Below are positions 1 to 64,000 of a DNA stretch of 64,000 nt, in pieces. The DNA comes from a virus. The translations under genes and the position numbers were made by a program. The notes below the pieces were generated by a model that was not told the DNA's origin, made no database searches, and saw nothing but the letters and a program-made list of their open reading frames with translations. The DNA lies in IMG/VR virus record IMGVR_UViG_3300033145_000788, positions 34,977-98,976 of that record; one strand, given 5' to 3'. Each line of letters opens with the position of its first letter. Positions within the stretch are counted from its first letter, which is position 1.

Positions 1-2
1 GG

Positions 3-281
3 GAGATATATGATCGTGAGAAAGAGAGCCGTTCTGTCTCCGAAAAAATTACCTGGAGTAGAAATACAGAAGGCAAACTGATTGAATGTGTTTGGAAGGA
101 TACTATGCCGAGTCACCGTCATGGCCATGCGCTCAGGATGGTCATAAAGCACTTCCTTGCGGACTATTGGTTTGTGGGGCGGATGCTCCAGGGTTTGCCC
201 ACGAATCCGAGTTATGCCGAGGCGATTTTGGGGAAAGAACATCGGACGATTAGTCCCCGTGAGAGGGGGTGGAAGTTTTAG
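3..281 (+). CDS. C-terminal end of an unidentified protein (partial)
   Basis: The reading frame is open from the window edge to TAG at 279-281, giving about 92 residues ending in ERGWKF. The start lies upstream of the window. The segment is rich in His, Arg and aromatic residues (for example SHRHGHALRM) and has no motif I recognise. It sits directly upstream of the first 36-nt-period array and may belong to the upstream replication module. No function is assigned. Confidence 0.6.
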   Translation, partial: EIYDREKESRSVSEKITWSRNTEGKLIECVWKDTMPSHRHGHALRMVIKHFLADYWFVGRMLQGLPTNPSYAEAILGKEHRTISPRERGWKF

Positions 282-303
282 AATGAAAAAGTTAAGATGG
301 AGA

Positions 304-650
304 AGAAACCCATCCCACTGAAGCGAGCTAACGAACCAAAGAAACCCACTGATTATAAGCGAGCCAAGGTGATAAAGAAACCCAGTTAGCGGAAGCGAGC
401 TACGGTTAGCAAGAAAGCCATACAAGAAAAGCGAGTTAAATTATATAAGAAATTCGGTAATGAAAAGCAAGCCATTTCTGGGAAGGAATCCATTATCGGC
501 AAGCGAGCCAAAAAAAATAAGAAACCCACATCGAGGAAGTGAGCTACAAAAAAAAAGAAAACCATTGATTAGAAGCGAGCTATGGCCCAAAAGAAAACCA
601 GTCTACAAAAGCGAGCCATAGACCTCAAGAAACCCAAGGTCAAGAAGCGA
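304..650 (+). repeat. TIGR-type array 1 (36-nt period, diverged words)
   Basis: Two 9-nt words alternate, AGAAACCCA-type and AGCGAGCTA-type, each followed by a variable 9-nt spacer, giving an exact 36-nt period. AGAAACCCA-type words begin at 304, 340, 376, 412, 448, 484, 520, 556, 592 and 628. AGCGAGCTA-type words begin 18 nt after each; the last, at 646, is only five bases. Words drift in the middle (AGAAATTCG at 448, AGCAAGCCA at 466), while spacing is kept without an indel. The layout matches arrays of tandem interspaced guide RNAs. No tas-like gene is adjacent; the nearest is at 4236 and its own arrays use different words. The array lies on the strand of the genes; transcription direction is inferred. 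Confidence 0.8.
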
Positions 651-668
651 ATTTTTCTTAAGAAAAAG

Positions 669-697
669 TTTAAAAATAAAGCGTCTTATTATATAAT
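669..697 (+). promoter_or_regulatory. Sigma70-like promoter P1
   Basis: TTTAAA at 669-674 is followed after 17 nt by TATAAT at 692-697. The 20-mer GTCTTATTATATAATATAGG around the -10 box is repeated exactly at the promoter before 22653. A Shine-Dalgarno AAGGAG at 706-711 and the GTG at 718 follow, so the leader would be very short. It would drive the recombination operon and lies just after array 1. Confidence 0.7.
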
Positions 698-717
698 ATA
701 GGTATAAGGAGAGAATT

Positions 718-1272
718 GTGGCAAAGAATTTGGATTATTCAGAGGAGATCAAGGTTGATCGTTACAATCTTGAGGTATTGTTAGAAGGCCAAGCTGAATT
801 ATATGGTAAGTATGCAAAGGCCTGGGCTGAGGCCGTGGCCGAGAGGGAAAAATTGGCTCGAAGGATCAAGATAGAGAAAGACAAGTTAAAAGAAATAGAA
901 GCAGAGTTAGATGCTATGGTGCGGGTGGATTGGGAAGAATATGGGTTCAAGAAGGCGCCAACTGAATCGGCAATTAGGAGTTGGATTATATTGCAATCAG
1001 AATATAAGATTCAGCAGAAAGAGATTTACCGGCTTGATTTGGAGAAGATAGAATGCTTTCGGATTGAGAATCGGCTTGACGGGGCCAAATACGCTTTTGA
1101 TCATCGAAAGTCTTCCCTTGAAGGTTTGACCAAATTGATGCTCGGCGGGTACTATTCCAAACCCCACGTCCCGCAGGAGATGAAGGATGAATCCGAGGGC
1201 CTGAAGCGGGAGGGTGAGGAAAAGAAAATCAGGGAGTCTGTTAAACGAAGAAAATTAAAGAGGGATAAATAG
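718..1272 (+). CDS. UvsY-like recombination mediator (putative)
   Basis: This 184-residue, highly charged, mostly helical protein starts at GTG after AAGGAG. Its N-terminus (EEIKVDRYNLEVLLEGQAEL) followed by a long Ala/Glu/Lys coiled coil resembles the UvsY-like mediators that many phages encode beside gp32-like and UvsX-like proteins; the C-terminal tail is strongly basic. UvsY-type proteins help load the recombinase on SSB-coated single-stranded DNA. The order here (mediator, SSB, RecA-like) supports that role. The assignment is by sequence pattern and neighbourhood, not by a decisive motif. Confidence 0.55.
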   Translation: MAKNLDYSEEIKVDRYNLEVLLEGQAELYGKYAKAWAEAVAEREKLARRIKIEKDKLKEIEAELDAMVRVDWEEYGFKKAPTESAIRSWIILQSEYKIQQKEIYRLDLEKIECFRIENRLDGAKYAFDHRKSSLEGLTKLMLGGYYSKPHVPQEMKDESEGLKREGEEKKIRESVKRRKLKRDK

Positions 1273-1273
1273 A

Positions 1274-1420
1274 ATGGAATGGTGGAAGATAGTCTTGGGT
1301 GTTCCGGTCTTATTATTCCTGATTGCATACCTGATTCATGTCATAGTCGGGAGTGCGGCGGACGCCTATTTCAAGGCAAAACTAAAATACCATGAGAGGA
1401 GAAAAGAGAATGAAACGTGA
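1274..1420 (+). CDS. Small single-pass membrane protein
   Basis: ATG 1274 to TGA 1418-1420 encodes 48 residues: a short N-terminus (MEWWK), a hydrophobic segment of about 22 residues, then a charged tail (KYHERRKENET). The topology suggests one membrane span. It begins two bases after the preceding stop and overlaps the start of the SSB gene, so it is likely co-translated. Function unknown. Confidence 0.5.
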   Translation: MEWWKIVLGVPVLLFLIAYLIHVIVGSAADAYFKAKLKYHERRKENET

Positions 1421-2540
1421 TCGAGAGAAAGACAGGGAACAACTGAGGGAACGGGAGAATCAGAGCCGGGAGACGAAGGACGACGGTGTGTTCGGGTTCT
1501 CGTCTTATTTCACAGTGCCAGAGGGAGTGGATATATGGTATCCAAAGTATCCCAGCAAGGTCAATGATTCTGAGCAATTTCAATTTGACATTGTCCCCTT
1601 TGTGGCCGGTGATAATTATCCGACTCGGATTGGCAAGGGTCCGTCCAATGTCAAGGCTGGCCACATGGTGTATGTGCTTGATGTGTGGATACACAAGAAC
1701 GTCGGACCGGAGAATCTTCAGACGGTCTGTCCGTTGAAGACTTATGGTTTGCGTTGCCCGATTTGTGAGCATGGCCAGGATTTGCTCGCTGATGAGGATG
1801 ACAAGGGAGAAAGAAAAAAAATAGTCAAGGAGAAATTCCCTAAGCGTCGGGTCATGTACAATGTGATTGTCCGGGATGGTGGTGAGGAGGAAGACAAGGG
1901 GATTCAGGTTTTTGAATTCAGTCATTATTGGATGGAGAAGGAGCTTCAAAATTTAAAGGATCTTCCAGATAATCGAAACGTCTTTTACGCCGACCCTATT
2001 GACGGAAGAACGATTTGGTTTAAGTTGACGAAAACGGGGACGGATAAGATGGAAAATGGGCCGTACACCTTTATTGAACGGGATTATGAGATAACCGAGG
2101 AGGAGCTGGACGAGGCGGTTTGCTTGGATGAATTATTGATTCCGCATTCCTATGATGAGATTCGTGATCTGTATTGGGGCGTTGATGCTGAGGAGGAAGC
2201 TGTTGAGGAAGAGAATGAGAATGTAGATGAACCCGGTAACTCCGAGCCCCCGTCCCGGCTGATCCGGAAACGGGATATGGAGGAACCGGTGGAGGAAGAG
2301 GAAGAAGAATCAGAGGAATCAGAGGAACCGGAAGGTGGGTGCCCCATCAATCTGAGGTGGGGCTATGACCATAACGAGTACGAGAACTGCGATACCTGCG
2401 ATAAGTATGACGACTGTGGGGCCGAGAAGGAGAGGATTAAGAAGGCTGAGCAGGCCAAGAAGAGGAAGAAAGCCGAAGCCGCCAAACCGATTCGCAAACC
2501 CAAACCGAGGGCGAGGGGATTCAAGAGGGGTGAGAAATGA
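1410..2540 (+). CDS. gp32-like single-stranded DNA-binding protein
   Basis: Protein of 376 residues from ATG 1410, preferred over ATG 1392 because AGGAGA sits about 9 nt upstream. It has a basic N-terminus, a central domain with a Cys pattern (VCPLKTYGLRCPICEHG) like the zinc-binding module of T4 gp32, a very acidic segment of Glu runs (about residues 265-310), and a second CxxC cluster with a basic tail. gp32-type proteins coat ssDNA during replication and recombination, usually using an acidic C-terminal region for partner proteins. Location between a UvsY-like and a RecA-like gene supports the call. The extra Cys-rich basic C-terminus after the acidic region is unusual. Confidence 0.75.
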   Translation: MKRDREKDREQLRERENQSRETKDDGVFGFSSYFTVPEGVDIWYPKYPSKVNDSEQFQFDIVPFVAGDNYPTRIGKGPSNVKAGHMVYVLDVWIHKNVGPENLQTVCPLKTYGLRCPICEHGQDLLADEDDKGERKKIVKEKFPKRRVMYNVIVRDGGEEEDKGIQVFEFSHYWMEKELQNLKDLPDNRNVFYADPIDGRTIWFKLTKTGTDKMENGPYTFIERDYEITEEELDEAVCLDELLIPHSYDEIRDLYWGVDAEEEAVEEENENVDEPGNSEPPSRLIRKRDMEEPVEEEEEESEESEEPEGGCPINLRWGYDHNEYENCDTCDKYDDCGAEKERIKKAEQAKKRKKAEAAKPIRKPKPRARGFKRGEK

Positions 2541-2749
2541 TGAGATATGTTATTAAAGGCCAAGAAGATGAGGAAGTGATGGAGTTTTCGTTGGAAAAAG
2601 GGGACGACGGAGAAATTTTCCTAGCGGCTAATGGATATTATCTTTTAGATATACATCCCGAAAGAGGGATTGGTCTTATTGAGAGCGTCCCGGAATCATT
2701 AGGTCTTGATGTAGATGAAGAAGGAAAAATTAAAGTAGTAAACAACTAA
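2537..2749 (+). CDS. Hypothetical acidic small protein
   Basis: 70 residues, start overlapping the SSB stop (ATGATG at 2537), so translation is probably coupled. Composition is acidic with no Cys and no membrane segment. About 140 bases before the next gene contain an AGGAGGAG stretch near 2791 followed by a possible 30-40 codon TTG/GTG frame that I did not call. No family recognised. Confidence 0.5.
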   Translation: MMRYVIKGQEDEEVMEFSLEKGDDGEIFLAANGYYLLDIHPERGIGLIESVPESLGLDVDEEGKIKVVNN

Positions 2750-2888
2750 CCATCTTGCGCCGGCGGGGTGGCGTCAACCATCCTTGTTCAGAGGAGGAGT
2801 TGCTTATTGTGTTACTGTTAGCGTTAATTCACCGTACGGAAAAGGGTTCGTTGGGAGCCCTTCCCGTCGGCGCATATAAGGATATTGA

Positions 2889-3926
2889 ATGTCTGAGAAA
2901 TTCAAGAGAGTAGCCAAACAGGTTGAGGAGGAAGTGGTGAGCCCGGTTGAATCCGACGGGATCGAGGTCCGGTGGGACCGGGGCGTCGTCAGCACAGGCT
3001 CAACCCTGCTCGATTTGGCGATCTCCGGTGGCCGGGTCCGAGGAGGCGGTATACCGGGAGGGCTTATCGTTGAGATATTCGGACCGTCCGGGTTCGGGAA
3101 GACGGCGTTGTTGATGGAGATATGTAGTAGTGCCCAGGCAAGGGGCGGTGATATCTTTGTCGCTGACCCGGAGGCCCGGCTTGATAAGGAATATTCCAGA
3201 ATTTATGGCGTACATATAAATCAGGATAAATATTCACGGCCAAATACTGTTACGGAAATGTTTGAACATATTAAAGAATGGAAGCCCGAACGAAAGAAAG
3301 AAAGGACAGTTTGCGTGTATGGCGGCGATAGTCTAGCTGCTTTGTCAACACAGATGGAGCTGGAGGATTCTGATCAGTATGGGATGCGGCGTGCAAAGGA
3401 ATTCAGCGAATCTATGAGAAAGGTTTGTCGTTTGATAGCCAATGAAAACTGGTTGCTAGTCCTGACGAACCAGGAACGGGAGGGGCCGAGCGGTGTGTCC
3501 ACCCCCGGTGGCCGGGCGATAGGGTACTATTCGTCTTTGCGGATTCGGGTTGCTAGTGGTTATCCCTCGTGGAAGATTAAAAAGAAAGTTAAAGTTGAGG
3601 GCAAGGATGTTGAGCAGATTGTCGGGATTAAATCCCAATGTACGATTAAAAAAAGTAGTGTTGATAACCCTTATCGGGAGGCGGATGTATCAATTATTTT
3701 TCAATACGGAATTGATGATCTCCGGGGAAATCTACAATATTGTAAGGACATGACTGGGGGGACTAAATATGCTTGTCAGGACAAGGAATATCAAGGGATT
3801 GATAAGGCGATAGGGTATATTGAAAGCAATGGACAGGCGGAATGGTTGAGGGAACGAACAATTAGTTTATGGGAAGAAGTTCAGGAACGGTTTAAGATTC
3901 AGAGGATGGAGAAGGTGAGGAAGTGA
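2889..3926 (+). CDS. RecA/UvsX-like recombinase
   Basis: 345 residues with Walker A GPSGFGKT at about residues 65-72, a Walker B-like strand VCVYGGDSLAAL, and a RecA-like L1/L2 region containing STPGGRAIGYYSS (compare the RecA TPGG pattern). The protein should form filaments on ssDNA and catalyse homologous pairing and strand exchange. AAGGA lies about 7 nt before ATG 2889. The stop codon TGA (3924-3926) is also the first three bases of the first word of repeat array 2, so the gene and the array abut directly. Confidence 0.85.
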   Translation: MSEKFKRVAKQVEEEVVSPVESDGIEVRWDRGVVSTGSTLLDLAISGGRVRGGGIPGGLIVEIFGPSGFGKTALLMEICSSAQARGGDIFVADPEARLDKEYSRIYGVHINQDKYSRPNTVTEMFEHIKEWKPERKKERTVCVYGGDSLAALSTQMELEDSDQYGMRRAKEFSESMRKVCRLIANENWLLVLTNQEREGPSGVSTPGGRAIGYYSSLRIRVASGYPSWKIKKKVKVEGKDVEQIVGIKSQCTIKKSSVDNPYREADVSIIFQYGIDDLRGNLQYCKDMTGGTKYACQDKEYQGIDKAIGYIESNGQAEWLRERTISLWEEVQERFKIQRMEKVRK

Positions 3927-4095
3927 TAGCTAGGTACTGTTTGAAATCTAATCTCCACTTGCGAGCTACGGTCGGAGTGAAATCTATTCCGGCATTGCGA
4001 GCTATAAACTTTTTGAAATCTATAAGGAACCTGCGAGCTATAAACTTTTTGAAATCTATTAAATGGTTGCGCACTACAATTCTCATTGAAGCCTA
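3924..4095 (+). repeat. TIGR-type array 2 (upstream of tasR)
   Basis: TGAAATCTA at 3942, 3978, 4014 and 4050 alternates with TGCGAGCTA at 3960, 3996, 4032 and a variant at 4068, with 9-nt spacers between all words (36-nt period). Degenerate words end the array: TGATAGCTA at 3924, overlapping the recA stop, and TGAAGCCTA at 4087. Spacers after TGAAATCTA are ATCTCCACT, TTCCGGCAT, TAAGGAACC and TTAAATGGT. Spacers after the other word include CGGTCGGAG and two identical copies of TAAACTTTT. Repeat words are far too short for CRISPR. From 4096 to 4235 I see no convincing gene. Confidence 0.88.
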
Positions 4096-4235
4096 ATAAG
4101 AGATTGTGTTCAGGAAGGAGATGATCAAGGCAAAAAGAATCAAAGAAGCGGCAAGGGGCACGGGATGATCTACCGAGAGACCTTATGATTATCCCCTTGG
4201 TAATAACAATTAATCATAGATAGGAGCGAGAAACT

Positions 4236-5369
4236 ATGAAAGAAGAAAAAAAGTTCCACCGTCCACAGCGCCATAAGCTGTTTGTGGATTACGCCAACGA
4301 AAAGGAAGTTGTGTATCTCGAACTTGAAAATGATGAGATATACCGATGCACCCCGATAGGATTTAAAAAAGTGGCCCTTGCTTCGAGGGAGATTTATTCC
4401 GAACCTATACCCATGAACCGGGCGAAGCCTCTGCTTGAAAAGGGAGTGAAGTTTTATCGATGCCGGACTACGGCCACCTCTGAACTCAGGGATAAACTTG
4501 GCCTGGAGAAGTCGGATGAGAATGACGCTTTGGTCATTCGGGAATTATATAAACGTGATCCGGGGAACTTTCGGGAATGGACGGGGGAATCCCGGTTAGG
4601 TGCTCTCTATGCGATTTATAAACAAACACAAAAAGAGAAAGTTGCCGTTGGAAACAGGGACTACGCCCTCGGCGGTGACGAGATTATCTCCGACATCAAG
4701 AAGCGGCAGGATTCCATCTTGACCGTGATAGAGAAAAAGATGAAGGAAGAACTGGATAAATACGTGGTCACCCCTTGGCTTCTCTCCATTAAGGGGTTGT
4801 CCGTGGTTACGGCGGCGGGGATAGTTTTCTGGACCGAGAAAATTGGGATAGAGAACTTTGGTAATCCGAGTAAATTAAAAAAATACTTCGGTTTGCACGT
4901 CAAGGATGGCAAGTCGGTCCGGGGCGGCGATGTTTATGGAACAGATCAGAAATTAGATTTCCCTGTTATGGCGAGAGCCCTTATGATAGGGGTCGTCGCT
5001 GACCTGTTCGTGAAGCAGCGGTCACCGGTTTACCGGAAGATATACGACCGTCATAAAGCGGAACAAACTGAGCGGGTCTTTGAGCCAGGCTTCCTAATGA
5101 AAGAGTTCAATGGCCGGGGTCCCCGGGTCAAGGGTCGGGCCAACCGATACGGGCCGGAGGACACCCGACTCGGGGCGGCCCACGCCAATAATCGGGCGAT
5201 GAGAAAGATGATGCAAATATTCCTGATTCATCTGTGGGTGATCTGGCGTCAGTTGCTCGGACTCCCGACCCCGTTGGGATATGCCGAGAACCATTTGAAA
5301 CATCGGTTTCCGCCCCTTCCGCCGAACGTGCCGAAGGAGCTTGAACCATTTGAGTGGGTGAAGGAATAG
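4236..5369 (+). CDS. tasR: TasR-type RNA-guided nuclease (IS110/Nop superfamily)
   Basis: 377 residues. The N-terminal ~115 residues look like an IS110-type RuvC fold: Asp18 in LFVDYA on the first strand and a KSDENDALVIREL motif (Asp94, Asp97) matching the IS110 KxDxxDA helix. Residues ~120-350 are helical and resemble the IS110 C-terminal/Nop region (SIKGLSVVTAAGIVFW, KLKKYFGLHV, HANNRAMRKMMQ). Tas proteins combine a Nop-like RNA-binding domain with a nuclease (RuvC in TasR) and use dual 9-nt guides from TIGR arrays; arrays with exactly this geometry flank the gene on both sides. No IS ends or target duplication were seen, and the IS110 catalytic serine motif is not evident. An IS110 transposase with unusual flanks is the main alternative. 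TAGGAG lies before the ATG. Confidence 0.82.
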   Translation: MKEEKKFHRPQRHKLFVDYANEKEVVYLELENDEIYRCTPIGFKKVALASREIYSEPIPMNRAKPLLEKGVKFYRCRTTATSELRDKLGLEKSDENDALVIRELYKRDPGNFREWTGESRLGALYAIYKQTQKEKVAVGNRDYALGGDEIISDIKKRQDSILTVIEKKMKEELDKYVVTPWLLSIKGLSVVTAAGIVFWTEKIGIENFGNPSKLKKYFGLHVKDGKSVRGGDVYGTDQKLDFPVMARALMIGVVADLFVKQRSPVYRKIYDRHKAEQTERVFEPGFLMKEFNGRGPRVKGRANRYGPEDTRLGAAHANNRAMRKMMQIFLIHLWVIWRQLLGLPTPLGYAENHLKHRFPPLPPNVPKELEPFEWVKE

Positions 5370-5404
5370 TATGACTGGGAGGGGGATTATGGCTAATTTA
5401 AAGT

Positions 5405-5749
5405 TGAAATCTATCCCCGGCCTGCGAATTGGTGATGATTCCCCGCTCCTTAAAAAGGCTAGAGAAGGGCTGAAATCTAAGCCAGCCCTGCGAGCTAGTC
5501 GGGTTCTGAAATCTAGAAGTTGATTGCGAGCCATGGACATCCTGAAATCTACTCTTATTTTGCGAGCTACAGCCTTTTTGAAATCTAGAAATTGATTGCG
5601 AGCTATAAAACCAATGAAATCTAGGACCCCTTTGCAAGCTACTGAACGGCTGAAATCTATCAATCCGGTGCGAGCTAGCTGTCCATTGAAATCTATTTCT
5701 GCACTGCGAGCTACAGGGCAATTGAAATCTAAATGTCTTTTGTGAAAGA
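5405..5749 (+). repeat. TIGR-type array 3 (downstream of tasR)
   Basis: TGAAATCTA words at 5405, 5471, 5507, 5543, 5579, 5615, 5651, 5687 and 5723 alternate with TGCGAGCTA words at 5489, 5525 (CCA ending), 5561, 5597, 5633 (TGCAAGCTA), 5669 and 5705; spacers are always 9 nt from 5471 onward. Between 5405 and 5471 the period is broken by 6 bases and words are degenerate (TGCGAATTG at 5423), so the upstream end looks decayed. Two spacers, GAAGTTGAT (5516) and GAAATTGAT (5588), differ by one base. A weak final word (TGTGAAAGA, 5741) runs into the exonuclease gene. The same words as array 2 imply a shared effector. Confidence 0.88.
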
Positions 5750-5756
5750 AAAAACT

Positions 5757-6611
5757 ATGAAAAATCTACTTGTTGACAGTAATTATCTTTGTTACAGATC
5801 AAAATTCCGCATGCCGGATTTATCTCACGACGAGAAGCTGACTTCAATAATTTTCGGCTTCTTGTCTCAAGTTTTCGAGCTGGCGAACCGGTTCAATACT
5901 AACCGATTTGTATTTGCCTGGGATTCCGGGAAAAGTCTACGAAGAAGCCTTTACCCGGAGTATAAGGCGAAGAGGCATGCGGATAAAACAGATGAGGAAA
6001 GGGAGAAGGACAGAATCGCATACGCACAGTTCGACGAACTCAGAAAAGAGGTCTTGCCGGCCCTCGGATTTAAGAATGTCTTTTACCAAGATGGATATGA
6101 ATCCGATGACTTGATTGCTTGGCTAGTGATGGAAAATGAGGAGGATTTTACTGTTATTTCGTCGGATAATGATCTTTGGCAGGTTCTTGATTACTGTGAC
6201 ATGTATGATCCGAGAACCAAGGAGATGACCACTAGGCAGACCTTTATGGAGCAATGGCAGATTGAACCGGTTGTCTGGCTTGCCGTCAAGGCCGTCGCCG
6301 GTTGCCCGACAGACAATATTGCCGGAGTACCCGGTGTCGGCGAGAAGACGGCAATCAAATTTCTAAAGGAACAATTGAAATATGAAAGCAAAGTCCGCCG
6401 GAGAATCGTAAGTGCGGAGTGTCAGCAAATAATTGAGAGGAATCGCAAGCTGGTTAAGTTGCCGATGGATGGGGTAGAGCCCATGACCTTGAGGAAGGAT
6501 GAGTTTACCAGGAAAGCCTTTATGGATATGTGTCACCGATATGATTTCCGTTCCTTTCTCTTGGGGAGTAGATTGGGTCAATGGTTAGATCAATTTTGCG
6601 AAGGAGAATGA
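5757..6611 (+). CDS. 5'-3' exonuclease / flap endonuclease-like
   Basis: About 284 residues from ATG 5757 (MKNLLVDSNYLCYR), preferred over ATG 5733, which lies inside the last array spacer. Motifs of the FEN/T5 exonuclease family are visible: LVDSN near the N-terminus, FVFAWDSG, the SLYPEYKAKR arch-region motif, YESDDLIAWL with metal-binding acids, VISSDNDLWQVL, and the helix-hairpin-helix GVPGVGEKTA. It would remove flaps or RNA primers and process recombination ends. It follows directly on array 3, so it may share a transcript with the array. Confidence 0.85.
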   Translation: MKNLLVDSNYLCYRSKFRMPDLSHDEKLTSIIFGFLSQVFELANRFNTNRFVFAWDSGKSLRRSLYPEYKAKRHADKTDEEREKDRIAYAQFDELRKEVLPALGFKNVFYQDGYESDDLIAWLVMENEEDFTVISSDNDLWQVLDYCDMYDPRTKEMTTRQTFMEQWQIEPVVWLAVKAVAGCPTDNIAGVPGVGEKTAIKFLKEQLKYESKVRRRIVSAECQQIIERNRKLVKLPMDGVEPMTLRKDEFTRKAFMDMCHRYDFRSFLLGSRLGQWLDQFCEGE

Positions 6612-6612
6612 A

Positions 6613-6939
6613 ATGAAAGAGACAAAAATAGAAACAAGAATCGTGGAATTTTCTGAGGAGATCGTCAATAGTCTACCAATAAATAAGATAGACGATGAAT
6701 TATTGCCTTTGATTTTGGCGATGAATCAGGCGGGAATTAAGACCCGAAGTTGTTGTTCTGGTCATACTATAAATAAGGCCTCGGTTACCATTGATATAGA
6801 GAGTCTTGATTCTTTCTTTGTTCACGATGATTCTCTCACTCTTTATTTTAAATGCCCTATTGCAAAGGTGGAGCCGGGTTATGAAGATAAGATTAAATAT
6901 CCGCCAGCGGGAAGGGGAATTCAATGGAGTTGGACATAG
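6613..6939 (+). CDS. Hypothetical protein with Cys-Cys-Ser-Gly-His motif
   Basis: 108 residues, starting one base after the exonuclease stop. A GIKTRSCCSGHT motif follows a predicted helix, resembling the short S-C-S/x-G-H signature seen in several small phage proteins; the rest is strand-rich and not diagnostic. Likely cytoplasmic. Function unknown. Confidence 0.55.
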   Translation: MKETKIETRIVEFSEEIVNSLPINKIDDELLPLILAMNQAGIKTRSCCSGHTINKASVTIDIESLDSFFVHDDSLTLYFKCPIAKVEPGYEDKIKYPPAGRGIQWSWT

Positions 6940-6948
6940 GAGCCTAAA

Positions 6949-7830
6949 ATGAAAACAGGAGCGGAGTGTTTAGAGTGGCTTAGGGGGAAGTATGGGAATG
7001 AATTTGCTAAGGATCTCCAGGCCCTGATAGGTCACCCCGACCCCGGTTGGACATTTCCCCGATTTCAAGTAAAGTGGGGTACGTCTCCCCGGCAGAGGTT
7101 TTTCCGGATATTTGGCCAGGAGGCTTATGGAATGGCTTGTTACCGAAAAAACGGCCAGAGGAGCGGGGAAGCCTATCGAGCCCTCCTTAAAAAGAGAAAG
7201 GGGCCTGAATTTATCACAGACATGGACGCCTTGCTCGAACGGCCTTATTGGACTTTGACCGGATTCGGGGAGAAGTGGGGTTTGTCAAAGGAGCGGGCTC
7301 GCCAGATATTCCTCAAGTTGCACGGCAAGCCCTATGGCGATGTGATATCCCTGAAGAAGAAAAGGGTTGAGGAGGATTTAAAGGAACTTCCTTGTCAAAA
7401 CGATCCCAGGGTTAAGATGGCGGAATGGGACAAATCCAATCTGCTTTACGGTTCGGCTTATGCCCAGATGCTCGTTTTTGACAAATGCAAGGAACTGGGG
7501 TTTGACGTCCAGGTTCCTTGTTCCGGTATGAATCGATTGGTAATTAACGGATATATGGTGATTCCGAAGCAGTGTTCGGAACGGCATCTTTTTTCTCCGG
7601 TCGGTGGGTTGAAATATTATCGCATCCATGCCACCGTGAACCAGATCAAGGAGTGTGATTTTATGATTGCTTATGTCGAACCTTGGGATTGCTTTTATGT
7701 TTTTCCTAAGAAGGAATTTCAGAGAGTTGGGGTCTATCTGAGGGAGGAGGACGTAAATACCTATTGTACTTCCCGTGGCCATAATTATCAGGCGTACCGG
7801 GAAGCCTGGGGACAATTGAGGAGGGAATAA
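6949..7830 (+). CDS. HTH-repeat protein with degenerate nuclease-like C-terminus
   Basis: 293 residues. The first ~130 contain two sigma-region-4-like units (FQVKWGTSPRQRFFRIFGQ and FGEKWGLSKERARQIFLKLH), suggesting DNA binding. The C-terminal ~130 residues follow the layout of PD-(D/E)XK_11-type nucleases (FDKCKELGFDVQVPCSG, YYRIHATV, ECDFMIAYV, CFYVFPKKEF), but the usual acidic/lysine active-site residues are not obvious, so it may be inactive. Role unknown; the position in the recombination block is suggestive. Confidence 0.5.
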   Translation: MKTGAECLEWLRGKYGNEFAKDLQALIGHPDPGWTFPRFQVKWGTSPRQRFFRIFGQEAYGMACYRKNGQRSGEAYRALLKKRKGPEFITDMDALLERPYWTLTGFGEKWGLSKERARQIFLKLHGKPYGDVISLKKKRVEEDLKELPCQNDPRVKMAEWDKSNLLYGSAYAQMLVFDKCKELGFDVQVPCSGMNRLVINGYMVIPKQCSERHLFSPVGGLKYYRIHATVNQIKECDFMIAYVEPWDCFYVFPKKEFQRVGVYLREEDVNTYCTSRGHNYQAYREAWGQLRRE

Positions 7831-8054
7831 TGATAAAGGAAGTAGTGATAGTTTATGTTGATGATTGGGAGGGAATCTATATTGATGGAAAACTTACAAA
7901 TCAAAACCATTATCTATCAACCCACGATATACTTACCGCTGTAGAAATACCTTATACAATGAAACAGGTAAGTTATGAGTGGATGAAAGGAAAACCGAGC
8001 TTTCCAAAGGATCTTAAAGATGTAGTATTAATAGAGGAAATAAAGGATGCCTAA
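7830..8054 (+). CDS. Hypothetical small protein
   Basis: 74 residues. The ATG overlaps the previous stop (TAATG) and the end overlaps the next gene by eight bases, a tight coupling typical of the operon. It has an N-terminal beta strand pattern (VVIVYVDDWEGIYIDGK) and no cysteines or membrane span. No family recognised. Confidence 0.5.
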   Translation: MIKEVVIVYVDDWEGIYIDGKLTNQNHYLSTHDILTAVEIPYTMKQVSYEWMKGKPSFPKDLKDVVLIEEIKDA

Positions 8055-8604
8055 AGGGGCCAGAAACGAACGGAAGAAGTGCCGGGACTGGTCATTGTGG
8101 TGGTCCGAGGGTCTTGATATCAATCCGCCGAAGGATGATATATTCTACCGGACGGCTGGCTCCGGAAGTAGGGCCAAGTCCAGGGCGAAAAGGGGCAAGG
8201 ATACCCACGGTTCTTATGGGGACATGGGTGCCCTCGACCCCGTGGGTGAGCCATTGATTAAGGCTTTGACATTTGAGTTCAAGAAAGGATACAACAAGGA
8301 GCTAGATTTGCTCTCCCTGCTCGACTCAAGGGGTAAGAAGCCTCTCCTGAAACAATTCCTGGAGCAGGTGTGCGAAGATGCCGAGTTGGCCGGGAACGAT
8401 CCGGCCTTGGTGATCCACCGGGATTACCACTTGCCGGTGATTGTGATTTTAGCTATTCTAATTGATGAGATTCATTGGTATGTGGGTGGTTTTAAGAATG
8501 ATCGCTTTGATTTTTGGTATATGGATAAGGATTTTACCATGATGCGGCTCAAAGATTTCTTTGAGTGGTGTAATCCGCATTTCTTTGTGAGAAGGGGTTT
8601 TTAG
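8047..8604 (+). CDS. Putative PD-(D/E)XK resolvase-like nuclease
   Basis: 185 residues. The N-terminus carries basic motifs (GARNERKKCRDW; RTAGSGSRAKSRAKRG), followed by GSYGDMGALDP and LTFEFKKGYNKE. The Gly-Asp followed by Glu-Phe-Lys-Lys fits the PD-(D/E)XK active site of Hjc-like Holliday junction resolvases and related phage nucleases. Surrounded by recombination genes, it could resolve branched DNA. The exact family is uncertain; a structure-specific or restriction-like endonuclease is possible. Confidence 0.55.
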   Translation: MPKGARNERKKCRDWSLWWSEGLDINPPKDDIFYRTAGSGSRAKSRAKRGKDTHGSYGDMGALDPVGEPLIKALTFEFKKGYNKELDLLSLLDSRGKKPLLKQFLEQVCEDAELAGNDPALVIHRDYHLPVIVILAILIDEIHWYVGGFKNDRFDFWYMDKDFTMMRLKDFFEWCNPHFFVRRGF

Positions 8605-8606
8605 AA

Positions 8607-8900
8607 ATGACTGAACGATTTGGGACATGGAATTTTATAAGACCGGATTGGCGGATAGTTACAAATGGGAAGAAATTTATGATTCAATGTTGTTGGGGGA
8701 TAAATGAATGGAAAGGTTTTGAATTTACGACAACTAATATCTCAGGCGAATTTGACGATTATCTTGGAGCCAAGAAGATTTTTGATCATCTTGTAGAGTT
8801 ATATGGATGTGTGTATGACGTATTGGAAGACCAGGAAAAGAAAAAGTTGTTAGATGATGATATCGGCTGGGACGATCCGATTGTCGTGACGGAATTGTAA
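8607..8900 (+). CDS. Hypothetical protein
   Basis: 97 residues, two bases after the preceding stop; its stop overlaps the ATG of the SbcC-like gene (TAATG). Aromatic-rich N-terminal half, acidic C-terminus ending DDPIVVTEL. No recognised motif. Coupling to the ATPase gene suggests co-expression with the recombination block. Confidence 0.5.
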   Translation: MTERFGTWNFIRPDWRIVTNGKKFMIQCCWGINEWKGFEFTTTNISGEFDDYLGAKKIFDHLVELYGCVYDVLEDQEKKKLLDDDIGWDDPIVVTEL

Positions 8901-10015
8901 TGCTCAAGTCTGTTAAAATAACAAATTTCCAAAAGCAGAGAGATCTTGAACTGGAACTCGTCCCCGGCGTCAACGTGCTGGCCGGGAGGAGTGATCTCGG
9001 TAAGTCGGCGGTCGTCAGGGCCGTAGGATGGGCCCTGAGGAACAGGCCACAGGGATTCGGATTCCGATACGATCCGGAGATAGCCAGGGACGGGGGGAAG
9101 AAGCTCAAAAAGGATGATCTGACATCGGTTAATCTCTCCTTTGACAATGGGGAAATCTCTCGACAAAGGAATGAAAAATCAATCAACTCCTATATCGTGA
9201 ACGGCGAGATGCTCGAAGCCCTCCGAGGCGATGTTCCAGAGGAGGTGTCTGGCCTGATAAATATAGAGTCGTGCTGCTTCCAGGACCAGCACGATCCATA
9301 TTTCCTTCTCCAGGATACTCCGGGGGAGGTGGCCCGGAAGCTGAATGAGGTTTCCGGTCTTGACCTGATAAGCCGGGTGATTAAGACCATTAATTCTATG
9401 GCTGCTAAAGCGGAAGCCGAAGCCGCCATGGCAAGGAAGACGGCCGGCGAGAAAGACGGCCGGATACAGGAGCTTGTTTTCCTGGATAAGGTAATTCCTT
9501 TGGCCGAAAAGATACAGGCGGCTCTCGATGAGAGGGATAAATTATCTGCCCAGGAAAAAGAATTGAATGAGATTATAGGGTCACTTGAGGAGATTGACTC
9601 AGACTTGGCTGAAACAAGTGGCTGGCTGGGGATAGAAGAGCCTTTTTTAAGAGTTTGGGCCGGATTGGATAGGTTATATAGGGCTAAGGAAGAACTCTCG
9701 GATTTGGACGATCTAATCACCAGGGCGACCGATGTGGAGGAGTCCCTGGAGAACGAGCGGGCTTGGCTGGCAATAGAGGATGCCGCTAACAAGGTGGCCG
9801 GGATACTGGAAAGGAAGAAAGGGGTTGAGAGAGAATGGGGAGAGCTAGAATCCGTGATACGCAGGTTTGATGATAATGAAGATATGCTGGAGCCGAAGAG
9901 GTTTGAGTTGGAGGGATTGCGGCGGGCCTATGCCGCCCTTTTATTGGAGGCCGGAATCTGCCCTTGGTGCGGGAGTGAGGTTGAAAGGGCGGGATTGGAG
10001 GAACATGTGTTATGA
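8900..10015 (+). CDS. SbcC/Rad50-like ATPase, N-terminal half (ends at zinc hook)
   Basis: 371 residues. It begins with the SMC-family N-terminus (MLKSVKITNFQ), Walker A GRSDLGKS at about 29-36 and a Q-loop region (CCFQDQHDPYFLL). A coiled coil follows from about 160 to 345. It ends shortly after CPWCG (about 354-358), which matches the CxxC zinc hook at the tip of Rad50/SbcC coiled coils. The signature motif and Walker B are absent here but present in the gene at 12209-12796. With the SbcD-like nuclease at 10125 it should form a nuclease complex for DNA ends. Confidence 0.75.
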   Translation: MLKSVKITNFQKQRDLELELVPGVNVLAGRSDLGKSAVVRAVGWALRNRPQGFGFRYDPEIARDGGKKLKKDDLTSVNLSFDNGEISRQRNEKSINSYIVNGEMLEALRGDVPEEVSGLINIESCCFQDQHDPYFLLQDTPGEVARKLNEVSGLDLISRVIKTINSMAAKAEAEAAMARKTAGEKDGRIQELVFLDKVIPLAEKIQAALDERDKLSAQEKELNEIIGSLEEIDSDLAETSGWLGIEEPFLRVWAGLDRLYRAKEELSDLDDLITRATDVEESLENERAWLAIEDAANKVAGILERKKGVEREWGELESVIRRFDDNEDMLEPKRFELEGLRRAYAALLLEAGICPWCGSEVERAGLEEHVL

Positions 10016-10128
10016 TGGGAACTGAGCTTATAGATTATTTCTATTGGCAGGGTGCTGGATTTGGAGCCGCTGTTATATTAGTGATTATCATAGCATTTGA
10101 TCTTATAGAATTATTGAGGGATAAATGA
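10012..10128 (+). CDS. Tiny single-pass membrane protein
   Basis: 38 residues from ATG 10012, overlapping the upstream stop (ATGA) and ending in TGA that overlaps the next ATG. One hydrophobic span of about 20 residues (GAAVILVIIIAFDLIELL) is followed by a charged end. Overlaps at both ends argue for real translation. Function unknown. Confidence 0.5.
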   Translation: MMGTELIDYFYWQGAGFGAAVILVIIIAFDLIELLRDK

Positions 10129-11036
10129 AAATCCTCGCCATGCCAGATCTCCATGCCAGGGAGACCGCTCCGAGATGCCGGACGGATGATTATCTTGCGG
10201 CGCTTATGGGGAAGCTGGATTGGGCCGGTAAGTTATCTCAGGACGAGGCGGTTGATGTGGTGGTCTTCCCCGGAGATATATTCGATTCCTGTCGGGCAAG
10301 CGATAACCTGAAAAGGTTGATGATTGATTGCTTTCATTATTCTTTTGACGATGTTATCGGGGTGGCCGGTCAGCATGACCAGAGATATCATACGAAAGAC
10401 TTGAATAATACGCCTCTTGGCGTTTTGCAGGCAGCGGGGGCGATGGCGGTAATCGGAGAATCTGGATTGGAACGGTGGGTGAGAGAGGGTTGCCGGTTTT
10501 ATGGAACCTCCTGGGGGGAGGATATCCCTGAAATAAAATCGGAGGGATTTAACATTCTTGTTATTCATAAGATGATAATCAAAGGATTAAGGGTCTGGCC
10601 GGGACAGACCGATTATTCATTTGCCAAGCGGTTGCTTGAGAAGCATGATTATGACCTGATCATATCGGGAGACAATCACCAGTTTTTCATGGAGGAGTAT
10701 GAGGGCAGATGGTTGATAAATTGCGGCTCTCTGATGAGGCAATCAATAAATCAAGTGAAGTACCATCCGGCCGTGGTGATATTTGATACTGAGATTCGGC
10801 AACCGGAAACATATGAAATCCCGGTCAAGCCGATAGAGGAGGTAATGAAATTGGAAGAAGTAGAGGACGAGAAGGAGAGAAATGAAAAGTTAGAGGAGTT
10901 TGTGTCATCGCTGGGGTCTGATGGCGAGCATATCGAATTGGATTTTTTGAGCAACCTGAAAGCTACCATCCGGAATTCCGGTCTTGGCATTGATGTTGAG
11001 GACGTGATCTGGGAGGCGGTGGGAAAGGAGGAATGA
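10125..11036 (+). CDS. SbcD/Mre11-like metallophosphatase nuclease
   Basis: 303 residues with calcineurin-type phosphoesterase motifs: MPDLHARE near the start (D, H), FPGDIFDSC, GQHDQR (variant of GNHD), VIHKMI and SGDNHQFF, plus NCGSLMRQ near the end of the catalytic domain. The last ~70 residues are acidic and helical and could be the ATPase-binding or capping segment. Partner of the split SbcC-like ATPase; the complex would process double-strand ends. Confidence 0.8.
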   Translation: MKILAMPDLHARETAPRCRTDDYLAALMGKLDWAGKLSQDEAVDVVVFPGDIFDSCRASDNLKRLMIDCFHYSFDDVIGVAGQHDQRYHTKDLNNTPLGVLQAAGAMAVIGESGLERWVREGCRFYGTSWGEDIPEIKSEGFNILVIHKMIIKGLRVWPGQTDYSFAKRLLEKHDYDLIISGDNHQFFMEEYEGRWLINCGSLMRQSINQVKYHPAVVIFDTEIRQPETYEIPVKPIEEVMKLEEVEDEKERNEKLEEFVSSLGSDGEHIELDFLSNLKATIRNSGLGIDVEDVIWEAVGKEE

Positions 11037-11037
11037 G

Positions 11038-11331
11038 ATGGCTTGGTGGTCGTGGATAATTTATATTTTAGGGATGTGGTGTCTTATTGGATTGATGATA
11101 GGTCTTTTTTTAGGAATGATTGTTGCCCCAATGTCTTCATGTTCGGGAGAAACGCCATCTGAATCAACGAAGAGATTGGAGATTTTAGGTTTAATCTTAG
11201 CAGGGCCGTTTATTTGGTTTGTTTTTTTAATGGTTTATCTTGAAGATAGGAAAAAGCCGAAGAAAGATTTGAGCATTCTTTATTATAGGAATTATGAAGA
11301 TTTTAAAAAAGCTAAATGGGAAGGGGAATAA
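11038..11331 (+). CDS. Two-span membrane protein
   Basis: 97 residues. Two hydrophobic segments (about 4-33 and 49-68) flank a short loop with SSCSGETPSEST; the tail is charged (LEDRKKPKKD). Starts one base after the nuclease stop. Probably an inner-membrane protein of unknown function. Confidence 0.5.
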   Translation: MAWWSWIIYILGMWCLIGLMIGLFLGMIVAPMSSCSGETPSESTKRLEILGLILAGPFIWFVFLMVYLEDRKKPKKDLSILYYRNYEDFKKAKWEGE

Positions 11332-11533
11332 TGAAAACTCTCACAGTTATGGGCAAGATATTGTTTTGTTGACTCTAAAGGGAGCTATTTTGAACGGAAT
11401 TTGTCCTGAACTTGCAAAGAGGTGTGTTGAATTTTGCCGAGATTCGATAGAAAAGAGTAAAGGTGAAAAACCGATATATGATAAATTTGATATAAACGAG
11501 GAAAAAATTATAGTAAGGAACAACCATGACTGA
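11294..11533 (+). CDS. Hypothetical small protein
   Basis: 79 residues if ATG 11294 is used, which overlaps the previous gene by 38 bases; a downstream TTG start near 11368 is an alternative. The conserved-looking part is helical (LKGAILNGICPELAKRCVEFCRDSIEKS). No family recognised. The start is unsure. Confidence 0.4.
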   Translation: MKILKKLNGKGNNENSHSYGQDIVLLTLKGAILNGICPELAKRCVEFCRDSIEKSKGEKPIYDKFDINEEKIIVRNNHD

Positions 11534-11765
11534 CATAGCCAGAGACCTTGAGAAGCTGAAGGGCGAAATCGAGAAGGCAAAGACCGACGTGGCCCGGATG
11601 GAGGGACAAAGGGATGAACTTTTGTCCTCGTTACGGGGAAAACATAACTGCAAGACGATTGAGGCCGCCCGGACGCTTGCGGACAACAAGAGGAAGAAGA
11701 AGGAGAAGCTGGATGCCGAGGTCGAGGAGGGATACCGGGAGCTGAAGGAGCAGTATGAGTGGTGA
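11526..11765 (+). CDS. Short coiled-coil protein between the SbcC halves
   Basis: 79 residues, almost entirely heptad-like helix (DLEKLKGEIEKAKTDVARME ... KEKLDAEVEEGYRELKEQY). It lies between the two halves of the SbcC-like ATPase and overlaps the previous stop. It could be a leftover or detached part of the ATPase coiled coil, or an accessory subunit. That link is inference from position and composition. Confidence 0.5.
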   Translation: MTDIARDLEKLKGEIEKAKTDVARMEGQRDELLSSLRGKHNCKTIEAARTLADNKRKKKEKLDAEVEEGYRELKEQYEW

Positions 11766-11862
11766 AAACGGCGGCATGGTAAGGTCTAGACGATCAATAA
11801 AAACTAATCTTGGTTTAGTGAGCATGCTTCCCATAGCAATGTTTGGGGGATCGGGATTATAG
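11755..11862 (+). CDS. Possible 35-residue peptide
   Basis: ATG 11755 has AAGGAG five bases upstream and opens a 35-residue frame (MSGENGGMVRSRRSIKTNLG...), overlapping the end of the coiled-coil gene. The strong ribosome-binding site is the main support. The sequence is basic with no known motif. Confidence 0.3.
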   Translation: MSGENGGMVRSRRSIKTNLGLVSMLPIAMFGGSGL

Positions 11863-11913
11863 GGTGGAGAATCGGGAATCCCTGCTTGTCATGCCGCTAT
11901 TAGATAGGAGGGA

Positions 11914-12207
11914 ATGATGGATAAGGAAAGAACAATGACTAAATTCTGGAAAAAAGTCAATAAATGTGAGCATAAGAACTTGAGTCCTGATTATTGTGTG
12001 ATGATAAGTTGTTCCACTCCATATTGCCACGGAGGGGCAGAGGTTCATTGTCTTGATTGCGGTGCTTATATAACAGAATGTCCTTGCGGGGCCAACGATG
12101 GCATGTCGGGATGGTCAGAAGAACGTCATAAAAATTACGTGAAAAAACGAAGCAAGAGAATTAATCAGAATCTTGGTTATGTGAATGCAATCAAGAGAAC
12201 ATATTAA
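11914..12207 (+). CDS. Cys/His-rich putative zinc-binding protein
   Basis: 97 residues. Between residues 18 and 60 there are CEH, YCVMISCSTPYCHGG, VHCLDCG and CPCG clusters, enough for one or two zinc sites; the C-terminus is basic. A strong GGAGGGA precedes ATG 11914. Function unknown; DNA or protein binding is possible. Confidence 0.5.
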   Translation: MMDKERTMTKFWKKVNKCEHKNLSPDYCVMISCSTPYCHGGAEVHCLDCGAYITECPCGANDGMSGWSEERHKNYVKKRSKRINQNLGYVNAIKRTY

Positions 12208-12208
12208 A

Positions 12209-12796
12209 ATGTTTAACCTCCAGGACTTCAAGCGCATTCAGGACAAGGCCTCCACCCTCCAAGCCGAGAGGCAGTATCTCATAAAGGAGTTGCGAATCGA
12301 GAGGGAGAAGGAGGCGAAATGGTCTAAGCGCCACGGTGATTGTCTTAAGGGGAGAGCCGTGATACAGGAGGCCGCAAAGGCGACGCAGGTTAACCTGGAG
12401 CGCCGGATCGGGGACCTGGTGACGACGGCCTTGGAGGGGGTGTTTCCGGATGACCCGTATGAGTTCAGGCTCAAGTTTGAGGTCAGGCGGAATCGGACCG
12501 AATGCGATATATGGTTTGTAAAAAACGGGAAAGAGATGGACCCGATGCTTGATTCCGGGGGCGGGCCGAAGGACGTGGCCAGTTTTGCGGCCCGGCTGGC
12601 GTTCTGGTCTTTGCGGAAGTCTCGGCCTTTGGTGATCCTGGATGAGCCGTTCAAGTTTCTCCATTCGCCGGAATACCAGAGGAATTGCTCAGACATGATA
12701 GGGATGCTTTCTGAGAAGCTGGGAATGCAGATGCTGATCGTGACTGACCAGCGAAATATCGAGGGGGACAGGATATTTGATTTGGAGGAGATGTAA
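12209..12796 (+). CDS. SbcC/Rad50-like ATPase, C-terminal half
   Basis: 195 residues from ATG 12209 (an in-frame ATG at 12185 overlaps the previous gene). A coiled coil (about 10-75) leads into an ABC/SMC C-terminal lobe: signature-like LDSGGGPKDVASFAARLAFW, Walker B LVILDEP with D-loop FKFL, and a switch region IVTDQ. It has no Walker A, which is supplied by the gene at 8900. The two proteins together rebuild one Rad50-like ATPase, with the missing link next to the zinc-hook apex. Confidence 0.72.
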   Translation: MFNLQDFKRIQDKASTLQAERQYLIKELRIEREKEAKWSKRHGDCLKGRAVIQEAAKATQVNLERRIGDLVTTALEGVFPDDPYEFRLKFEVRRNRTECDIWFVKNGKEMDPMLDSGGGPKDVASFAARLAFWSLRKSRPLVILDEPFKFLHSPEYQRNCSDMIGMLSEKLGMQMLIVTDQRNIEGDRIFDLEEM

Positions 12797-13176
12797 TGAC
12801 TGTAGAATGTACTTGTAAAAAATGGAAAGAATGGCAACCGGTATTTAAGGGTAGGGATATTGTTCTATTGCAACATAATATGCCCTATGAAGGTCCAGTG
12901 TTTGCTTATTGTCCTTGGTGTGGAAAAAAACTAAAGGAAGTCGGAAAAGACTTAAAAACTGACGATGTTAACCATCCGGAGCACTATAACAAGCATCCTT
13001 CCGGAGTCGAGTGCATTGACATCATAGAGCATATGGCTTTTAATCCAGGGACGGCGGTCAAGTACATCTGGCGGGCCGGGTTGAAGGATGCCGATGTGAT
13101 CAAAGATCTCCGGAAGGCCGAGTGGTATATAAAACGAGAGATCGAGAGGATAGGGAAGGATGGCAAAAACCAATAA
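12796..13176 (+). CDS. DUF3310-type protein with N-terminal zinc ribbon
   Basis: 126 residues. The C-terminal ~65 match the DUF3310 ('nucleotide kinase-like', SaV-type) pattern: VNHPEHYNKHPSGVECIDII, GTAVKYIWRAGLKD, DLRKAEWYIKREIE. The N-terminal half has CTCKKW and YCPWCGKKL, a zinc-ribbon-like module fused in front. DUF3310 proteins are common in phage nucleotide-metabolism or accessory regions; the biochemical activity is not established. It overlaps the SbcC-half stop by one base. Confidence 0.7.
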   Translation: MTVECTCKKWKEWQPVFKGRDIVLLQHNMPYEGPVFAYCPWCGKKLKEVGKDLKTDDVNHPEHYNKHPSGVECIDIIEHMAFNPGTAVKYIWRAGLKDADVIKDLRKAEWYIKREIERIGKDGKNQ

Positions 13177-13378
13177 AATAATTCATACGCCTTATGCCCA
13201 TGTAGGCCATATTCATAAATGTGGCTGTTTTACTGATCAGTATAAAATTTTATTGGCTAATCAAGGAGAACATATTATGGAGATGGCGGTGTGTAAATGT
13301 GGGGCGGCATATGAATGGGCTGAAGTTATTACGTTTGCTTTTTTTGAATGTTATGATTGTGGTAGAGCGGCAAGATGA
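13160..13378 (+). CDS. Small Cys-rich protein
   Basis: 72 residues with Cys pairs (KCGCF, VCKCG, CYDCG) and several His, consistent with zinc binding. It overlaps the previous gene by 17 bases. Family unknown. Confidence 0.45.
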   Translation: MAKTNKIIHTPYAHVGHIHKCGCFTDQYKILLANQGEHIMEMAVCKCGAAYEWAEVITFAFFECYDCGRAAR

Positions 13379-13397
13379 GAGGAAAGGAGAATGAAAA

Positions 13398-13673
13398 ATG
13401 ATTTATCTTGATGCCCAAAGGGCGGCGGAAAGATTTGCCCCGATTTTTGAAAAGATGGGGTGGACGTGGAGGGGGAAAGATGGGAATCATTATGTTCCTC
13501 TTGAAGCACAAATTTGTCAACGATTAATCCAGTTGAGAAGTGATATTATTTCTGATGATTGTCTAATGAGTGGTACTGGGAGATTAGAAGCTGTTAAAAT
13601 GGATAAGGAACGAATTTGTTTTAGATTAGACCCTGGAAGCGAGAGTGAGTGGGATAAACAATATGCCGGATAA
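13398..13673 (+). CDS. Hypothetical protein
   Basis: 91 residues following AAAGGAG. Begins MIYLDAQRAAERFAPIFEKM, a helix, with a central aromatic segment (WTWRGKDGNHYVP). No recognised domain. It overlaps the next gene by a few codons. Confidence 0.45.
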   Translation: MIYLDAQRAAERFAPIFEKMGWTWRGKDGNHYVPLEAQICQRLIQLRSDIISDDCLMSGTGRLEAVKMDKERICFRLDPGSESEWDKQYAG

Positions 13674-14787
13674 CGACAAAATCACGGAATCGGTAATCAT
13701 CCATCTGATTGAGACCTATGGCAACTTGGCGAACCAGCAGAGGTTTAATCTGGCCAAGCATTGCGTAAGGACCGGCCAAATAAACAGGGGCCACAGTCAA
13801 CTTATGAAGGTTTTGGAAAACAATTCAAATCACGTTGAGGCCAGAAGGTTAATGGAGCTGATGCTCTTTGGGCCAGTGTGGCCGGTGCAGTTGTGCATCG
13901 AGCCGACAAACGAATGCCATGTCGGATGCCCTGGATGTGGGGGCCGGGACGGGGAGATCGGATACATGGACCTGGACCTCTTTAGGACTCTAATGTTGGA
14001 GGTCGCCCCGCATCTCCGGATTCTGGCCCTACATAATCGGGGTGAGTCGTTTCACCATCCTAAGATTTATGACTTCTTGGATGTAGTCGGACAATTCAAG
14101 CATATTTCAACATACATCCATACGGCCGGGCATCTTCCCTTGGATGCTGAGAGGATAGTCCGGGCTCAGGTGCCGACAGAGTTAGTGTTTAGCCTTGATG
14201 GGTTTACGGAGAAGACGCATAGGAAGTATAGAATCGGAGCCGACTTCCAAATTGCGATAGACAATATCAAGAGACTGAAGAAGGAGAAGCGTAAGCTGAA
14301 CGTTGATAAGCCGAAGATCGTCTGGAAATATATTATGATGGGAACGAATGAGCGTGAGGTTAGGCAGGCGATGGGGTTAGCAGCCGAACTCGGATGCGAT
14401 GAGTTCCGGATGGCCCCTTTTGCGGTTGGGTGGAAGACGATAGAGGGCAAGGTGGATGCCTATTTGAAGAAGTTTCTGCCTTCAGATGATAGGAATCTGA
14501 GGAATGACCGTGAGGCTTTGATGCAGGGAAAGATTGTAAAGGCGGGAAGGAAGCCGGGCGAGCCGTTTAATTGTATGGTGGTGCATAACTCGACCGCCAT
14601 CCGGTGGGACGGGAAGGTCTTGCCCTGTTGCAATTGCCTTGAGCCGTATCAGCAGGTCATGGGGGTGTACGGGCCGGGGATGAAGTTCAAGGATATCTGG
14701 GATAGTACCGGGTTCCGGTCGTTCCGGAAGGCGGCTGTCTTGGATGCCAGGAGGCTGAAACCTTGTAGCATGTGCCATATGATTTAA
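13663..14787 (+). CDS. Radical SAM protein (SPASM-like C-terminus)
   Basis: About 374 residues from ATG 13663 (a GTG at 13645 is possible). After ~75 helical residues comes CIEPTNECHVGCPGCGG, the CxxxCxxC motif binding the 4Fe-4S cluster that cleaves S-adenosylmethionine. The C-terminus has CCNC and CSMCHM after AIRWDGKVLP, as in SPASM/twitch auxiliary cluster domains. Next to a glycosyltransferase and two acyl/acetyltransferases, it may modify a sugar or peptide. The substrate cannot be told from sequence. Confidence 0.75.
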   Translation: MPDNDKITESVIIHLIETYGNLANQQRFNLAKHCVRTGQINRGHSQLMKVLENNSNHVEARRLMELMLFGPVWPVQLCIEPTNECHVGCPGCGGRDGEIGYMDLDLFRTLMLEVAPHLRILALHNRGESFHHPKIYDFLDVVGQFKHISTYIHTAGHLPLDAERIVRAQVPTELVFSLDGFTEKTHRKYRIGADFQIAIDNIKRLKKEKRKLNVDKPKIVWKYIMMGTNEREVRQAMGLAAELGCDEFRMAPFAVGWKTIEGKVDAYLKKFLPSDDRNLRNDREALMQGKIVKAGRKPGEPFNCMVVHNSTAIRWDGKVLPCCNCLEPYQQVMGVYGPGMKFKDIWDSTGFRSFRKAAVLDARRLKPCSMCHMI

Positions 14788-14798
14788 GAGGATGTGAA

Positions 14799-14954
14799 AT
14801 GATGGATGGGAATCTTTTTCAGGAAGCGATGGCCATTATAGCAGGATGTACAGTTGGTATTCTTTTGTTTCTTGTAGTTATTTTTATTTTGTTGGCGGTT
14901 TTAGAGGACAGGTTAAGTCGAATTATCAAACTTTTGGAGAAGATAGGAGGATGA
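14799..14954 (+). CDS. Small membrane protein
   Basis: About 51 residues from ATG 14799 (MMDGNLFQEAMAIIAG...). One long hydrophobic span (CTVGILLFLVVIFILLAVL) precedes a basic amphipathic tail. A further upstream in-frame start at 14772 would overlap the radical SAM gene. Function unknown. Confidence 0.45.
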   Translation: MMDGNLFQEAMAIIAGCTVGILLFLVVIFILLAVLEDRLSRIIKLLEKIGG

Positions 14955-14955
14955 G

Positions 14956-15042
14956 ATGAGCGAGTGTAAAATTTGTGGGAATGAAGGAAGAGACGTAATG
15001 GGAAAAAGATCGAAAGAAGATAGATGTAGAAGAAATAAATAA
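14956..15042 (+). CDS. Possible 28-residue CxxC peptide
   Basis: ATG 14956 follows GGAGG by a few bases and opens 28 codons (MSECKICGNEGRDVMGKRSK...). One CxxC, basic C-terminus. Compact spacing supports translation but the short length leaves doubt. Confidence 0.3.
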   Translation: MSECKICGNEGRDVMGKRSKEDRCRRNK

Positions 15043-15132
15043 CCTTGCCCATCGTGTGTATTATATAAGTAAGGCTTGGGTTGCAACTCAGATAAGATAT
15101 AGAGCAAAGGATAATACAAAGGGATGATCAGA

Positions 15133-16338
15133 ATGAAAATGAAAGTACTCCATGCCCCTTTTGAGATAGCTGGAAATATGGCGAGGATCACCAAGCATCT
15201 TCGCAAAGCCGGGGTTGATGCCACATCTGTGAATTATTATAATACTTGGTTTGACTACAAGTGCGATATGAACTTGGGGATAAATGAACTCCCGGAGCGT
15301 GAGGCCCGAAATGAGGTGGAAAGATTTACTAAAGAGGCGATGGATAAGTATGATATCTTTCATTTCCATTTCGCCCATTCCCTAAAGCCTGATATGAGTG
15401 ATTTGGAGGAGCTGAAGAAAAGAGGGAAGAAAATCCTCTTTTCGTTCTGGGGGAGTGATCAACGGGGTTTTGAATGGATCATGTATAGTCAAGCTAAATT
15501 CTTGGGCTACGATCCTCCAAAACCTTACCTCTGGCCTTTGGCACTCTATGCAAAGCACAAGGTTATAAACGCCTATGCCGATGTCATTTTTGCCCATTAT
15601 GCCGTTCCTCGCGGCCTGACTCCAAAGGGGATAATAGACACCTCAGAGTGGACCTTGGAAAAGAAAGAGGAATATGCTTCACGAGTCAAGTTGAAGAAAA
15701 ACCCTAATACGACTTATTTTGTCCATGCGCCGTCTGACCGTTTTAAAAAGGGGACGCCTCTGATTGAATCACTTTTCAATAAGTGTAAGGATAAGGGCTT
15801 GCCGATTGAGTTGCTTATGGTCGAGAGGCAGACCCCAGATCAGGCAAAGGAAATATATTCCCAAGCGGATTTTGCCTTGGAGCAGGTAGGGCCTGGGACA
15901 TTTGGTCTGTTCGGAGCGGAGATGATGTGTTGGGGAATTCCGGTGCTCGTCTATCATACGCCATTGCTTGACCGGATACGAAATTATCCTCCAGTGATAA
16001 GGATGACCGGGGATAGTTTTGAGGAGGAGATTAGAGAATGCATTGAGATGAAAATGAAAGGGTCAAACATGGAGGCGATGAAAGAAGGAGTCCGTACTTG
16101 GGCAATAGAGAATCTTGATATCAGTTTGGGAATAGAGATGTATAAGGATATCTACACTCGCCTGATGAATGGGGAGACGATTAAGCAATATCCTAATCCG
16201 GTTTGGTATCGGGAGGAACTGCGATTGTTGAAGGGGGTCAAGTCGGACTTCTACAAATATATGTTTGATAATGGAATCTTTGCCAAGCTTGGCTTGGTGA
16301 TTAACGATGCCGATTATGATAGGAGATGTTACAATTGA
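15133..16338 (+). CDS. Glycosyltransferase (GT-B, GT4-like)
   Basis: About 401 residues. The N-terminus MKVLHAPFEIAGNMARITKH and IFHFHFAHS, then ILFSFWGSDQRG, follow the Rossmann N-domain of GT-B enzymes. The C-domain has TYFVHAPSDRFKKG and a donor-binding region with GTFGLFGAEMMCWGIPVLVY, matching the conserved E-x7-E area. Likely transfers a nucleotide-activated sugar. First of three genes (GT, hexapeptide acyltransferase, GNAT) that look like a surface-sugar cassette. The start is one of several nearby ATGs. Confidence 0.7.
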   Translation: MKMKVLHAPFEIAGNMARITKHLRKAGVDATSVNYYNTWFDYKCDMNLGINELPEREARNEVERFTKEAMDKYDIFHFHFAHSLKPDMSDLEELKKRGKKILFSFWGSDQRGFEWIMYSQAKFLGYDPPKPYLWPLALYAKHKVINAYADVIFAHYAVPRGLTPKGIIDTSEWTLEKKEEYASRVKLKKNPNTTYFVHAPSDRFKKGTPLIESLFNKCKDKGLPIELLMVERQTPDQAKEIYSQADFALEQVGPGTFGLFGAEMMCWGIPVLVYHTPLLDRIRNYPPVIRMTGDSFEEEIRECIEMKMKGSNMEAMKEGVRTWAIENLDISLGIEMYKDIYTRLMNGETIKQYPNPVWYREELRLLKGVKSDFYKYMFDNGIFAKLGLVINDADYDRRCYN

Positions 16339-16913
16339 ATAAAAAAGCAAACAGATTACAAACGGGAAATGGAAATCAAATATCAACATGTTTTAAACAT
16401 GGAGATGGATTCAGTGTAGGGAGGTTTTGTACTATTAAAAACGATGTAATTATTGGAGACAACGTCACTATCGGTGATTATTGTAAGGTTATGCATGGGG
16501 CGAGAATCGGTAATAATGTTGTCATAATGGATTATGTTAAACTAATGCCCGGCACGGTCATTGGTCATAACTGCAAACTTGACGATTATGTCAATACATC
16601 AGGATATTGCCGAATTGGGAATAACGTTAGGATCAAGCGGATGAGCGTGATTGCACAGGGTTGTGTCATTGAGGATGACGTTCAGATCATGGTGGATGTC
16701 TCGACTATCCGTATCAAGCGGCCCGGAGAAGAGGAGCGGCCGGTTGTGTTTGGTCGGGGTTGCTTTATAGGAACTAAGGCCTGTATCCATGCGGGGGTGA
16801 GGATCGGGCATCATGCCATTATTGGAGCCGGGGCGAATGTGCTTAAGGATTGTGAGCCTTATGGTATTTACGTGGGTAATCCGGCCAAATTCATACGATA
16901 TCAAAAGGGGTAG
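16326..16913 (+). CDS. Left-handed beta-helix (hexapeptide) acyltransferase
   Basis: 195 residues with repeated isoleucine/valine hexapeptides (VIIGDNVTIGDYCKV, ARIGNNVVIMDYV, TVIGHNCKLDDYV, VRIGHHAIIGAGANV) and a typical end, GIYVGNPAKFIR. This is the fold of sugar O- and N-acetyltransferases such as WbbJ/PglD-type enzymes, normally trimers. The reading frame overlaps the GT gene by 13 bases; a TTG at 16335 with better Shine-Dalgarno spacing is an alternative start. Confidence 0.75.
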   Translation: MLQLNKKANRLQTGNGNQISTCFKHGDGFSVGRFCTIKNDVIIGDNVTIGDYCKVMHGARIGNNVVIMDYVKLMPGTVIGHNCKLDDYVNTSGYCRIGNNVRIKRMSVIAQGCVIEDDVQIMVDVSTIRIKRPGEEERPVVFGRGCFIGTKACIHAGVRIGHHAIIGAGANVLKDCEPYGIYVGNPAKFIRYQKG

Positions 16914-16915
16914 GC

Positions 16916-17722
16916 ATGACAATTAAAATTGAGAGAGTACCATATCTGACCGAATATTGGGGATTTCCTATGGGCCGGATCAGTGGACTGGATGAAGCGA
17001 AAACTATCAGTGAGGATTTTGCCGAGTATCTTGTTGAACAATTCTTATTACAAGCAAAGAATGAGGGTTGGAAGTTCATTGATACTAATTTATCCATAGA
17101 AAATACAATCTTTGCTGAGGCCCTTGTTTGTCATGGATTCTATCCGGTGCAAGGATTTATACAGCTTGATGCTACCACGGATAGAGGGTGGGTGCCGACT
17201 GGAATGAATAATCCCATGATATCCATACGCCGAATAAAGGAAAGTGATTTTTCTTGGATTAAAGAGGCTTATAGTTTGGTGGACTTCCCGAATCATTTTG
17301 TTGATGATGGTGGATTTAATAAGACAAAGGCCATGATGCTTTATGTCCGGCGATATCGGGAAGTTTATGAGAAGCGGTTGGGAGAAGTTTTTGTGGCTGA
17401 CATAGAGGACCGGCCTGCCGGTGCTCTTATTGCCATTGTTGATAAAGAAAAAAACACGAACCTCATGTCTGGTCTGGGGATTATCGTGCATCCTTGGGCA
17501 CAGAGGCAGCGGGTAGCCCAGACCCTTATAGCCTACCGGCAAGGGTGGTATCAGCGGCAGGGTGTTAAACGGGTGAGTTTTGGAGTGAGTATAGCAAATA
17601 GGAAAATAATAAATTGTATGGCTCAAATGGGATTTAAGATCGGAGTTTCAACTTTGACTTTTCATAAATGGATAAAGGAGAAACAATATGGACACCAGCG
17701 AACAATACATAAAGATGTGTGA
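16916..17722 (+). CDS. GNAT-family acetyltransferase (WecD-like)
   Basis: 268 residues. The C-terminal ~130 match a GNAT fold: VFVADIEDRPAGALIAIV, then LGIIVHPWAQRQRVAQTLIA in place of the R/QxxGxG/A acetyl-CoA loop, and VSIANRKIINCMAQMGFKI. The two-part layout resembles WecD, which acetylates an amino sugar. In line with its neighbours it may finish an acylated sugar. Substrate is inferred only. Confidence 0.65.
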   Translation: MTIKIERVPYLTEYWGFPMGRISGLDEAKTISEDFAEYLVEQFLLQAKNEGWKFIDTNLSIENTIFAEALVCHGFYPVQGFIQLDATTDRGWVPTGMNNPMISIRRIKESDFSWIKEAYSLVDFPNHFVDDGGFNKTKAMMLYVRRYREVYEKRLGEVFVADIEDRPAGALIAIVDKEKNTNLMSGLGIIVHPWAQRQRVAQTLIAYRQGWYQRQGVKRVSFGVSIANRKIINCMAQMGFKIGVSTLTFHKWIKEKQYGHQRTIHKDV

Positions 17723-18197
17723 TTGCCGGGAGATTCAAGATGGATGGATGTCTAGGGCCGGGGATTATGTTTTTGGACCAGAGATGATGGAGGGATATGG
17801 TTATGGCTGTGAAAAGACCCCAGAATCAACTTTTTGGATTTTTAATTTCTCTACCCTTGAAGATGAAGATGGGATTGATCCCCGTATATCAGAAAAACCG
17901 CTTGTCGCAGTCGAGAATTATGCGGGTGATTGGTGTAGCGGGCCAATACCCATTGAGTTAATTACTTGGCTTCCTCATCAACACCAGATTCAGGAGATGG
18001 TATCAAATTATTTGGAAGGGCAAATTAACCTTCTTTTGGATTATCTGCCGACCATGAAATTGGTGGGTGGCGGTAAGAGAAGAAAGATAGATGAAGCTGC
18101 TTATGATTCATGGGAACAACTTTGGTTGTGCATTTATATGCACGAGAAACATAATAAGACCTGGGATGGTGATAAATGGAAGGAGATAGACAAATAA
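17688..18197 (+). CDS. Conserved phage-type hypothetical protein
   Basis: 169 residues, beginning MDTSEQYIKMCDCREIQDGW; this opening and the later PLVAVENYAGDWC and ITWLPHQHQIQEMV are of a type I have seen in uncharacterised phage proteins, but no function is known to me. It overlaps the end of the GNAT gene by 35 bases. Confidence 0.55.
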   Translation: MDTSEQYIKMCDCREIQDGWMSRAGDYVFGPEMMEGYGYGCEKTPESTFWIFNFSTLEDEDGIDPRISEKPLVAVENYAGDWCSGPIPIELITWLPHQHQIQEMVSNYLEGQINLLLDYLPTMKLVGGGKRRKIDEAAYDSWEQLWLCIYMHEKHNKTWDGDKWKEIDK

Positions 18198-18538
18198 TGC
18201 CAAAACCGGGATGGGTCAAGACGACAACGATGGTGGACCAAAGAGTCTCAGTAGATCAGAATACGATTAAAGAGGCCCGGGAATCCGGAACAGAGATAAG
18301 GGTACTTCAGTCCATCCAGGTGACTGCGGCCGGGACACCGGAGGAGATGATATGGAAGATCCTCCAAGAGTTGCCGGAGCCCCGGTTCAGGAACATACTG
18401 GACCTGATCCGGACGGTGGCGCTTGCCCATTTCCCGTCGCAACGCCAGACGGCCGAATTCCTGGCGGTGTCCAAGGATTATTTCCGGCCGCATCTGAGGC
18501 GGATTGAACATAAGGAGGTGAATGATGGAAAGAATTGA
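18197..18538 (+). CDS. HTH DNA-binding protein
   Basis: 113 residues from ATG 18197, which overlaps the preceding stop (TAATG). The C-terminal 30 residues, FPSQRQTAEFLAVSKDYFRP followed by HLRRI, form a Fis/NtrC-like helix-turn-helix. The N-terminal half is extended. A transcription regulator is plausible. Confidence 0.5.
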   Translation: MPKPGWVKTTTMVDQRVSVDQNTIKEARESGTEIRVLQSIQVTAAGTPEEMIWKILQELPEPRFRNILDLIRTVALAHFPSQRQTAEFLAVSKDYFRPHLRRIEHKEVNDGKN

Positions 18539-18707
18539 TCCGGTACATAGAGAAGGAAACAATTGGTATTTTTGGGATGAGATACGGTTTAATAGATTTG
18601 GGCCATATGACACAGAAGAAGAGTGTCAAATAGAGATGATTAAATATGTCGCCCATTTAGATTTTGGAGATGAAGAAAAAGAAAGGAGACGAAAAAATGA
18701 AGTTTAA
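18522..18707 (+). CDS. Small hypothetical protein
   Basis: 61 residues with an aromatic core WYFWDEIRFNRFGPYDTEEE, a sequence style often found in small phage proteins of unknown role; the end is very charged. Its N-terminus overlaps the HTH gene and its C-terminus overlaps the lipoprotein start. Confidence 0.5.
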   Translation: MMERIDPVHREGNNWYFWDEIRFNRFGPYDTEEECQIEMIKYVAHLDFGDEEKERRRKNEV

Positions 18708-19014
18708 ATTTATTATCGTAATAATCATATTGGCCGTATGTCTGGTGGGGTGTAGTTGGCCTGGGACATACTATTCTAAAATTGAACAAAATGTGAGCGT
18801 TGATTCGATAAAAGACGACACTTACCTTGTTTGTACATACGTATGGATTTATAATTGGTTTGCAATTTCAGAAACCATTGAAAAGTCATTTTATAAATAT
18901 GATGTTGCTTGTGAGGACATCCCGGCAGAGAAAACAAGACAGATGGCACAGGCCTTGATAGTAAAAGCACAGGTGGACCCGAAGCTAAAAATCTGGAAGA
19001 AGTGTAAATATTAA
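18697..19014 (+). CDS. Lipoprotein, paralogue A
   Basis: 105 residues from ATG 18697 with GAAAGGAG upstream. The signal peptide MKFKFIIVIIILAVCLVGC ends in a lipobox (LVGC) followed by SWPGTYYSKIEQNVSVDSI. A paralogue lies at 20984 (CGWPGTYHSVIEQTV). The mature part has conserved Cys (ACEDIP). It should be lipid-anchored in the cell envelope. Superinfection exclusion or a lysis role are possibilities by analogy with other phage lipoproteins; nothing in the sequence decides. Confidence 0.65.
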   Translation: MKFKFIIVIIILAVCLVGCSWPGTYYSKIEQNVSVDSIKDDTYLVCTYVWIYNWFAISETIEKSFYKYDVACEDIPAEKTRQMAQALIVKAQVDPKLKIWKKCKY

Positions 19015-19017
19015 GCA

Positions 19018-19299
19018 ATGTCAGATAAGTTAATCGGTTGGCAGGAGATAGCGGACTTTATTGAGAAGAGCATCCCGACCACCATGAAGCTGGCCCGGGA
19101 GCTGAAGGCCCCGATAACCATGATGGCCGGGACCCCGTTTTCCACGACGGGGAAATTAGGGAGGTGGAAGTCGGTGAACAAGAAGAAGCTATACGGGCCG
19201 AAGAAATTGACCGAGGAACATAAGCTCAGGATTGGCCGTGGTGTCATGAAGCGGGCTTGGGCCAAGGAGGAAAGGAAGAAATGGAAGGAGGAGGATTAA
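19018..19299 (+). CDS. Small winged-helix/excisionase-like DNA-binding protein
   Basis: 93 residues. LIGWQEIADFIEKSIPTTMKLARELKAPI resembles the MerR/excisionase-type helix-turn-helix, and GRWKSVNKKKL fits the wing that follows; the C-terminus is very basic. Could be a regulator or a recombination directionality factor; no integrase is visible in the window. Confidence 0.45.
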   Translation: MSDKLIGWQEIADFIEKSIPTTMKLARELKAPITMMAGTPFSTTGKLGRWKSVNKKKLYGPKKLTEEHKLRIGRGVMKRAWAKEERKKWKEED

Positions 19300-19368
19300 A
19301 TGACTGAAATCACCCTTGAGATAACGCAATTTAGGACGAAATGCTTAATCTTAGGAAGAAACACCTAA
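19300..19368 (+). pseudogene. Fragment duplicated from the radical SAM gene at 19571
   Basis: Bases 19302-19330 are an exact 29-nt copy of 19615-19643, inside the radical SAM gene. Here the frame reads MTEITLEITQ then diverges to FRTKCLILGRNT and stops, before the iron-sulfur cysteines. This looks like the stump of a radical SAM gene interrupted or displaced when the Lar-like gene arrived, or an illegitimate duplication. Confidence 0.5.
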
Positions 19369-19380
19369 AGGGGGAATGAG

Positions 19381-19578
19381 ATGGCTATTGAAATAAAATT
19401 AAAGCCGTGTCCGTTCTGTGGACATAAAACACCTGATTTAAAATTTAGAGCGGTAGGATATTCATCAACGGGATATGAGGTTTTTGTTCTTTGTTCACTT
19501 TGCAGGACTAAAGGACCCTCTGCCCAAAATGAAGAATGGGCCATTGAAAAATGGAATGAGAGGGTTAAAGATGTCTGA
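19381..19578 (+). CDS. Lar-like zinc-ribbon protein
   Basis: 65 residues: LKPCPFCGHKTPDLKF ... VLCSLCRTKGPSAQNEEWAIEKWNERV. The two CxxC pairs and the closing W-N-x-R match the Lar restriction-alleviation family. Lar of the Rac prophage modulates type I restriction; many family members are simply small zinc proteins. An anti-restriction role is possible but unproven here. Confidence 0.65.
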   Translation: MAIEIKLKPCPFCGHKTPDLKFRAVGYSSTGYEVFVLCSLCRTKGPSAQNEEWAIEKWNERVKDV

Positions 19579-20137
19579 CGACCAAAAACTCAAAGCTGAA
19601 AATAGACGCCTCAAGACTGAAATCACCCTTGAGATAACGCAATATTGTCCTTGGGAGTGTATCTATTGTTCCTCTAATGCAGGGCCGGACGGGGAACACT
19701 TATCCTTTGAACAAATTGAAAAATTTCTTGATGATAACGTAAAGTGGCCTCCGGCCAGGGTAATTAACATCAGTGGCGGTGAACCCCTGGCTCATCCCGA
19801 TTTTTGGAAAATCCTGCAATTAGCACAAGCAAGGGCTCGTTATGTGTGGGTTTATACTAACGCCCTAACCCACATCAGGTTCAATGCCGACATCATTGAC
19901 GGGATAGAGTGCCATGCGAATGTCATCTTGCGACCGGGTTCCCAAATTCCTATCAAGGCAGACGAAGTACATCTTCTAAAACTGGTTCCCCAGGGCCGAG
20001 CCAAGAATCTACCTCAGATGAAATTTCATGTTTCGGGAAACCTGACCGGAAGCTGTGATGACTGTGACCATATTCTCTTGCAGGCGGACGGCAAAGTGGT
20101 CAAAGGTCCATGTAGAAAGGAATATGAGGAGGATTAG
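19571..20137 (+). CDS. Short radical SAM protein
   Basis: 188 residues from ATG 19571. TLEITQYCPWECIYCSSNAG contains CxxxCxxC for the 4Fe-4S cluster, and INISGGEPLAHPDFW is the GGE motif binding SAM. The C-terminus has four Cys (CDDCDHI, GPCRKE) that could hold a second cluster. At under 200 residues it is shorter than the usual radical SAM core. Substrate unknown. Confidence 0.7.
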   Translation: MSDDQKLKAENRRLKTEITLEITQYCPWECIYCSSNAGPDGEHLSFEQIEKFLDDNVKWPPARVINISGGEPLAHPDFWKILQLAQARARYVWVYTNALTHIRFNADIIDGIECHANVILRPGSQIPIKADEVHLLKLVPQGRAKNLPQMKFHVSGNLTGSCDDCDHILLQADGKVVKGPCRKEYEED

Positions 20138-20323
20138 ATGCCGGATTTAGAGCGAATAAAACACATCTTCAAGTTTATGGAGTATGATGCCATTACCGAG
20201 AGACAACATGCCCTCATTATCTCGTTCGAGGAACAGTTTGAGAGGCGGGGAGATCTGTCTGAACGTCAGATGGGAATCCTTGAAGATATCTTCAGGAGGG
20301 CGGCTGAGAATCGGGAGTACTAA
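20138..20323 (+). CDS. Small helical protein
   Basis: 61 residues, abutting the radical SAM stop. Fully helical pattern: YDAITERQHALIISFEEQFE, GDLSERQMGILEDIFRRAAE. I have seen similar short helical proteins in phages without known function. No cysteines. Confidence 0.5.
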   Translation: MPDLERIKHIFKFMEYDAITERQHALIISFEEQFERRGDLSERQMGILEDIFRRAAENREY

Positions 20324-20392
20324 GGGGCGAGGTTAAAAATGTATTTTGACGGGACAGAGGAAATTCCAAAGGAAATACTAAAGGAAGTAATA

Positions 20393-20734
20393 ATGAAAGA
20401 GCAATACTTCAAGCCTGGTGATAAGTTTATTGCGATAGTAAAAGGAAAGCATGACAAGCAGGGATTCCCGATAGAGAAGGCGATTCTCCTGTATCTTGGC
20501 GCCCGGTGGCTGCATTCTGCGGGATTCAGTGATGCGGATAACGGAACCTGGGTGAATCGGGAAGGGAAAGGAGATATGGATGTACCGGATGCATATAATG
20601 TTTCTCTGTCTATGATCAGGGAGTGGGATGACAGGATATTCCCGGTGCCGGAGGAAATAAACAAGAGGGTTGAAAAAGAAAGGATAGAGACGGAAAGGCA
20701 ATGGAAGAAACTGATGTGTGTATTGGACGAGTAA
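20393..20734 (+). CDS. Hypothetical protein
   Basis: 114 residues from ATG 20393 (AAGGA upstream; a further in-frame ATG at 20339 is possible). Includes FKPGDKFIAIVKGKHDKQGF and a C-terminal coiled helix. No recognised domain. Confidence 0.45.
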   Translation: MKEQYFKPGDKFIAIVKGKHDKQGFPIEKAILLYLGARWLHSAGFSDADNGTWVNREGKGDMDVPDAYNVSLSMIREWDDRIFPVPEEINKRVEKERIETERQWKKLMCVLDE

Positions 20735-20775
20735 GACAAGAGGGGATAAAATCAAAAGACGGAAGGAGAAAGAAA

Positions 20776-20964
20776 ATGGACACGAAAGAATTATTGAGTT
20801 TAAGGAAGGTATTGAAAGAAGATGTGGGAGAGTATGGGGACGGCTATACGATCGTAAAACATGAGAAGCTGAGCGAAAGCGAGATGATCATATTGGACAC
20901 CCTGGTCGAGGCCCTGTTGATGCTTGATGAGAAAATAGAAGAGATAAGGAGATTTGCCAGATAA
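20776..20964 (+). CDS. Small helical protein
   Basis: 62 residues from ATG 20776, chosen for GGAAGGAG just upstream. Helical with LSESEMIILDTLVEALLMLD in the middle. Function unknown. Confidence 0.45.
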   Translation: MDTKELLSLRKVLKEDVGEYGDGYTIVKHEKLSESEMIILDTLVEALLMLDEKIEEIRRFAR

Positions 20965-20983
20965 TGGCAAAATAGGAGAAGAA

Positions 20984-21313
20984 ATGAGGTTTAAACTTAT
21001 TATCATTATGGCAATATTGGCTCTTTATGTGGCGGGATGCGGCTGGCCGGGGACATATCATTCTGTTATTGAACAGACGGTTATTGCCGAGTCAATAGCG
21101 GATGATAAATATTGTGTTGCAACGACGGTGCATATTTGCAATTGGACCGGACATTTGATGAGATGTGAATTCGGAACGATGGATTATGTTAATTGTGAAG
21201 ATGTTCCTACAACAAAAAAGGAGCAGATGGACAGGGCTCAAAAAGTGAAGGTAGAAATAGATTCACAATTGAAGACTTGGAGGGAACAGAAAATCCGATA
21301 TTATTTTTTTTGA
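20984..21313 (+). CDS. Lipoprotein, paralogue B
   Basis: 109 residues from ATG 20984 with AGGAG upstream. Signal peptide MRFKLIIIMAILALYVAGC with lipobox, then GWPGTYHSVIEQTV and a Cys pair region matching the lipoprotein at 18697 over most of its length, though with a diverged middle. The two copies are 2 kb apart, separated by unrelated genes. Confidence 0.65.
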   Translation: MRFKLIIIMAILALYVAGCGWPGTYHSVIEQTVIAESIADDKYCVATTVHICNWTGHLMRCEFGTMDYVNCEDVPTTKKEQMDRAQKVKVEIDSQLKTWREQKIRYYFF

Positions 21314-21340
21314 TTGGGAGAATATAGAAGGGAGAAAATA

Positions 21341-21514
21341 ATGATACCCAAAACATTACATAGCAATAAAAAGCCTATTCCACCACTTGATAGACTTCTT
21401 CGAGAAAATGTGTATAGAATTTGTCCTAAATGCGGAAGCTCAATGGTAAGAACAAAATGGTTTTTCTTTGGCAAAAAGAAATGCATTCATCCGGAATGTG
21501 GATATGAGATGTAA
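21341..21514 (+). CDS. Small zinc-ribbon protein
   Basis: 57 residues from ATG 21341 (GGGAG upstream). CPKCGSSMVRTKWFF ... KKKCIHPECGYEM gives four cysteines in two CxxC-like pairs, a typical zinc ribbon. Function unknown. Confidence 0.5.
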   Translation: MIPKTLHSNKKPIPPLDRLLRENVYRICPKCGSSMVRTKWFFFGKKKCIHPECGYEM

Positions 21515-21562
21515 AGGCTGTTCTATTAAGAAGGAGGCAGAAGATTAAAGGAAGGGTAGGAG

Positions 21563-21742
21563 ATGAAAATACAGTTAAATCTAGATGATTTAAAAATATT
21601 GGCAAAAAGGGCAGCTGAGGCAGGAATCGAATCAAGGTGGATTGAGGTAGCCCTTGAATGGATGGAGGCTACCGACAGGCGCATAATAGAATTGGAAGAG
21701 GGATTAAGTAAGAAACCATTGGATAGAAATAATAGGAGATAA
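21563..21742 (+). CDS. Small helical protein
   Basis: 59 residues from ATG 21563 after GTAGGAG. KIQLNLDDLKILAKRAAEAG then a second helix with WIEVALEWMEAT. No known family. About 220 bases follow without a gene before the structured RNA. Confidence 0.4.
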   Translation: MKIQLNLDDLKILAKRAAEAGIESRWIEVALEWMEATDRRIIELEEGLSKKPLDRNNRR

Positions 21743-21959
21743 GAAGAAAGTATAAAGGAAGAGAAGCAAACATAAGATGAGGGAAACGGTAAAAAGGATA
21801 GATGGGGAATAGAAACCATCAAAATAAAAATTCCTAAAATATAAGATAAAACCAGATATCCCTATAAAAGTATAAGAGGGATGGTAGAAGTAAGATTTAT
21901 TATTTAATCCTTTTTATTTGTTTGGAAGTAGGTTATACTATATATAATTGTGATTTTAG

Positions 21960-22092
21960 TGTCCCCTGCCGCCCCTGGAAGGGGGCTTTGTAGAATTGGC
22001 AAGAAGGATACGCATGGATGACTGCCCGATTGGGACGGGGAAAATCCTGTATGGCCCGGGAGGAAGTTGAGTTCACTTGCCAATTCTACGGC
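21960..22092 (+). ncRNA. Putative structured RNA with a perfect 14-bp closing stem
   Basis: Bases 21990-22003 (GTAGAATTGGCAAG) are the exact reverse complement of 22076-22089. The 72 bases inside include short pairings such as AGGAT/ATCCT (22005/22044) and CCCGATTGGG (22025). A second hairpin, GCCCC/GGGGC (21971/21982), lies upstream, and TATAAT at 21943 could be a promoter. No good reading frame covers the region. It does not fold as a tRNA. Family unknown. Confidence 0.5.
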
Positions 22093-22140
22093 CATTAATA
22101 AATTTAAAATGGAAAAATCATAAAACCCCCCATTAAAGGA

Positions 22141-22380
22141 ATGAAGCACGAACCCTACGGTCCCGACTATATGGTTGGAGCTTGGGTGGCTCTTTTGCGT
22201 TATCTTCTTGGTAAAGAACAGGCACGAAATGATTTTAAGGCCGAAACCGGCATTGATATTCAGAGCGTAGTCAATGCTAGGAGTTTAAATAAACTCATAG
22301 ATGAAGCAACCGGATTCACAAAGGATGCGGTAATTAAGTGGGCTGATTGGGTAACTGTGAACCATTGGGGAGAGTATTGA
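22141..22380 (+). CDS. Hypothetical protein
   Basis: 79 residues beginning MKHEPYGPDYMVGAWVALLR, helical, with a second helix ARSLNKLIDEATGFTKDAVI. Resembles nothing I can name. From 22381 to 22652 there is no firm gene: a 19-codon frame at 22392 and the P2 promoter. Confidence 0.4.
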   Translation: MKHEPYGPDYMVGAWVALLRYLLGKEQARNDFKAETGIDIQSVVNARSLNKLIDEATGFTKDAVIKWADWVTVNHWGEY

Positions 22381-22587
22381 AGAAATAAACAATGCCTGAA
22401 GGAAGAAAGAGCGGTGGGGCCAAGAAGATAGGCCGGAACGGTCTGAAATAGGCTGGCCCTGGGGCGTGAACAGACTTATTTTTGGTTTAAGCCCTTAGCC
22501 TTATGCCTTTGTATAGGTTTAGACCCGGAATTGGTTTGGAAGGTGTTTTATCCCCCGGTAAAAGAAAAGCCGTTCCTTGAAAAAAAG

Positions 22588-22616
22588 TTTAAAAGCAGGC
22601 CGTCTTATTATATAAT
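22588..22616 (+). promoter_or_regulatory. Sigma70-like promoter P2 (copy of P1)
   Basis: TTTAAA at 22588-22593, 17-nt spacer, TATAAT at 22611-22616. From AAAAAGTTTAAAA through GTCTTATTATATAATATAGG it is nearly identical to P1 at 669-697, differing only in a few spacer bases. Drives the gene run from 22653. Confidence 0.7.
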
Positions 22617-22652
22617 ATAGGTAAGGAAAGAATATTAGAAAGAGGAAGGGGA

Positions 22653-22787
22653 ATGAAAGCGATGTTCAGGAAGGAGAGAAAGACCGTAGATCTTGTCAAG
22701 GAGAATGTCCATACGGTCTGGATGAAGGTCGGCGGGAGGATAATCAAGAGGCATAAAAGGAAGCACAATGTAAAGAAAGGAGAATAA
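22653..22787 (+). CDS. Small basic protein
   Basis: 44 residues from ATG 22653 (AGGAAGGGG upstream), first gene after P2. Very basic C-terminus (RIIKRHKRKHNVKKGE) suggesting nucleic-acid binding. Its stop overlaps into the next start (TAAATG). Confidence 0.45.
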   Translation: MKAMFRKERKTVDLVKENVHTVWMKVGGRIIKRHKRKHNVKKGE

Positions 22788-23075
22788 ATGTTTGGTCTGA
22801 CACAGAAAGAAAAAGAGCCCCTTCATCCCAAAGTTAAACCGGGCAGTGAAGTGGCAATGACAAGCCTTCTGAGGACCGAGGTTCTTGGAGACAGGATAGA
22901 AGTTCTTGAAAGCAAGTTGGATCTGATGGAAGGCTGGTTCAATGATGTTGAGAAGGATTTGGCGGATTTGAGAAAGGATATGGTTTGTGTAGGATCGTTC
23001 CTTGAGGATTTAAAGGGGATATTTGAGGGTTTACGATTTATAGTTGGGAGGAGGACGAGTGATGGCTCCGAATGA
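22788..23075 (+). CDS. Coiled-coil hypothetical protein
   Basis: 95 residues. After a short extended N-terminus, residues 28-75 form heptads (VLGDRIEVLESKLDLMEGWF...). Likely oligomeric. Function unknown. Confidence 0.45.
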   Translation: MFGLTQKEKEPLHPKVKPGSEVAMTSLLRTEVLGDRIEVLESKLDLMEGWFNDVEKDLADLRKDMVCVGSFLEDLKGIFEGLRFIVGRRTSDGSE

Positions 23076-23382
23076 ATATAGGATGTTAGATGCTAAAGTG
23101 GCCGACAAGGTGTTTGGTTACGGTTATATTCCATCTCATTATTCTACCCGGGCAAGATCTACCCTGGTTGTCTGGAACCATTTGGTAAAACAAGGATATG
23201 CCCCGGCCTTGATAACGGACGACATCACCGGGAAGTTTGCCATGGCCACCGAGGGGGGACAGTCGGTCCAAGTGGATAAGGAAGGCCCGGATTTATTCTG
23301 GTTTGTGGTCGAGAAGGGAGACTGGTACGACACGGTCGGCGAGGCTATATGCCAGTACGCTTTGAAGGTGATAGAGGAGTGA
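23062..23382 (+). CDS. Phage ABA-sandwich-like protein
   Basis: 106 residues from ATG 23062 after GGGAGGAGG. The order KVADKVFGYGYIPSHYSTR, a hydrophobic helix, and a closing VGEAICQYALKVIEE follows the small 'phage ABA sandwich' domain found in many phages. Function unknown. Confidence 0.55.
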   Translation: MAPNEYRMLDAKVADKVFGYGYIPSHYSTRARSTLVVWNHLVKQGYAPALITDDITGKFAMATEGGQSVQVDKEGPDLFWFVVEKGDWYDTVGEAICQYALKVIEE

Positions 23383-23477
23383 TGTTCTGGGTGATATTCA
23401 TTGGGGTGGTAGTCGGGATTCCGGCGGCCCTGGTGGTTGCGATGCTGATAGCCCTGCACCGGATGAAGAAGGAGTGA
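23382..23477 (+). CDS. Tiny membrane protein 1
   Basis: 31 residues from ATG 23382, overlapping the previous TGA by one base. Nearly all hydrophobic (VIFIGVVVGIPAALVVAMLI) with a basic end LHRMKKE. First of three consecutive tiny membrane frames. Confidence 0.45.
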   Translation: MFWVIFIGVVVGIPAALVVAMLIALHRMKKE

Positions 23478-23480
23478 GAG

Positions 23481-23573
23481 ATGGACGGTGTTGAGATGAT
23501 TTTTTGGTCGGTATCCGGAGGCATTATTATATGGGCGGCAATTTTATTTGTCTTGGAGAGATTATGGCCCTAA
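23481..23573 (+). CDS. Tiny membrane protein 2
   Basis: 30 residues from ATG 23481, GGAGTGAGAG upstream. One hydrophobic span (FWSVSGGIIIWAAILFVLE). Ends overlapping the next start. Confidence 0.4.
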   Translation: MDGVEMIFWSVSGGIIIWAAILFVLERLWP

Positions 23574-23656
23574 TTATAAGCATTTGCCAGTTGATGATTA
23601 TCTCTGGCTTGATCCTGATGGGGATAAGGTTTTCCCTGGGGCTTTTGGACAGATGA
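23564..23656 (+). CDS. Tiny membrane protein 3
   Basis: 30 residues from ATG 23564, overlapping protein 2 by 10 bases. Hydrophobic span ISICQLMIISGLILMGIRF. Shine-Dalgarno GGAGAG just upstream lies inside the previous gene. Function unknown. Confidence 0.4.
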   Translation: MALIISICQLMIISGLILMGIRFSLGLLDR

Positions 23657-23679
23657 TTAATAAAGGAAGAGATTAAATA

Positions 23680-23964
23680 ATGGCTAACTGGAAGAGGGTC
23701 GGATTGGGTATTTGGACAGATGAATTTCAGCGCATTAAGAGCGGTGAACAGAAGTTTGTGATTGAATGGGATGGGGATGAAAATATTAATATTGGGGATA
23801 TCCTTGTTTTGGAAGAGGATTCTTTCGAAGGAAATACGGGAGAAGTGCAGACTGCTGAGGTCACAAGCATTGAAAGAAGAAAATATATTGGCCTCACTGA
23901 AGGGTGGATATGCATGTCCATCCGCCCCATAGAAAACGATTTCAGGGGAGCGAGTAAATTCTGA
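23680..23964 (+). CDS. DUF3850/ASCH-like (PUA-fold) protein
   Basis: 94 residues. EFQRIKSGEQKFVIEWDGDE, then INIGDILVLEE and TGEVQTAEVTSI match the order of the DUF3850/ASCH fold, a PUA-like putative RNA-binding domain common in phages. The usual K-x-x-E-I-R motif is altered (KFVIEW). Ligand unknown. Confidence 0.55.
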   Translation: MANWKRVGLGIWTDEFQRIKSGEQKFVIEWDGDENINIGDILVLEEDSFEGNTGEVQTAEVTSIERRKYIGLTEGWICMSIRPIENDFRGASKF

Positions 23965-24149
23965 TGGGAGATAAATACATAATACGATGGACACAGCACA
24001 ACTTGGAGGGATACGTCCGCCCCGAGAACGGGGAAGGTTGGGACACCTGGGCTGAGGCCCGGTCCCGGAAGAAAGTCCTGGAGCGGGAACACCTGGGGAG
24101 GGAATTCTTCATTGTGACGGTCGAGGAGAGTTTAAGGGACTTAAAATGA
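23964..24149 (+). CDS. Small protein, paralogue of the 24282 product
   Basis: 61 residues, start overlapping the previous stop. YIIRWTQHNLEGYVRPENGE ... WDTWAEARSRKKVL aligns with YVVKWTKDDKVGYLYPDDDP ... YGSWVDANVGMAVA at 24282, so the two genes are a diverged duplicate pair separated by a membrane protein. Function unknown. Confidence 0.5.
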   Translation: MGDKYIIRWTQHNLEGYVRPENGEGWDTWAEARSRKKVLEREHLGREFFIVTVEESLRDLK

Positions 24150-24277
24150 TAAACACAATAAAATGGATTATTGAATGGAGAGAAATTTTAGCGGGCATAG
24201 TTGGAATGATATTGTTACTTATAGCCGGTGGGTGGATACTAGGTCTTTCATTGGCGGTAATAATATATGGGAGTTAA
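24146..24277 (+). CDS. Small membrane protein
   Basis: 43 residues from ATG 24146, overlapping the previous stop. A long hydrophobic stretch (ILAGIVGMILLLIAGGWILG and onward) could make one or two spans. Inserted between the duplicated pair. Confidence 0.45.
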   Translation: MINTIKWIIEWREILAGIVGMILLLIAGGWILGLSLAVIIYGS

Positions 24278-24281
24278 AAAA

Positions 24282-24509
24282 ATGAGATACGTTGTAAAAT
24301 GGACGAAGGACGACAAGGTGGGATACCTATATCCCGATGACGATCCAGAGGGGTATGGTTCTTGGGTAGATGCCAATGTCGGAATGGCTGTTGCCGCAGC
24401 GAAAACCGGATACCACTTTGAGATTGTTTCGGCTGAGGAAGTACCGGCCGGTCTCCGGAGGCGGCGCGGGACAAAGATAATTGGCCGGGGGGTAAACAGG
24501 ATAGGATAG
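24282..24509 (+). CDS. Small protein, paralogue of the 23964 product
   Basis: 75 residues from ATG 24282 (GGGAG upstream; an in-frame ATG at 24267 is less likely). Shares the W-T/G-Y/W-x-x-A pattern with its paralogue and adds a basic tail (GLRRRRGTKIIGRGVNR). Confidence 0.5.
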   Translation: MRYVVKWTKDDKVGYLYPDDDPEGYGSWVDANVGMAVAAAKTGYHFEIVSAEEVPAGLRRRRGTKIIGRGVNRIG

Positions 24510-24520
24510 AAAGGGTAGAA

Positions 24521-24865
24521 ATGAAACTCCGAAAAGTTAAGAATAAAATCACAAAACTCTCGAAAAGGGCATCGAAATTAAATGTCAGGATGTCAAGAGA
24601 AGAAGTGTTTAATCTTCTTGGTTGGCCGACTTGGGTGGTGATGTCGGGGGATGAGGGGAAGTTGGCTCTTCCCGATCCGGGAATAGAGCTTGAACTTTAT
24701 TGGAAGAATCCCGGTTGGAGGCCTGTGGTTGTCCAGTTCGATGAGAGTTATGAAGTTACTGGCTGGGATGAAGGTCGGACCTACTGTGGGGATGACGTCC
24801 GTTTGTTTGAACCGTCGGATGAATATTTGTGTAGTAAAGTTGATCCAGCGGAATATTATGAATGA
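24521..24865 (+). CDS. BamE/SmpA-like small protein without signal peptide
   Basis: 114 residues. MSREEVFNLLGWPTWVV resembles the conserved helix-turn of the BamE/SmpA-OmlA fold (GMSREEVxxLLGxP), followed by beta strands LELYWKNPGWRPVVVQFDE. The basic N-terminus lacks an export signal, so a cytoplasmic role is likely. Confidence 0.5.
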   Translation: MKLRKVKNKITKLSKRASKLNVRMSREEVFNLLGWPTWVVMSGDEGKLALPDPGIELELYWKNPGWRPVVVQFDESYEVTGWDEGRTYCGDDVRLFEPSDEYLCSKVDPAEYYE

Positions 24866-24877
24866 AAGGATAAACCA

Positions 24878-25237
24878 ATGACCCCCGGCAGAGCGATCCG
24901 TAAATACTGTATTAATTGTGTCAGCGGGGTTACCGAAGTAAAAGATTGCCGGGGTGACAAGTGCCTTGGCGGTTTGGGTGGCGAGAACGGAGTCTGCTAT
25001 CTGTTTCCTTATCGCATGGGCAAGGGTCGGCCAAGATTAAGAACGATCAAGCGGTTCTGCATAGAATGTCAGGGCGGCGATAAGGAGAGAAAGGTTCAAA
25101 AGAAGGAAATTTTGGATGGCGTCAGGGGATGCCTCTCTACCGATTGCTGGCTTTATCCGTTCCGTATAGGTAAGAACCCGAATATTAAGGACGGGAACCG
25201 GAGAGCGGCCCACTTCAAAAAGGTTAAAAAGGGATAG
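24878..25237 (+). CDS. Tandem Cys-cluster (zinc-binding) protein
   Basis: 119 residues with two copies of one module: RKYCINCVSG...CRGDKC...CYLFPYRMGKGRP, then KRFCIECQGG...GCLSTDCWLYPFRIGKNP. Each has four or more Cys and ends in Y-P/F-Y/F-R-x-G-K. Similar single or double modules occur in many phages; nucleic-acid binding is likely but not shown. Confidence 0.6.
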   Translation: MTPGRAIRKYCINCVSGVTEVKDCRGDKCLGGLGGENGVCYLFPYRMGKGRPRLRTIKRFCIECQGGDKERKVQKKEILDGVRGCLSTDCWLYPFRIGKNPNIKDGNRRAAHFKKVKKG

Positions 25238-25315
25238 TTATAGGGGGAAAAAGGGGCTTATTTTTGGTTTTAGCAACCGGGCCTAATAGAAAGGGTAAGG
25301 AAAGGGGAATTTTAA

Positions 25316-25765
25316 ATGCAAATGTCGGATTTACTGATTAAGAATGAGGATGATTACTTAAATGCTCTTGATCGGATTATGCATCTGACGGGAGCCAAGC
25401 CGGGATCAGATATGGCTACCGAGCTATCCCTTTGGAACATAGTGGTTGAGGCGTATGAGAATATGTATGTTCCCTCGGAGAAGGAAAGTAGGGAATGGGC
25501 AGTAGGAGAAGGAAGCCTTGGTCCTAAGGTAGATCTTAAAGATGTGAAAGGTTTAGTTAGGAATATTCAACGAACCCTTAATGATTCCGGCCATTTGCTG
25601 AAGGATTTTTCTTGGGAGGCACAAACTCATATAAAAGAAGCCCCCACTCGATTTGGGGAAATGCTTCGTTATCCCGCAGGGGTTTCTCATATCTACTTAA
25701 ATTTGTTCTTTAATCCTGACCAAAAAGAGTTTGAATTTTATATGAGGAGAGATAATGCCCGCTAA
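25316..25765 (+). CDS. Hypothetical protein
   Basis: 149 residues from ATG 25316 (GGAAAGGGG upstream). Helical N-terminal two thirds, C-terminal strands (HIYLNLFFNPDQKEFEFYMR). The gap before it carries the 14-mer CTTATTTTTGGTTT also seen at 22475. Confidence 0.45.
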   Translation: MQMSDLLIKNEDDYLNALDRIMHLTGAKPGSDMATELSLWNIVVEAYENMYVPSEKESREWAVGEGSLGPKVDLKDVKGLVRNIQRTLNDSGHLLKDFSWEAQTHIKEAPTRFGEMLRYPAGVSHIYLNLFFNPDQKEFEFYMRRDNAR

Positions 25766-26234
25766 AGATGTAGAGATACTCGGGGCCTTTGTCCGGGACA
25801 TCATAGTCAGGAAAGACCGAACTCCGAACCTCTTCATTTCGTTTGAGGAAGGGGAGGTGGTCTCCCTGAATATCACGTTCCGGGATGAGGAGATGGAGGT
25901 ATGGGCGGACAAGGCCGTTGAAGGATGTGTGACCCCCGATGATTTTAACAAAAACTTTCAATGGTTGCGTGAGAATTCTGTTGATTACGCAGGTTTGTGG
26001 GTGGCGCTCAAGGACGGGGTTTTACTTGGGAACGATGAAAGTCGGGCTAGATTACGTTCGGCTTTGGCGGGTATGCTCAAGGATGTTTTGTTTTTTAAGG
26101 TTGAAGATGGTGGGAGCTATGAATATAAATGCCTTCATCCTAATGCCCGGAGGACCCTTGAAATTGGCAGCCGCAAGTTCTGGCGTTGCCCGGATTGCGG
26201 TGCGGAAGGAGAGGAGAAATGCCCTTCCATATAA
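25755..26234 (+). CDS. Hypothetical protein with C-terminal zinc ribbon
   Basis: 159 residues. Residues ~125-156 (YKCLHPNARRTLEIGSRKFW then RCPDCGAEGEEKC) form a ribbon with paired cysteines. The N-terminal part is mixed alpha/beta (FISFEEGEVVSLNITFRDEE). It overlaps the previous gene by 11 bases. Confidence 0.5.
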   Translation: MPAKDVEILGAFVRDIIVRKDRTPNLFISFEEGEVVSLNITFRDEEMEVWADKAVEGCVTPDDFNKNFQWLRENSVDYAGLWVALKDGVLLGNDESRARLRSALAGMLKDVLFFKVEDGGSYEYKCLHPNARRTLEIGSRKFWRCPDCGAEGEEKCPSI

Positions 26235-26404
26235 TGGTTCTGGATAAAAGAACAACCGATTCGACTCCGTATGTTTCTACAAGAGGAATGACCCCGCATT
26301 GGAAAGATAAGGAAGAAGCCCAGAGGACGGCGGACCTTTTGAACGGGTGGAACGTTGGGTTGTACCGGGAGATATATTATTGGGTGAAGGAGATAGAATG
26401 CTAA
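26219..26404 (+). CDS. Small hypothetical protein
   Basis: 61 residues from ATG 26219 (GGAGAGG upstream). MPFHIMVLDKRTTDSTPYVS ... EEAQRTADLLNGW looks like a short alpha/beta unit. Overlaps both neighbours. Confidence 0.4.
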   Translation: MPFHIMVLDKRTTDSTPYVSTRGMTPHWKDKEEAQRTADLLNGWNVGLYREIYYWVKEIEC

Positions 26405-26643
26405 CGAAGAACTTCAAGCTGGATAGGAAGAAAGGTCATGATTGGGAAATGATTCTGGCCGTAGATCTGTCGAACGACGTTAAGCTGATGGCTGAGGCGG
26501 GATACGTCAAGGAGATAGAAATTATTGCCGACGAATTCACCGCATTGATTCTTAAGGAGTTTGGCCTGGAAGCAGGTCGATATGCAAGGACGGAAGACGT
26601 GAAGAGGGCAAATGAGATCTTGGTCAGGGAGAAGGGCAGGTAG
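26398..26643 (+). CDS. Small hypothetical protein
   Basis: 81 residues from ATG 26398, AAGGAG upstream. Charged N-terminus, then helices (IIADEFTALILKEFGLEAGR). Last gene before an A-rich tract and promoter P3. Confidence 0.4.
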   Translation: MLTKNFKLDRKKGHDWEMILAVDLSNDVKLMAEAGYVKEIEIIADEFTALILKEFGLEAGRYARTEDVKRANEILVREKGR

Positions 26644-26682
26644 CAAATTGATATCATTGAAGAAAAAAAAAGAAAAAAAAGG

Positions 26683-26710
26683 TTGACTCCTATGAAAAAA
26701 AGGTTATAAT
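26683..26710 (+). promoter_or_regulatory. Consensus sigma70 promoter P3
   Basis: TTGACT (26683-26688), 16-nt spacer, TATAAT (26705-26710). Closest to the sigma70 consensus in the window. It lies after an A-rich stretch and about 30 bases before the gene at 26742, and may start the packaging/structural transcript. Confidence 0.75.
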
Positions 26711-26741
26711 AGGGCTAAATATATGAGAAAAGGAGAAGATC

Positions 26742-26885
26742 ATGTATCTGGTTTCCAAGTGTTGCGTGGGCATCGAGTGTCGGTATCGTGGCAACGGAAC
26801 GTTCAAGAAGATTAACAAAAGATTGGGTTTGAAGGAAGATTTCCTGGCCGCTGAGAGTATTGCATCCGCCGACGGGCATGTTTGA
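26742..26885 (+). CDS. 47-residue DUF523-like N-terminal fragment
   Basis: ATG 26742 has AAGGAG upstream. MYLVSKCCVGIECRYRGNGT resembles the N-terminus of DUF523 proteins (VSACLLGxxCRYDG), which are normally ~150 residues or more, but the frame stops after 47 codons. It overlaps the next gene by eight bases. Either a trimmed functional module or a remnant. Confidence 0.5.
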   Translation: MYLVSKCCVGIECRYRGNGTFKKINKRLGLKEDFLAAESIASADGHV

Positions 26886-27387
26886 TCTCTTTTTGGAGAA
26901 GGGGAAATGGCCGGATTTCTATCGCCCCTATTGCCGGGAGATGTTGAGAGGCGTCCTGACGGATTATTATAGAGAACAGGATTTAAACGGAATCGTCGTA
27001 TTGAGGGGGGAGCGGGCGGAGGAGAAGTCGAACCAGAGCAAAAGAAGAAACGTTAGATTTATAAAAAGGGATGGGGTGACGTATTTTGCTCCGATCTATT
27101 TTAGCAAGAAAGATGCGGGGGAGAAGATAATAGCCGAGAACGGTCTCCCCGTATGGGAGGGATATGAAAGGGGATTAAAGAGAACGGCATGTAGGATATG
27201 CCCCGGACAAAGGACGGTGGCGTACGCGGTAATAAGAAAGGATTTCCCCGATATATGGGAAGAGTTAACTTGGTTGGAAAAGAGGTTGGGATTGGGGGTA
27301 TGGAGAGAGATTAACGGTGTTCGGGGTTCTTTTAAAGAGATGGCAGATAAGGGGGATATAAATTTATCTAAGAAACCAATGCGTTAA
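26878..27387 (+). CDS. PAPS-reductase-like C-terminal domain protein
   Basis: 169 residues from ATG 26878. The pattern YERGLKRTACRICPGQRTVAY plus VIRKDFPDIWEELTWLE resembles the C-terminus of phage phosphoadenosine phosphosulfate reductase-family proteins (C-x2-C-P-x-Q, then P-D/E-x-W). The N-terminal nucleotide-binding half (SGGxDS loop) is absent, so classical activity is unlikely. Such genes often sit next to phage terminases. May be a fragment with a new role. Confidence 0.5.
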   Translation: MFDLFLEKGKWPDFYRPYCREMLRGVLTDYYREQDLNGIVVLRGERAEEKSNQSKRRNVRFIKRDGVTYFAPIYFSKKDAGEKIIAENGLPVWEGYERGLKRTACRICPGQRTVAYAVIRKDFPDIWEELTWLEKRLGLGVWREINGVRGSFKEMADKGDINLSKKPMR

Positions 27388-27430
27388 ATGGGACTTATGG
27401 GATATTGTGAGGTTTTGATAGGAGGTAAAA

Positions 27431-27958
27431 ATGAAAAAAAAGACTCTTGCGCGGCCCGGCCATGCCAAAGCTGACTACCAGTTAAAACAGAGGCGGCTCC
27501 TGGTCTCGGCGTTGAGGTTGCGGGGCTTATCTCATCAGGAGATAGCGGATAAGTTAGCCGAGCAGGGGATTTATTCCCCGTGTCGTCTTAAGAAGGAAGA
27601 ACCCTTGAGCGTGACGACAATCTCGCACGACTTGAAAATCATAGCAAGGGAATGGCGCGCCGAGATGATCGAGAATATGGATGCGTTAAAGGCAAGGAAG
27701 CTGGCCGAGTTCCGAGAGGTGAAGAAAGCCGCTTGGTCAGGGAAGAATTATATGTCTATTCTCAGGGCGCTTGAGAATGAATGTAAGATATTGGGCCTTT
27801 ATGACAAGGATAACAGGATTAAGGTTGACGTGTCTCTAAGGGAGGTTATAGAGGCGCTTCCCGAAGAGCTGAGGACTACCGTGGAGATGGGCTTGATGGA
27901 GGCGGTGACAGCGAAGGCGGATGGAAGCGGCAAAAAAGCAGATATCAGATATCATTGA
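27431..27958 (+). CDS. terS: Terminase small subunit
   Basis: 175 residues, AGGAGG upstream. N-terminal helix-turn-helix LRLRGLSHQEIADKLAEQG with a recognition part (LSVTTISHDLKI), then a helical oligomerisation region. TerS proteins bind packaging sites and recruit TerL. Direct overlap with the large subunit gene supports the call. Confidence 0.75.
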   Translation: MKKKTLARPGHAKADYQLKQRRLLVSALRLRGLSHQEIADKLAEQGIYSPCRLKKEEPLSVTTISHDLKIIAREWRAEMIENMDALKARKLAEFREVKKAAWSGKNYMSILRALENECKILGLYDKDNRIKVDVSLREVIEALPEELRTTVEMGLMEAVTAKADGSGKKADIRYH

Positions 27959-29657
27959 TGTGATAAAGGGAAAGTTTACGGACGAACAAATCCAAGCGTA
28001 TCTGGACGACAAGGCGAGCGGTGGAAACCCCTATTCCAAATACGCCGATGACCCGGTCGGATTCTGCGAGGAGGAGTTGGGTTGTACCCTGACCGATGAT
28101 ATCATTACGATGATGGAGGCCGTCCGAGATTACAGGGTTGTAATCGCCATATCGGGAAATGCGCCGGGCAAGACGTTTGCTGCCGCTCACATGGCCCATT
28201 GGTTTTACAAGTGTTTGCCTAATTCCCAGGTTATCTTGACGGCCCCGCATCCGGGCGAAGACAATCTAAAGAGAAAGTTGTGGGGGGAGATCGAGAAAGT
28301 ATTTGGGCATAATCCAATGGTCTTTAAGGACGACAGGATCGTTACCTTGGAGATTTCCCCGAAGGCCGATAACCGAGATCGTCAATATCGGCATTTTATT
28401 CAGGGGATTACGCTTCCGCAGTCGGGAAGTGAAGAGGAAAAAATTTCGAAACTTTCCGGATCGCATGCCGACAATATTATGTATATTTTGGATGAAGGAG
28501 ACGCTGTTCCTGAGTGGGCGTTCAAGGCCATTGATTCTTCGATGTCTGGCGGTAATGCCCGTCTCCTGATTATGTATAACCCGAAGAGGAAAGCCGGTGC
28601 CGCCTATAAGAAGATTCGGAGCGGTCAAGCCCATGTCGTTCGGCTGGATGTGTTGAAACATCCCAATGTTCTGACCGGAAAGATTATCGTCCCGGGCGGG
28701 GCAGTTACCCGGGAACAGACGGTTAAGAGGATCAATGAGTGGACGGAACCTCTCCCAAAGGAATATAAACCGGACGCCACTTGTTGGGAGATTCCTGATT
28801 TTCTGGTAGGCGCCACGGCGATAAGTGATAGTGGGAAGGAATTCCCCCCATTGGAAAAGGAATGGCGGAAGATCAAGGACGCCGAGTTCTATTACATGGT
28901 CCTGGGAGAGTATCCGGCGGAAGGTTCGGATCAGTTAATCGCCCAAGCGGATATAGACAAGGCTGTTTCGAGATGGAAGATTTTCGTGGCCGAACACGGA
29001 AAGGAACACGACATAAGACCAGTTATGGGTTGCGATGTGGCGGACAAGGGGCCGGATGAGAACGTGGCGTTTTTAAGATACGGTGAATTCATAGATGAGG
29101 CCAGATCCTTTAATGGGGTTGATCCGGACAAGGGTGCGGATTTGTTCGCCGACATCTGCATCGAGGAGAATGTTCTGTTCGCCAATGTCGAGTCGGATGG
29201 GCTCGGCATGGGGGTTGCCCCGCACATGAGCCGGATAGGATATTTCCGGTGTGAGTTCTGCGAAAAGAATTTCAGAGATGATCAGGTAAGTTCTTGTCCG
29301 GATTGCGAGAAGCCGATGAAATGGCATTGGATAGACGCCAGGCGGGTGATCATGAGTTCGGGGCCAACCGAAGAGGGGCCGGAGATAGGTCGGTTTAAGA
29401 ATATGCGGGACCAGTTGTGGTGGCAGTTGCGGGAATGGCTCAGGACTGATCCGGGAGCGATGCTTCCGCCGGACGATAAATTATTGGAGGAGTTGGCCAT
29501 TCCAACTTACGAGGTAAAACTCGGATACATTAGGATATCTTCCAGAGAAGATATAGTGGGTCTTCTTGGCCGGTCGCCAGACAGGGCGTCAGCCTTGATC
29601 CAGTGTTTATGCGAGGAGAGGCGTGATTTGCGGGTGAGGATGCTTGAGCATGGATAG
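27921..29657 (+). CDS. terL: Terminase large subunit with zinc insert
   Basis: 578 residues. ATPase: deviant Walker A SGNAPGKTF, coupling region LTAPHPGEDNL, Walker B YILDEGDAVPEW. RNase H-like nuclease: GCDVADKGPDEN and ANVESDGLGMGV supply acidic residues. Between them and the last helix lies a four-Cys insert (CEFCEKNF ... SCPDCEKP, near residues 437-460), a zinc ribbon not usual in TerL. It powers DNA packaging through the portal and cuts the concatemer. Confidence 0.88.
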   Translation: MEAAKKQISDIIDVIKGKFTDEQIQAYLDDKASGGNPYSKYADDPVGFCEEELGCTLTDDIITMMEAVRDYRVVIAISGNAPGKTFAAAHMAHWFYKCLPNSQVILTAPHPGEDNLKRKLWGEIEKVFGHNPMVFKDDRIVTLEISPKADNRDRQYRHFIQGITLPQSGSEEEKISKLSGSHADNIMYILDEGDAVPEWAFKAIDSSMSGGNARLLIMYNPKRKAGAAYKKIRSGQAHVVRLDVLKHPNVLTGKIIVPGGAVTREQTVKRINEWTEPLPKEYKPDATCWEIPDFLVGATAISDSGKEFPPLEKEWRKIKDAEFYYMVLGEYPAEGSDQLIAQADIDKAVSRWKIFVAEHGKEHDIRPVMGCDVADKGPDENVAFLRYGEFIDEARSFNGVDPDKGADLFADICIEENVLFANVESDGLGMGVAPHMSRIGYFRCEFCEKNFRDDQVSSCPDCEKPMKWHWIDARRVIMSSGPTEEGPEIGRFKNMRDQLWWQLREWLRTDPGAMLPPDDKLLEELAIPTYEVKLGYIRISSREDIVGLLGRSPDRASALIQCLCEERRDLRVRMLEHG

Positions 29658-30021
29658 GAAAGGATTAGATTTTCTATATCGGCGGCTTTTTGAAATATGC
29701 AGAGATTGTTCACGGGAAGATTGGGATGGTTATGATGCCGTTCCTGTTCCTTTATCTGCATTTGTGGAGGCGGTGAAAGTTTTAAACTTATTACCTCTTG
29801 ATTTACCGTTGCCGGGAATTGGACCTGAACCGGGTGGGGAAATAGCCCTGGAATGGTACAAAGGAAAGGGGAATATATTTTCAATTGGAATTGGAGGGGA
29901 TGAGACGATTACTTACGCAGGATTATTTGGTCATGGTGAGGAGATTTGTGGGGTTGAAGATTTTAAAAACGAACTTCCTCCGGTAATAATACAGAATATT
30001 AGGCGTTTATATGATGAATAA
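29650..30021 (+). CDS. Conserved hypothetical protein (DWDGY family)
   Basis: 123 residues from ATG 29650. REDWDGYDAVPVPLSAFVEA and LPGIGPEPGGEIALEWYKGK followed by FSIGIGGDETITYAGL match a widespread bacterial/phage hypothetical family with a D-W-D-G-Y/A motif and a G-E-x-x-L-E-W motif. Function unknown. Confidence 0.6.
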   Translation: MDRKGLDFLYRRLFEICRDCSREDWDGYDAVPVPLSAFVEAVKVLNLLPLDLPLPGIGPEPGGEIALEWYKGKGNIFSIGIGGDETITYAGLFGHGEEICGVEDFKNELPPVIIQNIRRLYDE

Positions 30022-30034
30022 TAAAGGATTGACA

Positions 30035-30253
30035 ATGAATAAATGGATAAAAGTAGAAAATGAATTACCGAAAATTGGTGACAGATGGTATCTTATCATG
30101 TTGTGGAACAAGTGGGTTTCCATAGCATACTATTTTCAAGATTCTTATGGCCATTGGTGGAGTACTCAATGGGATATTTGGGATAAAGAATATAGTGACG
30201 GTGAAGTAACACATTGGCAAGAGTTGCCAGAAAAACCTAAGAAGATAAAATGA
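30035..30253 (+). CDS. DUF551-like small protein
   Basis: 72 residues from ATG 30035. WIKVENELPKIGDRWYLIML at the start and EVTHWQELPEKP at the end are the two marks of the DUF551 family, common in phages and prophages. Function unknown. Confidence 0.65.
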   Translation: MNKWIKVENELPKIGDRWYLIMLWNKWVSIAYYFQDSYGHWWSTQWDIWDKEYSDGEVTHWQELPEKPKKIK

Positions 30254-30381
30254 AAGGAATTTTTATAGCACCATGTAAAAAGAAGATTCTTTTTACCAAA
30301 AAGATTCGGGTTAAGACGAGCGAGCTTCCAAGATGGAAGCCTAAGATAATATTAGGAAAGGAGAAATGCCCGAACACATAG
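30250..30381 (+). CDS. Small basic peptide
   Basis: 43 residues from ATG 30250, overlapping the DUF551 stop. Rich in Lys (PCKKKILFTKKIRVK). Overlaps the next gene start by 16 bases. Weak support beyond coupling. Confidence 0.35.
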   Translation: MKGIFIAPCKKKILFTKKIRVKTSELPRWKPKIILGKEKCPNT

Positions 30382-30716
30382 TTAATTTTCTACCGTATAA
30401 GAGAAAAAGGCCCCCTAAAAAGGCCAAAGTAAAGAAAGACGAGCCTCCGAAGAAGAGGCCCAGAGTAATACTAAGGAAAAGAAAGGATAGACTGATGGAA
30501 GGAAAAAGGCTTTTGATGATCGAATTTGATTCCTGCGAAGAGTGCCCCTATAACATAAAGCAGAAGGCGAAGACGGGGACGAAGATGGTGCGGGTATGTT
30601 CCCAGTTCGGGGACGGCAAGACCCGGGCTATCAAGCTGAAGAAGGGCGAGAAGGTCCCGGAGTGGTGTCCGCTCCCGATAGCGGAATTCATTAGGCGGTA
30701 CGGGATTCCGGTATGA
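30366..30716 (+). CDS. Basic Cys-motif protein
   Basis: 116 residues, GAAAGGAG upstream. Residues 10-40 are Lys/Arg/Pro rich, then SCEECPYNIKQ, VCSQFGDG and WCPLPIAEF give a four-Cys site. Likely binds zinc and possibly nucleic acid. Function unknown. Confidence 0.5.
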   Translation: MPEHIVNFLPYKRKRPPKKAKVKKDEPPKKRPRVILRKRKDRLMEGKRLLMIEFDSCEECPYNIKQKAKTGTKMVRVCSQFGDGKTRAIKLKKGEKVPEWCPLPIAEFIRRYGIPV

Positions 30717-30967
30717 GGACTGAAAAAGAGATTAGGGATTTATTGGAAAAATGTGACGAGGTTAATTATGGGGCGTTGTCAAGTGGCCCATGTCCCTTAT
30801 ATCCAGAGCCTCGTTATGATGGGGATGAACGGATTGCTTCACAACGAACGACAGATAACCTGCTTTATATAGTTGATGAGGCTTTGGGTGTACCTGACGC
30901 CATCTATCTCGCCATTGAAGAATGGGTTGAAAATATTGCAAGTGGTACTGCAAAAATGAAGGATTAA
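30713..30967 (+). CDS. Hypothetical protein
   Basis: 84 residues; ATG overlaps the previous stop (ATGA). Helical, with a conserved-looking SSGPCPLYPEPRYDGDE loop. No family recognised. Confidence 0.45.
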   Translation: MRTEKEIRDLLEKCDEVNYGALSSGPCPLYPEPRYDGDERIASQRTTDNLLYIVDEALGVPDAIYLAIEEWVENIASGTAKMKD

Positions 30968-30985
30968 AGGTAAAGGAGAAGAGTA

Positions 30986-31261
30986 ATGGCACACGCAGAA
31001 AGATGTCCGATTTGTAATGGAAACGGAACAATAAAAACAACCCAGGATGACGGAACCACGCTTGGTTCAGTAGAACTACAAGAAACTTGTCATGGTTGTG
31101 ATGGCAAGGGATGGGTTACAGTTTCAGATGGTCAAGGATATTACGGAGATCATTACAATGATCCTCCGATTTATGATCCATTCCCTCGTTGGCCGTATCC
31201 TTGGCGGATTAGTGGAGGGACTAATGAAATTATAACTTGTGAAATAGAGATTCCAACGTAA
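30986..31261 (+). CDS. DnaJ-type zinc-motif protein
   Basis: 91 residues. CPICNGNGTI and CHGCDGKGWV are paired C-x2-C-x-G-x-G motifs like half of a DnaJ zinc domain; the rest is Pro/Tyr rich. A small zinc protein of unknown role next to the portal. Confidence 0.55.
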   Translation: MAHAERCPICNGNGTIKTTQDDGTTLGSVELQETCHGCDGKGWVTVSDGQGYYGDHYNDPPIYDPFPRWPYPWRISGGTNEIITCEIEIPT

Positions 31262-31262
31262 A

Positions 31263-31466
31263 ATGCGAATCTTAGTAACAGACCTGGTGGAAATCCCCAA
31301 TGACAGTTTCTGGATATGGGCGACGGCGGCCACGATGTACGGATGCCCGTTTTCCAAGGAAGATTTCCAGAAACTTTTGGACAAGGGGAGGGTTGGTTAC
31401 ACAACCCAATCCGGGCGGTTCAAAACGCACGTGACCTATGAGGTCATGGACGAGGCGGCACATTAG
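31263..31466 (+). CDS. Small hypothetical protein
   Basis: 67 residues, one base after the previous stop and directly abutting the portal gene. IPNDSFWIWATAATMYGCPF then KEDFQKLLDKGRVGY. No family recognised. Confidence 0.45.
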   Translation: MRILVTDLVEIPNDSFWIWATAATMYGCPFSKEDFQKLLDKGRVGYTTQSGRFKTHVTYEVMDEAAH

Positions 31467-32864
31467 ATGAAACTTTTTGGGATTGAAATAAAGAAAGCGA
31501 AGAGGGGAGAAGGAGCGGCCAATAACCCCCTGGCGGGAATAATGCTTGCCCCGCATCAGTATGGCCGAGAGCTTACCACCGACAGGGACGTGGAATCTCT
31601 GCTCAAGGCTTATCGGTCATGGGTGTATGTTTGCGCGAACAAGAATGCCACGACTGTGGCCAGTATCCCCTTGAAACTCTATGTGGCTAAGGGGAGCAAG
31701 GGCAAGGGCATAAAGGGCTGGGAGACCAGGGCGATAACGAAGGAGAAGGAAGTCTTTCTCCGGGAGAACCCCGTTTTGAATCAGATCCCGGCGGTCAGGA
31801 AGGCGGTTGAGATTGAGGAGCTGTTAGAGCATCCGTTCCTGGATTTGATGAGACAGGTCAACCAGTTCATGAATCAATTCAGTCTCTGGGAGATCACGGA
31901 ATTATATCAGGAGCTAGCCGGGAACGCCTACTGGCTCGTGGTGGATGGTCCGATGGGGATACCGCAGGAGATATGGCCGATCACGCCCCAGAACATTAAG
32001 ATTGTCCCCGATCAGAAGAAATTCATCAGGGGATATAATTACAAGATCGGGATGACCGAGAAATTCTTCGAGGAATCTCAGATAATCCACTTCAAAATGC
32101 CATCTCCCACGAGTCAATTTTATGGTAAGTCTCCTTTGTCGGCTGTGACCGATATGTACAACATCGGCCAGAATATGAATATATTTGAGAATGCGGTGTT
32201 CAGCAATATGGGTCGGGTTGAAGGTATATTTACGACTAAGGATGAACTTTATCCTGCGGGCCATGAACGGCTCAAGGAAGAAATTAAACAGGCTTTTGGA
32301 GGGGTTAAGAATGCGGGTAAGTCTCCACTTTTGCCACCGAGTGTTGATTATAAATCGATTGGATTGAGTCCGAGAGAATTGAATTTTATCCAGGGCAGGA
32401 AAAGCGTCAAGGAGGAAATCTGCAATGCCTATGGCCAGAGCGTCGCCATGTATGATAAGGAGTCTAACCGGGCAAATGCAGAGGCTGCCAATTATATGTT
32501 CTTGAAGGATACCATCCGGCCCCGGTGCATCCGTATCGAGGAAAAGCTGAACGAGAAATTTATGCCTCGATATGACGAAAGTGGAAATTTATTCGTGGCC
32601 TTTGATAATTGCGTGCCGGCGGACCGGGATGCCCGGTTGAAGGAAATGGAGACCCGGCTCAAGACCGGATACAGTTCGATAAACCAGGAGCGCCAGATAG
32701 ACAATCAGGAAGGGGTGGAATGGGGAGATTTACCGATCTTGCCTCAGACTATGGTTCCCCTCGGATCGGCACCTCCGGCCGGGGAAGGGGCTACGGAAGA
32801 GGAATTGCACGTGTTTAGTCTGAAGGTTGCTGAAATGGTGGAAGAGAAATTGAGCGGGCAATAG
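31467..32864 (+). CDS. Portal protein (HK97 type)
   Basis: 465 residues. Features of HK97-family portals: SWVYVCANKNATTVASIPL, PFLDLMRQVN, TELYQELAGNAYWLV, IIHFKMPSP, the clip/stem region, SYGQSV-like NAYGQSVAMYD, and RLKEMETRLKTGYSSINQER near the end. Twelve subunits form the DNA channel at one capsid vertex. Follows terminase in usual order. Confidence 0.85.
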   Translation: MKLFGIEIKKAKRGEGAANNPLAGIMLAPHQYGRELTTDRDVESLLKAYRSWVYVCANKNATTVASIPLKLYVAKGSKGKGIKGWETRAITKEKEVFLRENPVLNQIPAVRKAVEIEELLEHPFLDLMRQVNQFMNQFSLWEITELYQELAGNAYWLVVDGPMGIPQEIWPITPQNIKIVPDQKKFIRGYNYKIGMTEKFFEESQIIHFKMPSPTSQFYGKSPLSAVTDMYNIGQNMNIFENAVFSNMGRVEGIFTTKDELYPAGHERLKEEIKQAFGGVKNAGKSPLLPPSVDYKSIGLSPRELNFIQGRKSVKEEICNAYGQSVAMYDKESNRANAEAANYMFLKDTIRPRCIRIEEKLNEKFMPRYDESGNLFVAFDNCVPADRDARLKEMETRLKTGYSSINQERQIDNQEGVEWGDLPILPQTMVPLGSAPPAGEGATEEELHVFSLKVAEMVEEKLSGQ

Positions 32865-32877
32865 TTTGATGTAGTAT

Positions 32878-32895
32878 GGAGCCAGCGCTGGCTCC
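32878..32895. promoter_or_regulatory. Perfect 18-bp palindrome after the portal gene
   Basis: GGAGCCAGCGCTGGCTCC is a complete dyad. It lies 14 bases after the portal stop. It could be an operator, a packaging-related site or a hairpin stem, but no U-run follows it, so it is not a classical terminator. Confidence 0.5.
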
Positions 32896-32969
32896 ATTAA
32901 TCCGGTGGGAGCCGCTTGAATTGCGCCTCTTCAGCTAGCACCCGGATAATAAGACGCCAGCCGGCTGAT

Positions 32970-33005
32970 ATAAGGACGGTCAAGATCGGGCCGTCCTTAT
33001 ATTTT
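32970..33005 (+). terminator. Rho-independent terminator
   Basis: ATAAGGACGG (32970-32979) pairs with CCGTCCTTAT (32991-33000), an 11-nt loop, followed by ATTTT. Ends the terminase-portal transcript. Confidence 0.65.
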
Positions 33006-33082
33006 AAAAGATTAGACCAAGCGGGTAAAGCCTGGGTAAACCGTGATGCCGGTAGGGTGGCATAAGCATATTGTAAATATGC

Positions 33083-33105
33083 CGGCCCCAGGGGCCGCTA
33101 TTTTT
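33083..33105 (+). terminator. Second terminator-like hairpin
   Basis: CGGCC/GGCCG with a short loop, then CTATTTTT. Immediately before it GCATATT/AATATGC (33066-33082) forms another hairpin. The run of structures fills the 254-base gap between the portal and the next gene; nothing else is seen there. Confidence 0.55.
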
Positions 33106-33118
33106 ACGGAGAAATGAG

Positions 33119-33532
33119 ATGGAAATCATAAACGGAGAGATCGTGGAGGGAGGCATGGAGATCATAAACGGAGAAGTCCAAGGTGCCGGGATAGGATATT
33201 TTGATGTCCAGTATGATTCCGGGAGTAGTGCTATTACCATGACCAGTGATAGTTTTGCCAAGAGATATGTGATAGATACAACTTCAAGCAAAGTTATTAA
33301 TCTATTGCCCTGTGCGGCTGGTCATATAGATAAGGCGGTTGAAATCGTCCATATGAATACGGGGAACATTACGATTAATGCGAGCGGTTCCGATACAATC
33401 GCCGACTCATCGGCCGGCGGAACGCTCATGATTTCGAGTGGGATTGGTGATGGGGCAATGGTTCGTTTGGTGGTTGACACTGCTACTTCCTGGGGATATG
33501 GCGTCGTTGCTGGACCTTGGGCGACTGCATAG
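33119..33532 (+). CDS. Putative virion surface protein
   Basis: 137 residues. The N-terminus repeats MEIINGEIVEGG / MEIINGEVQGAG, then a Gly/Ser/Thr-rich beta region (TGNITINASGSDTIADSSAG). The composition fits a decoration or head-fibre protein. Located between portal and the fibre-like genes. Confidence 0.45.
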   Translation: MEIINGEIVEGGMEIINGEVQGAGIGYFDVQYDSGSSAITMTSDSFAKRYVIDTTSSKVINLLPCAAGHIDKAVEIVHMNTGNITINASGSDTIADSSAGGTLMISSGIGDGAMVRLVVDTATSWGYGVVAGPWATA

Positions 33533-33542
33533 GAGGTTTGAC

Positions 33543-33758
33543 ATGAGAGCATTTTTGACAGGATTTTTCAGGGAAGACAACGGGAACCCCTCGATGTCCC
33601 GGTTGGTGACATTCCTGGTGGTTGGTGTAATTCTGTTCCATTGGATTTACGCGATATTGCTCAGTCAAGGGAAGGCGGGGATTGATGCTTATGAAATAAC
33701 GCTTCTTGGTATTGCAATGGGCAATAAGATTGTTTCTAAACTAACGGAGAGGGGATAA
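33543..33758 (+). CDS. Small membrane protein, possible holin
   Basis: 71 residues from ATG 33543, with AGGAGG upstream. MRAFLTGFFREDNGNPSMSR precedes a hydrophobic span (LVTFLVVGVILFHWIYAILL) and a second weaker one (ITLLGIAMGNKIVSKL). Size and topology fit a small holin, but no endolysin is adjacent, so this is tentative. Confidence 0.4.
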   Translation: MRAFLTGFFREDNGNPSMSRLVTFLVVGVILFHWIYAILLSQGKAGIDAYEITLLGIAMGNKIVSKLTERG

Positions 33759-33773
33759 TCACGGAGACTTGAA

Positions 33774-35744
33774 ATGAAAAGACTGACTGTTTTTCTGGTC
33801 GTCCTTGTGACGGCCTTTTTTATTGCCACGGCAACGGCCCGTGCCATCCGGTGGCGGGGATATGAGCCCCAAACCGTGATAAAAGTGTCCGGGGTGGGTG
33901 GGGACTATACAACCATCCAGGCTGCGTTGACTGCCAATGCGACTGAGAATATCGTGATCCAGGTTTATCCTGGGACCTATACCGATGACACAATTACCTT
34001 TACGGCCGACAATCAAACGATCCGGGGAATGGGGTTGACTGCAAATCAGATTGTGACCACGGCCGATGCGGCGATAGTGGATTACGGAGCCTATGCGAAT
34101 TGCAGGATTGAAAATATTAAGATTACAATGACTAATCCTACAACCGATAAGGTGATGATTACAGGAACGGGATTTCTCAAGTTGAGGTGGTGTCATTTAG
34201 GATTGGCGGCCTCGAATGTAAACGCCTCCGAGGCCCGGATATTTGGAGGGACGGGCGATGTCACAATGACGTTTGGAACGATTGACTATGATAACGATTC
34301 CGATGATGGCACCGCTTACAAGGCTCCTATTCTCCTTGAGTCGGGTTCTTCTTACTGTTTCAGGAAGGTTATCATTGATATAGACGGGACTAATGCATCG
34401 GCGGTGACCACTACTTTTTTTGGGGCTGGAACGGGGGTTTTCGATCTCTATCGTTGCGTTATGGACGTCGTTGATACCGGGGCCACCTTAACGGTGGGAT
34501 TTGGATATTTGACCGGGGAGGGAACTTCTGAGACGTATGGAAATACGATCCATGTCACGGGTGCGGCTACTGAGACTGCTTATGGGGGATATCTGGCCTC
34601 CGGTACTTCCATGGTCTTTCGTTCAATGTATAATCATATTCATGTTTTGGCGGCTGGAGGGACGGCCAATAGTTGGGTCATTGGAGCCAATTGTACTGTG
34701 GTTAGCCAGTTCGATGATATCATTGCCGCAGACGGAGCGAGCGTTACCGGGACTTATACATATCTTAATTCTCCTTCTGATGGGCAATTGGGAACGTCGA
34801 GTACAACGGTCGTGACTAATTTGAATGCCGATTTGCTTGACGGAGAATCCGCTACGGCCTTTCAGGATGCCAATGCAAATTTAACCACCTATGCAGGAAT
34901 CGCTCCTACTGCCGATGTTCAAACATTTCTCGCCAATGCTGCTGACTTTGAAATAGACGCCGATGGCAATATAACTGGAAAAAGCTGGACGAGTGCAAAG
35001 CAGAACGGTGTTCCTGGATATTCAGGGGTTTATGGTGCCGAGGGTGCAGAGACTTGGCAGACATTTTGGGAAGGTGCAGCGAACCTTGCCAACCATGTCT
35101 ATTTAAAGCATCCAAATACAGGTCCACAGGCAGCAAATCAAATCATGTTATTTCCTACTGAAGATGGCAACCATCGTTCAACATATGCCTGGATGACAGC
35201 CTTTGGATGGAAGGCAATCTCTGTTGATCCATCCGCCTTTGTCTGCGATGGCACAAACTGCACCGATCCTGAAAAAACTCAAATCAATGGGGGGCCCACC
35301 ACCTGGATGGTTTGTTGTGCTGATGCCGCTGGAGTTTTTGAGTTTAAGATTCCTCAAATGCCCGATAATTGGGACGGCGGCGATATACATATAATGCTCG
35401 ATGTTTACTCTGCTGAGGGTACGCCTGCAGGAACGATTTCGTTTTTGGTTGAACTACAGGCACGTGGGCATGGTGTTATAATTGACAATACTTGGGTTAC
35501 TTTAAATGGAGCTATTTACTTTGAAGACGCTGAAACAGCAGGCACAACTGTTGATATACAATATGGTCTGTTTCAATCTGAGAACATAACTGCAATGGCG
35601 GCAGCAGGAGCGGGAAGGGATGTATTATTTGTCCGCAATACTCGTGATTACGATGATGCTACTCATGACACATCAACTCAAGAAATTCGCATTTTGGGTG
35701 CAACAGTCTTTTACAAGATTGATGAACTTGAGGAGAGAGATTAA
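33774..35744 (+). CDS. Exported beta-helix/fibre-like protein (chimeric)
   Basis: 656 residues. A Sec-type signal peptide (MKRLTVFLVVLVTAFFIATA, TARA) is followed by a pectate-lyase-like start (VSGVGGDYTTIQAALTANAT, VYPGTYTDDTITF) and beta-helix repeats to about residue 330. From about base 34980 the codon choice shifts to A/T-ending and less CGG/CCG, and the protein becomes a beta-sandwich-like region. It therefore looks like a phage beta-helix fused to a later-acquired C-terminal part. Could be a head fibre or an exported surface protein. Confidence 0.5.
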   Translation: MKRLTVFLVVLVTAFFIATATARAIRWRGYEPQTVIKVSGVGGDYTTIQAALTANATENIVIQVYPGTYTDDTITFTADNQTIRGMGLTANQIVTTADAAIVDYGAYANCRIENIKITMTNPTTDKVMITGTGFLKLRWCHLGLAASNVNASEARIFGGTGDVTMTFGTIDYDNDSDDGTAYKAPILLESGSSYCFRKVIIDIDGTNASAVTTTFFGAGTGVFDLYRCVMDVVDTGATLTVGFGYLTGEGTSETYGNTIHVTGAATETAYGGYLASGTSMVFRSMYNHIHVLAAGGTANSWVIGANCTVVSQFDDIIAADGASVTGTYTYLNSPSDGQLGTSSTTVVTNLNADLLDGESATAFQDANANLTTYAGIAPTADVQTFLANAADFEIDADGNITGKSWTSAKQNGVPGYSGVYGAEGAETWQTFWEGAANLANHVYLKHPNTGPQAANQIMLFPTEDGNHRSTYAWMTAFGWKAISVDPSAFVCDGTNCTDPEKTQINGGPTTWMVCCADAAGVFEFKIPQMPDNWDGGDIHIMLDVYSAEGTPAGTISFLVELQARGHGVIIDNTWVTLNGAIYFEDAETAGTTVDIQYGLFQSENITAMAAAGAGRDVLFVRNTRDYDDATHDTSTQEIRILGATVFYKIDELEERD

Positions 35745-36490
35745 TGAAGCAACTTTTTATTAGCATATTATTTCTTCTATTCTTAGTCACACCTTGCTAT
35801 GGTTTTCAACTCATAACAGGTACTCCTCCAATAGAAGTTGCTGCTCTCATTCATTCTGATGATTGGGAAACAGATGACTTCTCTAAATGGGATTCTGAGT
35901 TTGATCCAGATGGTGATTTAAGCACTCAAGCTGCTCCAGGTGTTGGACATGGCACTTATTCATACGAAATTATCGTTGACGATACTGATAGTTGTCATCT
36001 TGAAGAAATCTTTGCCGAAGGTTATAGCGAGTTCACGATTGTCTGGTATATGTATTTCATTGCAGGAACGGGAGTAACGGATAATAAATATATCATGCTC
36101 ATTCGTGTCGTAGATGCTGATACTAATAGTATCTTTTATCTACGACTCTATATTGGAGCTTCTACTAATACTTTTGATAGACATGATGTTTATTACACAC
36201 ATGATAGTGGAACTTCTCATAGTGATTGGGACCTGGATTATGAAGCAACTGCAACTTGGTATAAGTACGAATTTTATATGAAGAAGGCAACCGCTCCGTT
36301 AGCAAATGATGGCATCGTTAGATTTTGGGTAGATGATGTCTTGCGGGTAGAATTAACTAACGTTGACAGTGATGGTATCAATGACGCCAAAGCAATCCGA
36401 CTTGGAGTTTATGCAACAGATTTTGACCAAACTGATTGGGTCTTTTATTTAGATGATTACCAATTCTGGTCAGGATATAAGGATTTTTAA
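35744..36490 (+). CDS. Exported LamG/concanavalin-like protein
   Basis: 248 residues, ATG overlapping the previous stop. Signal peptide MKQLFISILFLLFLVTPCYG. The rest is a jelly-roll-like pattern: DDWETDDFSKWDSEFD, YSEFTIVWYMYF, ATWYKYEFYMKKAT, WVFYLDDYQFW. Such domains bind carbohydrate or form fibres. Codon use is like its two neighbours rather than the rest of the window. Confidence 0.5.
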   Translation: MKQLFISILFLLFLVTPCYGFQLITGTPPIEVAALIHSDDWETDDFSKWDSEFDPDGDLSTQAAPGVGHGTYSYEIIVDDTDSCHLEEIFAEGYSEFTIVWYMYFIAGTGVTDNKYIMLIRVVDADTNSIFYLRLYIGASTNTFDRHDVYYTHDSGTSHSDWDLDYEATATWYKYEFYMKKATAPLANDGIVRFWVDDVLRVELTNVDSDGINDAKAIRLGVYATDFDQTDWVFYLDDYQFWSGYKDF

Positions 36491-38509
36491 ATGAAAAAAG
36501 TTTTATTAACTATTCTTCTCATTCTTCTTGTCTCACCTTGTTGGGCGGCAGATTGGTATGTCCGTCCTGCTGGTGGTGTTTATGGTCCTCCAGAGGATGG
36601 CTCCGATTATGATCATGCTTGGGATGGCTTGCTGAATGTCGTCTGGGGTGAAGGTGGTGTCGAAGCTGGTGATACTCTTTACGTCTGTGGATTACATCTT
36701 TATGATGCGCCTGTTTATCCTGGCAACACTGGCTGTGATATTAATATAGTTACCGGAACAGGCGAAGATACAAGAATTGTCATTCGTGGAGATTATCCAG
36801 GAGATCCAGGTATAGTTTGGGGAGGACATATACCTACTTATGCCGTAAATGACACTGGTTGGGAACAGCAAGGTGCTCCTAATACTAATGTGTATAAATT
36901 AGCATTAATTGGTTCAGCCGCAGGAGATTGGGTTTTTCGAGATGTAACACCAGGAGATCCCGATGGAGTTCTTCTTGATTGGGAATATGACGCTGATGTC
37001 CCAACAGCAATAGCATTAGTTCAGGCCAATGAGGACTCCTCTTTTTGGGATAGTGCTAATGCACATCTCTATGTTCATGTGCAGGGAGGTGGCGAACCTG
37101 CTCCAGGAACTATTGTTATCAATAAATATGGCTATGATTTTAAAATGGCTGATATGTCATATATCACCTTTTACAAGCTAACTTTTTATGCACCATATAG
37201 AATGTTCTCGTATAGTACAGGATCATTTACTGGTACTCATATTACATGGGAGGGATGTACTCTTTTATATGGAGAAGGAGGCGGCATAATTCAACCAGGC
37301 CTTAATTGTCATTATATGAATGTTATTGACTGTGAGATAGGTTATGCTGGAAATGGGCTTTATTGGACAGCAGGATCATCAAACTTGGCTGCCTCTCATT
37401 ATATCATTCGTGGGAACTATATTCACGATATTGGATGTGACGCACGAACTGCAGGAGGTGATGGTCACGCTATTGGCATACAAGGTGGTCATGATGGATT
37501 AATCGAAGATAATTATTGTATAAATACAGGAATGGTTATCCTTTTGTACACGTATGGAAGTCAAAGTCTTACAGATACTATCATCAGATATAATACAGTT
37601 ATAAATCCTCATGCTTTGGGTAATCAATATGGTATCTCACTCCAGATGAGTACTGATAGTATTGCAGTCAAAACAGGAATCGAAATATATGCAAACAGAA
37701 TTATTAATTGTGATCCTGGAATAAGAATTACTCAACTTAGGGATGAGGTCAAAGTATACAATAATATTATGCGAGATTGTGGAACCAGTCTTTATGTTGC
37801 TGGTGAAGCTACAGTTTTAGATATCACGAATGGAACAGATGCGATAATTAAAGGGGCAGATTTAGTAGGAACGGAAAGTGGAGCGACAGCAAGAGTCCAG
37901 GATACCTCGCAATTAACTGGATCAGCTCCAAATAGAACTGGAACAATGTCTGTAGATTTGGAAACTGGAGACTTCCAAGTTGGGGAAGATATCATCATTG
38001 ATGGAGCACCAGGAGTGATAGTAGCCGTTGCATCATCTGCATTTCATTATCTTGGTGTAAATGTCAATTTTAAAAATAATATATCTGTAAATCCAACGAA
38101 TCTACATATTTACTTTGATGTAGGTCCACAGGGAGAACAGGGAGTTCTTACTTCTAACTATAATTGCTTTCATCCTGATTGTGATATAGCTGAGGACTGT
38201 TTCCAAGATGTTCGAGGAGATGATGCTCTTGTTGACTTTGCAAAGTGGCAAATAACAAGCTTTAGTCCAGATGCGAATTCAAATACAACTGACCCAGATC
38301 TTGGGACAAATGATGTTCCTGGTGTTTGGATGACTGGAACTGCTGACGTTGGAGATATTGAACTCATTGCTCCATTGACTAATCACTGGCCAGCAGAATC
38401 AAATGACAATGTGATAGTAACATTCCCTTGGAAAATGTTTGGAGATGCTCCTTCAATGGGAGTATTTAATCATGCAAATCCTAATAGATTCGGAGCGACG
38501 ATACAGTAG
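36491..38509 (+). CDS. Exported parallel beta-helix protein
   Basis: 672 residues. Signal peptide MKKVLLTILLILLVSPCWAA, then DWYVRPAGGVYG and a long right-handed beta-helix pattern (for example DGLIEDNYCINTGMV, IYANRIINCDPGIRI). Tail spikes with this fold degrade surface polysaccharides, but a cleavable signal peptide is unusual for a virion protein. AT-richer codon use suggests acquisition. Confidence 0.55.
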   Translation: MKKVLLTILLILLVSPCWAADWYVRPAGGVYGPPEDGSDYDHAWDGLLNVVWGEGGVEAGDTLYVCGLHLYDAPVYPGNTGCDINIVTGTGEDTRIVIRGDYPGDPGIVWGGHIPTYAVNDTGWEQQGAPNTNVYKLALIGSAAGDWVFRDVTPGDPDGVLLDWEYDADVPTAIALVQANEDSSFWDSANAHLYVHVQGGGEPAPGTIVINKYGYDFKMADMSYITFYKLTFYAPYRMFSYSTGSFTGTHITWEGCTLLYGEGGGIIQPGLNCHYMNVIDCEIGYAGNGLYWTAGSSNLAASHYIIRGNYIHDIGCDARTAGGDGHAIGIQGGHDGLIEDNYCINTGMVILLYTYGSQSLTDTIIRYNTVINPHALGNQYGISLQMSTDSIAVKTGIEIYANRIINCDPGIRITQLRDEVKVYNNIMRDCGTSLYVAGEATVLDITNGTDAIIKGADLVGTESGATARVQDTSQLTGSAPNRTGTMSVDLETGDFQVGEDIIIDGAPGVIVAVASSAFHYLGVNVNFKNNISVNPTNLHIYFDVGPQGEQGVLTSNYNCFHPDCDIAEDCFQDVRGDDALVDFAKWQITSFSPDANSNTTDPDLGTNDVPGVWMTGTADVGDIELIAPLTNHWPAESNDNVIVTFPWKMFGDAPSMGVFNHANPNRFGATIQ

Positions 38510-38517
38510 GAGGATAT

Positions 38518-38592
38518 ATGGCTAACAATCAGAATCTTTTTATTCCGCCACAAGTAACCAGAACATCTTTAACCGGATGCTCGATGCAATGA
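38518..38592 (+). CDS. 24-codon leader frame before the MuF gene
   Basis: AGGAGG at 38509-38514 and ATG 38518 open MANNQNLFIPPQVTRTSL and stop at TGA 38590-38592, overlapping ATG 38589 in the MuF frame. The peptide reads like the natural N-terminus of a longer protein, so this may be a frameshifted start of the MuF gene, or a coupling leader. Confidence 0.35.
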   Translation: MANNQNLFIPPQVTRTSLTGCSMQ

Positions 38593-40013
38593 TTCCAAAA
38601 TCCTATTTGACAGACCAATTCGCCGGGGTCGTGGCTGGGGCGATAGTCGCCGATATATTGAAAAGAAGAAAGGAATATTCCCAGGATGAGGTCGAATGGG
38701 AAGCCGAGGCCTGGAGGGAATTCATTGAAAAAGTCGCCGATCCGGGAGAGAAAAAGTTCGTGGCCGTCATGTCCGGCCTCTTCGAGGAGCAGAAAGCCGA
38801 GGTCCTGGCCAACATGAAACGAGCCCCGAAATCTCTTGTCAAGGAGCGGCAGATAGAATCCTGGTTGTTTGGAAGGAAAAAATGGGAGCGGCGATTCCAG
38901 AGAGAAGGAATAGATCTCATGGAGGGAATCGCCGTTACGAATGGGCAGAGGATAATGGACGATCTCCCCGTGATCGGTGTATCGTTCGACGTGACGAATC
39001 CAGAAGTGGCTTCCGCCCTGAAGGAACGGTCAATCAAGTTTTCCAAGGAAGTCGTCGGGACGACAGAGGAAAGGATTCGGGCAACTTTGGCCGAAGGGAT
39101 AGCGCAAGGCGAATCAATCCCCGTCCTGCGTGACCGGATATCCGCCTATTTTGCGGCGGACCGGATAGCAAAGAGGGCGGAGATGATAGCCCGGAACGAG
39201 ACGATCTGGGCGAGCAATGCCGGGGCGGAGTATTCTTATATCCAGTCCGGCGTGGTCGAGGGGAAGGAATGGCTGATCGCGGCTGACGACCGCACATGCG
39301 AATTCTGTTTTACGGCCAGAGATGATTTTGGTCCGAAAGGGAGTAAGGGGCCAACCCCTCTCGGGAAAGCCTTCTATGAAGTGGGGGACGAGGTAACCGG
39401 GGCGGATGGCGGGAAGATGACTCTGTCATACGATACGGTGAACTGGCCTCCGCTTCATGTGCGCTGCAGATGTTCCATCGTTCCCGTATTGATGGAAGCA
39501 CCAATATCTCCCCTTAAACCGGTAAGTTCTACGATTCCTGGGGTGGCAGGGAGGATTCCTCTTTGCGGGCCGAAGTCAAAAGCCCAGGTTTCTTGTTTAC
39601 AGGGGGCCGATGTAGAACGGATACAGCGGGCGACAAAATCTCATCTGCCGGCTACTCGTGAAGTCCAGATGATCGGGGAAGCAAATGAGGGCCGTTTGGC
39701 TTCCGTTTTGAAAAAAGGGAAAGGGCTTCCGGATAATGAAGCCTTTGATGTCATAGTGGGAACGGTGAAGAAACCGGATCATTTGATAGAAGTGAAAACT
39801 ATTGTCCGAGGTAAAAATAATAAAATTACAATGCATCCAGATTCTCGAAGGCGCAAGTTGGCCAAGGCTGCTGAACATCCCGATGCCAAGGTTCACACAG
39901 TTGTCTTTGATGAAAGATCAAAACAAATTTTTTATCGAGAAGGGGTTGGAAGTTTTAGATTGGGAGGGATGAAGGAAGTCACTCTGGAGGATTTAAAGGG
40001 GATATTAATATGA
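38577..40013 (+). CDS. MuF-type minor head protein with C-terminal nuclease-like (toxin) domain
   Basis: 478 residues. Residues 1-310 follow SPP1 gp7/MuF head morphogenesis proteins: IARNETIWASNAGAEY, ADDRTCEFC and the closing WPPLHVRCRCSIVPVL. After a linker, residues ~360-478 form an extra domain with EANEGRLASVLKKG, AFDVIVG and HLIEVKT, a D...ExK arrangement like PD-(D/E)XK nucleases, then KITMHPDSRRRKLAKA and GSFRLGGM. MuF proteins carrying C-terminal polymorphic toxins are known from temperate phages. The next gene could encode the immunity protein. Confidence 0.7.
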   Translation: MLDAMIPKSYLTDQFAGVVAGAIVADILKRRKEYSQDEVEWEAEAWREFIEKVADPGEKKFVAVMSGLFEEQKAEVLANMKRAPKSLVKERQIESWLFGRKKWERRFQREGIDLMEGIAVTNGQRIMDDLPVIGVSFDVTNPEVASALKERSIKFSKEVVGTTEERIRATLAEGIAQGESIPVLRDRISAYFAADRIAKRAEMIARNETIWASNAGAEYSYIQSGVVEGKEWLIAADDRTCEFCFTARDDFGPKGSKGPTPLGKAFYEVGDEVTGADGGKMTLSYDTVNWPPLHVRCRCSIVPVLMEAPISPLKPVSSTIPGVAGRIPLCGPKSKAQVSCLQGADVERIQRATKSHLPATREVQMIGEANEGRLASVLKKGKGLPDNEAFDVIVGTVKKPDHLIEVKTIVRGKNNKITMHPDSRRRKLAKAAEHPDAKVHTVVFDERSKQIFYREGVGSFRLGGMKEVTLEDLKGILI

Positions 40014-40306
40014 GTTATCAGTTATATGATGTCAAGGGATACCTCGGAGACTTTGCGACTGCGGATGGACTCAAACAATTGCGAGAGGCAATCTATTCAA
40101 AAGGAGAAAATGCCGCATTTGAATTTTTGGAATTAGGGGCTTCTTTGATTACGGATGAATTAGAAGAGAATCTCAAGGATTTAATTAAGAAAATAAAAGA
40201 GCCTTCGGTGAAAGAGACCTTGAAGAATCTTATTAAATTGATGAATGGGGCCGAATTGGCGATAATTATAAATGATGGATTGAACGATAATTTAACGGAG
40301 GATTAA
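40010..40306 (+). CDS. Candidate immunity protein for the MuF toxin domain
   Basis: 98 residues, overlapping the MuF stop by four bases (ATGA). Acidic and helical (AIYSKGENAAFEFLELGASL; TDELEENLKDLIKKIKEP), the size and charge expected of an immunity protein for a basic nuclease. No family recognised; the role is inferred from position. Confidence 0.45.
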   Translation: MSYQLYDVKGYLGDFATADGLKQLREAIYSKGENAAFEFLELGASLITDELEENLKDLIKKIKEPSVKETLKNLIKLMNGAELAIIINDGLNDNLTED

Positions 40307-40310
40307 AACC

Positions 40311-43300
40311 ATGGAATTGATAACAAAACGAACGCCGGTCAACGAAGCCAATTTACCGGATTGGGCGAAGGATGCCCTAGAGAAGCAGGGGCTCAATCCG
40401 GAAGAGGCCCAGTTCATCCGGAAGGGCTACGATATGCCTGCCGAGAACATTGAATTCAAGGAAGGTGAACGGGCATCTATTGATTATATTTCGACTAAGA
40501 GGATAGACCGGGATAATGAGATCGTGGTTCCAAAAGGCGCAATCCTGGATGATTACAAAAAGAACCCGGTCGTCTTGTGGGGCCACGATTATCGTGGGAT
40601 GCCGATAGGTCGGAGCCAGTGGATAAAGATAGATGAAAAGGGCGTCATTGCAAAGACCGAATACGCCAACACCGCCAAGGCCGACGAGGTCTATGAATAC
40701 CGCAAGGCCGGATTCCCCCTAGCTAAATCCATTGGATTTATTCCTCTGGAATCGGTGGAGGAGAAGGATTTCAAAGACTTGGATCTTAAGGAACTCGGAT
40801 TGACCGGCGACGATATCAAGGGGGCCAAGAGGATTTATCCTAAATGGCTCATGCTGGAATATTCCGATGTACCTGTTCCTTCTAACCCGGACGCCGTGCA
40901 GTTGGCCGTCAACAAGGGTTTATTATCCGAGGAAGAAGCCGGGGATTGGGTTCTTGAAATAGAGGACGATGACGAAATTCAGGTTAACCCTGAAGGGATG
41001 GTTATTGAGGAGAAGGAAGAAAAGATTCCTTTCAAGCGGACAAAGGTCAAGGTTGAAGATCTAGACGAGAAATCTCCCGAAGAACCAGATGATGAAGTTG
41101 TAATAGAGATCGAGGAAGAAGAAACCGAAGAAGAAATGGAGACGGTTACTAAGCCTGAGACAACCGAGAATTACCATCGGGTCCCCGCTCCTGGAGAAGC
41201 CGGTAAGCATGATGGTCATAAGATCAGGACGGATACCATCTCAGAAGACGATGGCATCAAGGGTCTTTATTGCGTGGATTGCAAGGTATATATTACCTAT
41301 CTCTTTGATGTTGATAAGTGGTCTATGGAAGAGGCCCAGACTTGGGTCCGTGAACATTCTAAAGATCATGGGGAGCAGAAAGGGGCAATTGGATCAAGTG
41401 GGCTTCCGACTAATCCCAAGTCTTCCTGGGATGGCGGTGCCGCAGTGGCCCGGATGAGAAAGCTGGCCGGAGGGCCGGACAAGGAGAATATCAAATGGGA
41501 TAGTTATGCCAAGGGGTTCTGCTGGCATAATTCGGCTGAAACCGAGGATTTCGGTTCATACAAATTGCCATTTGCCGATGTGATAGGCGGCAAATTGACG
41601 GCGACCTGGGGCGGTGTGCATACTGCCATGGGCGCGGTGATGGGAGCACGGACTCCAGTTGATATTCCTTCGGGGGACCGGAAGCGAGTTTATAATCTAT
41701 TGGTTGGATATTACAAGAAGTTTGACAAGGAGCCGCCTGAGTTTAAGGAATTGGAGGATATCGAGGCGGAAGAGGAAATACGGGAGCTTGATCAATTGGA
41801 GAATTTGCTCAAAGGAAAGCAATATAAAGATCAACCTCAAAAGCAAGAGAGGTGGAATCTCTCTTTGCCTAAAGCCTTTGATGTTGCCAAAGTTGAATCG
41901 GAATCCTCGACGATGGAATATGATTTAATCTCTAAGTTCTTGGAATGCCAAGTCAAGGAGATTTTTCAGAATGAAATCTTTGTTCCGAGTGCGATGATTG
42001 GTAACTATTTAGCGGCATTGAAAGCGGCGGTTGAACCCTTTGAACTCAAGGATATCAGGAATTTCTCTTATGATGGGACAGAATCCCCTCCGATTTCGGA
42101 GGTTATTCAATTAAATTCAACATCGGAGGATGATTTCCTAATTGAAGGTTATTCATTCTATGATACAGGAAGCATTTATCTTGTAACGAACATTTATCCT
42201 GTTTGGCAAGGAATGATATTTACTTTGTCTACCATCCAAGATGAGAAAGATTGGAATAAGGGAATAGTTTCAGAAATACACAAGTGGGTTAAAGAGAATA
42301 ATTATCTCAAGGGGGAGACCTTTGCATTATCTGGAGAGTTCTTAACAGATGGGCTGGATGATGATTGGGGTGATTTATTTTTATCTCAGAAGAATTTCGA
42401 CGGGGTCAAGAAAGCGGTTGATTATATCAATAAGAAGGGCAAAGAACTTCCGAATAGGGGACTTCTTCTTATGGGGCCTCCGGGAACCGGGAAGACAATG
42501 TCTGGTCGGGCGGTTGCCAATAATATCAAGGAAGAGACGACATTTATTTGGGTGAGTTCTAGAGATTTCTTTCGGAGTCGTGATGGCGCTCCGGGCGGGA
42601 TATCTTATGCATTTCATATGGCCCGTGACCTGGCTCCAACTGTATTATTTATTGAGGATATAGATCATTGGTTGGATGATGGTACATTGGATCTTCTTAA
42701 GACCGAGATGGATGGATTGAGAAAAGGTAAGGGTATCGTTACCATTTTAACATCCAATTATCCCGAACGGCTCCCGGATTCCCTGATAGATAGACCGGGG
42801 AGGTTTCACGATGTCCTCAATTTCAGCCTTCCAGATTTCGGGATCCGGAAGGATATGATGGCCCATTGGACTGGTGGAATCCACGATAAGGCTCTTGAGT
42901 TCATGATTAATGAGACGGACGGATTTAGCGGGGCTCATATCTATGAGCTGGTCGAATTCGCCAAGATTTTGAAAGAGGAAGAGGAAATTCCCCTTGAGAA
43001 AGCCTTGGAGTTGAGTCTTAGGAAAATGATAGAACAGAGGGAATTGATTGAGCAAGTTCAACAAGGCCCAAAATCTCTTGAACCAGAAGATGATATAATT
43101 CTCGAACTCGAAGAAGAGGATGATATTATCCTTGATCTGCAGGATGAACCGATTGGGAAAGAAGGCCGGGTCTTGTCGGCCAAGAACAGGGCGACCATTA
43201 AAGTGGCCATTGAGGGGATGTCCAGGGCGGTTGTAGCTTTGGGCGAACTCATGGATGCCACGGAACCAAATAAAGAGGAAGAAAGGCCTGCCGCAAGTGC

Positions 43301-43511
43301 GAGCGAAGAGCGGGCCGTTGAGGAAGATGGGATAGAAATTAAGGAAGATACAGAGGAATCCGGTGACGACGAACTTATTTCCTCAGAGGATGTGGGGCGA
43401 GTTATCATGGAGATTTTTAAGGAAGCAATTCCTATAATAAAAATTGACACCGACAAGCTAGTGAAGGATGGGTTCGATATCGCCAGGGGAAAAGTCGTGT
43501 TTGAAGATTAG
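40311..43511 (+). CDS. Prohead protease fused to an AAA+ ATPase
   Basis: 1066 residues in one frame. Residues ~45-205 match the S78 prohead protease: RIDRDNEIVVPKGAILDD, VVLWGHDY (His92), PLAKSIGFIP (Ser140). Acidic linkers and a ~100-residue domain (SWDGGAAVARMRKLAGGPDK...) follow. Residues ~690-880 are an AAA+ core: Walker A GPPGTGKT (~721), Walker B VLFIEDIDHW, sensor LTSNYPERLP and arginine finger RPGRF. The tail is acidic and helical, scaffold-like. The protease would mature the capsid; the ATPase role is unknown. Confidence 0.8.
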   Translation: MELITKRTPVNEANLPDWAKDALEKQGLNPEEAQFIRKGYDMPAENIEFKEGERASIDYISTKRIDRDNEIVVPKGAILDDYKKNPVVLWGHDYRGMPIGRSQWIKIDEKGVIAKTEYANTAKADEVYEYRKAGFPLAKSIGFIPLESVEEKDFKDLDLKELGLTGDDIKGAKRIYPKWLMLEYSDVPVPSNPDAVQLAVNKGLLSEEEAGDWVLEIEDDDEIQVNPEGMVIEEKEEKIPFKRTKVKVEDLDEKSPEEPDDEVVIEIEEEETEEEMETVTKPETTENYHRVPAPGEAGKHDGHKIRTDTISEDDGIKGLYCVDCKVYITYLFDVDKWSMEEAQTWVREHSKDHGEQKGAIGSSGLPTNPKSSWDGGAAVARMRKLAGGPDKENIKWDSYAKGFCWHNSAETEDFGSYKLPFADVIGGKLTATWGGVHTAMGAVMGARTPVDIPSGDRKRVYNLLVGYYKKFDKEPPEFKELEDIEAEEEIRELDQLENLLKGKQYKDQPQKQERWNLSLPKAFDVAKVESESSTMEYDLISKFLECQVKEIFQNEIFVPSAMIGNYLAALKAAVEPFELKDIRNFSYDGTESPPISEVIQLNSTSEDDFLIEGYSFYDTGSIYLVTNIYPVWQGMIFTLSTIQDEKDWNKGIVSEIHKWVKENNYLKGETFALSGEFLTDGLDDDWGDLFLSQKNFDGVKKAVDYINKKGKELPNRGLLLMGPPGTGKTMSGRAVANNIKEETTFIWVSSRDFFRSRDGAPGGISYAFHMARDLAPTVLFIEDIDHWLDDGTLDLLKTEMDGLRKGKGIVTILTSNYPERLPDSLIDRPGRFHDVLNFSLPDFGIRKDMMAHWTGGIHDKALEFMINETDGFSGAHIYELVEFAKILKEEEEIPLEKALELSLRKMIEQRELIEQVQQGPKSLEPEDDIILELEEEDDIILDLQDEPIGKEGRVLSAKNRATIKVAIEGMSRAVVALGELMDATEPNKEEERPAASASEERAVEEDGIEIKEDTEESGDDELISSEDVGRVIMEIFKEAIPIIKIDTDKLVKDGFDIARGKVVFED

Positions 43512-43631
43512 GTGTTAGGTCGGGCGAGTATCCCGCGGAGATAGATTCGAGAGCTATCAGTGGGGGAAATGCAAGGCTGGAGATGCTGATCATAGATAGA
43601 TGGAGGAACGTAACTATAACCTGAAACTGTG

Positions 43632-43654
43632 CCGCCCGGAGAGGCGGTTTTTAT
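43632..43654 (+). terminator. Terminator-like hairpin before the capsid gene
   Basis: CCGCC (43632-43636) pairs with GGCGG (43643-43647), then TTTTTATTT. The 158-base gap from 43512 otherwise shows no gene. It may act as an attenuator upstream of the capsid gene, whose Shine-Dalgarno GAGGAG follows. Confidence 0.55.
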
Positions 43655-43669
43655 TTAGAGGAGTATAAA

Positions 43670-44929
43670 ATGCAGATAACAAAAGAGCAACTGAAAGAAA
43701 TTATTGTCGAAAACGTAACTCCTTTATTGGAGGCACACGGTAAGAAGATGGAGGATGTTCAGACTGAAGTAGATGAGAAGATCAAGGCTTATGCCGAGCA
43801 ACTCGCTCTGGTTCCGTCGGGGATCGTGGTCGGTGAGGAAGGTTTAGATCGTGACAAGAAGGGCGGATTTAAGTGTTTGAGCCATTTTGCGGAAGATGTT
43901 TTTAAAGCGGAAATAAATCCTAATAAGGTTCTTACTCCAGAATTACAGGCATGGCTTGATCATTATAAGGCAGCTGATAGCACGACCTTGTTGGAAGGAG
44001 AAGATCAGTATGGTGGATTCTTGATTCCAGAGGAATACAGGACAGACCTATGGATGGCCCTGGAAGCCGAGAGCCCGATTTATAATCGGTGTACACGGAT
44101 TCCTATAAAAGGAACATCTGTTCGGTTTCCCTATGTCAACGGGTTCGACGAATCCGGTGGAACCGTATGGGGCGGAATTCAATGGAGTTGGTTAGATGAA
44201 CTTGCGGATAAATCGGCAACCCGCCCGAAATTCGGAATGGTCAGATTGGAGCTGAAAAAATTAGCAGGATTGGCGTTTGCTTCGGATGAGATTCTCAGGG
44301 ACAGCCCGGTAAGTCTCGAAACGATCTTTAAAAAGGGATTTACGGAAGGGCTGGATTTTGAACTGTCCCGTGTTGTCATCCGGGGAAGTGGTGCCGGTCA
44401 ACCGCTTGGAATTCTAAGTTCTCCGCCTAAAGTGCGGGTTAGTAAAGAGACGGGCCAGGCGGCCGATACAATCGTTTATGAAAACATTCTAAAGATGTAT
44501 TCGAGGTTATATCGGAAAGCCGCTGCACTTTGGTTGGTTAATGAGGAATGCCAGGTTCAGCTCGCCACTATGCATTTGGCGGTTGGTACTGGTGGGCTTC
44601 CGGTTTATATGCCGGCCAATGGAGCAGCAGGGATGCCCCTTGAGACTCTTATGGGCAAACCGATTGTGTGGTGTAAACATTGTTCTACTCTCGGAACTGA
44701 GGGCGACATTATGTTGGTTGATCTGAGTCAGTATCTGTTGGGCCTTCCGGCCGGACAGGCTAGTGGCGGAGAGTTTGCGACTTCTGTTCATTTGAAGTTC
44801 GACGCCGACCAGACAGCGTTCCGTTTTGTATTCCGGGTGGATGGACAACCTTGGTGGAGTGATTATTATACTCCGCCCCAGGCGACATCTCACACGATGT
44901 CTCCTTTCATCACACTTGAGGATAGATAA
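43670..44929 (+). CDS. Major capsid protein (HK97 fold)
   Basis: 419 residues. The first ~110 form a helical delta/scaffold-like region (LKEIIVENVTPLLEAHGKKM...), then TTLLEGEDQYGGFLIPEEYR marks the mature HK97 core, with SPIYNRCTRIPIKGTSVRFP, IVWCKHCSTLGTEGDIMLVD and FRFVFRVDGQPW. The protease encoded just upstream would remove the N-terminal part. Confidence 0.85.
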   Translation: MQITKEQLKEIIVENVTPLLEAHGKKMEDVQTEVDEKIKAYAEQLALVPSGIVVGEEGLDRDKKGGFKCLSHFAEDVFKAEINPNKVLTPELQAWLDHYKAADSTTLLEGEDQYGGFLIPEEYRTDLWMALEAESPIYNRCTRIPIKGTSVRFPYVNGFDESGGTVWGGIQWSWLDELADKSATRPKFGMVRLELKKLAGLAFASDEILRDSPVSLETIFKKGFTEGLDFELSRVVIRGSGAGQPLGILSSPPKVRVSKETGQAADTIVYENILKMYSRLYRKAAALWLVNEECQVQLATMHLAVGTGGLPVYMPANGAAGMPLETLMGKPIVWCKHCSTLGTEGDIMLVDLSQYLLGLPAGQASGGEFATSVHLKFDADQTAFRFVFRVDGQPWWSDYYTPPQATSHTMSPFITLEDR

Positions 44930-44943
44930 TAACTAATAACCCA

Positions 44944-44972
44944 AAGGGCTGCTAATTGCAGCCCTTCCTTTA
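44944..44972 (+). terminator. Terminator-like hairpin after the capsid gene
   Basis: AAGGGCTGC pairs with GCAGCCCTT around a TAATT loop, followed by CCTTT. Probably reduces read-through so the capsid gene is expressed highest. Confidence 0.6.
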
Positions 44973-44988
44973 TGGAGGTAAATGAACA

Positions 44989-45492
44989 ATGCAGACATTA
45001 GCACAGAATATGTTGCCTATTAATTATCTTCCCCCGGCTTCTCAAAGCTCCGTATCGAGCTTGAGCAAGAGCAGCACGTCTAATTTCATCAGTCTCAAGA
45101 ATTATGAGAAGGCGACTTTCATCGTTACGACAGGGGCGATGACCGAAGCTACAACCAGTATTTCGGCTTATCAGGCGGTGAATGTTTCGGGGAGTTCGGT
45201 TAGTACAACGGCTCTGAATTTGGACGTATATTGGACTGATAAGGCTACCGCCTCTACGACTCGCGTTTTTGTGAGGACGGCTGCTACATCTGACAAGGTC
45301 GTGGTGGACAGTACGAACAATGCCACTTACATCTTTGAGATTGACGCCAAACAGTTGAACCAGGCTTCGTCTTTCGACTGTATTTGCCTTGGGATTGCTG
45401 GAATCAGTGCGGCTGCTTTATTCGGAGTGACGGCTATTCTACATCCGGCACGGTATGCCAAAGATCCGTTGATAACAGCTAAGGCTGACTAA
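44989..45492 (+). CDS. Virion-associated protein next to capsid gene
   Basis: 167 residues, AGG-rich ribosome site. Ser/Thr/Ala-rich beta pattern (EKATFIVTTGAMTEATTSIS, STTALNLDVYWTDKATASTT). Similar small proteins follow the capsid gene in many siphoviruses and may decorate the capsid. Inferred from position and composition. Confidence 0.45.
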   Translation: MQTLAQNMLPINYLPPASQSSVSSLSKSSTSNFISLKNYEKATFIVTTGAMTEATTSISAYQAVNVSGSSVSTTALNLDVYWTDKATASTTRVFVRTAATSDKVVVDSTNNATYIFEIDAKQLNQASSFDCICLGIAGISAAALFGVTAILHPARYAKDPLITAKAD

Positions 45493-45507
45493 TAATAACC
45501 TATAATC

Positions 45508-45546
45508 GGTGACCCCTGAAATATGGGGTCACCCCGCTTTTGCGGG
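45508..45546 (+). terminator. Tandem hairpins upstream of 45559
   Basis: GGTGACCCC/GGGGTCACC (9 bp, 45508-45533) is followed at once by CCCGC-TTTT-GCGGG (45533-45546). There is no T run after the second stem, so the pair may be a terminator or a translation-control structure just before the GTG at 45559. Confidence 0.45.
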
Positions 45547-45558
45547 AAAGGAAAAGTA

Positions 45559-46425
45559 GTGTTTAAAGACGATGGTAAATTAGAGGATTTTGGAGAATCA
45601 TATTATCAACGGGTTAATGATGAAGATATCGTTGCGAAATTACTTCCTCTTCTAAGGCAAGGAGGAATGATTCTTCGTCCGGCGGACGGTAAATTAATGG
45701 TCGAATCGCCTAAGATGGCTTATGAGACTCCTTGGCATCATGTCAATCACGACCCGTTTTTGGATTGTAATACATGGCATTCGATTATATTTAATTTCTT
45801 ATCTCAGGAACTTCCTCCGGGAAGATGTTTTGCCCCTTCGGCGTGCCACCAATGTTGGAAGGTGGTCGTACGACCTCCAACTCTCAAGAAACTCTTTGCT
45901 CTGCTTGTTTTGCAACAACGACTTGGACGACCGAGCAAGTGTGGGATCGAGACGAGGGAATATGTGCATGGCCTCTATGGTGGATATTTTTATAACCGAA
46001 GTCTTGAGGCAGGATTAGAGTGCTATAAACTCGTTAGGGATGAGGTTAATAAAGATCCAGAGCTTGGCGAGGATATTCCTGTAATCTTGAAACGTGGTTG
46101 CACTGAATTCGAGAAAGGAGCCGGTCCGAGTTCCGAATGGACAATCACTGCAGAACAGATCAAGCTTGAGAGTTTGGTGAATAAATACGTGGTTAGGAAT
46201 GCTCTTATGTGGGAGCAACCTCAGCATCTGATTGCCCACGTGCATAATCTCTGGATTAAATGGGCCTATATGAATGGTGATTCGACTTATAAAGAATATA
46301 CCGGAGGTAAGCCGCTTCAGCGACCAGTAGTGACGTATCATCATTTAGTGGATGCGGACGAGAAAGAGGTTGAGGAACAGATATATAAGTTCCGCCGGAT
46401 ATACTATTACGATTATTCACTTTAG
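45559..46425 (+). CDS. Cys-rich protein of unknown function in capsid block
   Basis: About 288 residues from GTG 45559 (AAAGGA upstream); an earlier in-frame start would fall in the hairpins. Contains FLDCNTWH, RCFAPSACHQCWKVVVRP and SKCGIETREY, with many His and Cys, and a helical remainder. Not a recognisable virion family; metal binding is likely. Confidence 0.5.
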   Translation: MFKDDGKLEDFGESYYQRVNDEDIVAKLLPLLRQGGMILRPADGKLMVESPKMAYETPWHHVNHDPFLDCNTWHSIIFNFLSQELPPGRCFAPSACHQCWKVVVRPPTLKKLFALLVLQQRLGRPSKCGIETREYVHGLYGGYFYNRSLEAGLECYKLVRDEVNKDPELGEDIPVILKRGCTEFEKGAGPSSEWTITAEQIKLESLVNKYVVRNALMWEQPQHLIAHVHNLWIKWAYMNGDSTYKEYTGGKPLQRPVVTYHHLVDADEKEVEEQIYKFRRIYYYDYSL

Positions 46426-46439
46426 AAAGGAATAAAAAT

Positions 46440-46826
46440 ATGTCATTGGTACAAAACAGTTATATTAAGATTGAACTTAAAGAAGAGTGGATGTCAAATC
46501 CTGAAGGAATGGAAATGGTCATTCATAGGACTAAGGCTCGGGATTTGGTTGAGCGTGGAGTCGCACGGTATATTGAAGAACCGGAGGAGATTCCTGGAAT
46601 GATTACGGTCAGCGGAATTGATTATTATCCTGTTAAACTGCTCCGTGAATGGATGGGACATCCGAAAGGATCTAAACTAACATTGGCTGCTTTTATGGCT
46701 AATGAATTAATTGGAAGACGAACAGCTAAATTGTTGACAGAGAAACAAGTGGGAAAAGAGAAAAATAAAGAGCTTAAAGAACCGGTCAAGGACAAGATGT
46801 TCAAGCGGCCGGGTAAATCGAAATAG
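46440..46826 (+). CDS. Hypothetical protein
   Basis: 128 residues. A middle VRxYI-type segment (VERGVARYIEEPEEIPGMIT) and a Lys-rich end (KEPVKDKMFKRPGKSK). The basic tail could contact DNA. Family unknown. Confidence 0.45.
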   Translation: MSLVQNSYIKIELKEEWMSNPEGMEMVIHRTKARDLVERGVARYIEEPEEIPGMITVSGIDYYPVKLLREWMGHPKGSKLTLAAFMANELIGRRTAKLLTEKQVGKEKNKELKEPVKDKMFKRPGKSK

Positions 46827-46836
46827 GTAACTGATT

Positions 46837-46864
46837 CCACAGGACGTTAGAACCGTCCGGGAGG
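46837..46864 (+). promoter_or_regulatory. Leader hairpin with Shine-Dalgarno, copy 1
   Basis: CCACAGGACGTTAGAACCGT then CCGGGAGG: stem GGACG/CGTCC, loop TTAGAAC, then GGGAGG seven bases before ATG 46871. The same element precedes the next two genes. Confidence 0.6.
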
Positions 46865-46870
46865 ATTTAT

Positions 46871-47635
46871 ATGTCATTAACTCGTATTGGATCGAAATAT
46901 ACAGGAGGCTGGTTGTCATTCTATTCCGGAGCCCGCAATGTGGAACTCACCACCTATCCAGGAACGGTGACCGGGGTGGCCGGTTGGGAATTATTCCAGT
47001 CCCGGATTCCCCCGTCCCCGGAGCTGGGGTATGGGAGTAGCGAGGATTTCGCCCCATCTAAATTATATGATACCACTACATATCCGGGGTTCACCGTGAC
47101 CGATGCCTCTGGGACATTAGTAATGGCCGATGCGGCTGGCGGTGTGCTTCAATTGACACCACTAAATAAGGAAGACAAGGGAATCCAAATGCAATCGGAC
47201 GGGGAGATAATCCTTCCTGCCGCCACTAAGGACTTTTGGTTTGAGTGCCGAGTCAAAGGAAATGATGTAACTGAGGTTGATTGGTTTATTGGTTTAGCCA
47301 CTACGGATACGTCCCTGATCGCCAGTGTACCGAATAGTTTGATTGCTTTCAGGACCGATGATGGGGACGCCAATATTAATTTCCAAGTTCGTAGTGGTGG
47401 GACTGGAGATGCGGCGGATACAGGGGTTGATCTCACCGATGGTGCCTGGACACGCTTGGGATTTTTCATTAATGGGGTTACGTCCGTGACACCTTATGTT
47501 GATGGGGTTGCTAAGACAGCGGTGACGGCCAATATCCCTGCGACCGAGATGGCGTTGAGCTTTGCTGTTTTGACTGGGGAGAATGCGGCCAACACATTGG
47601 ATATAGATTGGTATAAACTGGAGCAATTAAGATAA
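46871..47635 (+). CDS. LamG/concanavalin-like virion protein, copy 1
   Basis: 254 residues. Strands such as KDFWFECRVKGNDVTEVDWF, GAWTRLGFFINGVTSVTPYV and ANTLDIDWYKLEQL form a jelly-roll lectin-like domain. The next gene (47675) is a paralogue. Likely surface decoration binding sugars or cell surfaces. Confidence 0.55.
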   Translation: MSLTRIGSKYTGGWLSFYSGARNVELTTYPGTVTGVAGWELFQSRIPPSPELGYGSSEDFAPSKLYDTTTYPGFTVTDASGTLVMADAAGGVLQLTPLNKEDKGIQMQSDGEIILPAATKDFWFECRVKGNDVTEVDWFIGLATTDTSLIASVPNSLIAFRTDDGDANINFQVRSGGTGDAADTGVDLTDGAWTRLGFFINGVTSVTPYVDGVAKTAVTANIPATEMALSFAVLTGENAANTLDIDWYKLEQLR

Positions 47636-47636
47636 T

Positions 47637-47664
47637 CCACAGGACGTTAGAACCGTCCGGGAGG
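47637..47664 (+). promoter_or_regulatory. Leader hairpin with Shine-Dalgarno, copy 2
   Basis: Identical to copy 1 from CCACAGGACG to CCGGGAGG. It starts almost at the stop of copy 1's gene, so the duplicated unit was gene plus leader. Confidence 0.6.
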
Positions 47665-47674
47665 AAAAAGAGAG

Positions 47675-48448
47675 ATGGGCATGGATCAAGTAAGTGGAAG
47701 AAACGAGGGCGGTTGGCTGGTCTATTATGCCAAGGGTGTCCATAACAAAGAAATTATCGCTTATCCCGCAGATGTGAAGGGGGTGGCCAATTGGGCCTTG
47801 TTTCAATCGATGGTGATGCCGAATCCGGAATGGGGTTACGGAACATTTGAGGATTTCACTCCGAGCATCCTGTATAGTACTACGGCGTATCCTGGATACG
47901 CGGTAACCGTAGCGACTTCGGGGACATTGGTAATGGCCGATGCTGCTGGTGGTGTGCTTCAGTTGACCCCTGCGGCGGCTGAGAACCAGGGAATCCAGAT
48001 GCAGACCGATGGCGAGATATTTCTGCCAGCGGCGAATAAAGATATTTGGTTTGAGTGCCGTGTCCGGGGGAACGACGTGACAGAAGTTGATTGGTTTATT
48101 GGATTGTGTGAGACGGATACAAACATAATCCAGGCTAATCCGACTAATGTAATCGGGTTCTGGACCCATGACGGAGACGCCAATATTGACTTTGAGGTCT
48201 CCAGTAGTGTTGGTGCTGCTGCCGCTGATACCGGTACAGATTTGGCCGATAATACCTGGATTCGCTTGGGATTCTTTGTCAACGGAATCACGTCTGTCAC
48301 ACCATATATTAATGGAACGGCCCAGACAGCAATTGGGGCAACGAATATTCCGGCGACGGAATTGGCTTTGGCTTTTGCTGTTTTGTCGGGAGAGGGTCAA
48401 GCAAATCGGCTTGATATAGATTGGTATAAGATCGTTCAACGTAGATAA
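47675..48448 (+). CDS. LamG/concanavalin-like virion protein, copy 2
   Basis: 257 residues, aligning along its full length with the product of 46871 (shared DIWFECRVRGNDVTEVDWFI, GTLVMADAAGGVLQLTP, DIDWYKIVQ), with a diverged N-terminus. A tandem duplication followed by divergence. Probable virion decoration protein. Confidence 0.55.
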   Translation: MGMDQVSGRNEGGWLVYYAKGVHNKEIIAYPADVKGVANWALFQSMVMPNPEWGYGTFEDFTPSILYSTTAYPGYAVTVATSGTLVMADAAGGVLQLTPAAAENQGIQMQTDGEIFLPAANKDIWFECRVRGNDVTEVDWFIGLCETDTNIIQANPTNVIGFWTHDGDANIDFEVSSSVGAAAADTGTDLADNTWIRLGFFVNGITSVTPYINGTAQTAIGATNIPATELALAFAVLSGEGQANRLDIDWYKIVQRR

Positions 48449-48454
48449 CAACAA

Positions 48455-48483
48455 TCCACAGGGCGTTTGAACCGCCCGGGAGG
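48455..48483 (+). promoter_or_regulatory. Leader hairpin with Shine-Dalgarno, copy 3
   Basis: CCACAGGGCGTTTGAACCGC then CCGGGAGG. Compared with copies 1 and 2 the stem is GGGCG/CGCCC: an A-to-G change on one side is matched by T-to-C on the other, which keeps the pair. The loop changes at one base. Confidence 0.65.
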
Positions 48484-48493
48484 AAAGAGAGAG

Positions 48494-50470
48494 ATGAGTC
48501 ACGGAGCAAAAACAGAATTATTTGTAAGAAAACAGAGCGGTGGTATGTTCACGGTTGTGGATGAAGGAATGACTACTGGTAACATTTATTTTGTTGATTC
48601 GGGTAAGACTACAACCGGAGGCGATACTGCTCCTTTTGGTGATAACCCGGACCATCCTTTTTTAACCTTAGATTATGCTATCACGCAGACTACTGCGGCC
48701 AATAATGACCGTATTTATGTGATGGCTGGCCATACTGAGAGCATTGTCTCGGCAAGCGATATTGCCTTTGGGACAAAGACTGGTGTTCATGTCATCGGTT
48801 TGGGGCACGGGGCCGACCGTCCGGTTTTCACCTTTGATACTGATATTGCAGCCACGATTGCAGTCAACGCAGCTTCTACTAAGTTGGAGAATCTGGTCTT
48901 TGTTAATGGACTTGATAATATGACATCTCCGATGTTGGTGACAGCAGCTGATTGTGAGTTTATTGATGTTGAGACACGGGATAATAATAGCAGTTATCAT
49001 TGCGATGATTTCATCAAGTTGAGCAACGCTGCCCATCGGTTTCACATGAAGGGTTGGCGACATTTGGCCGGGGATGGAAAGACCGGAGCCCAGTCGGCGT
49101 TGTACATTGATGGATCAGATGATATTTTTGTTGAGGATTTTTATTGTCTCGGTGAATTTGCAGTCGCTAACATTGATAATACAACCGGCGCCGATGAGAT
49201 GCTGAGATGCGTATTCAAGCATGGACTTTTAGAGAATACGGCAATACAACCCTGTTTAGATGCTGACACCGATGCAACGGGCTATTTTTATGATGTACAT
49301 ATGAGAATAGCCTCTGGAACAACTTATATCAATGGTGATCCGGATATCCAATTCATTGAATGCTACGGGTCGAATGCGGCTGGCGGTGGTCAGGAAGAGA
49401 TTGGTAGTATTATCTCTGGTAGCGTCGAAGGCAAGATTGATGTCATTGATGGTTATCACGATGTGGCGGCAGTTGATACTTCTGACAATTTAGTAATATC
49501 AGACACCGTTGGGAATAAAGATGACACGGCAGCTACTACAGGTTCTGTGATTGCAATGGAGAAAGGTATAATCGCAGCCATCGGTGTTGTAGATGCATTC
49601 CATGATGTTCCCCTTGTTGATACTTCAGATAACGTGGTGGTATCGGATGTTCTTGGAAATAAGAATGACACCGCAGCCACCACGGGTTCTGTGATTGCAA
49701 TAGAGAAGGGGATCGTCGCTGCGATTGGTGTGGTAGACGCTTTCCATGATATTCCTACTGTTGATACATCGGACAATGTGGTTATATCAGATGTTCTCGG
49801 GAACAAAGATGATACAGCGGCTACGACCGGCTCAGTTGTTGCAATTAATAAGGGCATTGTTGCTGCCGTTGGGGTGGTTGATGCATTCCATGATGTACCT
49901 ACTGTTAACACATCGGATAATGTGGTGATGTCAGATGTTCTTGGCAACAAAGATGACTCGGCGACATCCACGGGTTCAGTGGCTGCGATTATTAAGCAGA
50001 TATTTGCTGATTCTGAAGGTTCAACAATCAATAAGGATCGGGAACAATATCTTATGGTGACGGCTGACTTTAGCCAGACTACCTGGAATGCACTTACATC
50101 TCATGAGATTCTAACTGTTACTGGCCTTAACCGGGTGAGAATTATTCCTGAGGTCCAGGCGGATGTTGGTAACGATTCGGCTACCGCGAAACTCTCACTT
50201 GGAACTGCAAATACGGTTGCGGAATTCCTTGCGGCGACCACGGCGACCGAATTAGATGCCGGTGAAATTTGGCAATCAACAACCGGAGCAAGCAATGTTT
50301 CGTCTTTGGCTCATACTTCCCTTGTGGATTACTTCATCAATGATGATGACATTGGCTATTTGATTGCGACTACGGCCACCACGGCGGGTTCCATGAGATT
50401 TCACTGTTGGTGGGAGGCATTAGAGGACGGAGCAAGCGTGGCCGCTGGTACCGGAGTAGCTTTAAGATAA
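48494..50470 (+). CDS. Large repeat-containing virion/fibre protein
   Basis: 659 residues from ATG 48494. N-terminal ~320 residues are beta-helix-like (NIYFVDSGKTTTGG, FLTLDYAITQTTAANNDRIY). Residues ~315-505 hold four 48-residue repeats, and the C-terminal ~150 are a beta-rich domain (RVRIIPEVQADVGNDSATAK). A fibre or appendage on the head is plausible from its place between capsid and neck genes. Confidence 0.55.
   Translation: MSHGAKTELFVRKQSGGMFTVVDEGMTTGNIYFVDSGKTTTGGDTAPFGDNPDHPFLTLDYAITQTTAANNDRIYVMAGHTESIVSASDIAFGTKTGVHVIGLGHGADRPVFTFDTDIAATIAVNAASTKLENLVFVNGLDNMTSPMLVTAADCEFIDVETRDNNSSYHCDDFIKLSNAAHRFHMKGWRHLAGDGKTGAQSALYIDGSDDIFVEDFYCLGEFAVANIDNTTGADEMLRCVFKHGLLENTAIQPCLDADTDATGYFYDVHMRIASGTTYINGDPDIQFIECYGSNAAGGGQEEIGSIISGSVEGKIDVIDGYHDVAAVDTSDNLVISDTVGNKDDTAATTGSVIAMEKGIIAAIGVVDAFHDVPLVDTSDNVVVSDVLGNKNDTAATTGSVIAIEKGIVAAIGVVDAFHDIPTVDTSDNVVISDVLGNKDDTAATTGSVVAINKGIVAAVGVVDAFHDVPTVNTSDNVVMSDVLGNKDDSATSTGSVAAIIKQIFADSEGSTINKDREQYLMVTADFSQTTWNALTSHEILTVTGLNRVRIIPEVQADVGNDSATAKLSLGTANTVAEFLAATTATELDAGEIWQSTTGASNVSSLAHTSLVDYFINDDDIGYLIATTATTAGSMRFHCWWEALEDGASVAAGTGVALR
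49440..50010 (+). repeat. Four in-frame 144-bp (48-residue) tandem repeats
   Basis: Repeat starts marked by GTTGATAC-like sequence at 49472, 49616, 49760 and 49904 are 144 bases apart. Each encodes a version of VDTSDNVVISDVLGNKDDTA then TGSVIAIEKGIVAAIGVVDA. Differences are mostly at third codon positions, showing selection on the protein. Confidence 0.75.
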
Positions 50471-50494
50471 ACCCTCAACCGAAAGGAAAATAAC

Positions 50495-51154
50495 GTGAAC
50501 TTAGATGGACTTCCTCCGGGTGTCATAGGGGTTGCCACTCACTATCTGGGTAGATATCGTGAATTCGATGTGTGCCTAGATAAGATTATTGCTCCAAATA
50601 GGACGGATGTTAGATGGAACATGGGGGTGAATATCGCCATGGGCTACAACAATTCCGTTCGTGTGATGCTCAAGGAAGGTTTACAGTGGACATGGATACT
50701 GGGGGACGACCATACCTTCAATTCCGATATTTTAGTTAATCTATTGAATCGGAATGTTGATGTGGTCGTTCCTCTTTGTTTAAGAAGACAGAAACCTTTT
50801 TACCCTGTTCTCCACAGTTCCCCCGCATCCGGCTTTAAACCAATGAAGGAAAAAGGTTGGGAGTTCTTGAAAGGGAAGCGAGGAATGGTGGATTTGGGAA
50901 ATTTGACTTGTGGGAATGCTGGGATGCTTATCCGGCGTTCTGTTCTTGAGAAGATGTCTGAACCCTGGTTCGAGGTTGGGCAGATTAATTCGGAATATGG
51001 ATCTACCGACCTATATTTCTGCAAGAAGTTATACGATCAGGGATTCAAAATCTATTTGGATACGGACAACCGGTTAGGGCATATAACACACGTGATAACC
51101 CTGCCTGTCAGAGGGCCTGACGGCGAACTTGGCCCAGATTTAAGGGTGCCGTAA
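50495..51154 (+). CDS. GT-A glycosyltransferase-like protein
   Basis: 219 residues. GVATHYLGRYREFDVCLDKI and TWILGDDHTFNSDILVNLLN, the latter a D-D-H variant of the DxD metal/nucleotide-sugar motif, with TCGNAGMLIRRSVLEKM later. Related to the first half of the next gene. In the neck region it may glycosylate virion proteins or host surface sugars. Confidence 0.6.
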   Translation: MNLDGLPPGVIGVATHYLGRYREFDVCLDKIIAPNRTDVRWNMGVNIAMGYNNSVRVMLKEGLQWTWILGDDHTFNSDILVNLLNRNVDVVVPLCLRRQKPFYPVLHSSPASGFKPMKEKGWEFLKGKRGMVDLGNLTCGNAGMLIRRSVLEKMSEPWFEVGQINSEYGSTDLYFCKKLYDQGFKIYLDTDNRLGHITHVITLPVRGPDGELGPDLRVP

Positions 51155-52506
51155 TGCAAGTGGTACATGATTATCCGCCGGGAGTCGTGGGGATTGTTAC
51201 CTCTTCCTTGGGGCGTTATCGTGAATTCGATATGGCACTTGGAAGTTTGACCGTTCCCGATGGTTCTCAAGTCACTTGGCAATCCGGGCTTAATATTTGT
51301 CTTAATTTCAATGGTATTCTCAGGCAGATGTTAGCCGATCCAAAGTACAAATGGGCCTTTACATTGGGGGACGATCATACCTTTTCCCCTGATATCTTAT
51401 TGAGGCTCTTGAAGCACGATGTTGACGTGGTTGTCCCACTTGTGGCGAGGAGACTTCCTGCCTATGATCCGGTGCTCCACGAGGCGGCTAAGAATGGTTA
51501 TCAGCGCATCTATTGGAATTATTTTGATGACAAGGATGGCTTGATAGACATTACTCATAAGACCGTGGGGAACGCCGGGATGTTGATCAAGCGAGAGGTA
51601 ATTGAGGGGATACGGGAGCCTTGGTTTGAGGCGGGCAAGATGCACCCTGAATTGAACACCCCGGACTTGTGGTTTTCCGAGAAGCTCAGGGCGCATGGGT
51701 TCAAGACCTACATGGATCTGAATACCACTATCGGTCATATTACCCATACGGCAGTATGGCCCCAAAAGCGAAATGGCAAATGGGGAGTGGTAATAAGGTC
51801 GGCCGGGGACTTCGTGGGCAATGGGGAGACCCCAGTGGTTGAGAATTATTTCCGGCCTGTCGGAGCCTTGAATTGGAAGAAAAAGTTTAATGAATGGCGT
51901 GAGCATTACGACGAGATGGATTATAAGGATCAAATCCGCTTTTTCTTTATGTATGGCGAGGCCTTTCCGGTCCAGTTTAGATATTCACGGCAAAAGATAT
52001 TTAACCTTTTGGCTCCGTTGAAAGACAGACCGAAGGTCCTTGAGATTGGCGGCTGGCGTGGGGAGATGGCCTATGATGTTTTCAATGAAATTCCACACAT
52101 AGAACGGTGGTTGAATGTCGAGATTTGCCAGCAGGTCGTGGAGAATTCTGTTTGCTCGGACGAGAGATACGAGGTCGGGATACCTGACGATTTTATCTGG
52201 AATGTGGACCCCGGACAATTTGAGGATTTCGATGTCTTGGTCATGTCGCATGTAGTTGAGTTTATGCGGGCGAGGGATTTCGAGAAGATAATCGGGAATC
52301 TGAAGTTAATCAAGAACGTATATCTTGAGTGTTCGATTTGTGAGAAAACCGAAGATGTTGATTGGACAGATCATCTTGATCCCTGCATCTATGAATGGGG
52401 GTGGGATAGGACAATAGAGGTCATGGAGAAGTACGGATATAAATTAACATATCAAGAATTTCCTGCGGCGTTCTTTGCCCGGGAAACGGAGGACAATAAT
52501 GGGTGA
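51154..52506 (+). CDS. Glycosyltransferase-methyltransferase fusion
   Basis: 450 residues, overlapping the previous stop. Residues 1-215 repeat the GT-A plan (ALGSLTVPDG..., FTLGDDHTFSPDILLRLLKH, VGNAGMLIKREV). Residues ~285-445 look like a SAM-dependent methyltransferase (KVLEIGGWRGEMAYDVFNEI, LNVEICQQVVEN, FDVLVMSHVVEFM). It could add and methylate a sugar. Confidence 0.6.
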   Translation: MQVVHDYPPGVVGIVTSSLGRYREFDMALGSLTVPDGSQVTWQSGLNICLNFNGILRQMLADPKYKWAFTLGDDHTFSPDILLRLLKHDVDVVVPLVARRLPAYDPVLHEAAKNGYQRIYWNYFDDKDGLIDITHKTVGNAGMLIKREVIEGIREPWFEAGKMHPELNTPDLWFSEKLRAHGFKTYMDLNTTIGHITHTAVWPQKRNGKWGVVIRSAGDFVGNGETPVVENYFRPVGALNWKKKFNEWREHYDEMDYKDQIRFFFMYGEAFPVQFRYSRQKIFNLLAPLKDRPKVLEIGGWRGEMAYDVFNEIPHIERWLNVEICQQVVENSVCSDERYEVGIPDDFIWNVDPGQFEDFDVLVMSHVVEFMRARDFEKIIGNLKLIKNVYLECSICEKTEDVDWTDHLDPCIYEWGWDRTIEVMEKYGYKLTYQEFPAAFFARETEDNNG

Positions 52507-52825
52507 TGCTTATCGAGTACACGAGACGACCGGAAGCACAGATATAGATTCTTCTTTAGATCCGGGGGTTGCAGGACAGCTTGAATCGTTTGAGCTTCAT
52601 TTGGATGCGGCTGGCGGAGCTAATTCCCTTACGATTACGAGGAATTCGCTGGCGGGATCGGATTATGATGTAGTCTGGTACACCAAGGATATGACGGCAG
52701 TCACGGATATTTTGTGGGTTCCAGATAGACCTCTGCACTTTGAGGCTGGGGATTTGGTTGATATTGCGTGGACGAATGCCGGCGGGGCGACATATGGCCT
52801 CACGCTGAAATGGAGAGGGATATAA
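52499..52825 (+). CDS. Virion-type beta protein
   Basis: 108 residues from ATG 52499 (GGAGGAC upstream). Beta pattern LESFELHLDAAGGANSLTIT and LHFEAGDLVDIAWTNAGGAT, like small phage surface or adaptor proteins. Exact role unknown. Confidence 0.45.
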   Translation: MGDAYRVHETTGSTDIDSSLDPGVAGQLESFELHLDAAGGANSLTITRNSLAGSDYDVVWYTKDMTAVTDILWVPDRPLHFEAGDLVDIAWTNAGGATYGLTLKWRGI

Positions 52826-52826
52826 G

Positions 52827-53978
52827 ATGTCCATCGTTTCTGATGATGAAATATTAACCTTTTTGGACGTTGAAACGGTTGGGTATTTCCAGATTACGGC
52901 GGCTAACGATGTAATGAGATTTACGGCTTCCGCTGGCGGGACCGCGAGTATTGACATCCCAGATTCCACTTATAATGGGGCGGGGTTGGCCACGGCCCTT
53001 AATACGGCAATGGATGCGGACGCCACCCTGACGGGTGGGGCGGTCACTTTTACGGTGGCTTATTCTACATCTACCAGGAAGTTCACGATTACTCCAAGTA
53101 CGGGGACTATCGCCTATGATCATTCTGAATCTGATGGGGGTCTGACTCTTGGATTTAATGCAGACCATTCTGCCGCCTCCTCGATTACGAGTAATGTAGC
53201 GGCTGGAGATCCAATAGGTGTCGTGACCGATATTAGGGATGCAGTCGAGGATTGGATTCAAAATTCATATTGCTATCGTACTTTTGCGACGACCAGTTAT
53301 ACCCTGGAAGAATACGATGGTAACGGGGAACAGATAATCCACCTGAAGAATTTCCCTTTGACGGCGGTTGATTTGGTATGCGTTGGAACTCTCGATGTCA
53401 TAAGGATTAAGAATACGTCCGATTATACCCAAGCATCGGTCTCTGTCACGTCAACAGGGTTGAGGCTCGTCAAAGACGGGACTGCCGATGAGACGGTTCT
53501 CTGGGCATCCAATACGACCATGGCGGCTGTGGTGACCGCTGTCAATACCCTCGGAAACGGATGGGAAGCGGCAATGCAGAGTACGGCTTATAATAGTTTT
53601 GCTTCGTCATTTCTTCTTGAGCGGTGGGCGGCTAGTGCAATAGACGATAACTGGATTTATCTCCAGATGCCGGATGACCCGGAAGACGATATAAAGGTTG
53701 ATCCAGACCGGGGTCAAATCAGGAAATATAGCAAATTCCCGGAGGGATTCAGGAATATATATGTGACTTATACAGCCGGATATTCTTCGACGACCATGCC
53801 AGAAGATCTCAAGCTGGCGGTTAAGATATTGACGAAATATATTATCCAGAGGAGAGAGGAAGAAACATTCGGCGTTGATTCTTTCTGGGCAGGAAACATC
53901 AAGACTATGTTTGAAAAAGAAGCTATTCCCTTGGAAGCCAAACAGATTTTAGATAGATACCGGCGGGTGATAATATGA
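52827..53978 (+). CDS. Head-tail connector (HK97 gp6-like) with extra domain
   Basis: 383 residues. The C-terminal region (YVTYTAGYSSTTMPEDLKLA, then VKILTKYIIQRREEETFGVDSF) is the standard gp6-like adaptor helix bundle. The N-terminus ILTFLDVE and the middle of ~90 residues (MRFTASAGGTASIDIPDSTY...) carry an inserted beta domain. Binds the portal and opens the channel to the tail. Confidence 0.65.
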   Translation: MSIVSDDEILTFLDVETVGYFQITAANDVMRFTASAGGTASIDIPDSTYNGAGLATALNTAMDADATLTGGAVTFTVAYSTSTRKFTITPSTGTIAYDHSESDGGLTLGFNADHSAASSITSNVAAGDPIGVVTDIRDAVEDWIQNSYCYRTFATTSYTLEEYDGNGEQIIHLKNFPLTAVDLVCVGTLDVIRIKNTSDYTQASVSVTSTGLRLVKDGTADETVLWASNTTMAAVVTAVNTLGNGWEAAMQSTAYNSFASSFLLERWAASAIDDNWIYLQMPDDPEDDIKVDPDRGQIRKYSKFPEGFRNIYVTYTAGYSSTTMPEDLKLAVKILTKYIIQRREEETFGVDSFWAGNIKTMFEKEAIPLEAKQILDRYRRVII

Positions 53979-54301
53979 GAGGCCCAAAGGTAGAATTGGA
54001 ACTCCAGAAATATAGCGATACCACGGATAGTATGGGCGGATATTCCCGTAAATGGTACGGGGCGAGGAAGATTAAAGGTGTTCTCACGGGTCTCTCTATG
54101 GACGAACGGGTCGGGGCCGATAAGGAAACAGTATATGCTACTCACCGATTCTTCTGTAGTGTTCCGCCCGCCTTGTCCATATCCTCTAAGGATAGATTTG
54201 TCATTTCCAAAGGAGGCCAGAGAATCTTTGATATCAAAACGGTCAATGATCCAACCGGGCAAGGAAGGGGTTTGGAAATAGAACTGTTGGAAGTGACCTG
54301 A
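53975..54301 (+). CDS. Head closure protein (SPP1 gp16 / phage_H_T_join-like)
   Basis: 108 residues, overlapping the previous stop. LELQKYSDTTDSMGGYSRKW then ATHRFFCSV and DRFVISKGGQRIFDIKTVND match the head-tail joining family in length and order. Confidence 0.7.
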   Translation: MRGPKVELELQKYSDTTDSMGGYSRKWYGARKIKGVLTGLSMDERVGADKETVYATHRFFCSVPPALSISSKDRFVISKGGQRIFDIKTVNDPTGQGRGLEIELLEVT

Positions 54302-54786
54302 TGAGCAAAATGGTAAATTGGAATGATAAAGCCGTTCTCCGGGAGATGCAGGGAAAGCAGAAGATTGCCTTGAATAAATGCGGGGTCACCCTTGAACGGG
54401 ACATCAAGATGTCCATGAAGAAAGGGATACATAAGCCTTATATTCGACAGAAGGCAACTGGAGGGAAAGGTGCAAAATATCATTGGTCGAGTGCCCCAGG
54501 ACAGCCACCAGCGGTAGATACCGGAAGATTGAGGGCATCTATTACATTCCAGACTGATTTTGGACCAGGAACAAAACCTGAACCAAACCCAGAGGGGAAA
54601 TCTAGTGATGGAATAAGAAAGCCCCCTAAAAAGACAAATGAGTTGATTTGTGTAGTTGGGACAAACGTGAAATATGGAAAATATCTTGAATTGGGAACCC
54701 GGAGGATGAGTCCTCGGCCATTTCTGAGAACCTCATTAGAAAGAAACCGAAGGAAAATTTTATCCTTTTTTAATTTTATGAGATGA
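54301..54786 (+). CDS. Neck/tail completion protein (HK97 gp10-like)
   Basis: 161 residues. PPAVDTGRLRASITFQTD, VGTNVKYGKYLELGTRRMSP and RPFLRTSLERNR are characteristic of HK97 gp10 proteins. Directly follows the head closure gene (ATG overlaps TGA). Confidence 0.75.
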   Translation: MSKMVNWNDKAVLREMQGKQKIALNKCGVTLERDIKMSMKKGIHKPYIRQKATGGKGAKYHWSSAPGQPPAVDTGRLRASITFQTDFGPGTKPEPNPEGKSSDGIRKPPKKTNELICVVGTNVKYGKYLELGTRRMSPRPFLRTSLERNRRKILSFFNFMR

Positions 54787-54790
54787 GATT

Positions 54791-55192
54791 ATGAGTAATG
54801 CAGTTGCGACCGCGATATATAGCAAAGTCACCGGAAGCATCAACACTTTTGATACCGCCATCGGTGGCCGTATTTACTATCAGCAGGCCCCACAGGAGGC
54901 TACGTATCCGTTTTGTGTCTTCTTTCTTATTGACGAACGGTATGACTATATGTTTCTTGAGGAATTTGAAGAGCATGTAATCCAATTCAATATTTATTCT
55001 AATGACACAGCTTCTTCCGATGAGGCCGGCGACATATATGGTTATCTGACCACTTTGTTCGATTGGTGTACATTGACTGTATCGGGATTCATTCACCTCA
55101 AAATGGAGAGGGAATTTGCAGTTCTTGATAAACTTGAAGATGATGACGTTTGGCAGTATGCAGTTCAATATAGGTTATTGATAAGAGAGTAG
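54791..55192 (+). CDS. Tail terminator-like protein
   Basis: 133 residues. AIGGRIYYQQAPQEATYPFC and VIQFNIYSNDTASSDEAGDI resemble DUF3168/gpU-like tail-completion proteins in size, position and pattern. It would cap the tail tube at the head end. Confidence 0.6.
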   Translation: MSNAVATAIYSKVTGSINTFDTAIGGRIYYQQAPQEATYPFCVFFLIDERYDYMFLEEFEEHVIQFNIYSNDTASSDEAGDIYGYLTTLFDWCTLTVSGFIHLKMEREFAVLDKLEDDDVWQYAVQYRLLIRE

Positions 55193-55199
55193 GGCAGAA

Positions 55200-55388
55200 A
55201 TGTTCAGAGCGATTAATACAAAGGTTCGGGTGATTTGGGATATTAATGATAGGGAATATGTGGCCACAGTAGGGCTGATGCCGGGGACTAGATCGTCCGG
55301 AAAGTCGCCCGAAAGGGCCTTACTAGCTTTAGCTACGGCCATGAAAGAATACATGGAAATAATCCTAGAAGAAGGGAATAAGATTTGA
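55200..55388 (+). CDS. Small hypothetical protein
   Basis: 62 residues. Strand-rich N-terminus (TKVRVIWDINDREYVATVGL) and helical C-terminus. Ends overlapping the sulfotransferase gene start. No family recognised. Confidence 0.4.
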   Translation: MFRAINTKVRVIWDINDREYVATVGLMPGTRSSGKSPERALLALATAMKEYMEIILEEGNKI

Positions 55389-55918
55389 AAACATTTGTCA
55401 TCTTGGGAATGCACAGATCGGCGACATCACTCCCCGCCCAGGGACTCTCCAAGGCGGGTGTCCGCATGGGGGATCGCCTGTTAGGAGTTGATCCAGATTC
55501 TAATCCTTACGGGCATTATGAGGATGTTGACTTTATTCGAATGAACGAGTGGCTCTTGAATAGTGCTGGTGGTTCCTGGAGGAACCCGCCTTCTGAGCTT
55601 GATCTTGAGAAGGCCGGAAAAGAAAACGGATACATAATTAAGAAGCTTGTGCGTCGGAAGGAACGTGAACCGTTCTGGGGATGGAAAGACCCCAGGACGA
55701 CGCTGACGATCCGGATGTATCTGCCCTATTTGACCAACCCCCATTTCATAGCCTGTTTCCGAGAACCGCTTGAGGTGGCCAGATCATTGAACAAAAGAAA
55801 CGGGATTCCTGTAGAGGAGGGACTCAAACTGGCGGGAATCTATAATGAAAAACTCTTGGGATTTCTGGAGGAGTTTTCGGGTCAATATGAAGACCTCGAT
55901 TATTATACCGGTGCATAA
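55385..55918 (+). CDS. Sulfotransferase-like protein
   Basis: 177 residues. FVILGMHRSATSLPAQGLSK is the PAPS-binding P-loop-like motif, and HFIACFREPLEVARSLNKRN the second (3' phosphate-binding) motif. FWGWKDPRTTLTI is also typical. Shorter than most sulfotransferases, so perhaps a minimal form. Grouped with glycosyltransferases in the tail block. Confidence 0.65.
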   Translation: MKTFVILGMHRSATSLPAQGLSKAGVRMGDRLLGVDPDSNPYGHYEDVDFIRMNEWLLNSAGGSWRNPPSELDLEKAGKENGYIIKKLVRRKEREPFWGWKDPRTTLTIRMYLPYLTNPHFIACFREPLEVARSLNKRNGIPVEEGLKLAGIYNEKLLGFLEEFSGQYEDLDYYTGA

Positions 55919-56630
55919 TTGCTTGGAATATACCAAGCAATGTGTTGAATCCATAAAACAGTGCACCCGTGATTATGAGTTGATCATTGTAGATAATGCT
56001 TCGACCGATGGGACATTTGATTGGTTGAAGCCATTGAGAGATGATAATTCTCTTACTGCGACCTTCCTAACTACGAATCTTGGATATGCCGGGGGGATGA
56101 ACAAGGGGGCGGAGAAGGCTTCTGGGGATTATTTTTGCTTAATGAATAACGACATCATTGTCACGCCCGGATGGTTGGAGCGGTTGATTTATCATCTTGA
56201 AAATAATCTTGATCTTGTTGGACCGATGACTAATTACGTGTCCGGTCAGCAGAGGCTAATGGCAGATACCTATAAGAACCAGGAAGAATTAACACAGGTA
56301 GCCAATCAAATTTACTGGGAAAACGAAGGAAAATTCTCATTGGTCAATTGGATTATAGGATTCTGCATGGTCATGTCGGCGGAGACTTGGTATCGGATTG
56401 GGGATATGGATGAGCAATTCGGGCTGGGGAATTGTGAGGACATTGATTACTGCCTCCGTGCCCAGGACGCCGGAATAAGGATTGGGTTTGCCCAAGATGT
56501 TTATATTCATCACTTTGGGGGGCAGACATTCAAGGATGTCGGGGGTCCCGGCCTCTGCCGGGAATTGTGTATTACCAATGGGGAAAAATTAAAGAAAAAG
56601 TGGGGAAAGGAAAGGAATTATAAACAATGA
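55887..56630 (+). CDS. GT2-family glycosyltransferase
   Basis: 247 residues from ATG 55887, overlapping the previous gene. KTSIIIPVHNCLEYTKQCVE, IIVDNASTDGT and FCLMNNDIIVTPGWLERL (the N-N-D variant of DxD) and EQFGLGNCEDIDYCLRAQDA (acceptor base region) are diagnostic of inverting GT2 enzymes such as rhamnosyltransferases. Confidence 0.75.
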   Translation: MKTSIIIPVHNCLEYTKQCVESIKQCTRDYELIIVDNASTDGTFDWLKPLRDDNSLTATFLTTNLGYAGGMNKGAEKASGDYFCLMNNDIIVTPGWLERLIYHLENNLDLVGPMTNYVSGQQRLMADTYKNQEELTQVANQIYWENEGKFSLVNWIIGFCMVMSAETWYRIGDMDEQFGLGNCEDIDYCLRAQDAGIRIGFAQDVYIHHFGGQTFKDVGGPGLCRELCITNGEKLKKKWGKERNYKQ

Positions 56631-57298
56631 AGGTATCTAATTACAGATTGGGGATTGCGTTACCCCTTGTGGATGACCGGGTCCCGACTCAATTTTTAGA
56701 CAGTTGGACCCTGATGGAGAAGCCGGAATACACTTACATCCGACCGGATTTTCCCGGATACATAGCCGCAGTTAGGAATAATCTGGTGGAGTATGCCATT
56801 CAGGCCGGCTGTTCGCATTTGCTCATGATGGACACGGATCAGATTTATCCATCGGATACCATAATGAAACTTATAGAGCACGACCTCCCGATTGTGGGGG
56901 CCAAGGTGCATCGGCGGTATCCGCCGTTTGATCCCATTATGTATAAATGGGATAGGGAAATCGGTAGGTATTTCATGCTTCCGGAAGAGATTTGGAAGAA
57001 CGAATCTCTGCCGGAAGTTGATGTAGTCGGGACCGGTTGCATATTAGTGGATATCAAGGTTTTCATGGACTTGGAATATCCCTGGTTCAAGCATGAATCG
57101 GTTAGCCTGAAATCCGGCCAGAAGGCGGTCGGAGAAGATGTCTACTTTTGCAGGAAGGCCAAGGAGGCCGGATACCAGATTTTTGCGGATACGACGATCA
57201 AGATTGATCATCTGGGATTGTTATCAATAAACGAAGAGACTTATGAGGTATATAAAATGTTGACCCTCATAGGAGGTAAGAAAGATGGCGGCAACTAA
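56627..57298 (+). CDS. GT-A glycosyltransferase-like protein
   Basis: 223 residues. HLLMMDTDQIYPSDTIMKLI holds a D-T-D motif for metal and nucleotide-sugar, with VVGTGCILVDIKVFMDLEYP and GEDVYFCRKAKEAGYQIFAD later. Related in plan to the 50495 product. It overlaps the tail-tube gene by 14 bases. Confidence 0.65.
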   Translation: MKVSNYRLGIALPLVDDRVPTQFLDSWTLMEKPEYTYIRPDFPGYIAAVRNNLVEYAIQAGCSHLLMMDTDQIYPSDTIMKLIEHDLPIVGAKVHRRYPPFDPIMYKWDREIGRYFMLPEEIWKNESLPEVDVVGTGCILVDIKVFMDLEYPWFKHESVSLKSGQKAVGEDVYFCRKAKEAGYQIFADTTIKIDHLGLLSINEETYEVYKMLTLIGGKKDGGN

Positions 57299-58268
57299 AA
57301 TCGGGAGGAATTGCGCCGTTAAACTCGGAAGCACCCAGATCCTTGGGCTTGGCACTTGGACTCTATCTGGGATTGATTCAGATGTCATAGAAGATACTGA
57401 ATTTGGAGATGATTATAAGACATATCAGGTGGGATTCCGGGAAGGGGGAACGATTACCTTTAATGGCTATCACGATCCGACGGACGCTACCGGCCAGACT
57501 GCATTAAAGACCTATTGGAGGGGTGGTAATGAGATAACCAGCCTCAGGCTTTATGTGGATAGCACGAGTTATTGGAGTTCGTATTCGATGGACGAGGACT
57601 GCGCCGTGATAACCGACTGGACCGATGGCGATAATGATGCCGGGGGCGGGGCCGGGGCGGCTTCTACTCAGACAACCTATGATGGTAAATCATGTTTTAG
57701 CTTTTATGTCTCGACGGCCGGTGCGGGAACATTTGCAAGAAGAACTAAAAGTTATGGAGATATCTTTCGGCAGACAACCACGATTGAGGCGGCAATAAGA
57801 TCAAATGACCTTGGTACCTTGGCGAATGTGGATTATTTTGAGCTATTGGCATATTTCTCCGCAACCCTGCAATTCCGGGCGAGATTTGCCACAGATGGAT
57901 TATATATCTATGACGGAACGTCCGATGTCGAGGTGGGGACTGATATCGTTTCAACTGGCTCTTGGCAGGTTTGGAAATTTGAAATTAGGCACGAGGCGGA
58001 TGCTACTGCGAATTGCGATGTCTATTTAGATAATATATTTCAAGAGGGAAACATTGATTGCAGTTCCACCGGTTCCGGTTACACGGCGGGGGATATCGTG
58101 CTAACCCAAAATGCGGCGACCAACAATACAACACAAACCTATCTTAATTATCTCCGGGCGCCAACGTCAACGGTGGAAATAACGAGCTGGGAGGTTAGTG
58201 CAGACAAGGCAGATTTGGTCAGATGTTCGTTCACCGCAAAGGTGGACGGACACATGGTTTTACAATAA
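57285..58268 (+). CDS. Tail tube protein with inserted LamG-like domain
   Basis: 327 residues. Residues 1-97 and 298-327 align closely with the 136-residue tail protein at 58290 (VIEDTEFGDDYKTYQVGFRE, SLRLYVDSTSYW, EITSWEVSADKADLVRCSFT). Between them is a ~200-residue insertion (TTYDGKSCFSFYVSTAGAGT, WKFEIRHEADATANCDVYLD) that resembles a concanavalin/LamG domain. The chimera could be incorporated in the tail tube with the domain projecting outward. Confidence 0.65.
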   Translation: MAATKIGRNCAVKLGSTQILGLGTWTLSGIDSDVIEDTEFGDDYKTYQVGFREGGTITFNGYHDPTDATGQTALKTYWRGGNEITSLRLYVDSTSYWSSYSMDEDCAVITDWTDGDNDAGGGAGAASTQTTYDGKSCFSFYVSTAGAGTFARRTKSYGDIFRQTTTIEAAIRSNDLGTLANVDYFELLAYFSATLQFRARFATDGLYIYDGTSDVEVGTDIVSTGSWQVWKFEIRHEADATANCDVYLDNIFQEGNIDCSSTGSGYTAGDIVLTQNAATNNTTQTYLNYLRAPTSTVEITSWEVSADKADLVRCSFTAKVDGHMVLQ

Positions 58269-58289
58269 ACTTTTATGGAGGATTGAAAA

Positions 58290-58700
58290 ATGGCAGCAAC
58301 GAAAGTTGGAAGAAATTGTTCCGTTAGAATCGGAACCAAACAAACCCTTGGAATCGGGACCTGGACGATATCGGGCATTGATGCCGATGTCATTGAGGAT
58401 ACTGAATTCGGGGACACATACAAAACTTACGTGATTGGATTCCGGGAAGGTGGAAATATCAGCTTCAGTGGGCATTATGATCCGACTGATGCATCCGGTC
58501 AGGATGTAATAAGAACGGCTTGGGAAAACGCCACAGAAGTGACGAGTCTTCGGCTTTATGTAGACAGCACAAGTTATTGGCTGGTTTCTGATTCCATTGG
58601 CGGGCTTTATATCACGAGCTGGGAAGTCAGCGCCGATAAGGCCGATATCGCAAGATGTAGTTTTACGGCCAAGGTCTCCGGATTGATGGAACTTCATTAA
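58290..58700 (+). CDS. Major tail (tube) protein
   Basis: 136 residues, GGAGG upstream. NCSVRIGTKQTLGIGTWTIS, GNISFSGHYDPTDASGQDVI and ITSWEVSADKADIARCSFTA are typical of compact siphovirus tail tube proteins. It stacks as hexamers around the tape measure. A longer paralogue lies upstream. Confidence 0.7.
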   Translation: MAATKVGRNCSVRIGTKQTLGIGTWTISGIDADVIEDTEFGDTYKTYVIGFREGGNISFSGHYDPTDASGQDVIRTAWENATEVTSLRLYVDSTSYWLVSDSIGGLYITSWEVSADKADIARCSFTAKVSGLMELH

Positions 58701-58729
58701 TAACCTTAACTAAAGAAAGGAAAAAAGAA

Positions 58730-59158
58730 ATGCCTTTTGATTTAGACGATTTGAATCCTCCGGCCAAGTTCTTTTGGCTTGATGAGGACGGGAATGAGAC
58801 AGGGGAATGGGTTGAATTCAGGATTGCTTCTGATGAGGACACGGATAAAATGCGTCGGGAAGCCGGGGTCAAGCTGGCCGTTGAATATAAGCGGGTTGGC
58901 AAAGGCGGTCCCCAGAGGTTTGATTATATTAATACCTCTGAAGAGAATTTGGAGAAGTTCACGAGATTGGTGAACATTCACACCATTGTTTCCTGGTATC
59001 TCCTAGACAAGAATGGGAATGAGATAGAATGCACGCCAGAGAATCGGAATCGCTTTATCCGGGAATCACCGATGTTCAGCGAATGGGCGGCCGATTGTCT
59101 GGAGAAGATGCGTGCGGATGTGACCATTAAGAAAGAGGAAGAAGTAAAAAACTCATAG
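58730..59158 (+). CDS. Tail assembly chaperone (gpG-like)
   Basis: 142 residues. Acidic N-terminus (MPFDLDDLNPPAKFFWLDED), conserved FVRxxP-type end region (NRNRFIRESPMFSEWAADCL). It ends with the slippery heptamer A_AAA_AAC, from which a -1 shift gives the GT product. It lies directly before the tape measure gene, in the standard order. Confidence 0.65.
   Translation: MPFDLDDLNPPAKFFWLDEDGNETGEWVEFRIASDEDTDKMRREAGVKLAVEYKRVGKGGPQRFDYINTSEENLEKFTRLVNIHTIVSWYLLDKNGNEIECTPENRNRFIRESPMFSEWAADCLEKMRADVTIKKEEEVKNS
59146..59152 (+). other. -1 ribosomal frameshift site (A_AAA_AAC)
   Basis: The 0-frame codons are AAA (59147-59149) and AAC (59150-59152), preceded by A59146, matching X_XXY_YYZ. The stop TAG follows two codons later. 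A shift of -1 enters an open frame that runs to 59493 without a start codon of its own that fits. This matches lambda-type G-GT expression. Confidence 0.75.
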
Positions 59159-59493
59159 ACCATATTGCGGCGTTGAGGGGTCGGCCGGACTGCGATACTT
59201 GCAGGGCGGTTAAGGCCGAATATGGTAAAGTTCCCGATTGCGACAAGTGTCTTGCGGATATCCCGCCCCTGGACTTCGCAAACGTGGATGCCCTGAGAGT
59301 TTGGAACTTGGTCCAGGATCAAACCATCGTTGCCGCTGATGGCCAAGTCGTGGCGATTAATCATCTGGCAGTCTGGCGGATAATTGACGAGTATGAGATC
59401 AAGGACCGAATCAAGACATTTGAGAAAGTGCTGAGGATATTCAAAGAGGAACGGGAAATCATGGCCATTAATAGAGAGGCTCAGACAAGATAA
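59152..59493 (+). CDS. Tail assembly chaperone T-extension (frameshift product)
   Basis: Reached from the upstream gene by the -1 shift at 59146. It encodes about 113 residues: LIDHIAALRGRPDCDTCRAV with two CxxC-like pairs (CDTC, CDKC), then helices (LVQDQTIVAADGQVVAINHL). TAC genes of this kind chaperone the tape measure during tail assembly. TTG 59173 could be used but is unlikely. Confidence 0.65.
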   Translation, partial: LIDHIAALRGRPDCDTCRAVKAEYGKVPDCDKCLADIPPLDFANVDALRVWNLVQDQTIVAADGQVVAINHLAVWRIIDEYEIKDRIKTFEKVLRIFKEEREIMAINREAQTR

Positions 59494-62400
59494 ATGGCGA
59501 AATTAGGAGAGGCCTTTGTAGAGATCAAGGCCAAACAAGATAAATTGGTTGCCGGGCTCAAGGATGCCCAGAATCGGGTAATCAAGGCAGCTACGAGTAT
59601 GCAGAGGCGGTTTGACCGAATCAACATGAAACGGGCTAATGCCGCTTTAGGCAGATTTACCCAGGGGATTTTCTCAATGAAAACCGCTCTGGCCGGGGCC
59701 GGGATCGGTTTGCTCGTTCGGGATGTCATCAAGACGGGCATGGAATTTGAGCATACCATGACTAAAGTCAAAGCCGTCAGCGGGGCCAACGAAGCTCAAT
59801 TTAGATCTATGACCAAAGTTGTCAAGCATCTTGGTGAGACGACCGAATGGACTGCAAGCCAGGCGGCCGGTGGAATGGCCTTTCTGAGCATGGCGGGTTT
59901 CAAGGCCGCCGATTCAATTAAGGCTCTCCCCGGAGTTCTTGACCTTGCGACTGCCGGAGATATAGAGCTTGCCAGGGCGGCAGACTTGGTGACAAATGCC
60001 CTGACGGCTATGAGATTAGAAGTTGAAGACTTGGGTAGAGTTAGCGATGTCTTTATCCAAACTATCACCACGGCTAATACCAATATGGAGATGATGGCAG
60101 AATCATTCAAATATGCCGCTCCATCTGCCGCCGCGTTTGGTTATGAGATTGAGGACCTTTCGGCCTTGATCGGTCTTTTGGGTAACGCCGGTATCCAGGG
60201 ATGTTATGATGATCAAACAGAAGTTTTAACTGAAGACGGATGGAAAGATTGGTCTCAGGTGCTGATGTCAGATAAATTTGCAACGCTTAATCCAGATACG
60301 AATGAGTTAGAATGGCAAAGCCCGATCCGCTTGATACGATATCGTCACACTGGAAAAATGTATTGTGTACAGAATAGAGGGATTGATCTTTGTGTCACAC
60401 CAGATCATAGGATGTGGGTCAAACAACGAGGGAAGGATAAAAAGTTTGAGATATTAACCGCAAAGGAAGTTGATGGAAAGACAGTTCGATATCAGGCAGG
60501 CGGAATAGATTGGGTTGGCAATGATTGTGAACATCATATTCTTGAGGGATTTAAGCAGGGGCGAGGTTCTTGGGTTAAAGATATAAGTGCGATTGAAATT
60601 GATGCTGAAACGTGGGCTGCTTTTCTTGGTTGGTACTTATCTGAAGGATCTAGTGATTATTACAAGGGTTGTTATCGAATTAGAATAACCCAAATGCCGG
60701 GTCCTATACGGGACAAGATGCGAAAAGTATTGGGTCTGTTGCCTTTTAAAGTCCATGAGGACAAAAATGGTTTCACTATTTTAAACGAACAGCTATGGCG
60801 AGCAGTTAATCATTTGGGCAAAAGTTATGAAAAATTCATTCCAGATTATGCTAAGGATTGGTCGCCCCGACTGCTGAGGATTCTACTGGATTCCTTGATC
60901 GAGGGGGATGGCGATGAAAATGGTGAATATTATACATCATCGGTGGCCTTGCGTGATGATATCATGGAGATCGCACTCAAGCTTGGACATGCGACTAAGT
61001 ATGTCGAAAGAACACGAGAAAGAAATGGGTTGATACGTGGCAGAGGAATAAAGACGAGGCATCCCCAATGGAAGGTTTACATCCGAACAAAGCAGCTTTA
61101 TCCCTGGTTTGCACCTCCCGAATATAACGGGAAGCATGGTGATCGGTTAGACGGTTCTAAGTTTCCGGTATTCGAGGGTTGGATAGACTATGACGGAGAA
61201 GTTTTTTGTGCCGAAGTCCCCAATCACCTGCTCATAGTCAGAAGGAATGGCAAGGCACTTGTGTCGGGCAATTCTATGGCCGGTACTCAGCTTGCCTTTT
61301 CCTTTCAGCAAGTCGAGAAAGCCTTTAAGTTTTATGGAGAATCCGCAAAGCGTGCCGATGGTTCCTCAAAAGATTTATTTGATGCGATAGAACTCCTTGA
61401 GGATAAAAGCGCCAGTGCGACAGATACAATGAAGATATTCGGGATGCGAGGCGGTCGTGCCATTCTTGCGTTGATGGGTATGGGAACTGAGGCGATCAAT
61501 AAATACAGGGAAACTATCAGAGAAGCTGAAGGAGCGACTGAAAGAATTGCTAAGACATTTCGAGAAACTTTCAAGGGGGCAATCAAAGAATTGCAATCTG
61601 CCATTGAAGGGGTCAAGATAGAGGCGTTTGAAGGCGAAGTCCGGGATCTTGAAAGGGCAATTAGAGATCTAACCGAATGGGTCCGTGAAAATAAAGAAAG
61701 CCTCGTTGAACTTGCAGCGGCTACGATTGATGTTGGCATTGGATTCATAAGAGCGACTACTGCTGTTGGGAATTTCTTTACAAAGATTGGAACAGGCCTT
61801 GCAGTAACAGCGGCCATGGTTGCCGGATATAAGATAGAAGAAGAACTCTATCCGGCCGGTTATAAAAATTGGGAGGAAGCCAGAACGGCCGTTAGTCTTT
61901 ATACTAAAAGTTTGGAACAGTTAGAGGAAAAACTTAAGAAATTATCAAAACCGGTCACTCCTTTACCGGGAATGTTTCAAGCTCCATTTAATCCTTCAGA
62001 ACAGGAAAAAATTCTTAATCGTCAGCTCTATGATAAGCTTAAAAAACAGATCGGGGAGGTGACGACTTCTCTAAATATAGCGAAACAGGCTATGCGGGGA
62101 TTCGCCTCTGAGATGAGTGTGTCTCATATAGTTGGTCGAGAATTAGTGGGGACATTAATAGATACTTCTAAAGTATTAGACGGAGTGATCGGAGAACCGG
62201 CAAAGAAGCTTAAGATGGATTTCTCTGGATTGAAGGCTTCAATGAAACCGATAATGGATGATCTCAATCGTATGTGGATCGCCACGGCCTTCACTTGGGA
62301 CGACTCAAAAGATAAGTTGGAGGATTATACCAAATTAATGGGAACTGATTTCCTGAAGGCTCTTGGAAAGGCAAGTGATTTTACTCATAAGTTGAAAAAA

Positions 62401-62658
62401 GAACAAACTGGGTTTTTTACCGGAGTAAAGAAAGGCCTAGAAGAGACTATTAACCAATGGACAGATTGGACTACCATCGGAACGAATCTCACCACGGAGA
62501 TGCTCTATTCTTTGCAAGGTTTCTTTGATACTATGTTGTTTAGTTTCCTCAAGGGCGAATACGTTTCCCTTGAGGAGATATGGGAGAACCTCTTGGATAA
62601 TATGTTGAGGGCCTTTGTCAATATGCTCTCTCAGATGGCCGCCGCTTGGGAATCATGA
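59494..62658 (+). CDS. Tape measure protein interrupted by an intein
   Basis: 1054 residues before splicing. N-extein (1-236) has the phage TMP domain: GMEFEHTMTKVKAVSGANEA, EWTASQAAGGMAFLSMAGFK, DLSALIGLLGNAGIQG. The intein is 237-593; the C-extein resumes with SMAGTQLAF. Splicing leaves GIQGSMAGT, the common TMP motif. The mature protein of ~697 residues is short, and continues helical to the C-terminus. It sets tail length and enters the cell with the DNA. Confidence 0.85.
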   Translation: MAKLGEAFVEIKAKQDKLVAGLKDAQNRVIKAATSMQRRFDRINMKRANAALGRFTQGIFSMKTALAGAGIGLLVRDVIKTGMEFEHTMTKVKAVSGANEAQFRSMTKVVKHLGETTEWTASQAAGGMAFLSMAGFKAADSIKALPGVLDLATAGDIELARAADLVTNALTAMRLEVEDLGRVSDVFIQTITTANTNMEMMAESFKYAAPSAAAFGYEIEDLSALIGLLGNAGIQGCYDDQTEVLTEDGWKDWSQVLMSDKFATLNPDTNELEWQSPIRLIRYRHTGKMYCVQNRGIDLCVTPDHRMWVKQRGKDKKFEILTAKEVDGKTVRYQAGGIDWVGNDCEHHILEGFKQGRGSWVKDISAIEIDAETWAAFLGWYLSEGSSDYYKGCYRIRITQMPGPIRDKMRKVLGLLPFKVHEDKNGFTILNEQLWRAVNHLGKSYEKFIPDYAKDWSPRLLRILLDSLIEGDGDENGEYYTSSVALRDDIMEIALKLGHATKYVERTRERNGLIRGRGIKTRHPQWKVYIRTKQLYPWFAPPEYNGKHGDRLDGSKFPVFEGWIDYDGEVFCAEVPNHLLIVRRNGKALVSGNSMAGTQLAFSFQQVEKAFKFYGESAKRADGSSKDLFDAIELLEDKSASATDTMKIFGMRGGRAILALMGMGTEAINKYRETIREAEGATERIAKTFRETFKGAIKELQSAIEGVKIEAFEGEVRDLERAIRDLTEWVRENKESLVELAAATIDVGIGFIRATTAVGNFFTKIGTGLAVTAAMVAGYKIEEELYPAGYKNWEEARTAVSLYTKSLEQLEEKLKKLSKPVTPLPGMFQAPFNPSEQEKILNRQLYDKLKKQIGEVTTSLNIAKQAMRGFASEMSVSHIVGRELVGTLIDTSKVLDGVIGEPAKKLKMDFSGLKASMKPIMDDLNRMWIATAFTWDDSKDKLEDYTKLMGTDFLKALGKASDFTHKLKKEQTGFFTGVKKGLEETINQWTDWTTIGTNLTTEMLYSLQGFFDTMLFSFLKGEYVSLEEIWENLLDNMLRAFVNMLSQMAAAWES
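60202..61272 (+). mobile_element. Intein with LAGLIDADG endonuclease
   Basis: 357 residues. Cys1 (CYDDQTEVLTEDGWK) is the N-splice block A, GIDLCVTPDHRMW is block B, and VFCAEVPNHLLIVRRNGK with ALVSGN/S gives blocks F and G (terminal Asn, then Ser +1; the usual penultimate His is Gly). Two LAGLIDADG helices, WAAFLGWYLSEGS and LLDSLIEGDGDE, indicate an intact homing endonuclease. Confidence 0.88.
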
Positions 62659-63227
62659 AATTGCTATTCGGCATCTCCATGCCCGTTTCCGGTTTCGGCC
62701 TTGGAGCCGCTACCGGTGGCGGGGTCGGAGGAGCCGGGTTGATCGGGACTGGACTTGCCAAGCTCAAAGGATTGTTTGCGGGAGGAGGCGCTGCCGCATC
62801 CCAGAGTGCTGCGATTGCCGCAGGAATGGACGTAGGAGCTATGGGTGCAGGAGGAGGCGGAGCCGGGATAGGCGGGTTTGCCACAGCGGCTGCCCCATTC
62901 GCCGCACAGTTCGCAGCCATGGAAATCCTTTCCCAGTTATCCGGAGGGCCGAGTTTCACGGGAGCCCTCTTCAGTCCACAACCTTCCTATATGCCGACGT
63001 TCCAGGCGGGAACCCCCGAATACGAGGCCCAGCAGAACTATCTCGCTCAACTCAAAGCAGACCCCCTTTTCGGTGCGCCGGGACATCAGGTCACCGTTCA
63101 CATTGAGAATGTCGTGGCCGACGACCCGGTCAAGTTTGTCTCTGAGATGTCGGAATTGGCGGATCAGTCCCGGACGGGAACCCAGTACGAGAGAAGGGAT
63201 TTGTCGAGGGCGGGGATAGACATCTGA
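62655..63227 (+). CDS. Glycine-rich tail protein
   Basis: 190 residues from ATG 62655, overlapping the tape measure stop (ATGA). Gly/Ala-rich hydrophobic first half (GLGAATGGGVGGAGLIGTGL), then PSYMPTFQAGTPEYEAQQN and a charged C-terminus (ELADQSRTGTQYERRDL). It could be the detached C-terminal part of a tape measure or an injection-associated protein. Confidence 0.5.
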   Translation: MKLLFGISMPVSGFGLGAATGGGVGGAGLIGTGLAKLKGLFAGGGAAASQSAAIAAGMDVGAMGAGGGGAGIGGFATAAAPFAAQFAAMEILSQLSGGPSFTGALFSPQPSYMPTFQAGTPEYEAQQNYLAQLKADPLFGAPGHQVTVHIENVVADDPVKFVSEMSELADQSRTGTQYERRDLSRAGIDI

Positions 63228-63626
63228 TCACCAGTCGAGCTTTATCCCCACCGTAAAGTTATTGAGTACACAGGACAGGGAAAGCTCGATAAAGAGATAC
63301 TGGAACGTTCGCCGGGGTTTGAGCCGGAATCCGAGTAGGTCATATTCATGGGGAAGGATGTGGGTTATTCCGACATGAAAGATGGCCGTCGTAAGGAAGT
63401 ATAAATCAACTTCTCCGGTTGACGGATGGCGACCGAGGACGGGATTCATCTCGTAGAATCTATCGGGATTCTTGGCGATGTGCCGAGTCTGCCTCCAGTC
63501 AACGGCCTTGAGCGAGAGGTAAGCGGCTTCCGTTATGATGTCCTCTTTTGTCCATTCATCAAAGGAGTGGCTTGGAGAGGGAAACCAAATTATGAGGAAC
63601 AAGATTATGATGCATATTCTTTTCAT
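63228..63626 (-). CDS. Exported small protein on the opposite strand (moron-like)
   Basis: 132 residues, the only confident minus-strand gene. Signal peptide MKRICIIILFLIIWFPSPSH. The mature part (ITEAAYLSLKAVDWRQTRHI, FYEMNPVLGRHPSTGEVDLY, CVLNNFTVGIKLDW) resembles a hypothetical family I have seen in environmental phages. Its own promoter lies directly upstream. It may alter the host envelope. Confidence 0.6.
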   Translation of the reverse strand: MKRICIIILFLIIWFPSPSHSFDEWTKEDIITEAAYLSLKAVDWRQTRHIAKNPDRFYEMNPVLGRHPSTGEVDLYFLTTAIFHVGITHILPHEYDLLGFRLKPRRTFQYLFIELSLSCVLNNFTVGIKLDW

Positions 63627-63655
63627 ATTTATATTATATAATACTTTTCTGGTAA
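63626..63655 (-). promoter_or_regulatory. Minus-strand promoter for the moron-like gene
   Basis: On the minus strand, TATTATATAATATA, shared with P1 and P2, ends six bases before the ATG. The -10 TATAAT occupies 63638-63633, so the transcript would be leaderless or nearly so. A -35 like TTAATT lies 16 bases upstream. Confidence 0.5.
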
Positions 63656-63662
63656 ATTAAAG

Positions 63663-64000
63663 ATGACAACGAAATTAATTGCAGAAAACATATTGGACGA
63701 TGACGATTTCAGTTCCGCCACCGAGCAGGAGGGGGAGTACTGGGGCCAACCAGACCCGACGACCTCCAACACCGGGGACTTCCGGCTCCTGACCAAGGGA
63801 ACGCCGGCGGACTTTGTTTATCAAGGAACGGCTACCGGGAACGGGGCTGTTGGAGGGACGACTACGATTGATTCCGTCCTAGCCGCTTTCGGGGATAATT
63901 ATTTTATCGGGGCCACGTTATATATGAAGACCGGGACCTGCGCCGGGGAAACCCAGACCGTGACCGATTTCGCCCAGACCACGGGAACCCTGACCCATGC
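63663..64000 (+). CDS. Start of a beta-rich tail protein (partial)
   Basis: ATG 63663 opens a frame that runs to the window edge (112 complete codons plus two bases). MTTKLIAENILDDDDFSSAT and LTKGTPADFVYQGTATGNGA suggest a virion beta protein with Gly/Thr-rich strands. AATTAAAG precedes the start. The rest lies outside the window. Confidence 0.55.
   Translation, partial: MTTKLIAENILDDDDFSSATEQEGEYWGQPDPTTSNTGDFRLLTKGTPADFVYQGTATGNGAVGGTTTIDSVLAAFGDNYFIGATLYMKTGTCAGETQTVTDFAQTTGTLTH

What the first reader, a model, noticed from the sequence alone, without database searches (positions are those of the whole stretch)
3924..5749. TIGR-Tas locus: RuvC/Nop-type effector flanked by two 36-nt-period guide arrays
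Seen directly: a protein with an IS110-like RuvC region and Nop-like helical region (4236-5369) lies between arrays (3924-4095, 5405-5749) in which two different 9-nt words, TGAAATCTA and TGCGAGCTA, alternate with variable 9-nt spacers. Known: TIGR-Tas systems (Faure and colleagues, 2025, as I recall) use 36-nt tigRNAs with two 9-nt spacers and Tas proteins with a Nop domain, TasR carrying RuvC. The match in period, spacer length and protein type is specific. New here: arrays on both sides of the gene, inside a phage recA-exonuclease operon.
Basis: partly seen in the sequence, partly recalled or inferred. Interest (0 to 1): 0.95.

Follow-up and report, generated by a model that had tools for sequence, protein, structure and literature searches.

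The report
Phage with two RNA-guided nuclease systems
The sequence is a genuine TIGR-TasR locus, a recently described kind of RNA-guided DNA cutter, and the same phage also carries a second one (TasH) a few kilobases away; what these guides aim at is still unknown.

Summary
Observation confirmed; interpretation largely right. Window 3924-4108 and 5387-5749 hold dual-repeat arrays with a 36-nt period: loop TGAAATCTA (13 of 14 units), edge TGCGAGCTA, 9-nt spacers. They flank an intact 377-aa ORF (4236-5369) whose closest solved chain is TIGR-TasR (9mty, 119 bits, 37% identity; also top fold hit). IS110 matches are weak. Of 51 IMG/VR records with a Tas match here, one other has two Tas genes, apparently duplicate TasA copies. 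The guides do not match their own phage beyond chance; a hint of matches in other phage contigs did not replicate in independent DNA. In relatives with TasH-like repeats, near-duplicate spacers are 7-fold enriched within loci, pointing to unit duplication plus drift. Verdict: new member of a known kind; natural targets unknown.

The parts
3924..4108 (+). TasR upstream TIGR array: truncated edge, 4 clean units and 1 degenerate unit, truncated edge
4236..5369 (+). tasR, 377 aa: N-terminal RuvC-type nuclease (candidate acidic residues D18, E56, D94, D97) and C-terminal Nop domain
   Evidence: NCBIfam NF052498 93.1 bits, just under its cut-off of 100; PDB 9mty 119.4 bits, E 1.9e-33; Foldseek top hit 9mty E 2.1e-13, TM 0.44/0.56; alignments
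5387..5427 (+). solitary TIGR unit, truncated edge on both sides (spacers ATTTAAAGT / TCCCCGGCC)
5453..5749 (+). TasR downstream TIGR array, 8 units, ends in truncated edge TGTGA
1..281 (+). 3' end of tasH (whole gene at G000 34304-35257, 317 aa); HNH plus Nop by homology to solved TasH
   Evidence: PDB TasH 21kl 306.1 bits, E 2.8e-90; Salicola phage CGphi29 48.1% identity over 100%; Pfam-A gave no family at E 0.001
289..651 (+). TasH downstream TIGR array, 10 units, loop AAGAAACCCA and variants, edge AAGCGAGCYA and variants, 8-nt spacers (the 4-unit upstream array is outside the window at G000 ~34107-34250)
655..705 (+). 51-nt promoter-like element, 82% like the one that precedes the TasH upstream array (G000 34040-34090); possible start of the operon that contains tasR
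   Evidence: consensus match only
2889..3926 (+). UvsX/RecA-like recombinase directly upstream of the TasR array; its stop codon overlaps the truncated edge
   Evidence: phrog_97 E 6.5e-46
5757..6611 (+). 5'-3' exonuclease directly downstream of the TasR array (an ATG at 5733 inside the last spacer is an alternative start)
   Evidence: PF02739 E 3.3e-24; phrog_107 E 2.7e-35

Best explanation
This is a TIGR-TasR system in a tailed-phage genome that also encodes a TIGR-TasH system. Most likely the TasR arrays are transcribed as part of the recombination operon (uvsX - array - tasR - array - exonuclease) and cut inside the edge repeats (TGCGAGCTA) into 36-nt tigRNAs with spacer A, the loop TGAAATCTA and spacer B. 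A TasR dimer holds one tigRNA on its Nop domains. The two 9-nt spacers pair with opposite strands of an 18-bp site, and the two RuvC domains cut both strands. TasH does the same with 8+8-nt guides and an HNH nuclease. Shown here: the genes, arrays, homology, fold match, the second system and the absence of self-targets above chance. Taken from Faure 2025 and inferred for this protein: processing, pairing and cleavage. Inferred without any test: the operon, and the use of the 28 guides (some degenerate) against competing mobile elements in the same host.
For: Array grammar beyond chance, with truncated end edges and an A-rich loop repeat as described for TasR. Best sequence match among solved structures is the 331-aa chain 9mty, titled TIGR-TasR; 37% identity with E56, D94, E95 and D97 kept. 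Fold hits at E below 0.001 are 21 chains, all TasR, TasH or IS110 recombinases, TasR first. NCBIfam TIGR_Tas_endo E 2.3e-26. The second system matches solved TasH at E 2.8e-90 and has 8-nt spacers, the length implied for SpTasH (16 nt for two spacers). The same repeat pair occurs beside TasA-like genes in two other contigs, L005 and L006. All 14 TasH relatives found have a 36-nt array beside tasH.
Against: The NF052498 score (93.1) is below the curated cut-off of 100, though so is that of the TasH (90.3). The first aspartate of the RuvC site (D18) was aligned only to a fragmentary homologue, not to 9mty, because the phmmer alignment starts at residue 53. The RuvC part of the model is mostly below pLDDT 50 and the superposition is loose (rmsd 9.9). 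No + strand terminator lies within 130 nt after either array, unlike the typical arrays in the paper. The repeats end in CTA, not the CCA of the paper. No target was found, so the biological role is not shown.
Confidence: 0.93

Rival explanations
1. An IS110-family transposon with a bridge RNA, the repeats being part of its non-coding end.
For: Weak Pfam Transposase_20 match (14.8 bits, cut-off 21.3), NCBIfam IS110 33.3 bits (cut-off 140), PHROG 'transposase' families as only PHROG hits, and IS621/ISCro4 in the fold list.
Against: TasR scores far higher in sequence and fold. Repeated 36-nt dual-repeat units on both sides are not a bridge RNA. No Rfam family reaches its gathering score in window 1-7000. 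Element ends were not searched for as such.
Confidence: 0.02
2. The repeats encode a repetitive peptide on the minus strand (36 = 12 codons; minus-strand ORFs of 64 to 189 aa run through the arrays).
For: Minus-strand ORFs cross the window arrays; with idealised repeats the 14 window units have 1 and 0 stops in 168 codons in two minus frames (shuffled spacers about 3).
Against: In 599 units with TasH-like repeats every frame has stops, at least 85 in 7,188 codons, although two minus frames are below the shuffled mean (85 v 118.8, 89 v 117.6). Repeats are conserved at all positions while spacers vary, and 14 of 14 TasH relatives have the arrays beside tasH.
Confidence: 0.02
3. A programmable homing or marker-exclusion device: TasR and TasH cut the corresponding replication/recombination region of co-infecting related phages, and repair from this phage's genome spreads the tas loci.
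For: Both systems sit in the replication/recombination module: tasH after a DnaE-like polymerase gene (my reading of the translation), tasR between uvsX and a 5'-3' exonuclease. The own genome is not matched above chance, as expected for an element that spares itself. Faure 2025 saw plasmid loss but no block of conjugation or phage.
Against: No target signal that replicated in 2.19 Mb of mostly Tas-bearing phage DNA for guides of the 8+8 type. No close relative of this phage was found to test it.
Confidence: 0.15
4. The TasR system is a decaying remnant, replaced by TasH.
For: The last unit of array 1 is degenerate and one unit stands apart from array 2; the TasH upstream array also has two degenerate units.
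Against: The tasR ORF is intact with acidic residues kept; 13 of 13 clean loops are identical, while TasH loops are exact in only 7 of 14 units.
Confidence: 0.07

Closest known systems
TIGR-TasR (TaTasR, Faure et al. 2025, PMC12045711; PDB 9mty)
   Same: Dual-repeat array, 36-nt unit, 9-nt spacers, A-rich loop repeat, repeats beginning UG, truncated end edges, Nop domain with RuvC; 37% protein identity over the aligned part.
   Different: Repeats end in CUA rather than CCA (CCA in one edge); 377 aa versus 331 aa, with residues about 286-315 absent from the 9mty chain; no terminator found near the array ends; shares its genome with TasH.
TIGR-TasH (SpTasH, Salicola phage CGphi29; PDB 21kl and others)
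   Same: The neighbouring system: protein 48% identical over its length, 8-nt spacers, 36-nt unit.
   Different: Arrays on both sides; shares its genome with TasR.
TasA-like loci L005 and L006 (IMG/VR)
   Same: Share the repeat pair TGAAATCTA / TGCGAGCYA with the window's TasR arrays.
   Different: ORFs of 283-290 aa with a Nop-type match, a CxxC-type (zinc-ribbon-like) insertion and no N-terminal nuclease that I could see.
IS110 recombinases (IS621, ISCro4)
   Same: Fold hits of the same model; shared Nop-like RNA-binding fold per Faure 2025.
   Different: Bridge RNA and recombination; no guide arrays (recalled and per Faure 2025).

Membership tests
TIGR-TasR | Array of two alternating 8-12-nt repeats with about 9-nt spacers beside the gene | tested here: met
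TIGR-TasR | Truncated edge repeat at both array ends | tested here: met
   TGATAGCTA, TTATGGCTA, AAAAGGCTA at 5' ends; TGTG, TGCGA, TGTGA at 3' ends
TIGR-TasR | Rho-independent terminator after the array ('typically') | tested here: not met
   no + strand hit within 130 nt after 4108 or 5749; the paper calls it typical, not obligatory, so I do not treat it as defining
TIGR-TasR | Nop domain of the Tas clade | tested here: met
   NF052498 93.1 bits, below its cut-off of 100; 9mty 119 bits; Foldseek top hit 9mty
TIGR-TasR | N-terminal RuvC with four acidic residues | tested here: inconclusive
   E56, D94, D97 align with 9mty; D18 only with a WOR-3 homologue; low model confidence there
TIGR-TasR | UG (box D) and CCA (box C) motifs shared by edge and loop | tested here: inconclusive
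   both repeats start TG and end in the same motif, but it is CTA in most and CCA in one edge; the paper says motifs can diverge if both repeats agree
TIGR-TasR | 36-nt tigRNAs and tandem-spacer cleavage of both DNA strands | not testable with these tools
   needs RNA sequencing and cleavage assays
TIGR-TasH (second system) | HNH-Nop protein with adjacent 36-nt array | tested here: met
   full-length match to solved TasH, arrays, relative in Salicola phage; no Pfam HNH hit at E 0.001
IS110 transposon | Curated IS110 family score | tested here: not met
   14.8 bits of 21.3, 33.3 of 140
IS110 transposon | Defined element ends and bridge RNA | not tested
   no search for element ends was made

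The most novel reading that the evidence does not exclude
The phage runs two different RNA-guided nucleases as one arsenal: TasH and TasR, with 28 guides of two lengths, placed in the replication and recombination module so that cuts in competing genomes are repaired from this phage's own DNA, a programmable, multi-guide form of homing or marker exclusion. Arrays diversify by duplicating units and letting spacers drift rather than by capturing DNA.
Probability: 0.12. Interest if true: 0.8.

Novelty: new member of a known kind. Interest (0 to 1): 0.5.

Why it matters
The natural targets and the way TIGR arrays grow are named as open questions by the discoverers. A probably complete phage record with two distinct Tas nucleases, guides of 8 and 9 nt and different repeats is a good natural comparison: the two systems can be tested for cross-loading, division of labour and shared targets. 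The excess of near-duplicate spacers in relatives gives a testable idea of how arrays grow without acquisition genes. The null result for targets in other Tas-bearing phage contigs narrows where to look.

Tried and rejected
Self-targets: 28 guides against the own genome, gaps 0-2 nt, two orders of the halves. Mean best mismatch, observed against re-paired guides: TasR 3.5 v 3.59 and 3.5 v 3.66; TasH 2.86 v 2.85 and 3.0 v 2.84.

Cross-targets (guides of the 8+8 type, taken by an automatic parser from loci with TasH-like repeats). A first small run, 144 guides on 0.69 Mb: expected order 1 exact, 11 one-mismatch; re-paired 0 and 6-16. Then 612 guides on 1.16 Mb: 6 exact and 109 one-mismatch against 1.3 and 67.7 (3 permutations), while the opposite order gave 0 and 90 against 2.7 and 76.7. 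After masking arrays and redundant DNA and a stricter guide list (599 guides, 1.05 Mb with the own genome included): 4 and 93 against 1.4-1.5 and 63-68 (1 of 100 permutations reached 93). In 1.14 Mb of independent DNA: 0 and 80 against 1.3 and 72.6, and the opposite, control order was the one in excess (89 against 69.5, 3 of 100 permutations). I therefore reject the signal. The 14 guides of the window's TasR arrays were tested only on the first 0.69 Mb (0 exact, 0 one-mismatch in either order). One of them was scanned exactly against all of IMG/VR: 5 stretches, two of them the same DNA of one sample, about what I would expect by chance (my estimate; no control scan run).

Relatives: TasR alone and aligned with 9mty found no relative in IMG/VR. 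The one genome-collection scan gave one split TasR-like gene in a WOR-3 MAG with no 36-nt array in the locus. The large terminase found one distant contig (45%); megablast of window 1-25000 against GenBank phages found nothing. A single-sequence structure model was useless (pLDDT 38.7).

Minus-strand coding and IS110 were considered and rejected as above. No Rfam match.
Full report
What was checked. Ten matches to TGAAATCTA-N9-TGCGAGCTA (up to one mismatch) stand against a mean of 0.00 in 100 shuffles. I count 14 units beside tasR: 5 upstream (the last degenerate) and 9 downstream (one solitary, then eight in a row). All 13 clean loops are TGAAATCTA. By the description in Faure et al. 2025 (PMC12045711; I read the outline and abstract, parts 1-3 of 12 of the text, the Discussion, the parB methods and the figure legends, and passages found by term), the A-rich repeat is the loop and the other, TGCGAGCTA, the edge that is cut. 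Both start with TG and end with CTA, where that paper's TasR consensus is CCA. Array ends carry truncated edges, as the paper describes. No + strand terminator lies within 130 nt after either array, which differs from the typical case and fits an array embedded in an operon (inference).

The protein. The 377-aa ORF matches the NCBIfam TIGR-Tas endonuclease model with 93.1 bits (cut-off 100) and IS110 models weakly; its only PHROG hits are called transposase. The best solved chain is 9mty with 119.4 bits, titled 'Structure of TIGR-TasR in complex with tigRNA and target DNA after DNA cleavage'; identity over the aligned part is 37%. A model from 17 sequences (mean pLDDT 65.4; about 80-89 in much of the Nop part, mostly under 50 in the first 66 residues) has 9mty as top fold hit (E 2.1e-13, TM 0.44/0.56, rmsd 9.9), followed by TasH and IS110 recombinases; all 21 hits with E below 0.001 are of these three kinds. 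E56, D94, E95 and D97 are shared with 9mty and D18 with a WOR-3 homologue; which of them form the catalytic four is my inference.

The second system. The window is bases 34,977-98,976 of a 98,976-base virus record with a 114-base direct terminal repeat, which suggests a complete genome. A search of that record with TasR found a second gene that begins before the window. It is a 317-aa TasH: 306 bits to the solved TasH, 48% identical to the protein of Salicola phage CGphi29; Pfam-A gives no family at E 0.001. It has 4 units upstream (two degenerate) and 10 downstream, 10+8+10+8 nt, with the loop exactly AAGAAACCCA in 7 of 14; the downstream array lies at window ~289-651. The two repeat pairs share a core (GCGAGCYA and GAAAYCYA; by eye).

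How unusual is that? A peptide search found 14 TasH relatives in IMG/VR. A repeat-pattern search gave 53 stretches in 47 records, 43 of them not seen before. With the TIGR_Tas_endo model, 17 of 18 IMG/VR records had a match at E 0.1 and 34 of 43 at E 0.01: 51 of 61, of which 37 (12 and 25) over the curated cut-off. The model also rang, below cut-off, in 3 of 14 control genomes. Two separate Tas genes occur in 2 of the 51: this phage and G028, where they look like near-identical TasA copies beside a ParB-like gene (read by eye). Several other records with two matches are pieces of one ORF. Many records are short contigs and some are near copies of each other, so these are not frequencies. In Faure 2025 the terms searched showed no heterotypic pair; parts 4-12 were not read in full and the supplement could not be. 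The paper searches (one search listed 20 of 918) showed no other primary paper, but the library lacks most subscription journals, and TasH structures released in 2026 imply further work. I therefore do not claim a first.

Arrays on both sides are ordinary: at least 6 of the 14 TasH relatives have them (two of the six are near copies) and the paper says so. The TasR repeat pair also occurs beside TasA-like genes in L005 and L006, so the repeats alone do not tell the effector class.

Targets. I took the expected site as A followed by the reverse complement of B with a gap of 0-2; this order is my inference from the 8-nt 3' overhang, and the paper's two statements on the cut position did not read the same to me, so I tested the opposite order too. 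In the own genome nothing exceeds re-paired guides. In other phage DNA a first excess shrank with cleaning and did not replicate. The window's own TasR guides were tested on 0.69 Mb with 0 exact and 0 one-mismatch hits in either order, and one guide on all of IMG/VR without a convincing target. So: no self-targeting seen, no target known.

Array growth. In 54 non-redundant loci with 586 units (found by similarity to the TasH repeat pair; automatic parsing), 37 of 5,004 within-locus unit pairs share spacer A or B to within one mismatch, against 175 of 166,401 between loci, a 7-fold excess, in 19 of 54 loci. Comparing A of one unit with B of another as a control for composition gives 7 of 10,008 within and 179 of 332,802 between, only 1.3-fold (same call). 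In 21 of the 37 pairs the other spacer also differs by 3 or fewer of 8. Pairs are not independent: two loci (L091, L082) give 14 of the 37. In the window, two TasR units share spacer A and two others differ by one base in spacer B. Two near-identical records (L012, L014) show the same arrays but for one spacer base. Simplest reading: units duplicate and spacers drift. Recombination between repeats and selection on spacers are not separated.

Mechanism. Known steps for this family (processing to 36 nt, dimer, opposite-strand pairing, double cut) are taken from Faure 2025. That this protein does the same is inferred from homology. A role in competition with other mobile elements is one of the roles that paper proposes and is untested here; homing or marker exclusion is the variant I find most interesting, because of the gene neighbours.

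Verdict. A real TIGR-TasR locus, new member of a known kind, made more interesting by the second, TasH system in the same genome.

Noticed in passing
L123 (Microcystis phage Mvi-JY20, PP438412.1) 3851-4576 and 4587-4904: A phage with a named host has a Tas-like gene annotated as hypothetical protein with an unannotated, slightly irregular array of about 36-nt units (ACGAAACCC / ATGCGAGCC) right after it; a possible experimental model.
   Followed up: partly
L082 1563-5280 (G028): Two near-identical TasA-like genes in tandem with partly diverged arrays and a ParB-like gene next to them (names by eye).
   Followed up: partly
L065 4977-5916: WOR-3 bacterium MAG with a TasR-like gene split in two overlapping ORFs; no 36-nt array found in the locus, but a 32-nt tandem repeat at 7762-7824.
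   Followed up: partly
window 59494-62655, residues about 232-370: Tape measure protein also matches thymidylate synthase, ribonucleotide reductase and PhoH PHROG profiles in one internal stretch, which suggests an intein; Pfam did not show one.
   Followed up: partly
window 40311-43508: Prohead protease domain and an AAA ATPase domain in one 1066-aa ORF.
   Followed up: partly
window 655-705 and 22579-22624; G000 34045-34090, and the -10-like half alone at G000 5125 and 15968: A recurrent promoter-like motif (TTTAAA ... TATATAATATAGGTA) at several places of the phage, two copies bracketing the TasH system.
   Followed up: partly
L004 9538-10152 (minus) inside 9049-10710: An HNH-endonuclease-looking ORF lies antisense inside a methyltransferase-like ORF, like a homing insertion (reading of the translations only).
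   Followed up: no
L004 10707-14039: DnaE-like polymerase that seems fused to a uracil-DNA-glycosylase-like C terminus (reading of the translation only).
   Followed up: no
window 49509-49981: 144-nt tandem repeat, 3.3 copies, 76% matches.
   Followed up: no
window 13645-14787: Gene with SPASM and (just under cut-off) Radical SAM domains in the phage.
   Followed up: no

Follow-up and report, generated by a model that had tools for sequence, protein, structure and literature searches.

Recurrent fusion of an S78-type head maturation protease with a YjoB/Bcs1-like AAA ATPase cassette in uncultured tailed phages

Background

To our knowledge, neither prohead assembly nor proteolytic maturation in tailed phages needs a phage ATPase, the packaging terminase excepted, and the chaperone help that phage heads receive comes from host GroEL or from phage co-chaperonins. 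Prohead proteases of the HK97 type (PF04586; TIGR01543) are characterized by a catalytic serine and histidine and by a portal-protease-capsid gene order, and their usual members are devoid of an AAA module. The scaffold, a core inside the prohead, is cleaved by the phage protease in both HK97 and T4 (PMC3185693). In the protease/major capsid protein (MCP) fusions described by NF045541 the protease is chained to the head protein, and a fusion of prohead protease and major capsid protein is also present in thaumarchaeal proviruses (PMC6563490); the fusions known so far contain no ATPase.

Among cellular ATPases, FtsH and the m-AAA and i-AAA proteases unite an AAA module and a protease in one chain, the protease being a zinc metalloprotease, the Walker B motif ending in DE and the pore loop bearing a conserved aromatic residue. 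YjoB of Bacillus subtilis is a standalone cellular protein, without any protease, that functions as a chaperone. Its N-domain and AAA domain constitute a single cassette (PDB: 7w42, 7w46). Mitochondrial Bcs1, which combines a middle domain with an AAA domain, is a membrane-anchored heptamer with a specific domain of its own. It is reported to handle folded protein by concerted, non-threading movements (PMC11143374, PMC12219900).

Here we describe a gene from a 64,000-nucleotide stretch (the window) of a 98,976-base viral record, in which an S78-type protease and a chaperone-like AAA cassette share one reading frame, and trace its relatives through the IMG/VR collection.

Results and discussion

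The fusion gene and its place in the head module

The head-module genes for which coordinates follow are all encoded on the plus strand. The terminase large subunit (27921..29657; phrog_2) and the portal protein (31467..32864; PF04860) are followed by a Mu gpF-like minor head protein (38577..40013; PF04233), a 98-residue ORF, the fusion ORF (40311..43511) and an HK97-type MCP (43670..44929; PF05065, E 7.8e-40), so that the fusion ORF sits within a phage head module. In its gene order and its catalytic Ser and His the locus resembles those of the HK97-type proteases, from whose usual members it is set apart by the AAA module. The MCP gene starts 158 nt after the fusion ORF; protease and capsid protein are separate genes and not a chain of the NF045541 type. 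Elsewhere in the window, a Radical SAM/SPASM protein is encoded at 13645-14787, close to replication genes of the gp32, RecA and exonuclease-like kinds, and downstream of the capsid region are found two neighbouring ORFs, paralogous to each other and each about 255 residues long (46871-47635 and 47675-48448), and an ORF (48467-50470) with approximately four tandem repeats of a 40-45-residue unit ('VVDAFHDVPTVDTSDNVVISDVLGNKDDTAATTGSV').

The fusion ORF is an intact single frame of 1066 residues that opens with an ATG, 6 nt downstream of a GGAGG Shine-Dalgarno sequence that makes a good ribosome site, and the initial annotation was right to read protease and AAA+ module as one uninterrupted frame. 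Its N-terminus is formed by the S78 prohead protease domain (residues 1-200; 40311..40910), which is followed by an acidic disordered linker (residues 205-284; 40923..41162; AlphaFold2 (AF2) pLDDT below 50 at 212-278) and a small β domain (residues 285-356; 41163..41378), confidently predicted by AF2 at about 285-350, which is also present in protease relatives without the AAA part and appears zinc-like, L170 and L175 being among those that gave 'zn' matches. Then comes a mobile phage domain (residues 358-475; 41382..41735), which is common to the head protease of Thermus phage Riverbug and to a free-standing Moorella phage protein. The cassette proper comprises an N-domain of about 180 residues (514-690; 41850..42380), conserved across 68 cassettes and modelled with a pLDDT of about 95, and the AAA ATPase domain with its lid (691-917; 42381..43061; PF00004). 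What had been noted as a single 'middle domain' is a real region, though one made up of several domains, the last of which, the 180-residue N-domain, belongs to the AAA module. The chain ends in the acidic, helical tail that had been noted (43062..43508), which contains a GRVLSxKNR motif, is shared with the AAA-less protease relatives and is predicted to form helices at 957-984, 1025-1039 and 1047-1058. In the full-chain AF2 model the protease and the cassette are well predicted, in blocks near or above 90, whereas weaker helices span 375-500 and disordered linkers occupy 212-278, 921-955 and 984-1023.

The protease and the AAA cassette

The Peptidase_S78 model PF04586 matches residues 70-197 with 24.9 bits against a cut-off of 21, whereas NCBIfam TIGR01543 reaches 28.1 bits, below its cut-off of 59. 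The His92 and Ser140 singled out by the initial annotation are, together with Glu183, invariant in an alignment of 39 full-length members; across 77 fused S78 domains the three columns are occupied as expected in 72 (His92), 76 (Ser140) and 77 (Glu183) cases, the exceptions being truncations or alignment shifts of one column. An S78 domain lies directly upstream of the MCP gene both in the window and in 62 of 73 relatives with the same domain order, the median gap between fusion and MCP gene in these relatives being 98 nt. Judged by sequence and gene order, the window protein is predicted to be an S78-type head maturation protease.

The AAA part is matched by PF00004 at residues 718-839 (68.3 bits; cut-off 21.2), and is the complete module that had been claimed: it has a Walker A motif (GPPGTGKT, residues 722-729; 42474..42497), a Walker B motif (VLFIEDID, residues 778-785; 42642..42665) supplying E782-D783-x-D785, a sensor-1 Asn (N816) and two arginine fingers (R828 and R831; 42792..42803). 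A set of 68 cassettes shows no variation in Walker A, in the E-D pair of Walker B, in the sensor-1 Asn or in either arginine finger. Since the catalytic residues of the protease and all motifs of the ATPase are conserved, both activities are probably under selection, and both enzymes of the fusion look active.

Two features separate the cassette from the threading ATPases. The Walker B pair is E-D in 68 of 68 cassettes as against D-E in all 87 control motifs of the FtsH/Cdc48 type, and the aromatic residue of pore loop 1 is found in 25 of the 68, as against at least 74 of the 87 controls, the other cassettes having R, K or H, plus rarer residues, at this position. A scan of genome contigs with the cassette alignment was dominated by FtsH-type P-loops, and its best 80 loci are informative only as controls. 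The AAA domain of the window protein also scores against FtsH and Cdc48 models.

The cassette of about 400 residues yielded an AF2 model with a pLDDT of 92.8, and a structure search of the PDB placed it closest to YjoB (7w42, E 6.8e-18, 430 columns), with Bcs1 next. The full-length matches of the predicted monomer to both (about 430 columns) have a TM of about 0.5 and an rmsd of 8-9, which suggests that in the model the domains agree with YjoB/Bcs1 but their orientation does not. In a PDB profile search the N-domain (514-690) had no sequence match to YjoB or Bcs1, the sole hit being a chance match with E 0.3, and Pfam's BCS1 N-domain did not match the cassette. The superposition values and the N-domain without a sequence match in the PDB lead us to regard the cassette as YjoB/Bcs1-like rather than as a member of that group. 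In BFVD the model matched AAA proteins that phages and giant viruses encode as standalone chains. A standalone bacterial protein of 454 residues (L283), which like YjoB has no protease, aligns over both N-domain and AAA domain (31% identity over 373 residues) and has the E-D Walker B pair; this alignment fits a cellular origin of the cassette.

Recurrence and arrangements among IMG/VR relatives

Across 50,697 annotated phage records, no place covered as much as 80% of either the fusion or the cassette, the matches being limited to general AAA domains, S78 domains or the small middle domain. No S78-AAA fusion is reported in the open-access literature that we searched, in keeping with the initial annotation, which knew of no characterized phage example. 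Phage proteins annotated as YjoB (phiXF1) or AAA-ATPase (prophiFSQJ01-1) have no head-protease annotation beside them. The domain order does recur in IMG/VR contigs, where a profile scan with the AAA part recovered 117 relatives, a second scan with GC-rich seeds added more, and one that started from the protease turned up 55 loci. Removal of near-duplicates left 88 non-redundant AAA cassettes, most of them on contigs that are fragments.

In 73 of the 88 the S78 domain precedes the AAA domain in the same frame; four others (L049, L059, L063 and L070) have the order AAA-S78-MCP in one frame, and six have the S78 domain in an adjacent frame, L024, L046 and L053 among them. Of the remaining five, three are cut at the 5' end, L073 is open at the 5' end, and L065 is followed by a frame that is S78-like by a looser model only. 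The protease partner is consequently in the same or an adjacent frame for all 83 classifiable cassettes, and none of the 88 was demonstrably without one. An assembly error or frameshift joining two genes, which the initial annotation had raised against its own reading along with absence from relatives, has virtually no likelihood left, because many metagenomes contributed to the 73 non-redundant contigs with this fusion, and four more have the order reversed. The frame is split inside otherwise fused genes in L003 and L194.

The four AAA-S78-MCP proteins are single frames of about 1100 residues that amount to a polyprotein head module. They alone in this set conform to the NF045541 type, which they extend by an ATPase. 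At the likely MCP start, where an internal start could yield free MCP, there is no Shine-Dalgarno sequence in L049, L059 and L070, while L063 has AAGGA.

In L024, L046 and L053 an apparent second S78 domain in the AAA frame (E about 1e-14 at first) proved to be profile drift: the catalytic motif is absent, its branch length is 5.2 and a cleaned model does not match it, the real S78 domain being the next frame. In these three and in L065, the S78 frame that follows the separate AAA frame seems to carry a second, different protease-like domain (GHP...GISASF) downstream of the first. L061 (6783-12887) encodes an S78-AAA protein of 2035 residues, in the long C-terminal part of which a 'YEVRPxxxGxYGVxRTxxHP'-like motif recurs several times.

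Some capsid genes after the fusion are themselves unusual. They are broken into two to four pieces in L026, L047, L062 and L071, and also in L023, L025 and L034; Rfam identified group I introns in the first four (three in L026, two each in L047 and L062, one in L071) and made no intron call in the latter three. Two capsid-like genes, the second matching the same MCP profile, follow the fusion in L007, L010, L014, L019, L028, L037, L044 and L072.

The cassette as an optional insert

The protease lineage of the window also occurs without the cassette, in L170 (524 residues, with a protease 65% identical), L172, L183, L186 and others, in a set sampled around the window's lineage only. These proteins have the S78 domain, sometimes the small β or middle domain, the GRVLSxKNR tail and then the capsid gene, whereas the cassette-bearing relatives run S78-(small domains)-AAA-tail; the downstream capsid gene looks similar in both. 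A search for the cassette elsewhere in the AAA-less contigs, which are fragments, did not find it. Given that these relatives build heads, and that their incomplete contigs hold no cassette elsewhere, the cassette is probably not generally required. In L170, L186, L187, L190 and L204, all AAA-less, the space between S78 domain and tail is taken by a conserved unknown domain ('GWDETxxSFRxRVRDPxxFxxGxxRTV...FPKxxxWTxxxAKxWL').

A minimum of 10 changes is required to explain the distribution of the cassette on an S78 tree of 105 rows, four to five of them dictated by well-supported branches, and one supported sister pair consists of L210, with the cassette, and L211, without it. Mantel correlations of distances are 0.77 for protease and capsid protein, as against 0.41 for cassette and protease and 0.43 for cassette and capsid protein. 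Over 56 genomes the pairwise identity averages 44% in the cassette, 32% in the S78 domain and 26% in the capsid protein, so that of these the ATPase appears to be under the tightest constraint. The data fit a cassette that has been gained, lost or exchanged repeatedly, and different rates could contribute. From such comparisons the cassette is best described as an optional insert between protease and tail, with a history partly decoupled from those of protease and capsid protein, and the gap that it fills as a slot where domains come and go. A host-side search for the phage fusion returned none in 400 genomes from the phylum of G031 (a Dehalococcoidia MAG), and, among 297 from that of G035 (a deltaproteobacterial MAG), a single standalone homologue and no phage fusion.

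Possible functions

We tentatively favour a function in head assembly, under which an AAA ATPase of YjoB/Bcs1 structural type would have been captured from a cell and inserted between the S78 protease and the acidic helical tail. Protease and tail would bring the fusion protein into the prohead core, the route that prohead proteases and scaffolds take. Its AAA part would assemble into a ring that spends ATP on chaperoning or remodelling the capsid or scaffold proteins while the head is being built; processing of the head by the protease would come afterwards, probably with cleavage of the fusion itself. A protease, a chaperone-type AAA module and a conserved tail in one chain point most simply to ATP-driven chaperoning or remodelling at the prohead, and so do the AAA-S78-MCP polyproteins, in which ATPase and capsid protein belong to one chain. 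A ring that is linked to the maturation protease and serves in chaperoning or remodelling is in our view plausible, if just short of probable, with location, ring, substrate, timing and self-cleavage being what we infer from the data above.

The initial annotation had envisaged an energy-dependent maturation machine. Insofar as this implied a conserved protease-AAA+ fusion beside the capsid gene, with its catalytic residues kept, it holds; the classical form, in which the AAA ring acts as an unfoldase that delivers scaffold or delta domains to the S78 active site, is quite unlikely. ATPase and protease do share a chain, as in FtsH or Lon, with both active sites intact, and the scores against FtsH and Cdc48 models could be taken in the same sense. 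However, the nearest folds are those of YjoB and Bcs1, the Walker B pair is E-D, the pore-loop aromatic is retained in a minority of cassettes, and close relatives process their heads without any AAA part. The L049-type proteins, with their reversed order, and L024, L046 and L053, in which the two lie in separate frames, argue against a fixed geometry of ring on protease, and the FtsH group differs from the fusion in protease fold and domain logic.

The AAA oligomer might instead be a spacer that sets the number and placement of protease or scaffold in the prohead or at the portal, with ATP binding rather than hydrolysis being what matters. AAA modules do form rings, the cassette lies between protease and conserved tail, and it accompanies S78 in three different arrangements; nevertheless the catalytic residues, sensor 1 and the arginine fingers among them, are fully conserved, which speaks for hydrolysis, and a capsid gene that looks alike with and without the cassette counts against such a device, which we regard as unlikely. 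The variability of the slot, which holds other small domains in AAA-less relatives while the tail is conserved, together with the partly decoupled history of the cassette, would suit a cargo that is carried into the head, freed by the protease and injected with the DNA to act in the host, comparable to the internal proteins of T4. This we consider improbable in view of the strict linkage to S78 even where the two are unfused, of the polyproteins, which would bring one AAA module per capsid subunit unless cleaved early, and of the size of the ring, which would need to unfold to pass the portal.

Conclusion

If the preferred reading, an ATP-driven chaperone or remodelling ring joined to the maturation protease, is right, these proteins could represent an undescribed class of head-assembly factor, in or on the prohead and in some cases joined to the MCP as well, by which capsid assembly or maturation would be ATP-dependent apart from DNA packaging; so broad a claim is possible but still somewhat doubtful. 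The fusion suggests that shell building in the phages that have it may use ATP. Many uncultured tailed phages hard-wire an AAA module to their maturation protease, and, as natural relatives without the AAA module exist, ATP-driven capsid assembly becomes a directly testable question, for which the AAA-S78-MCP polyproteins present an even stronger case.
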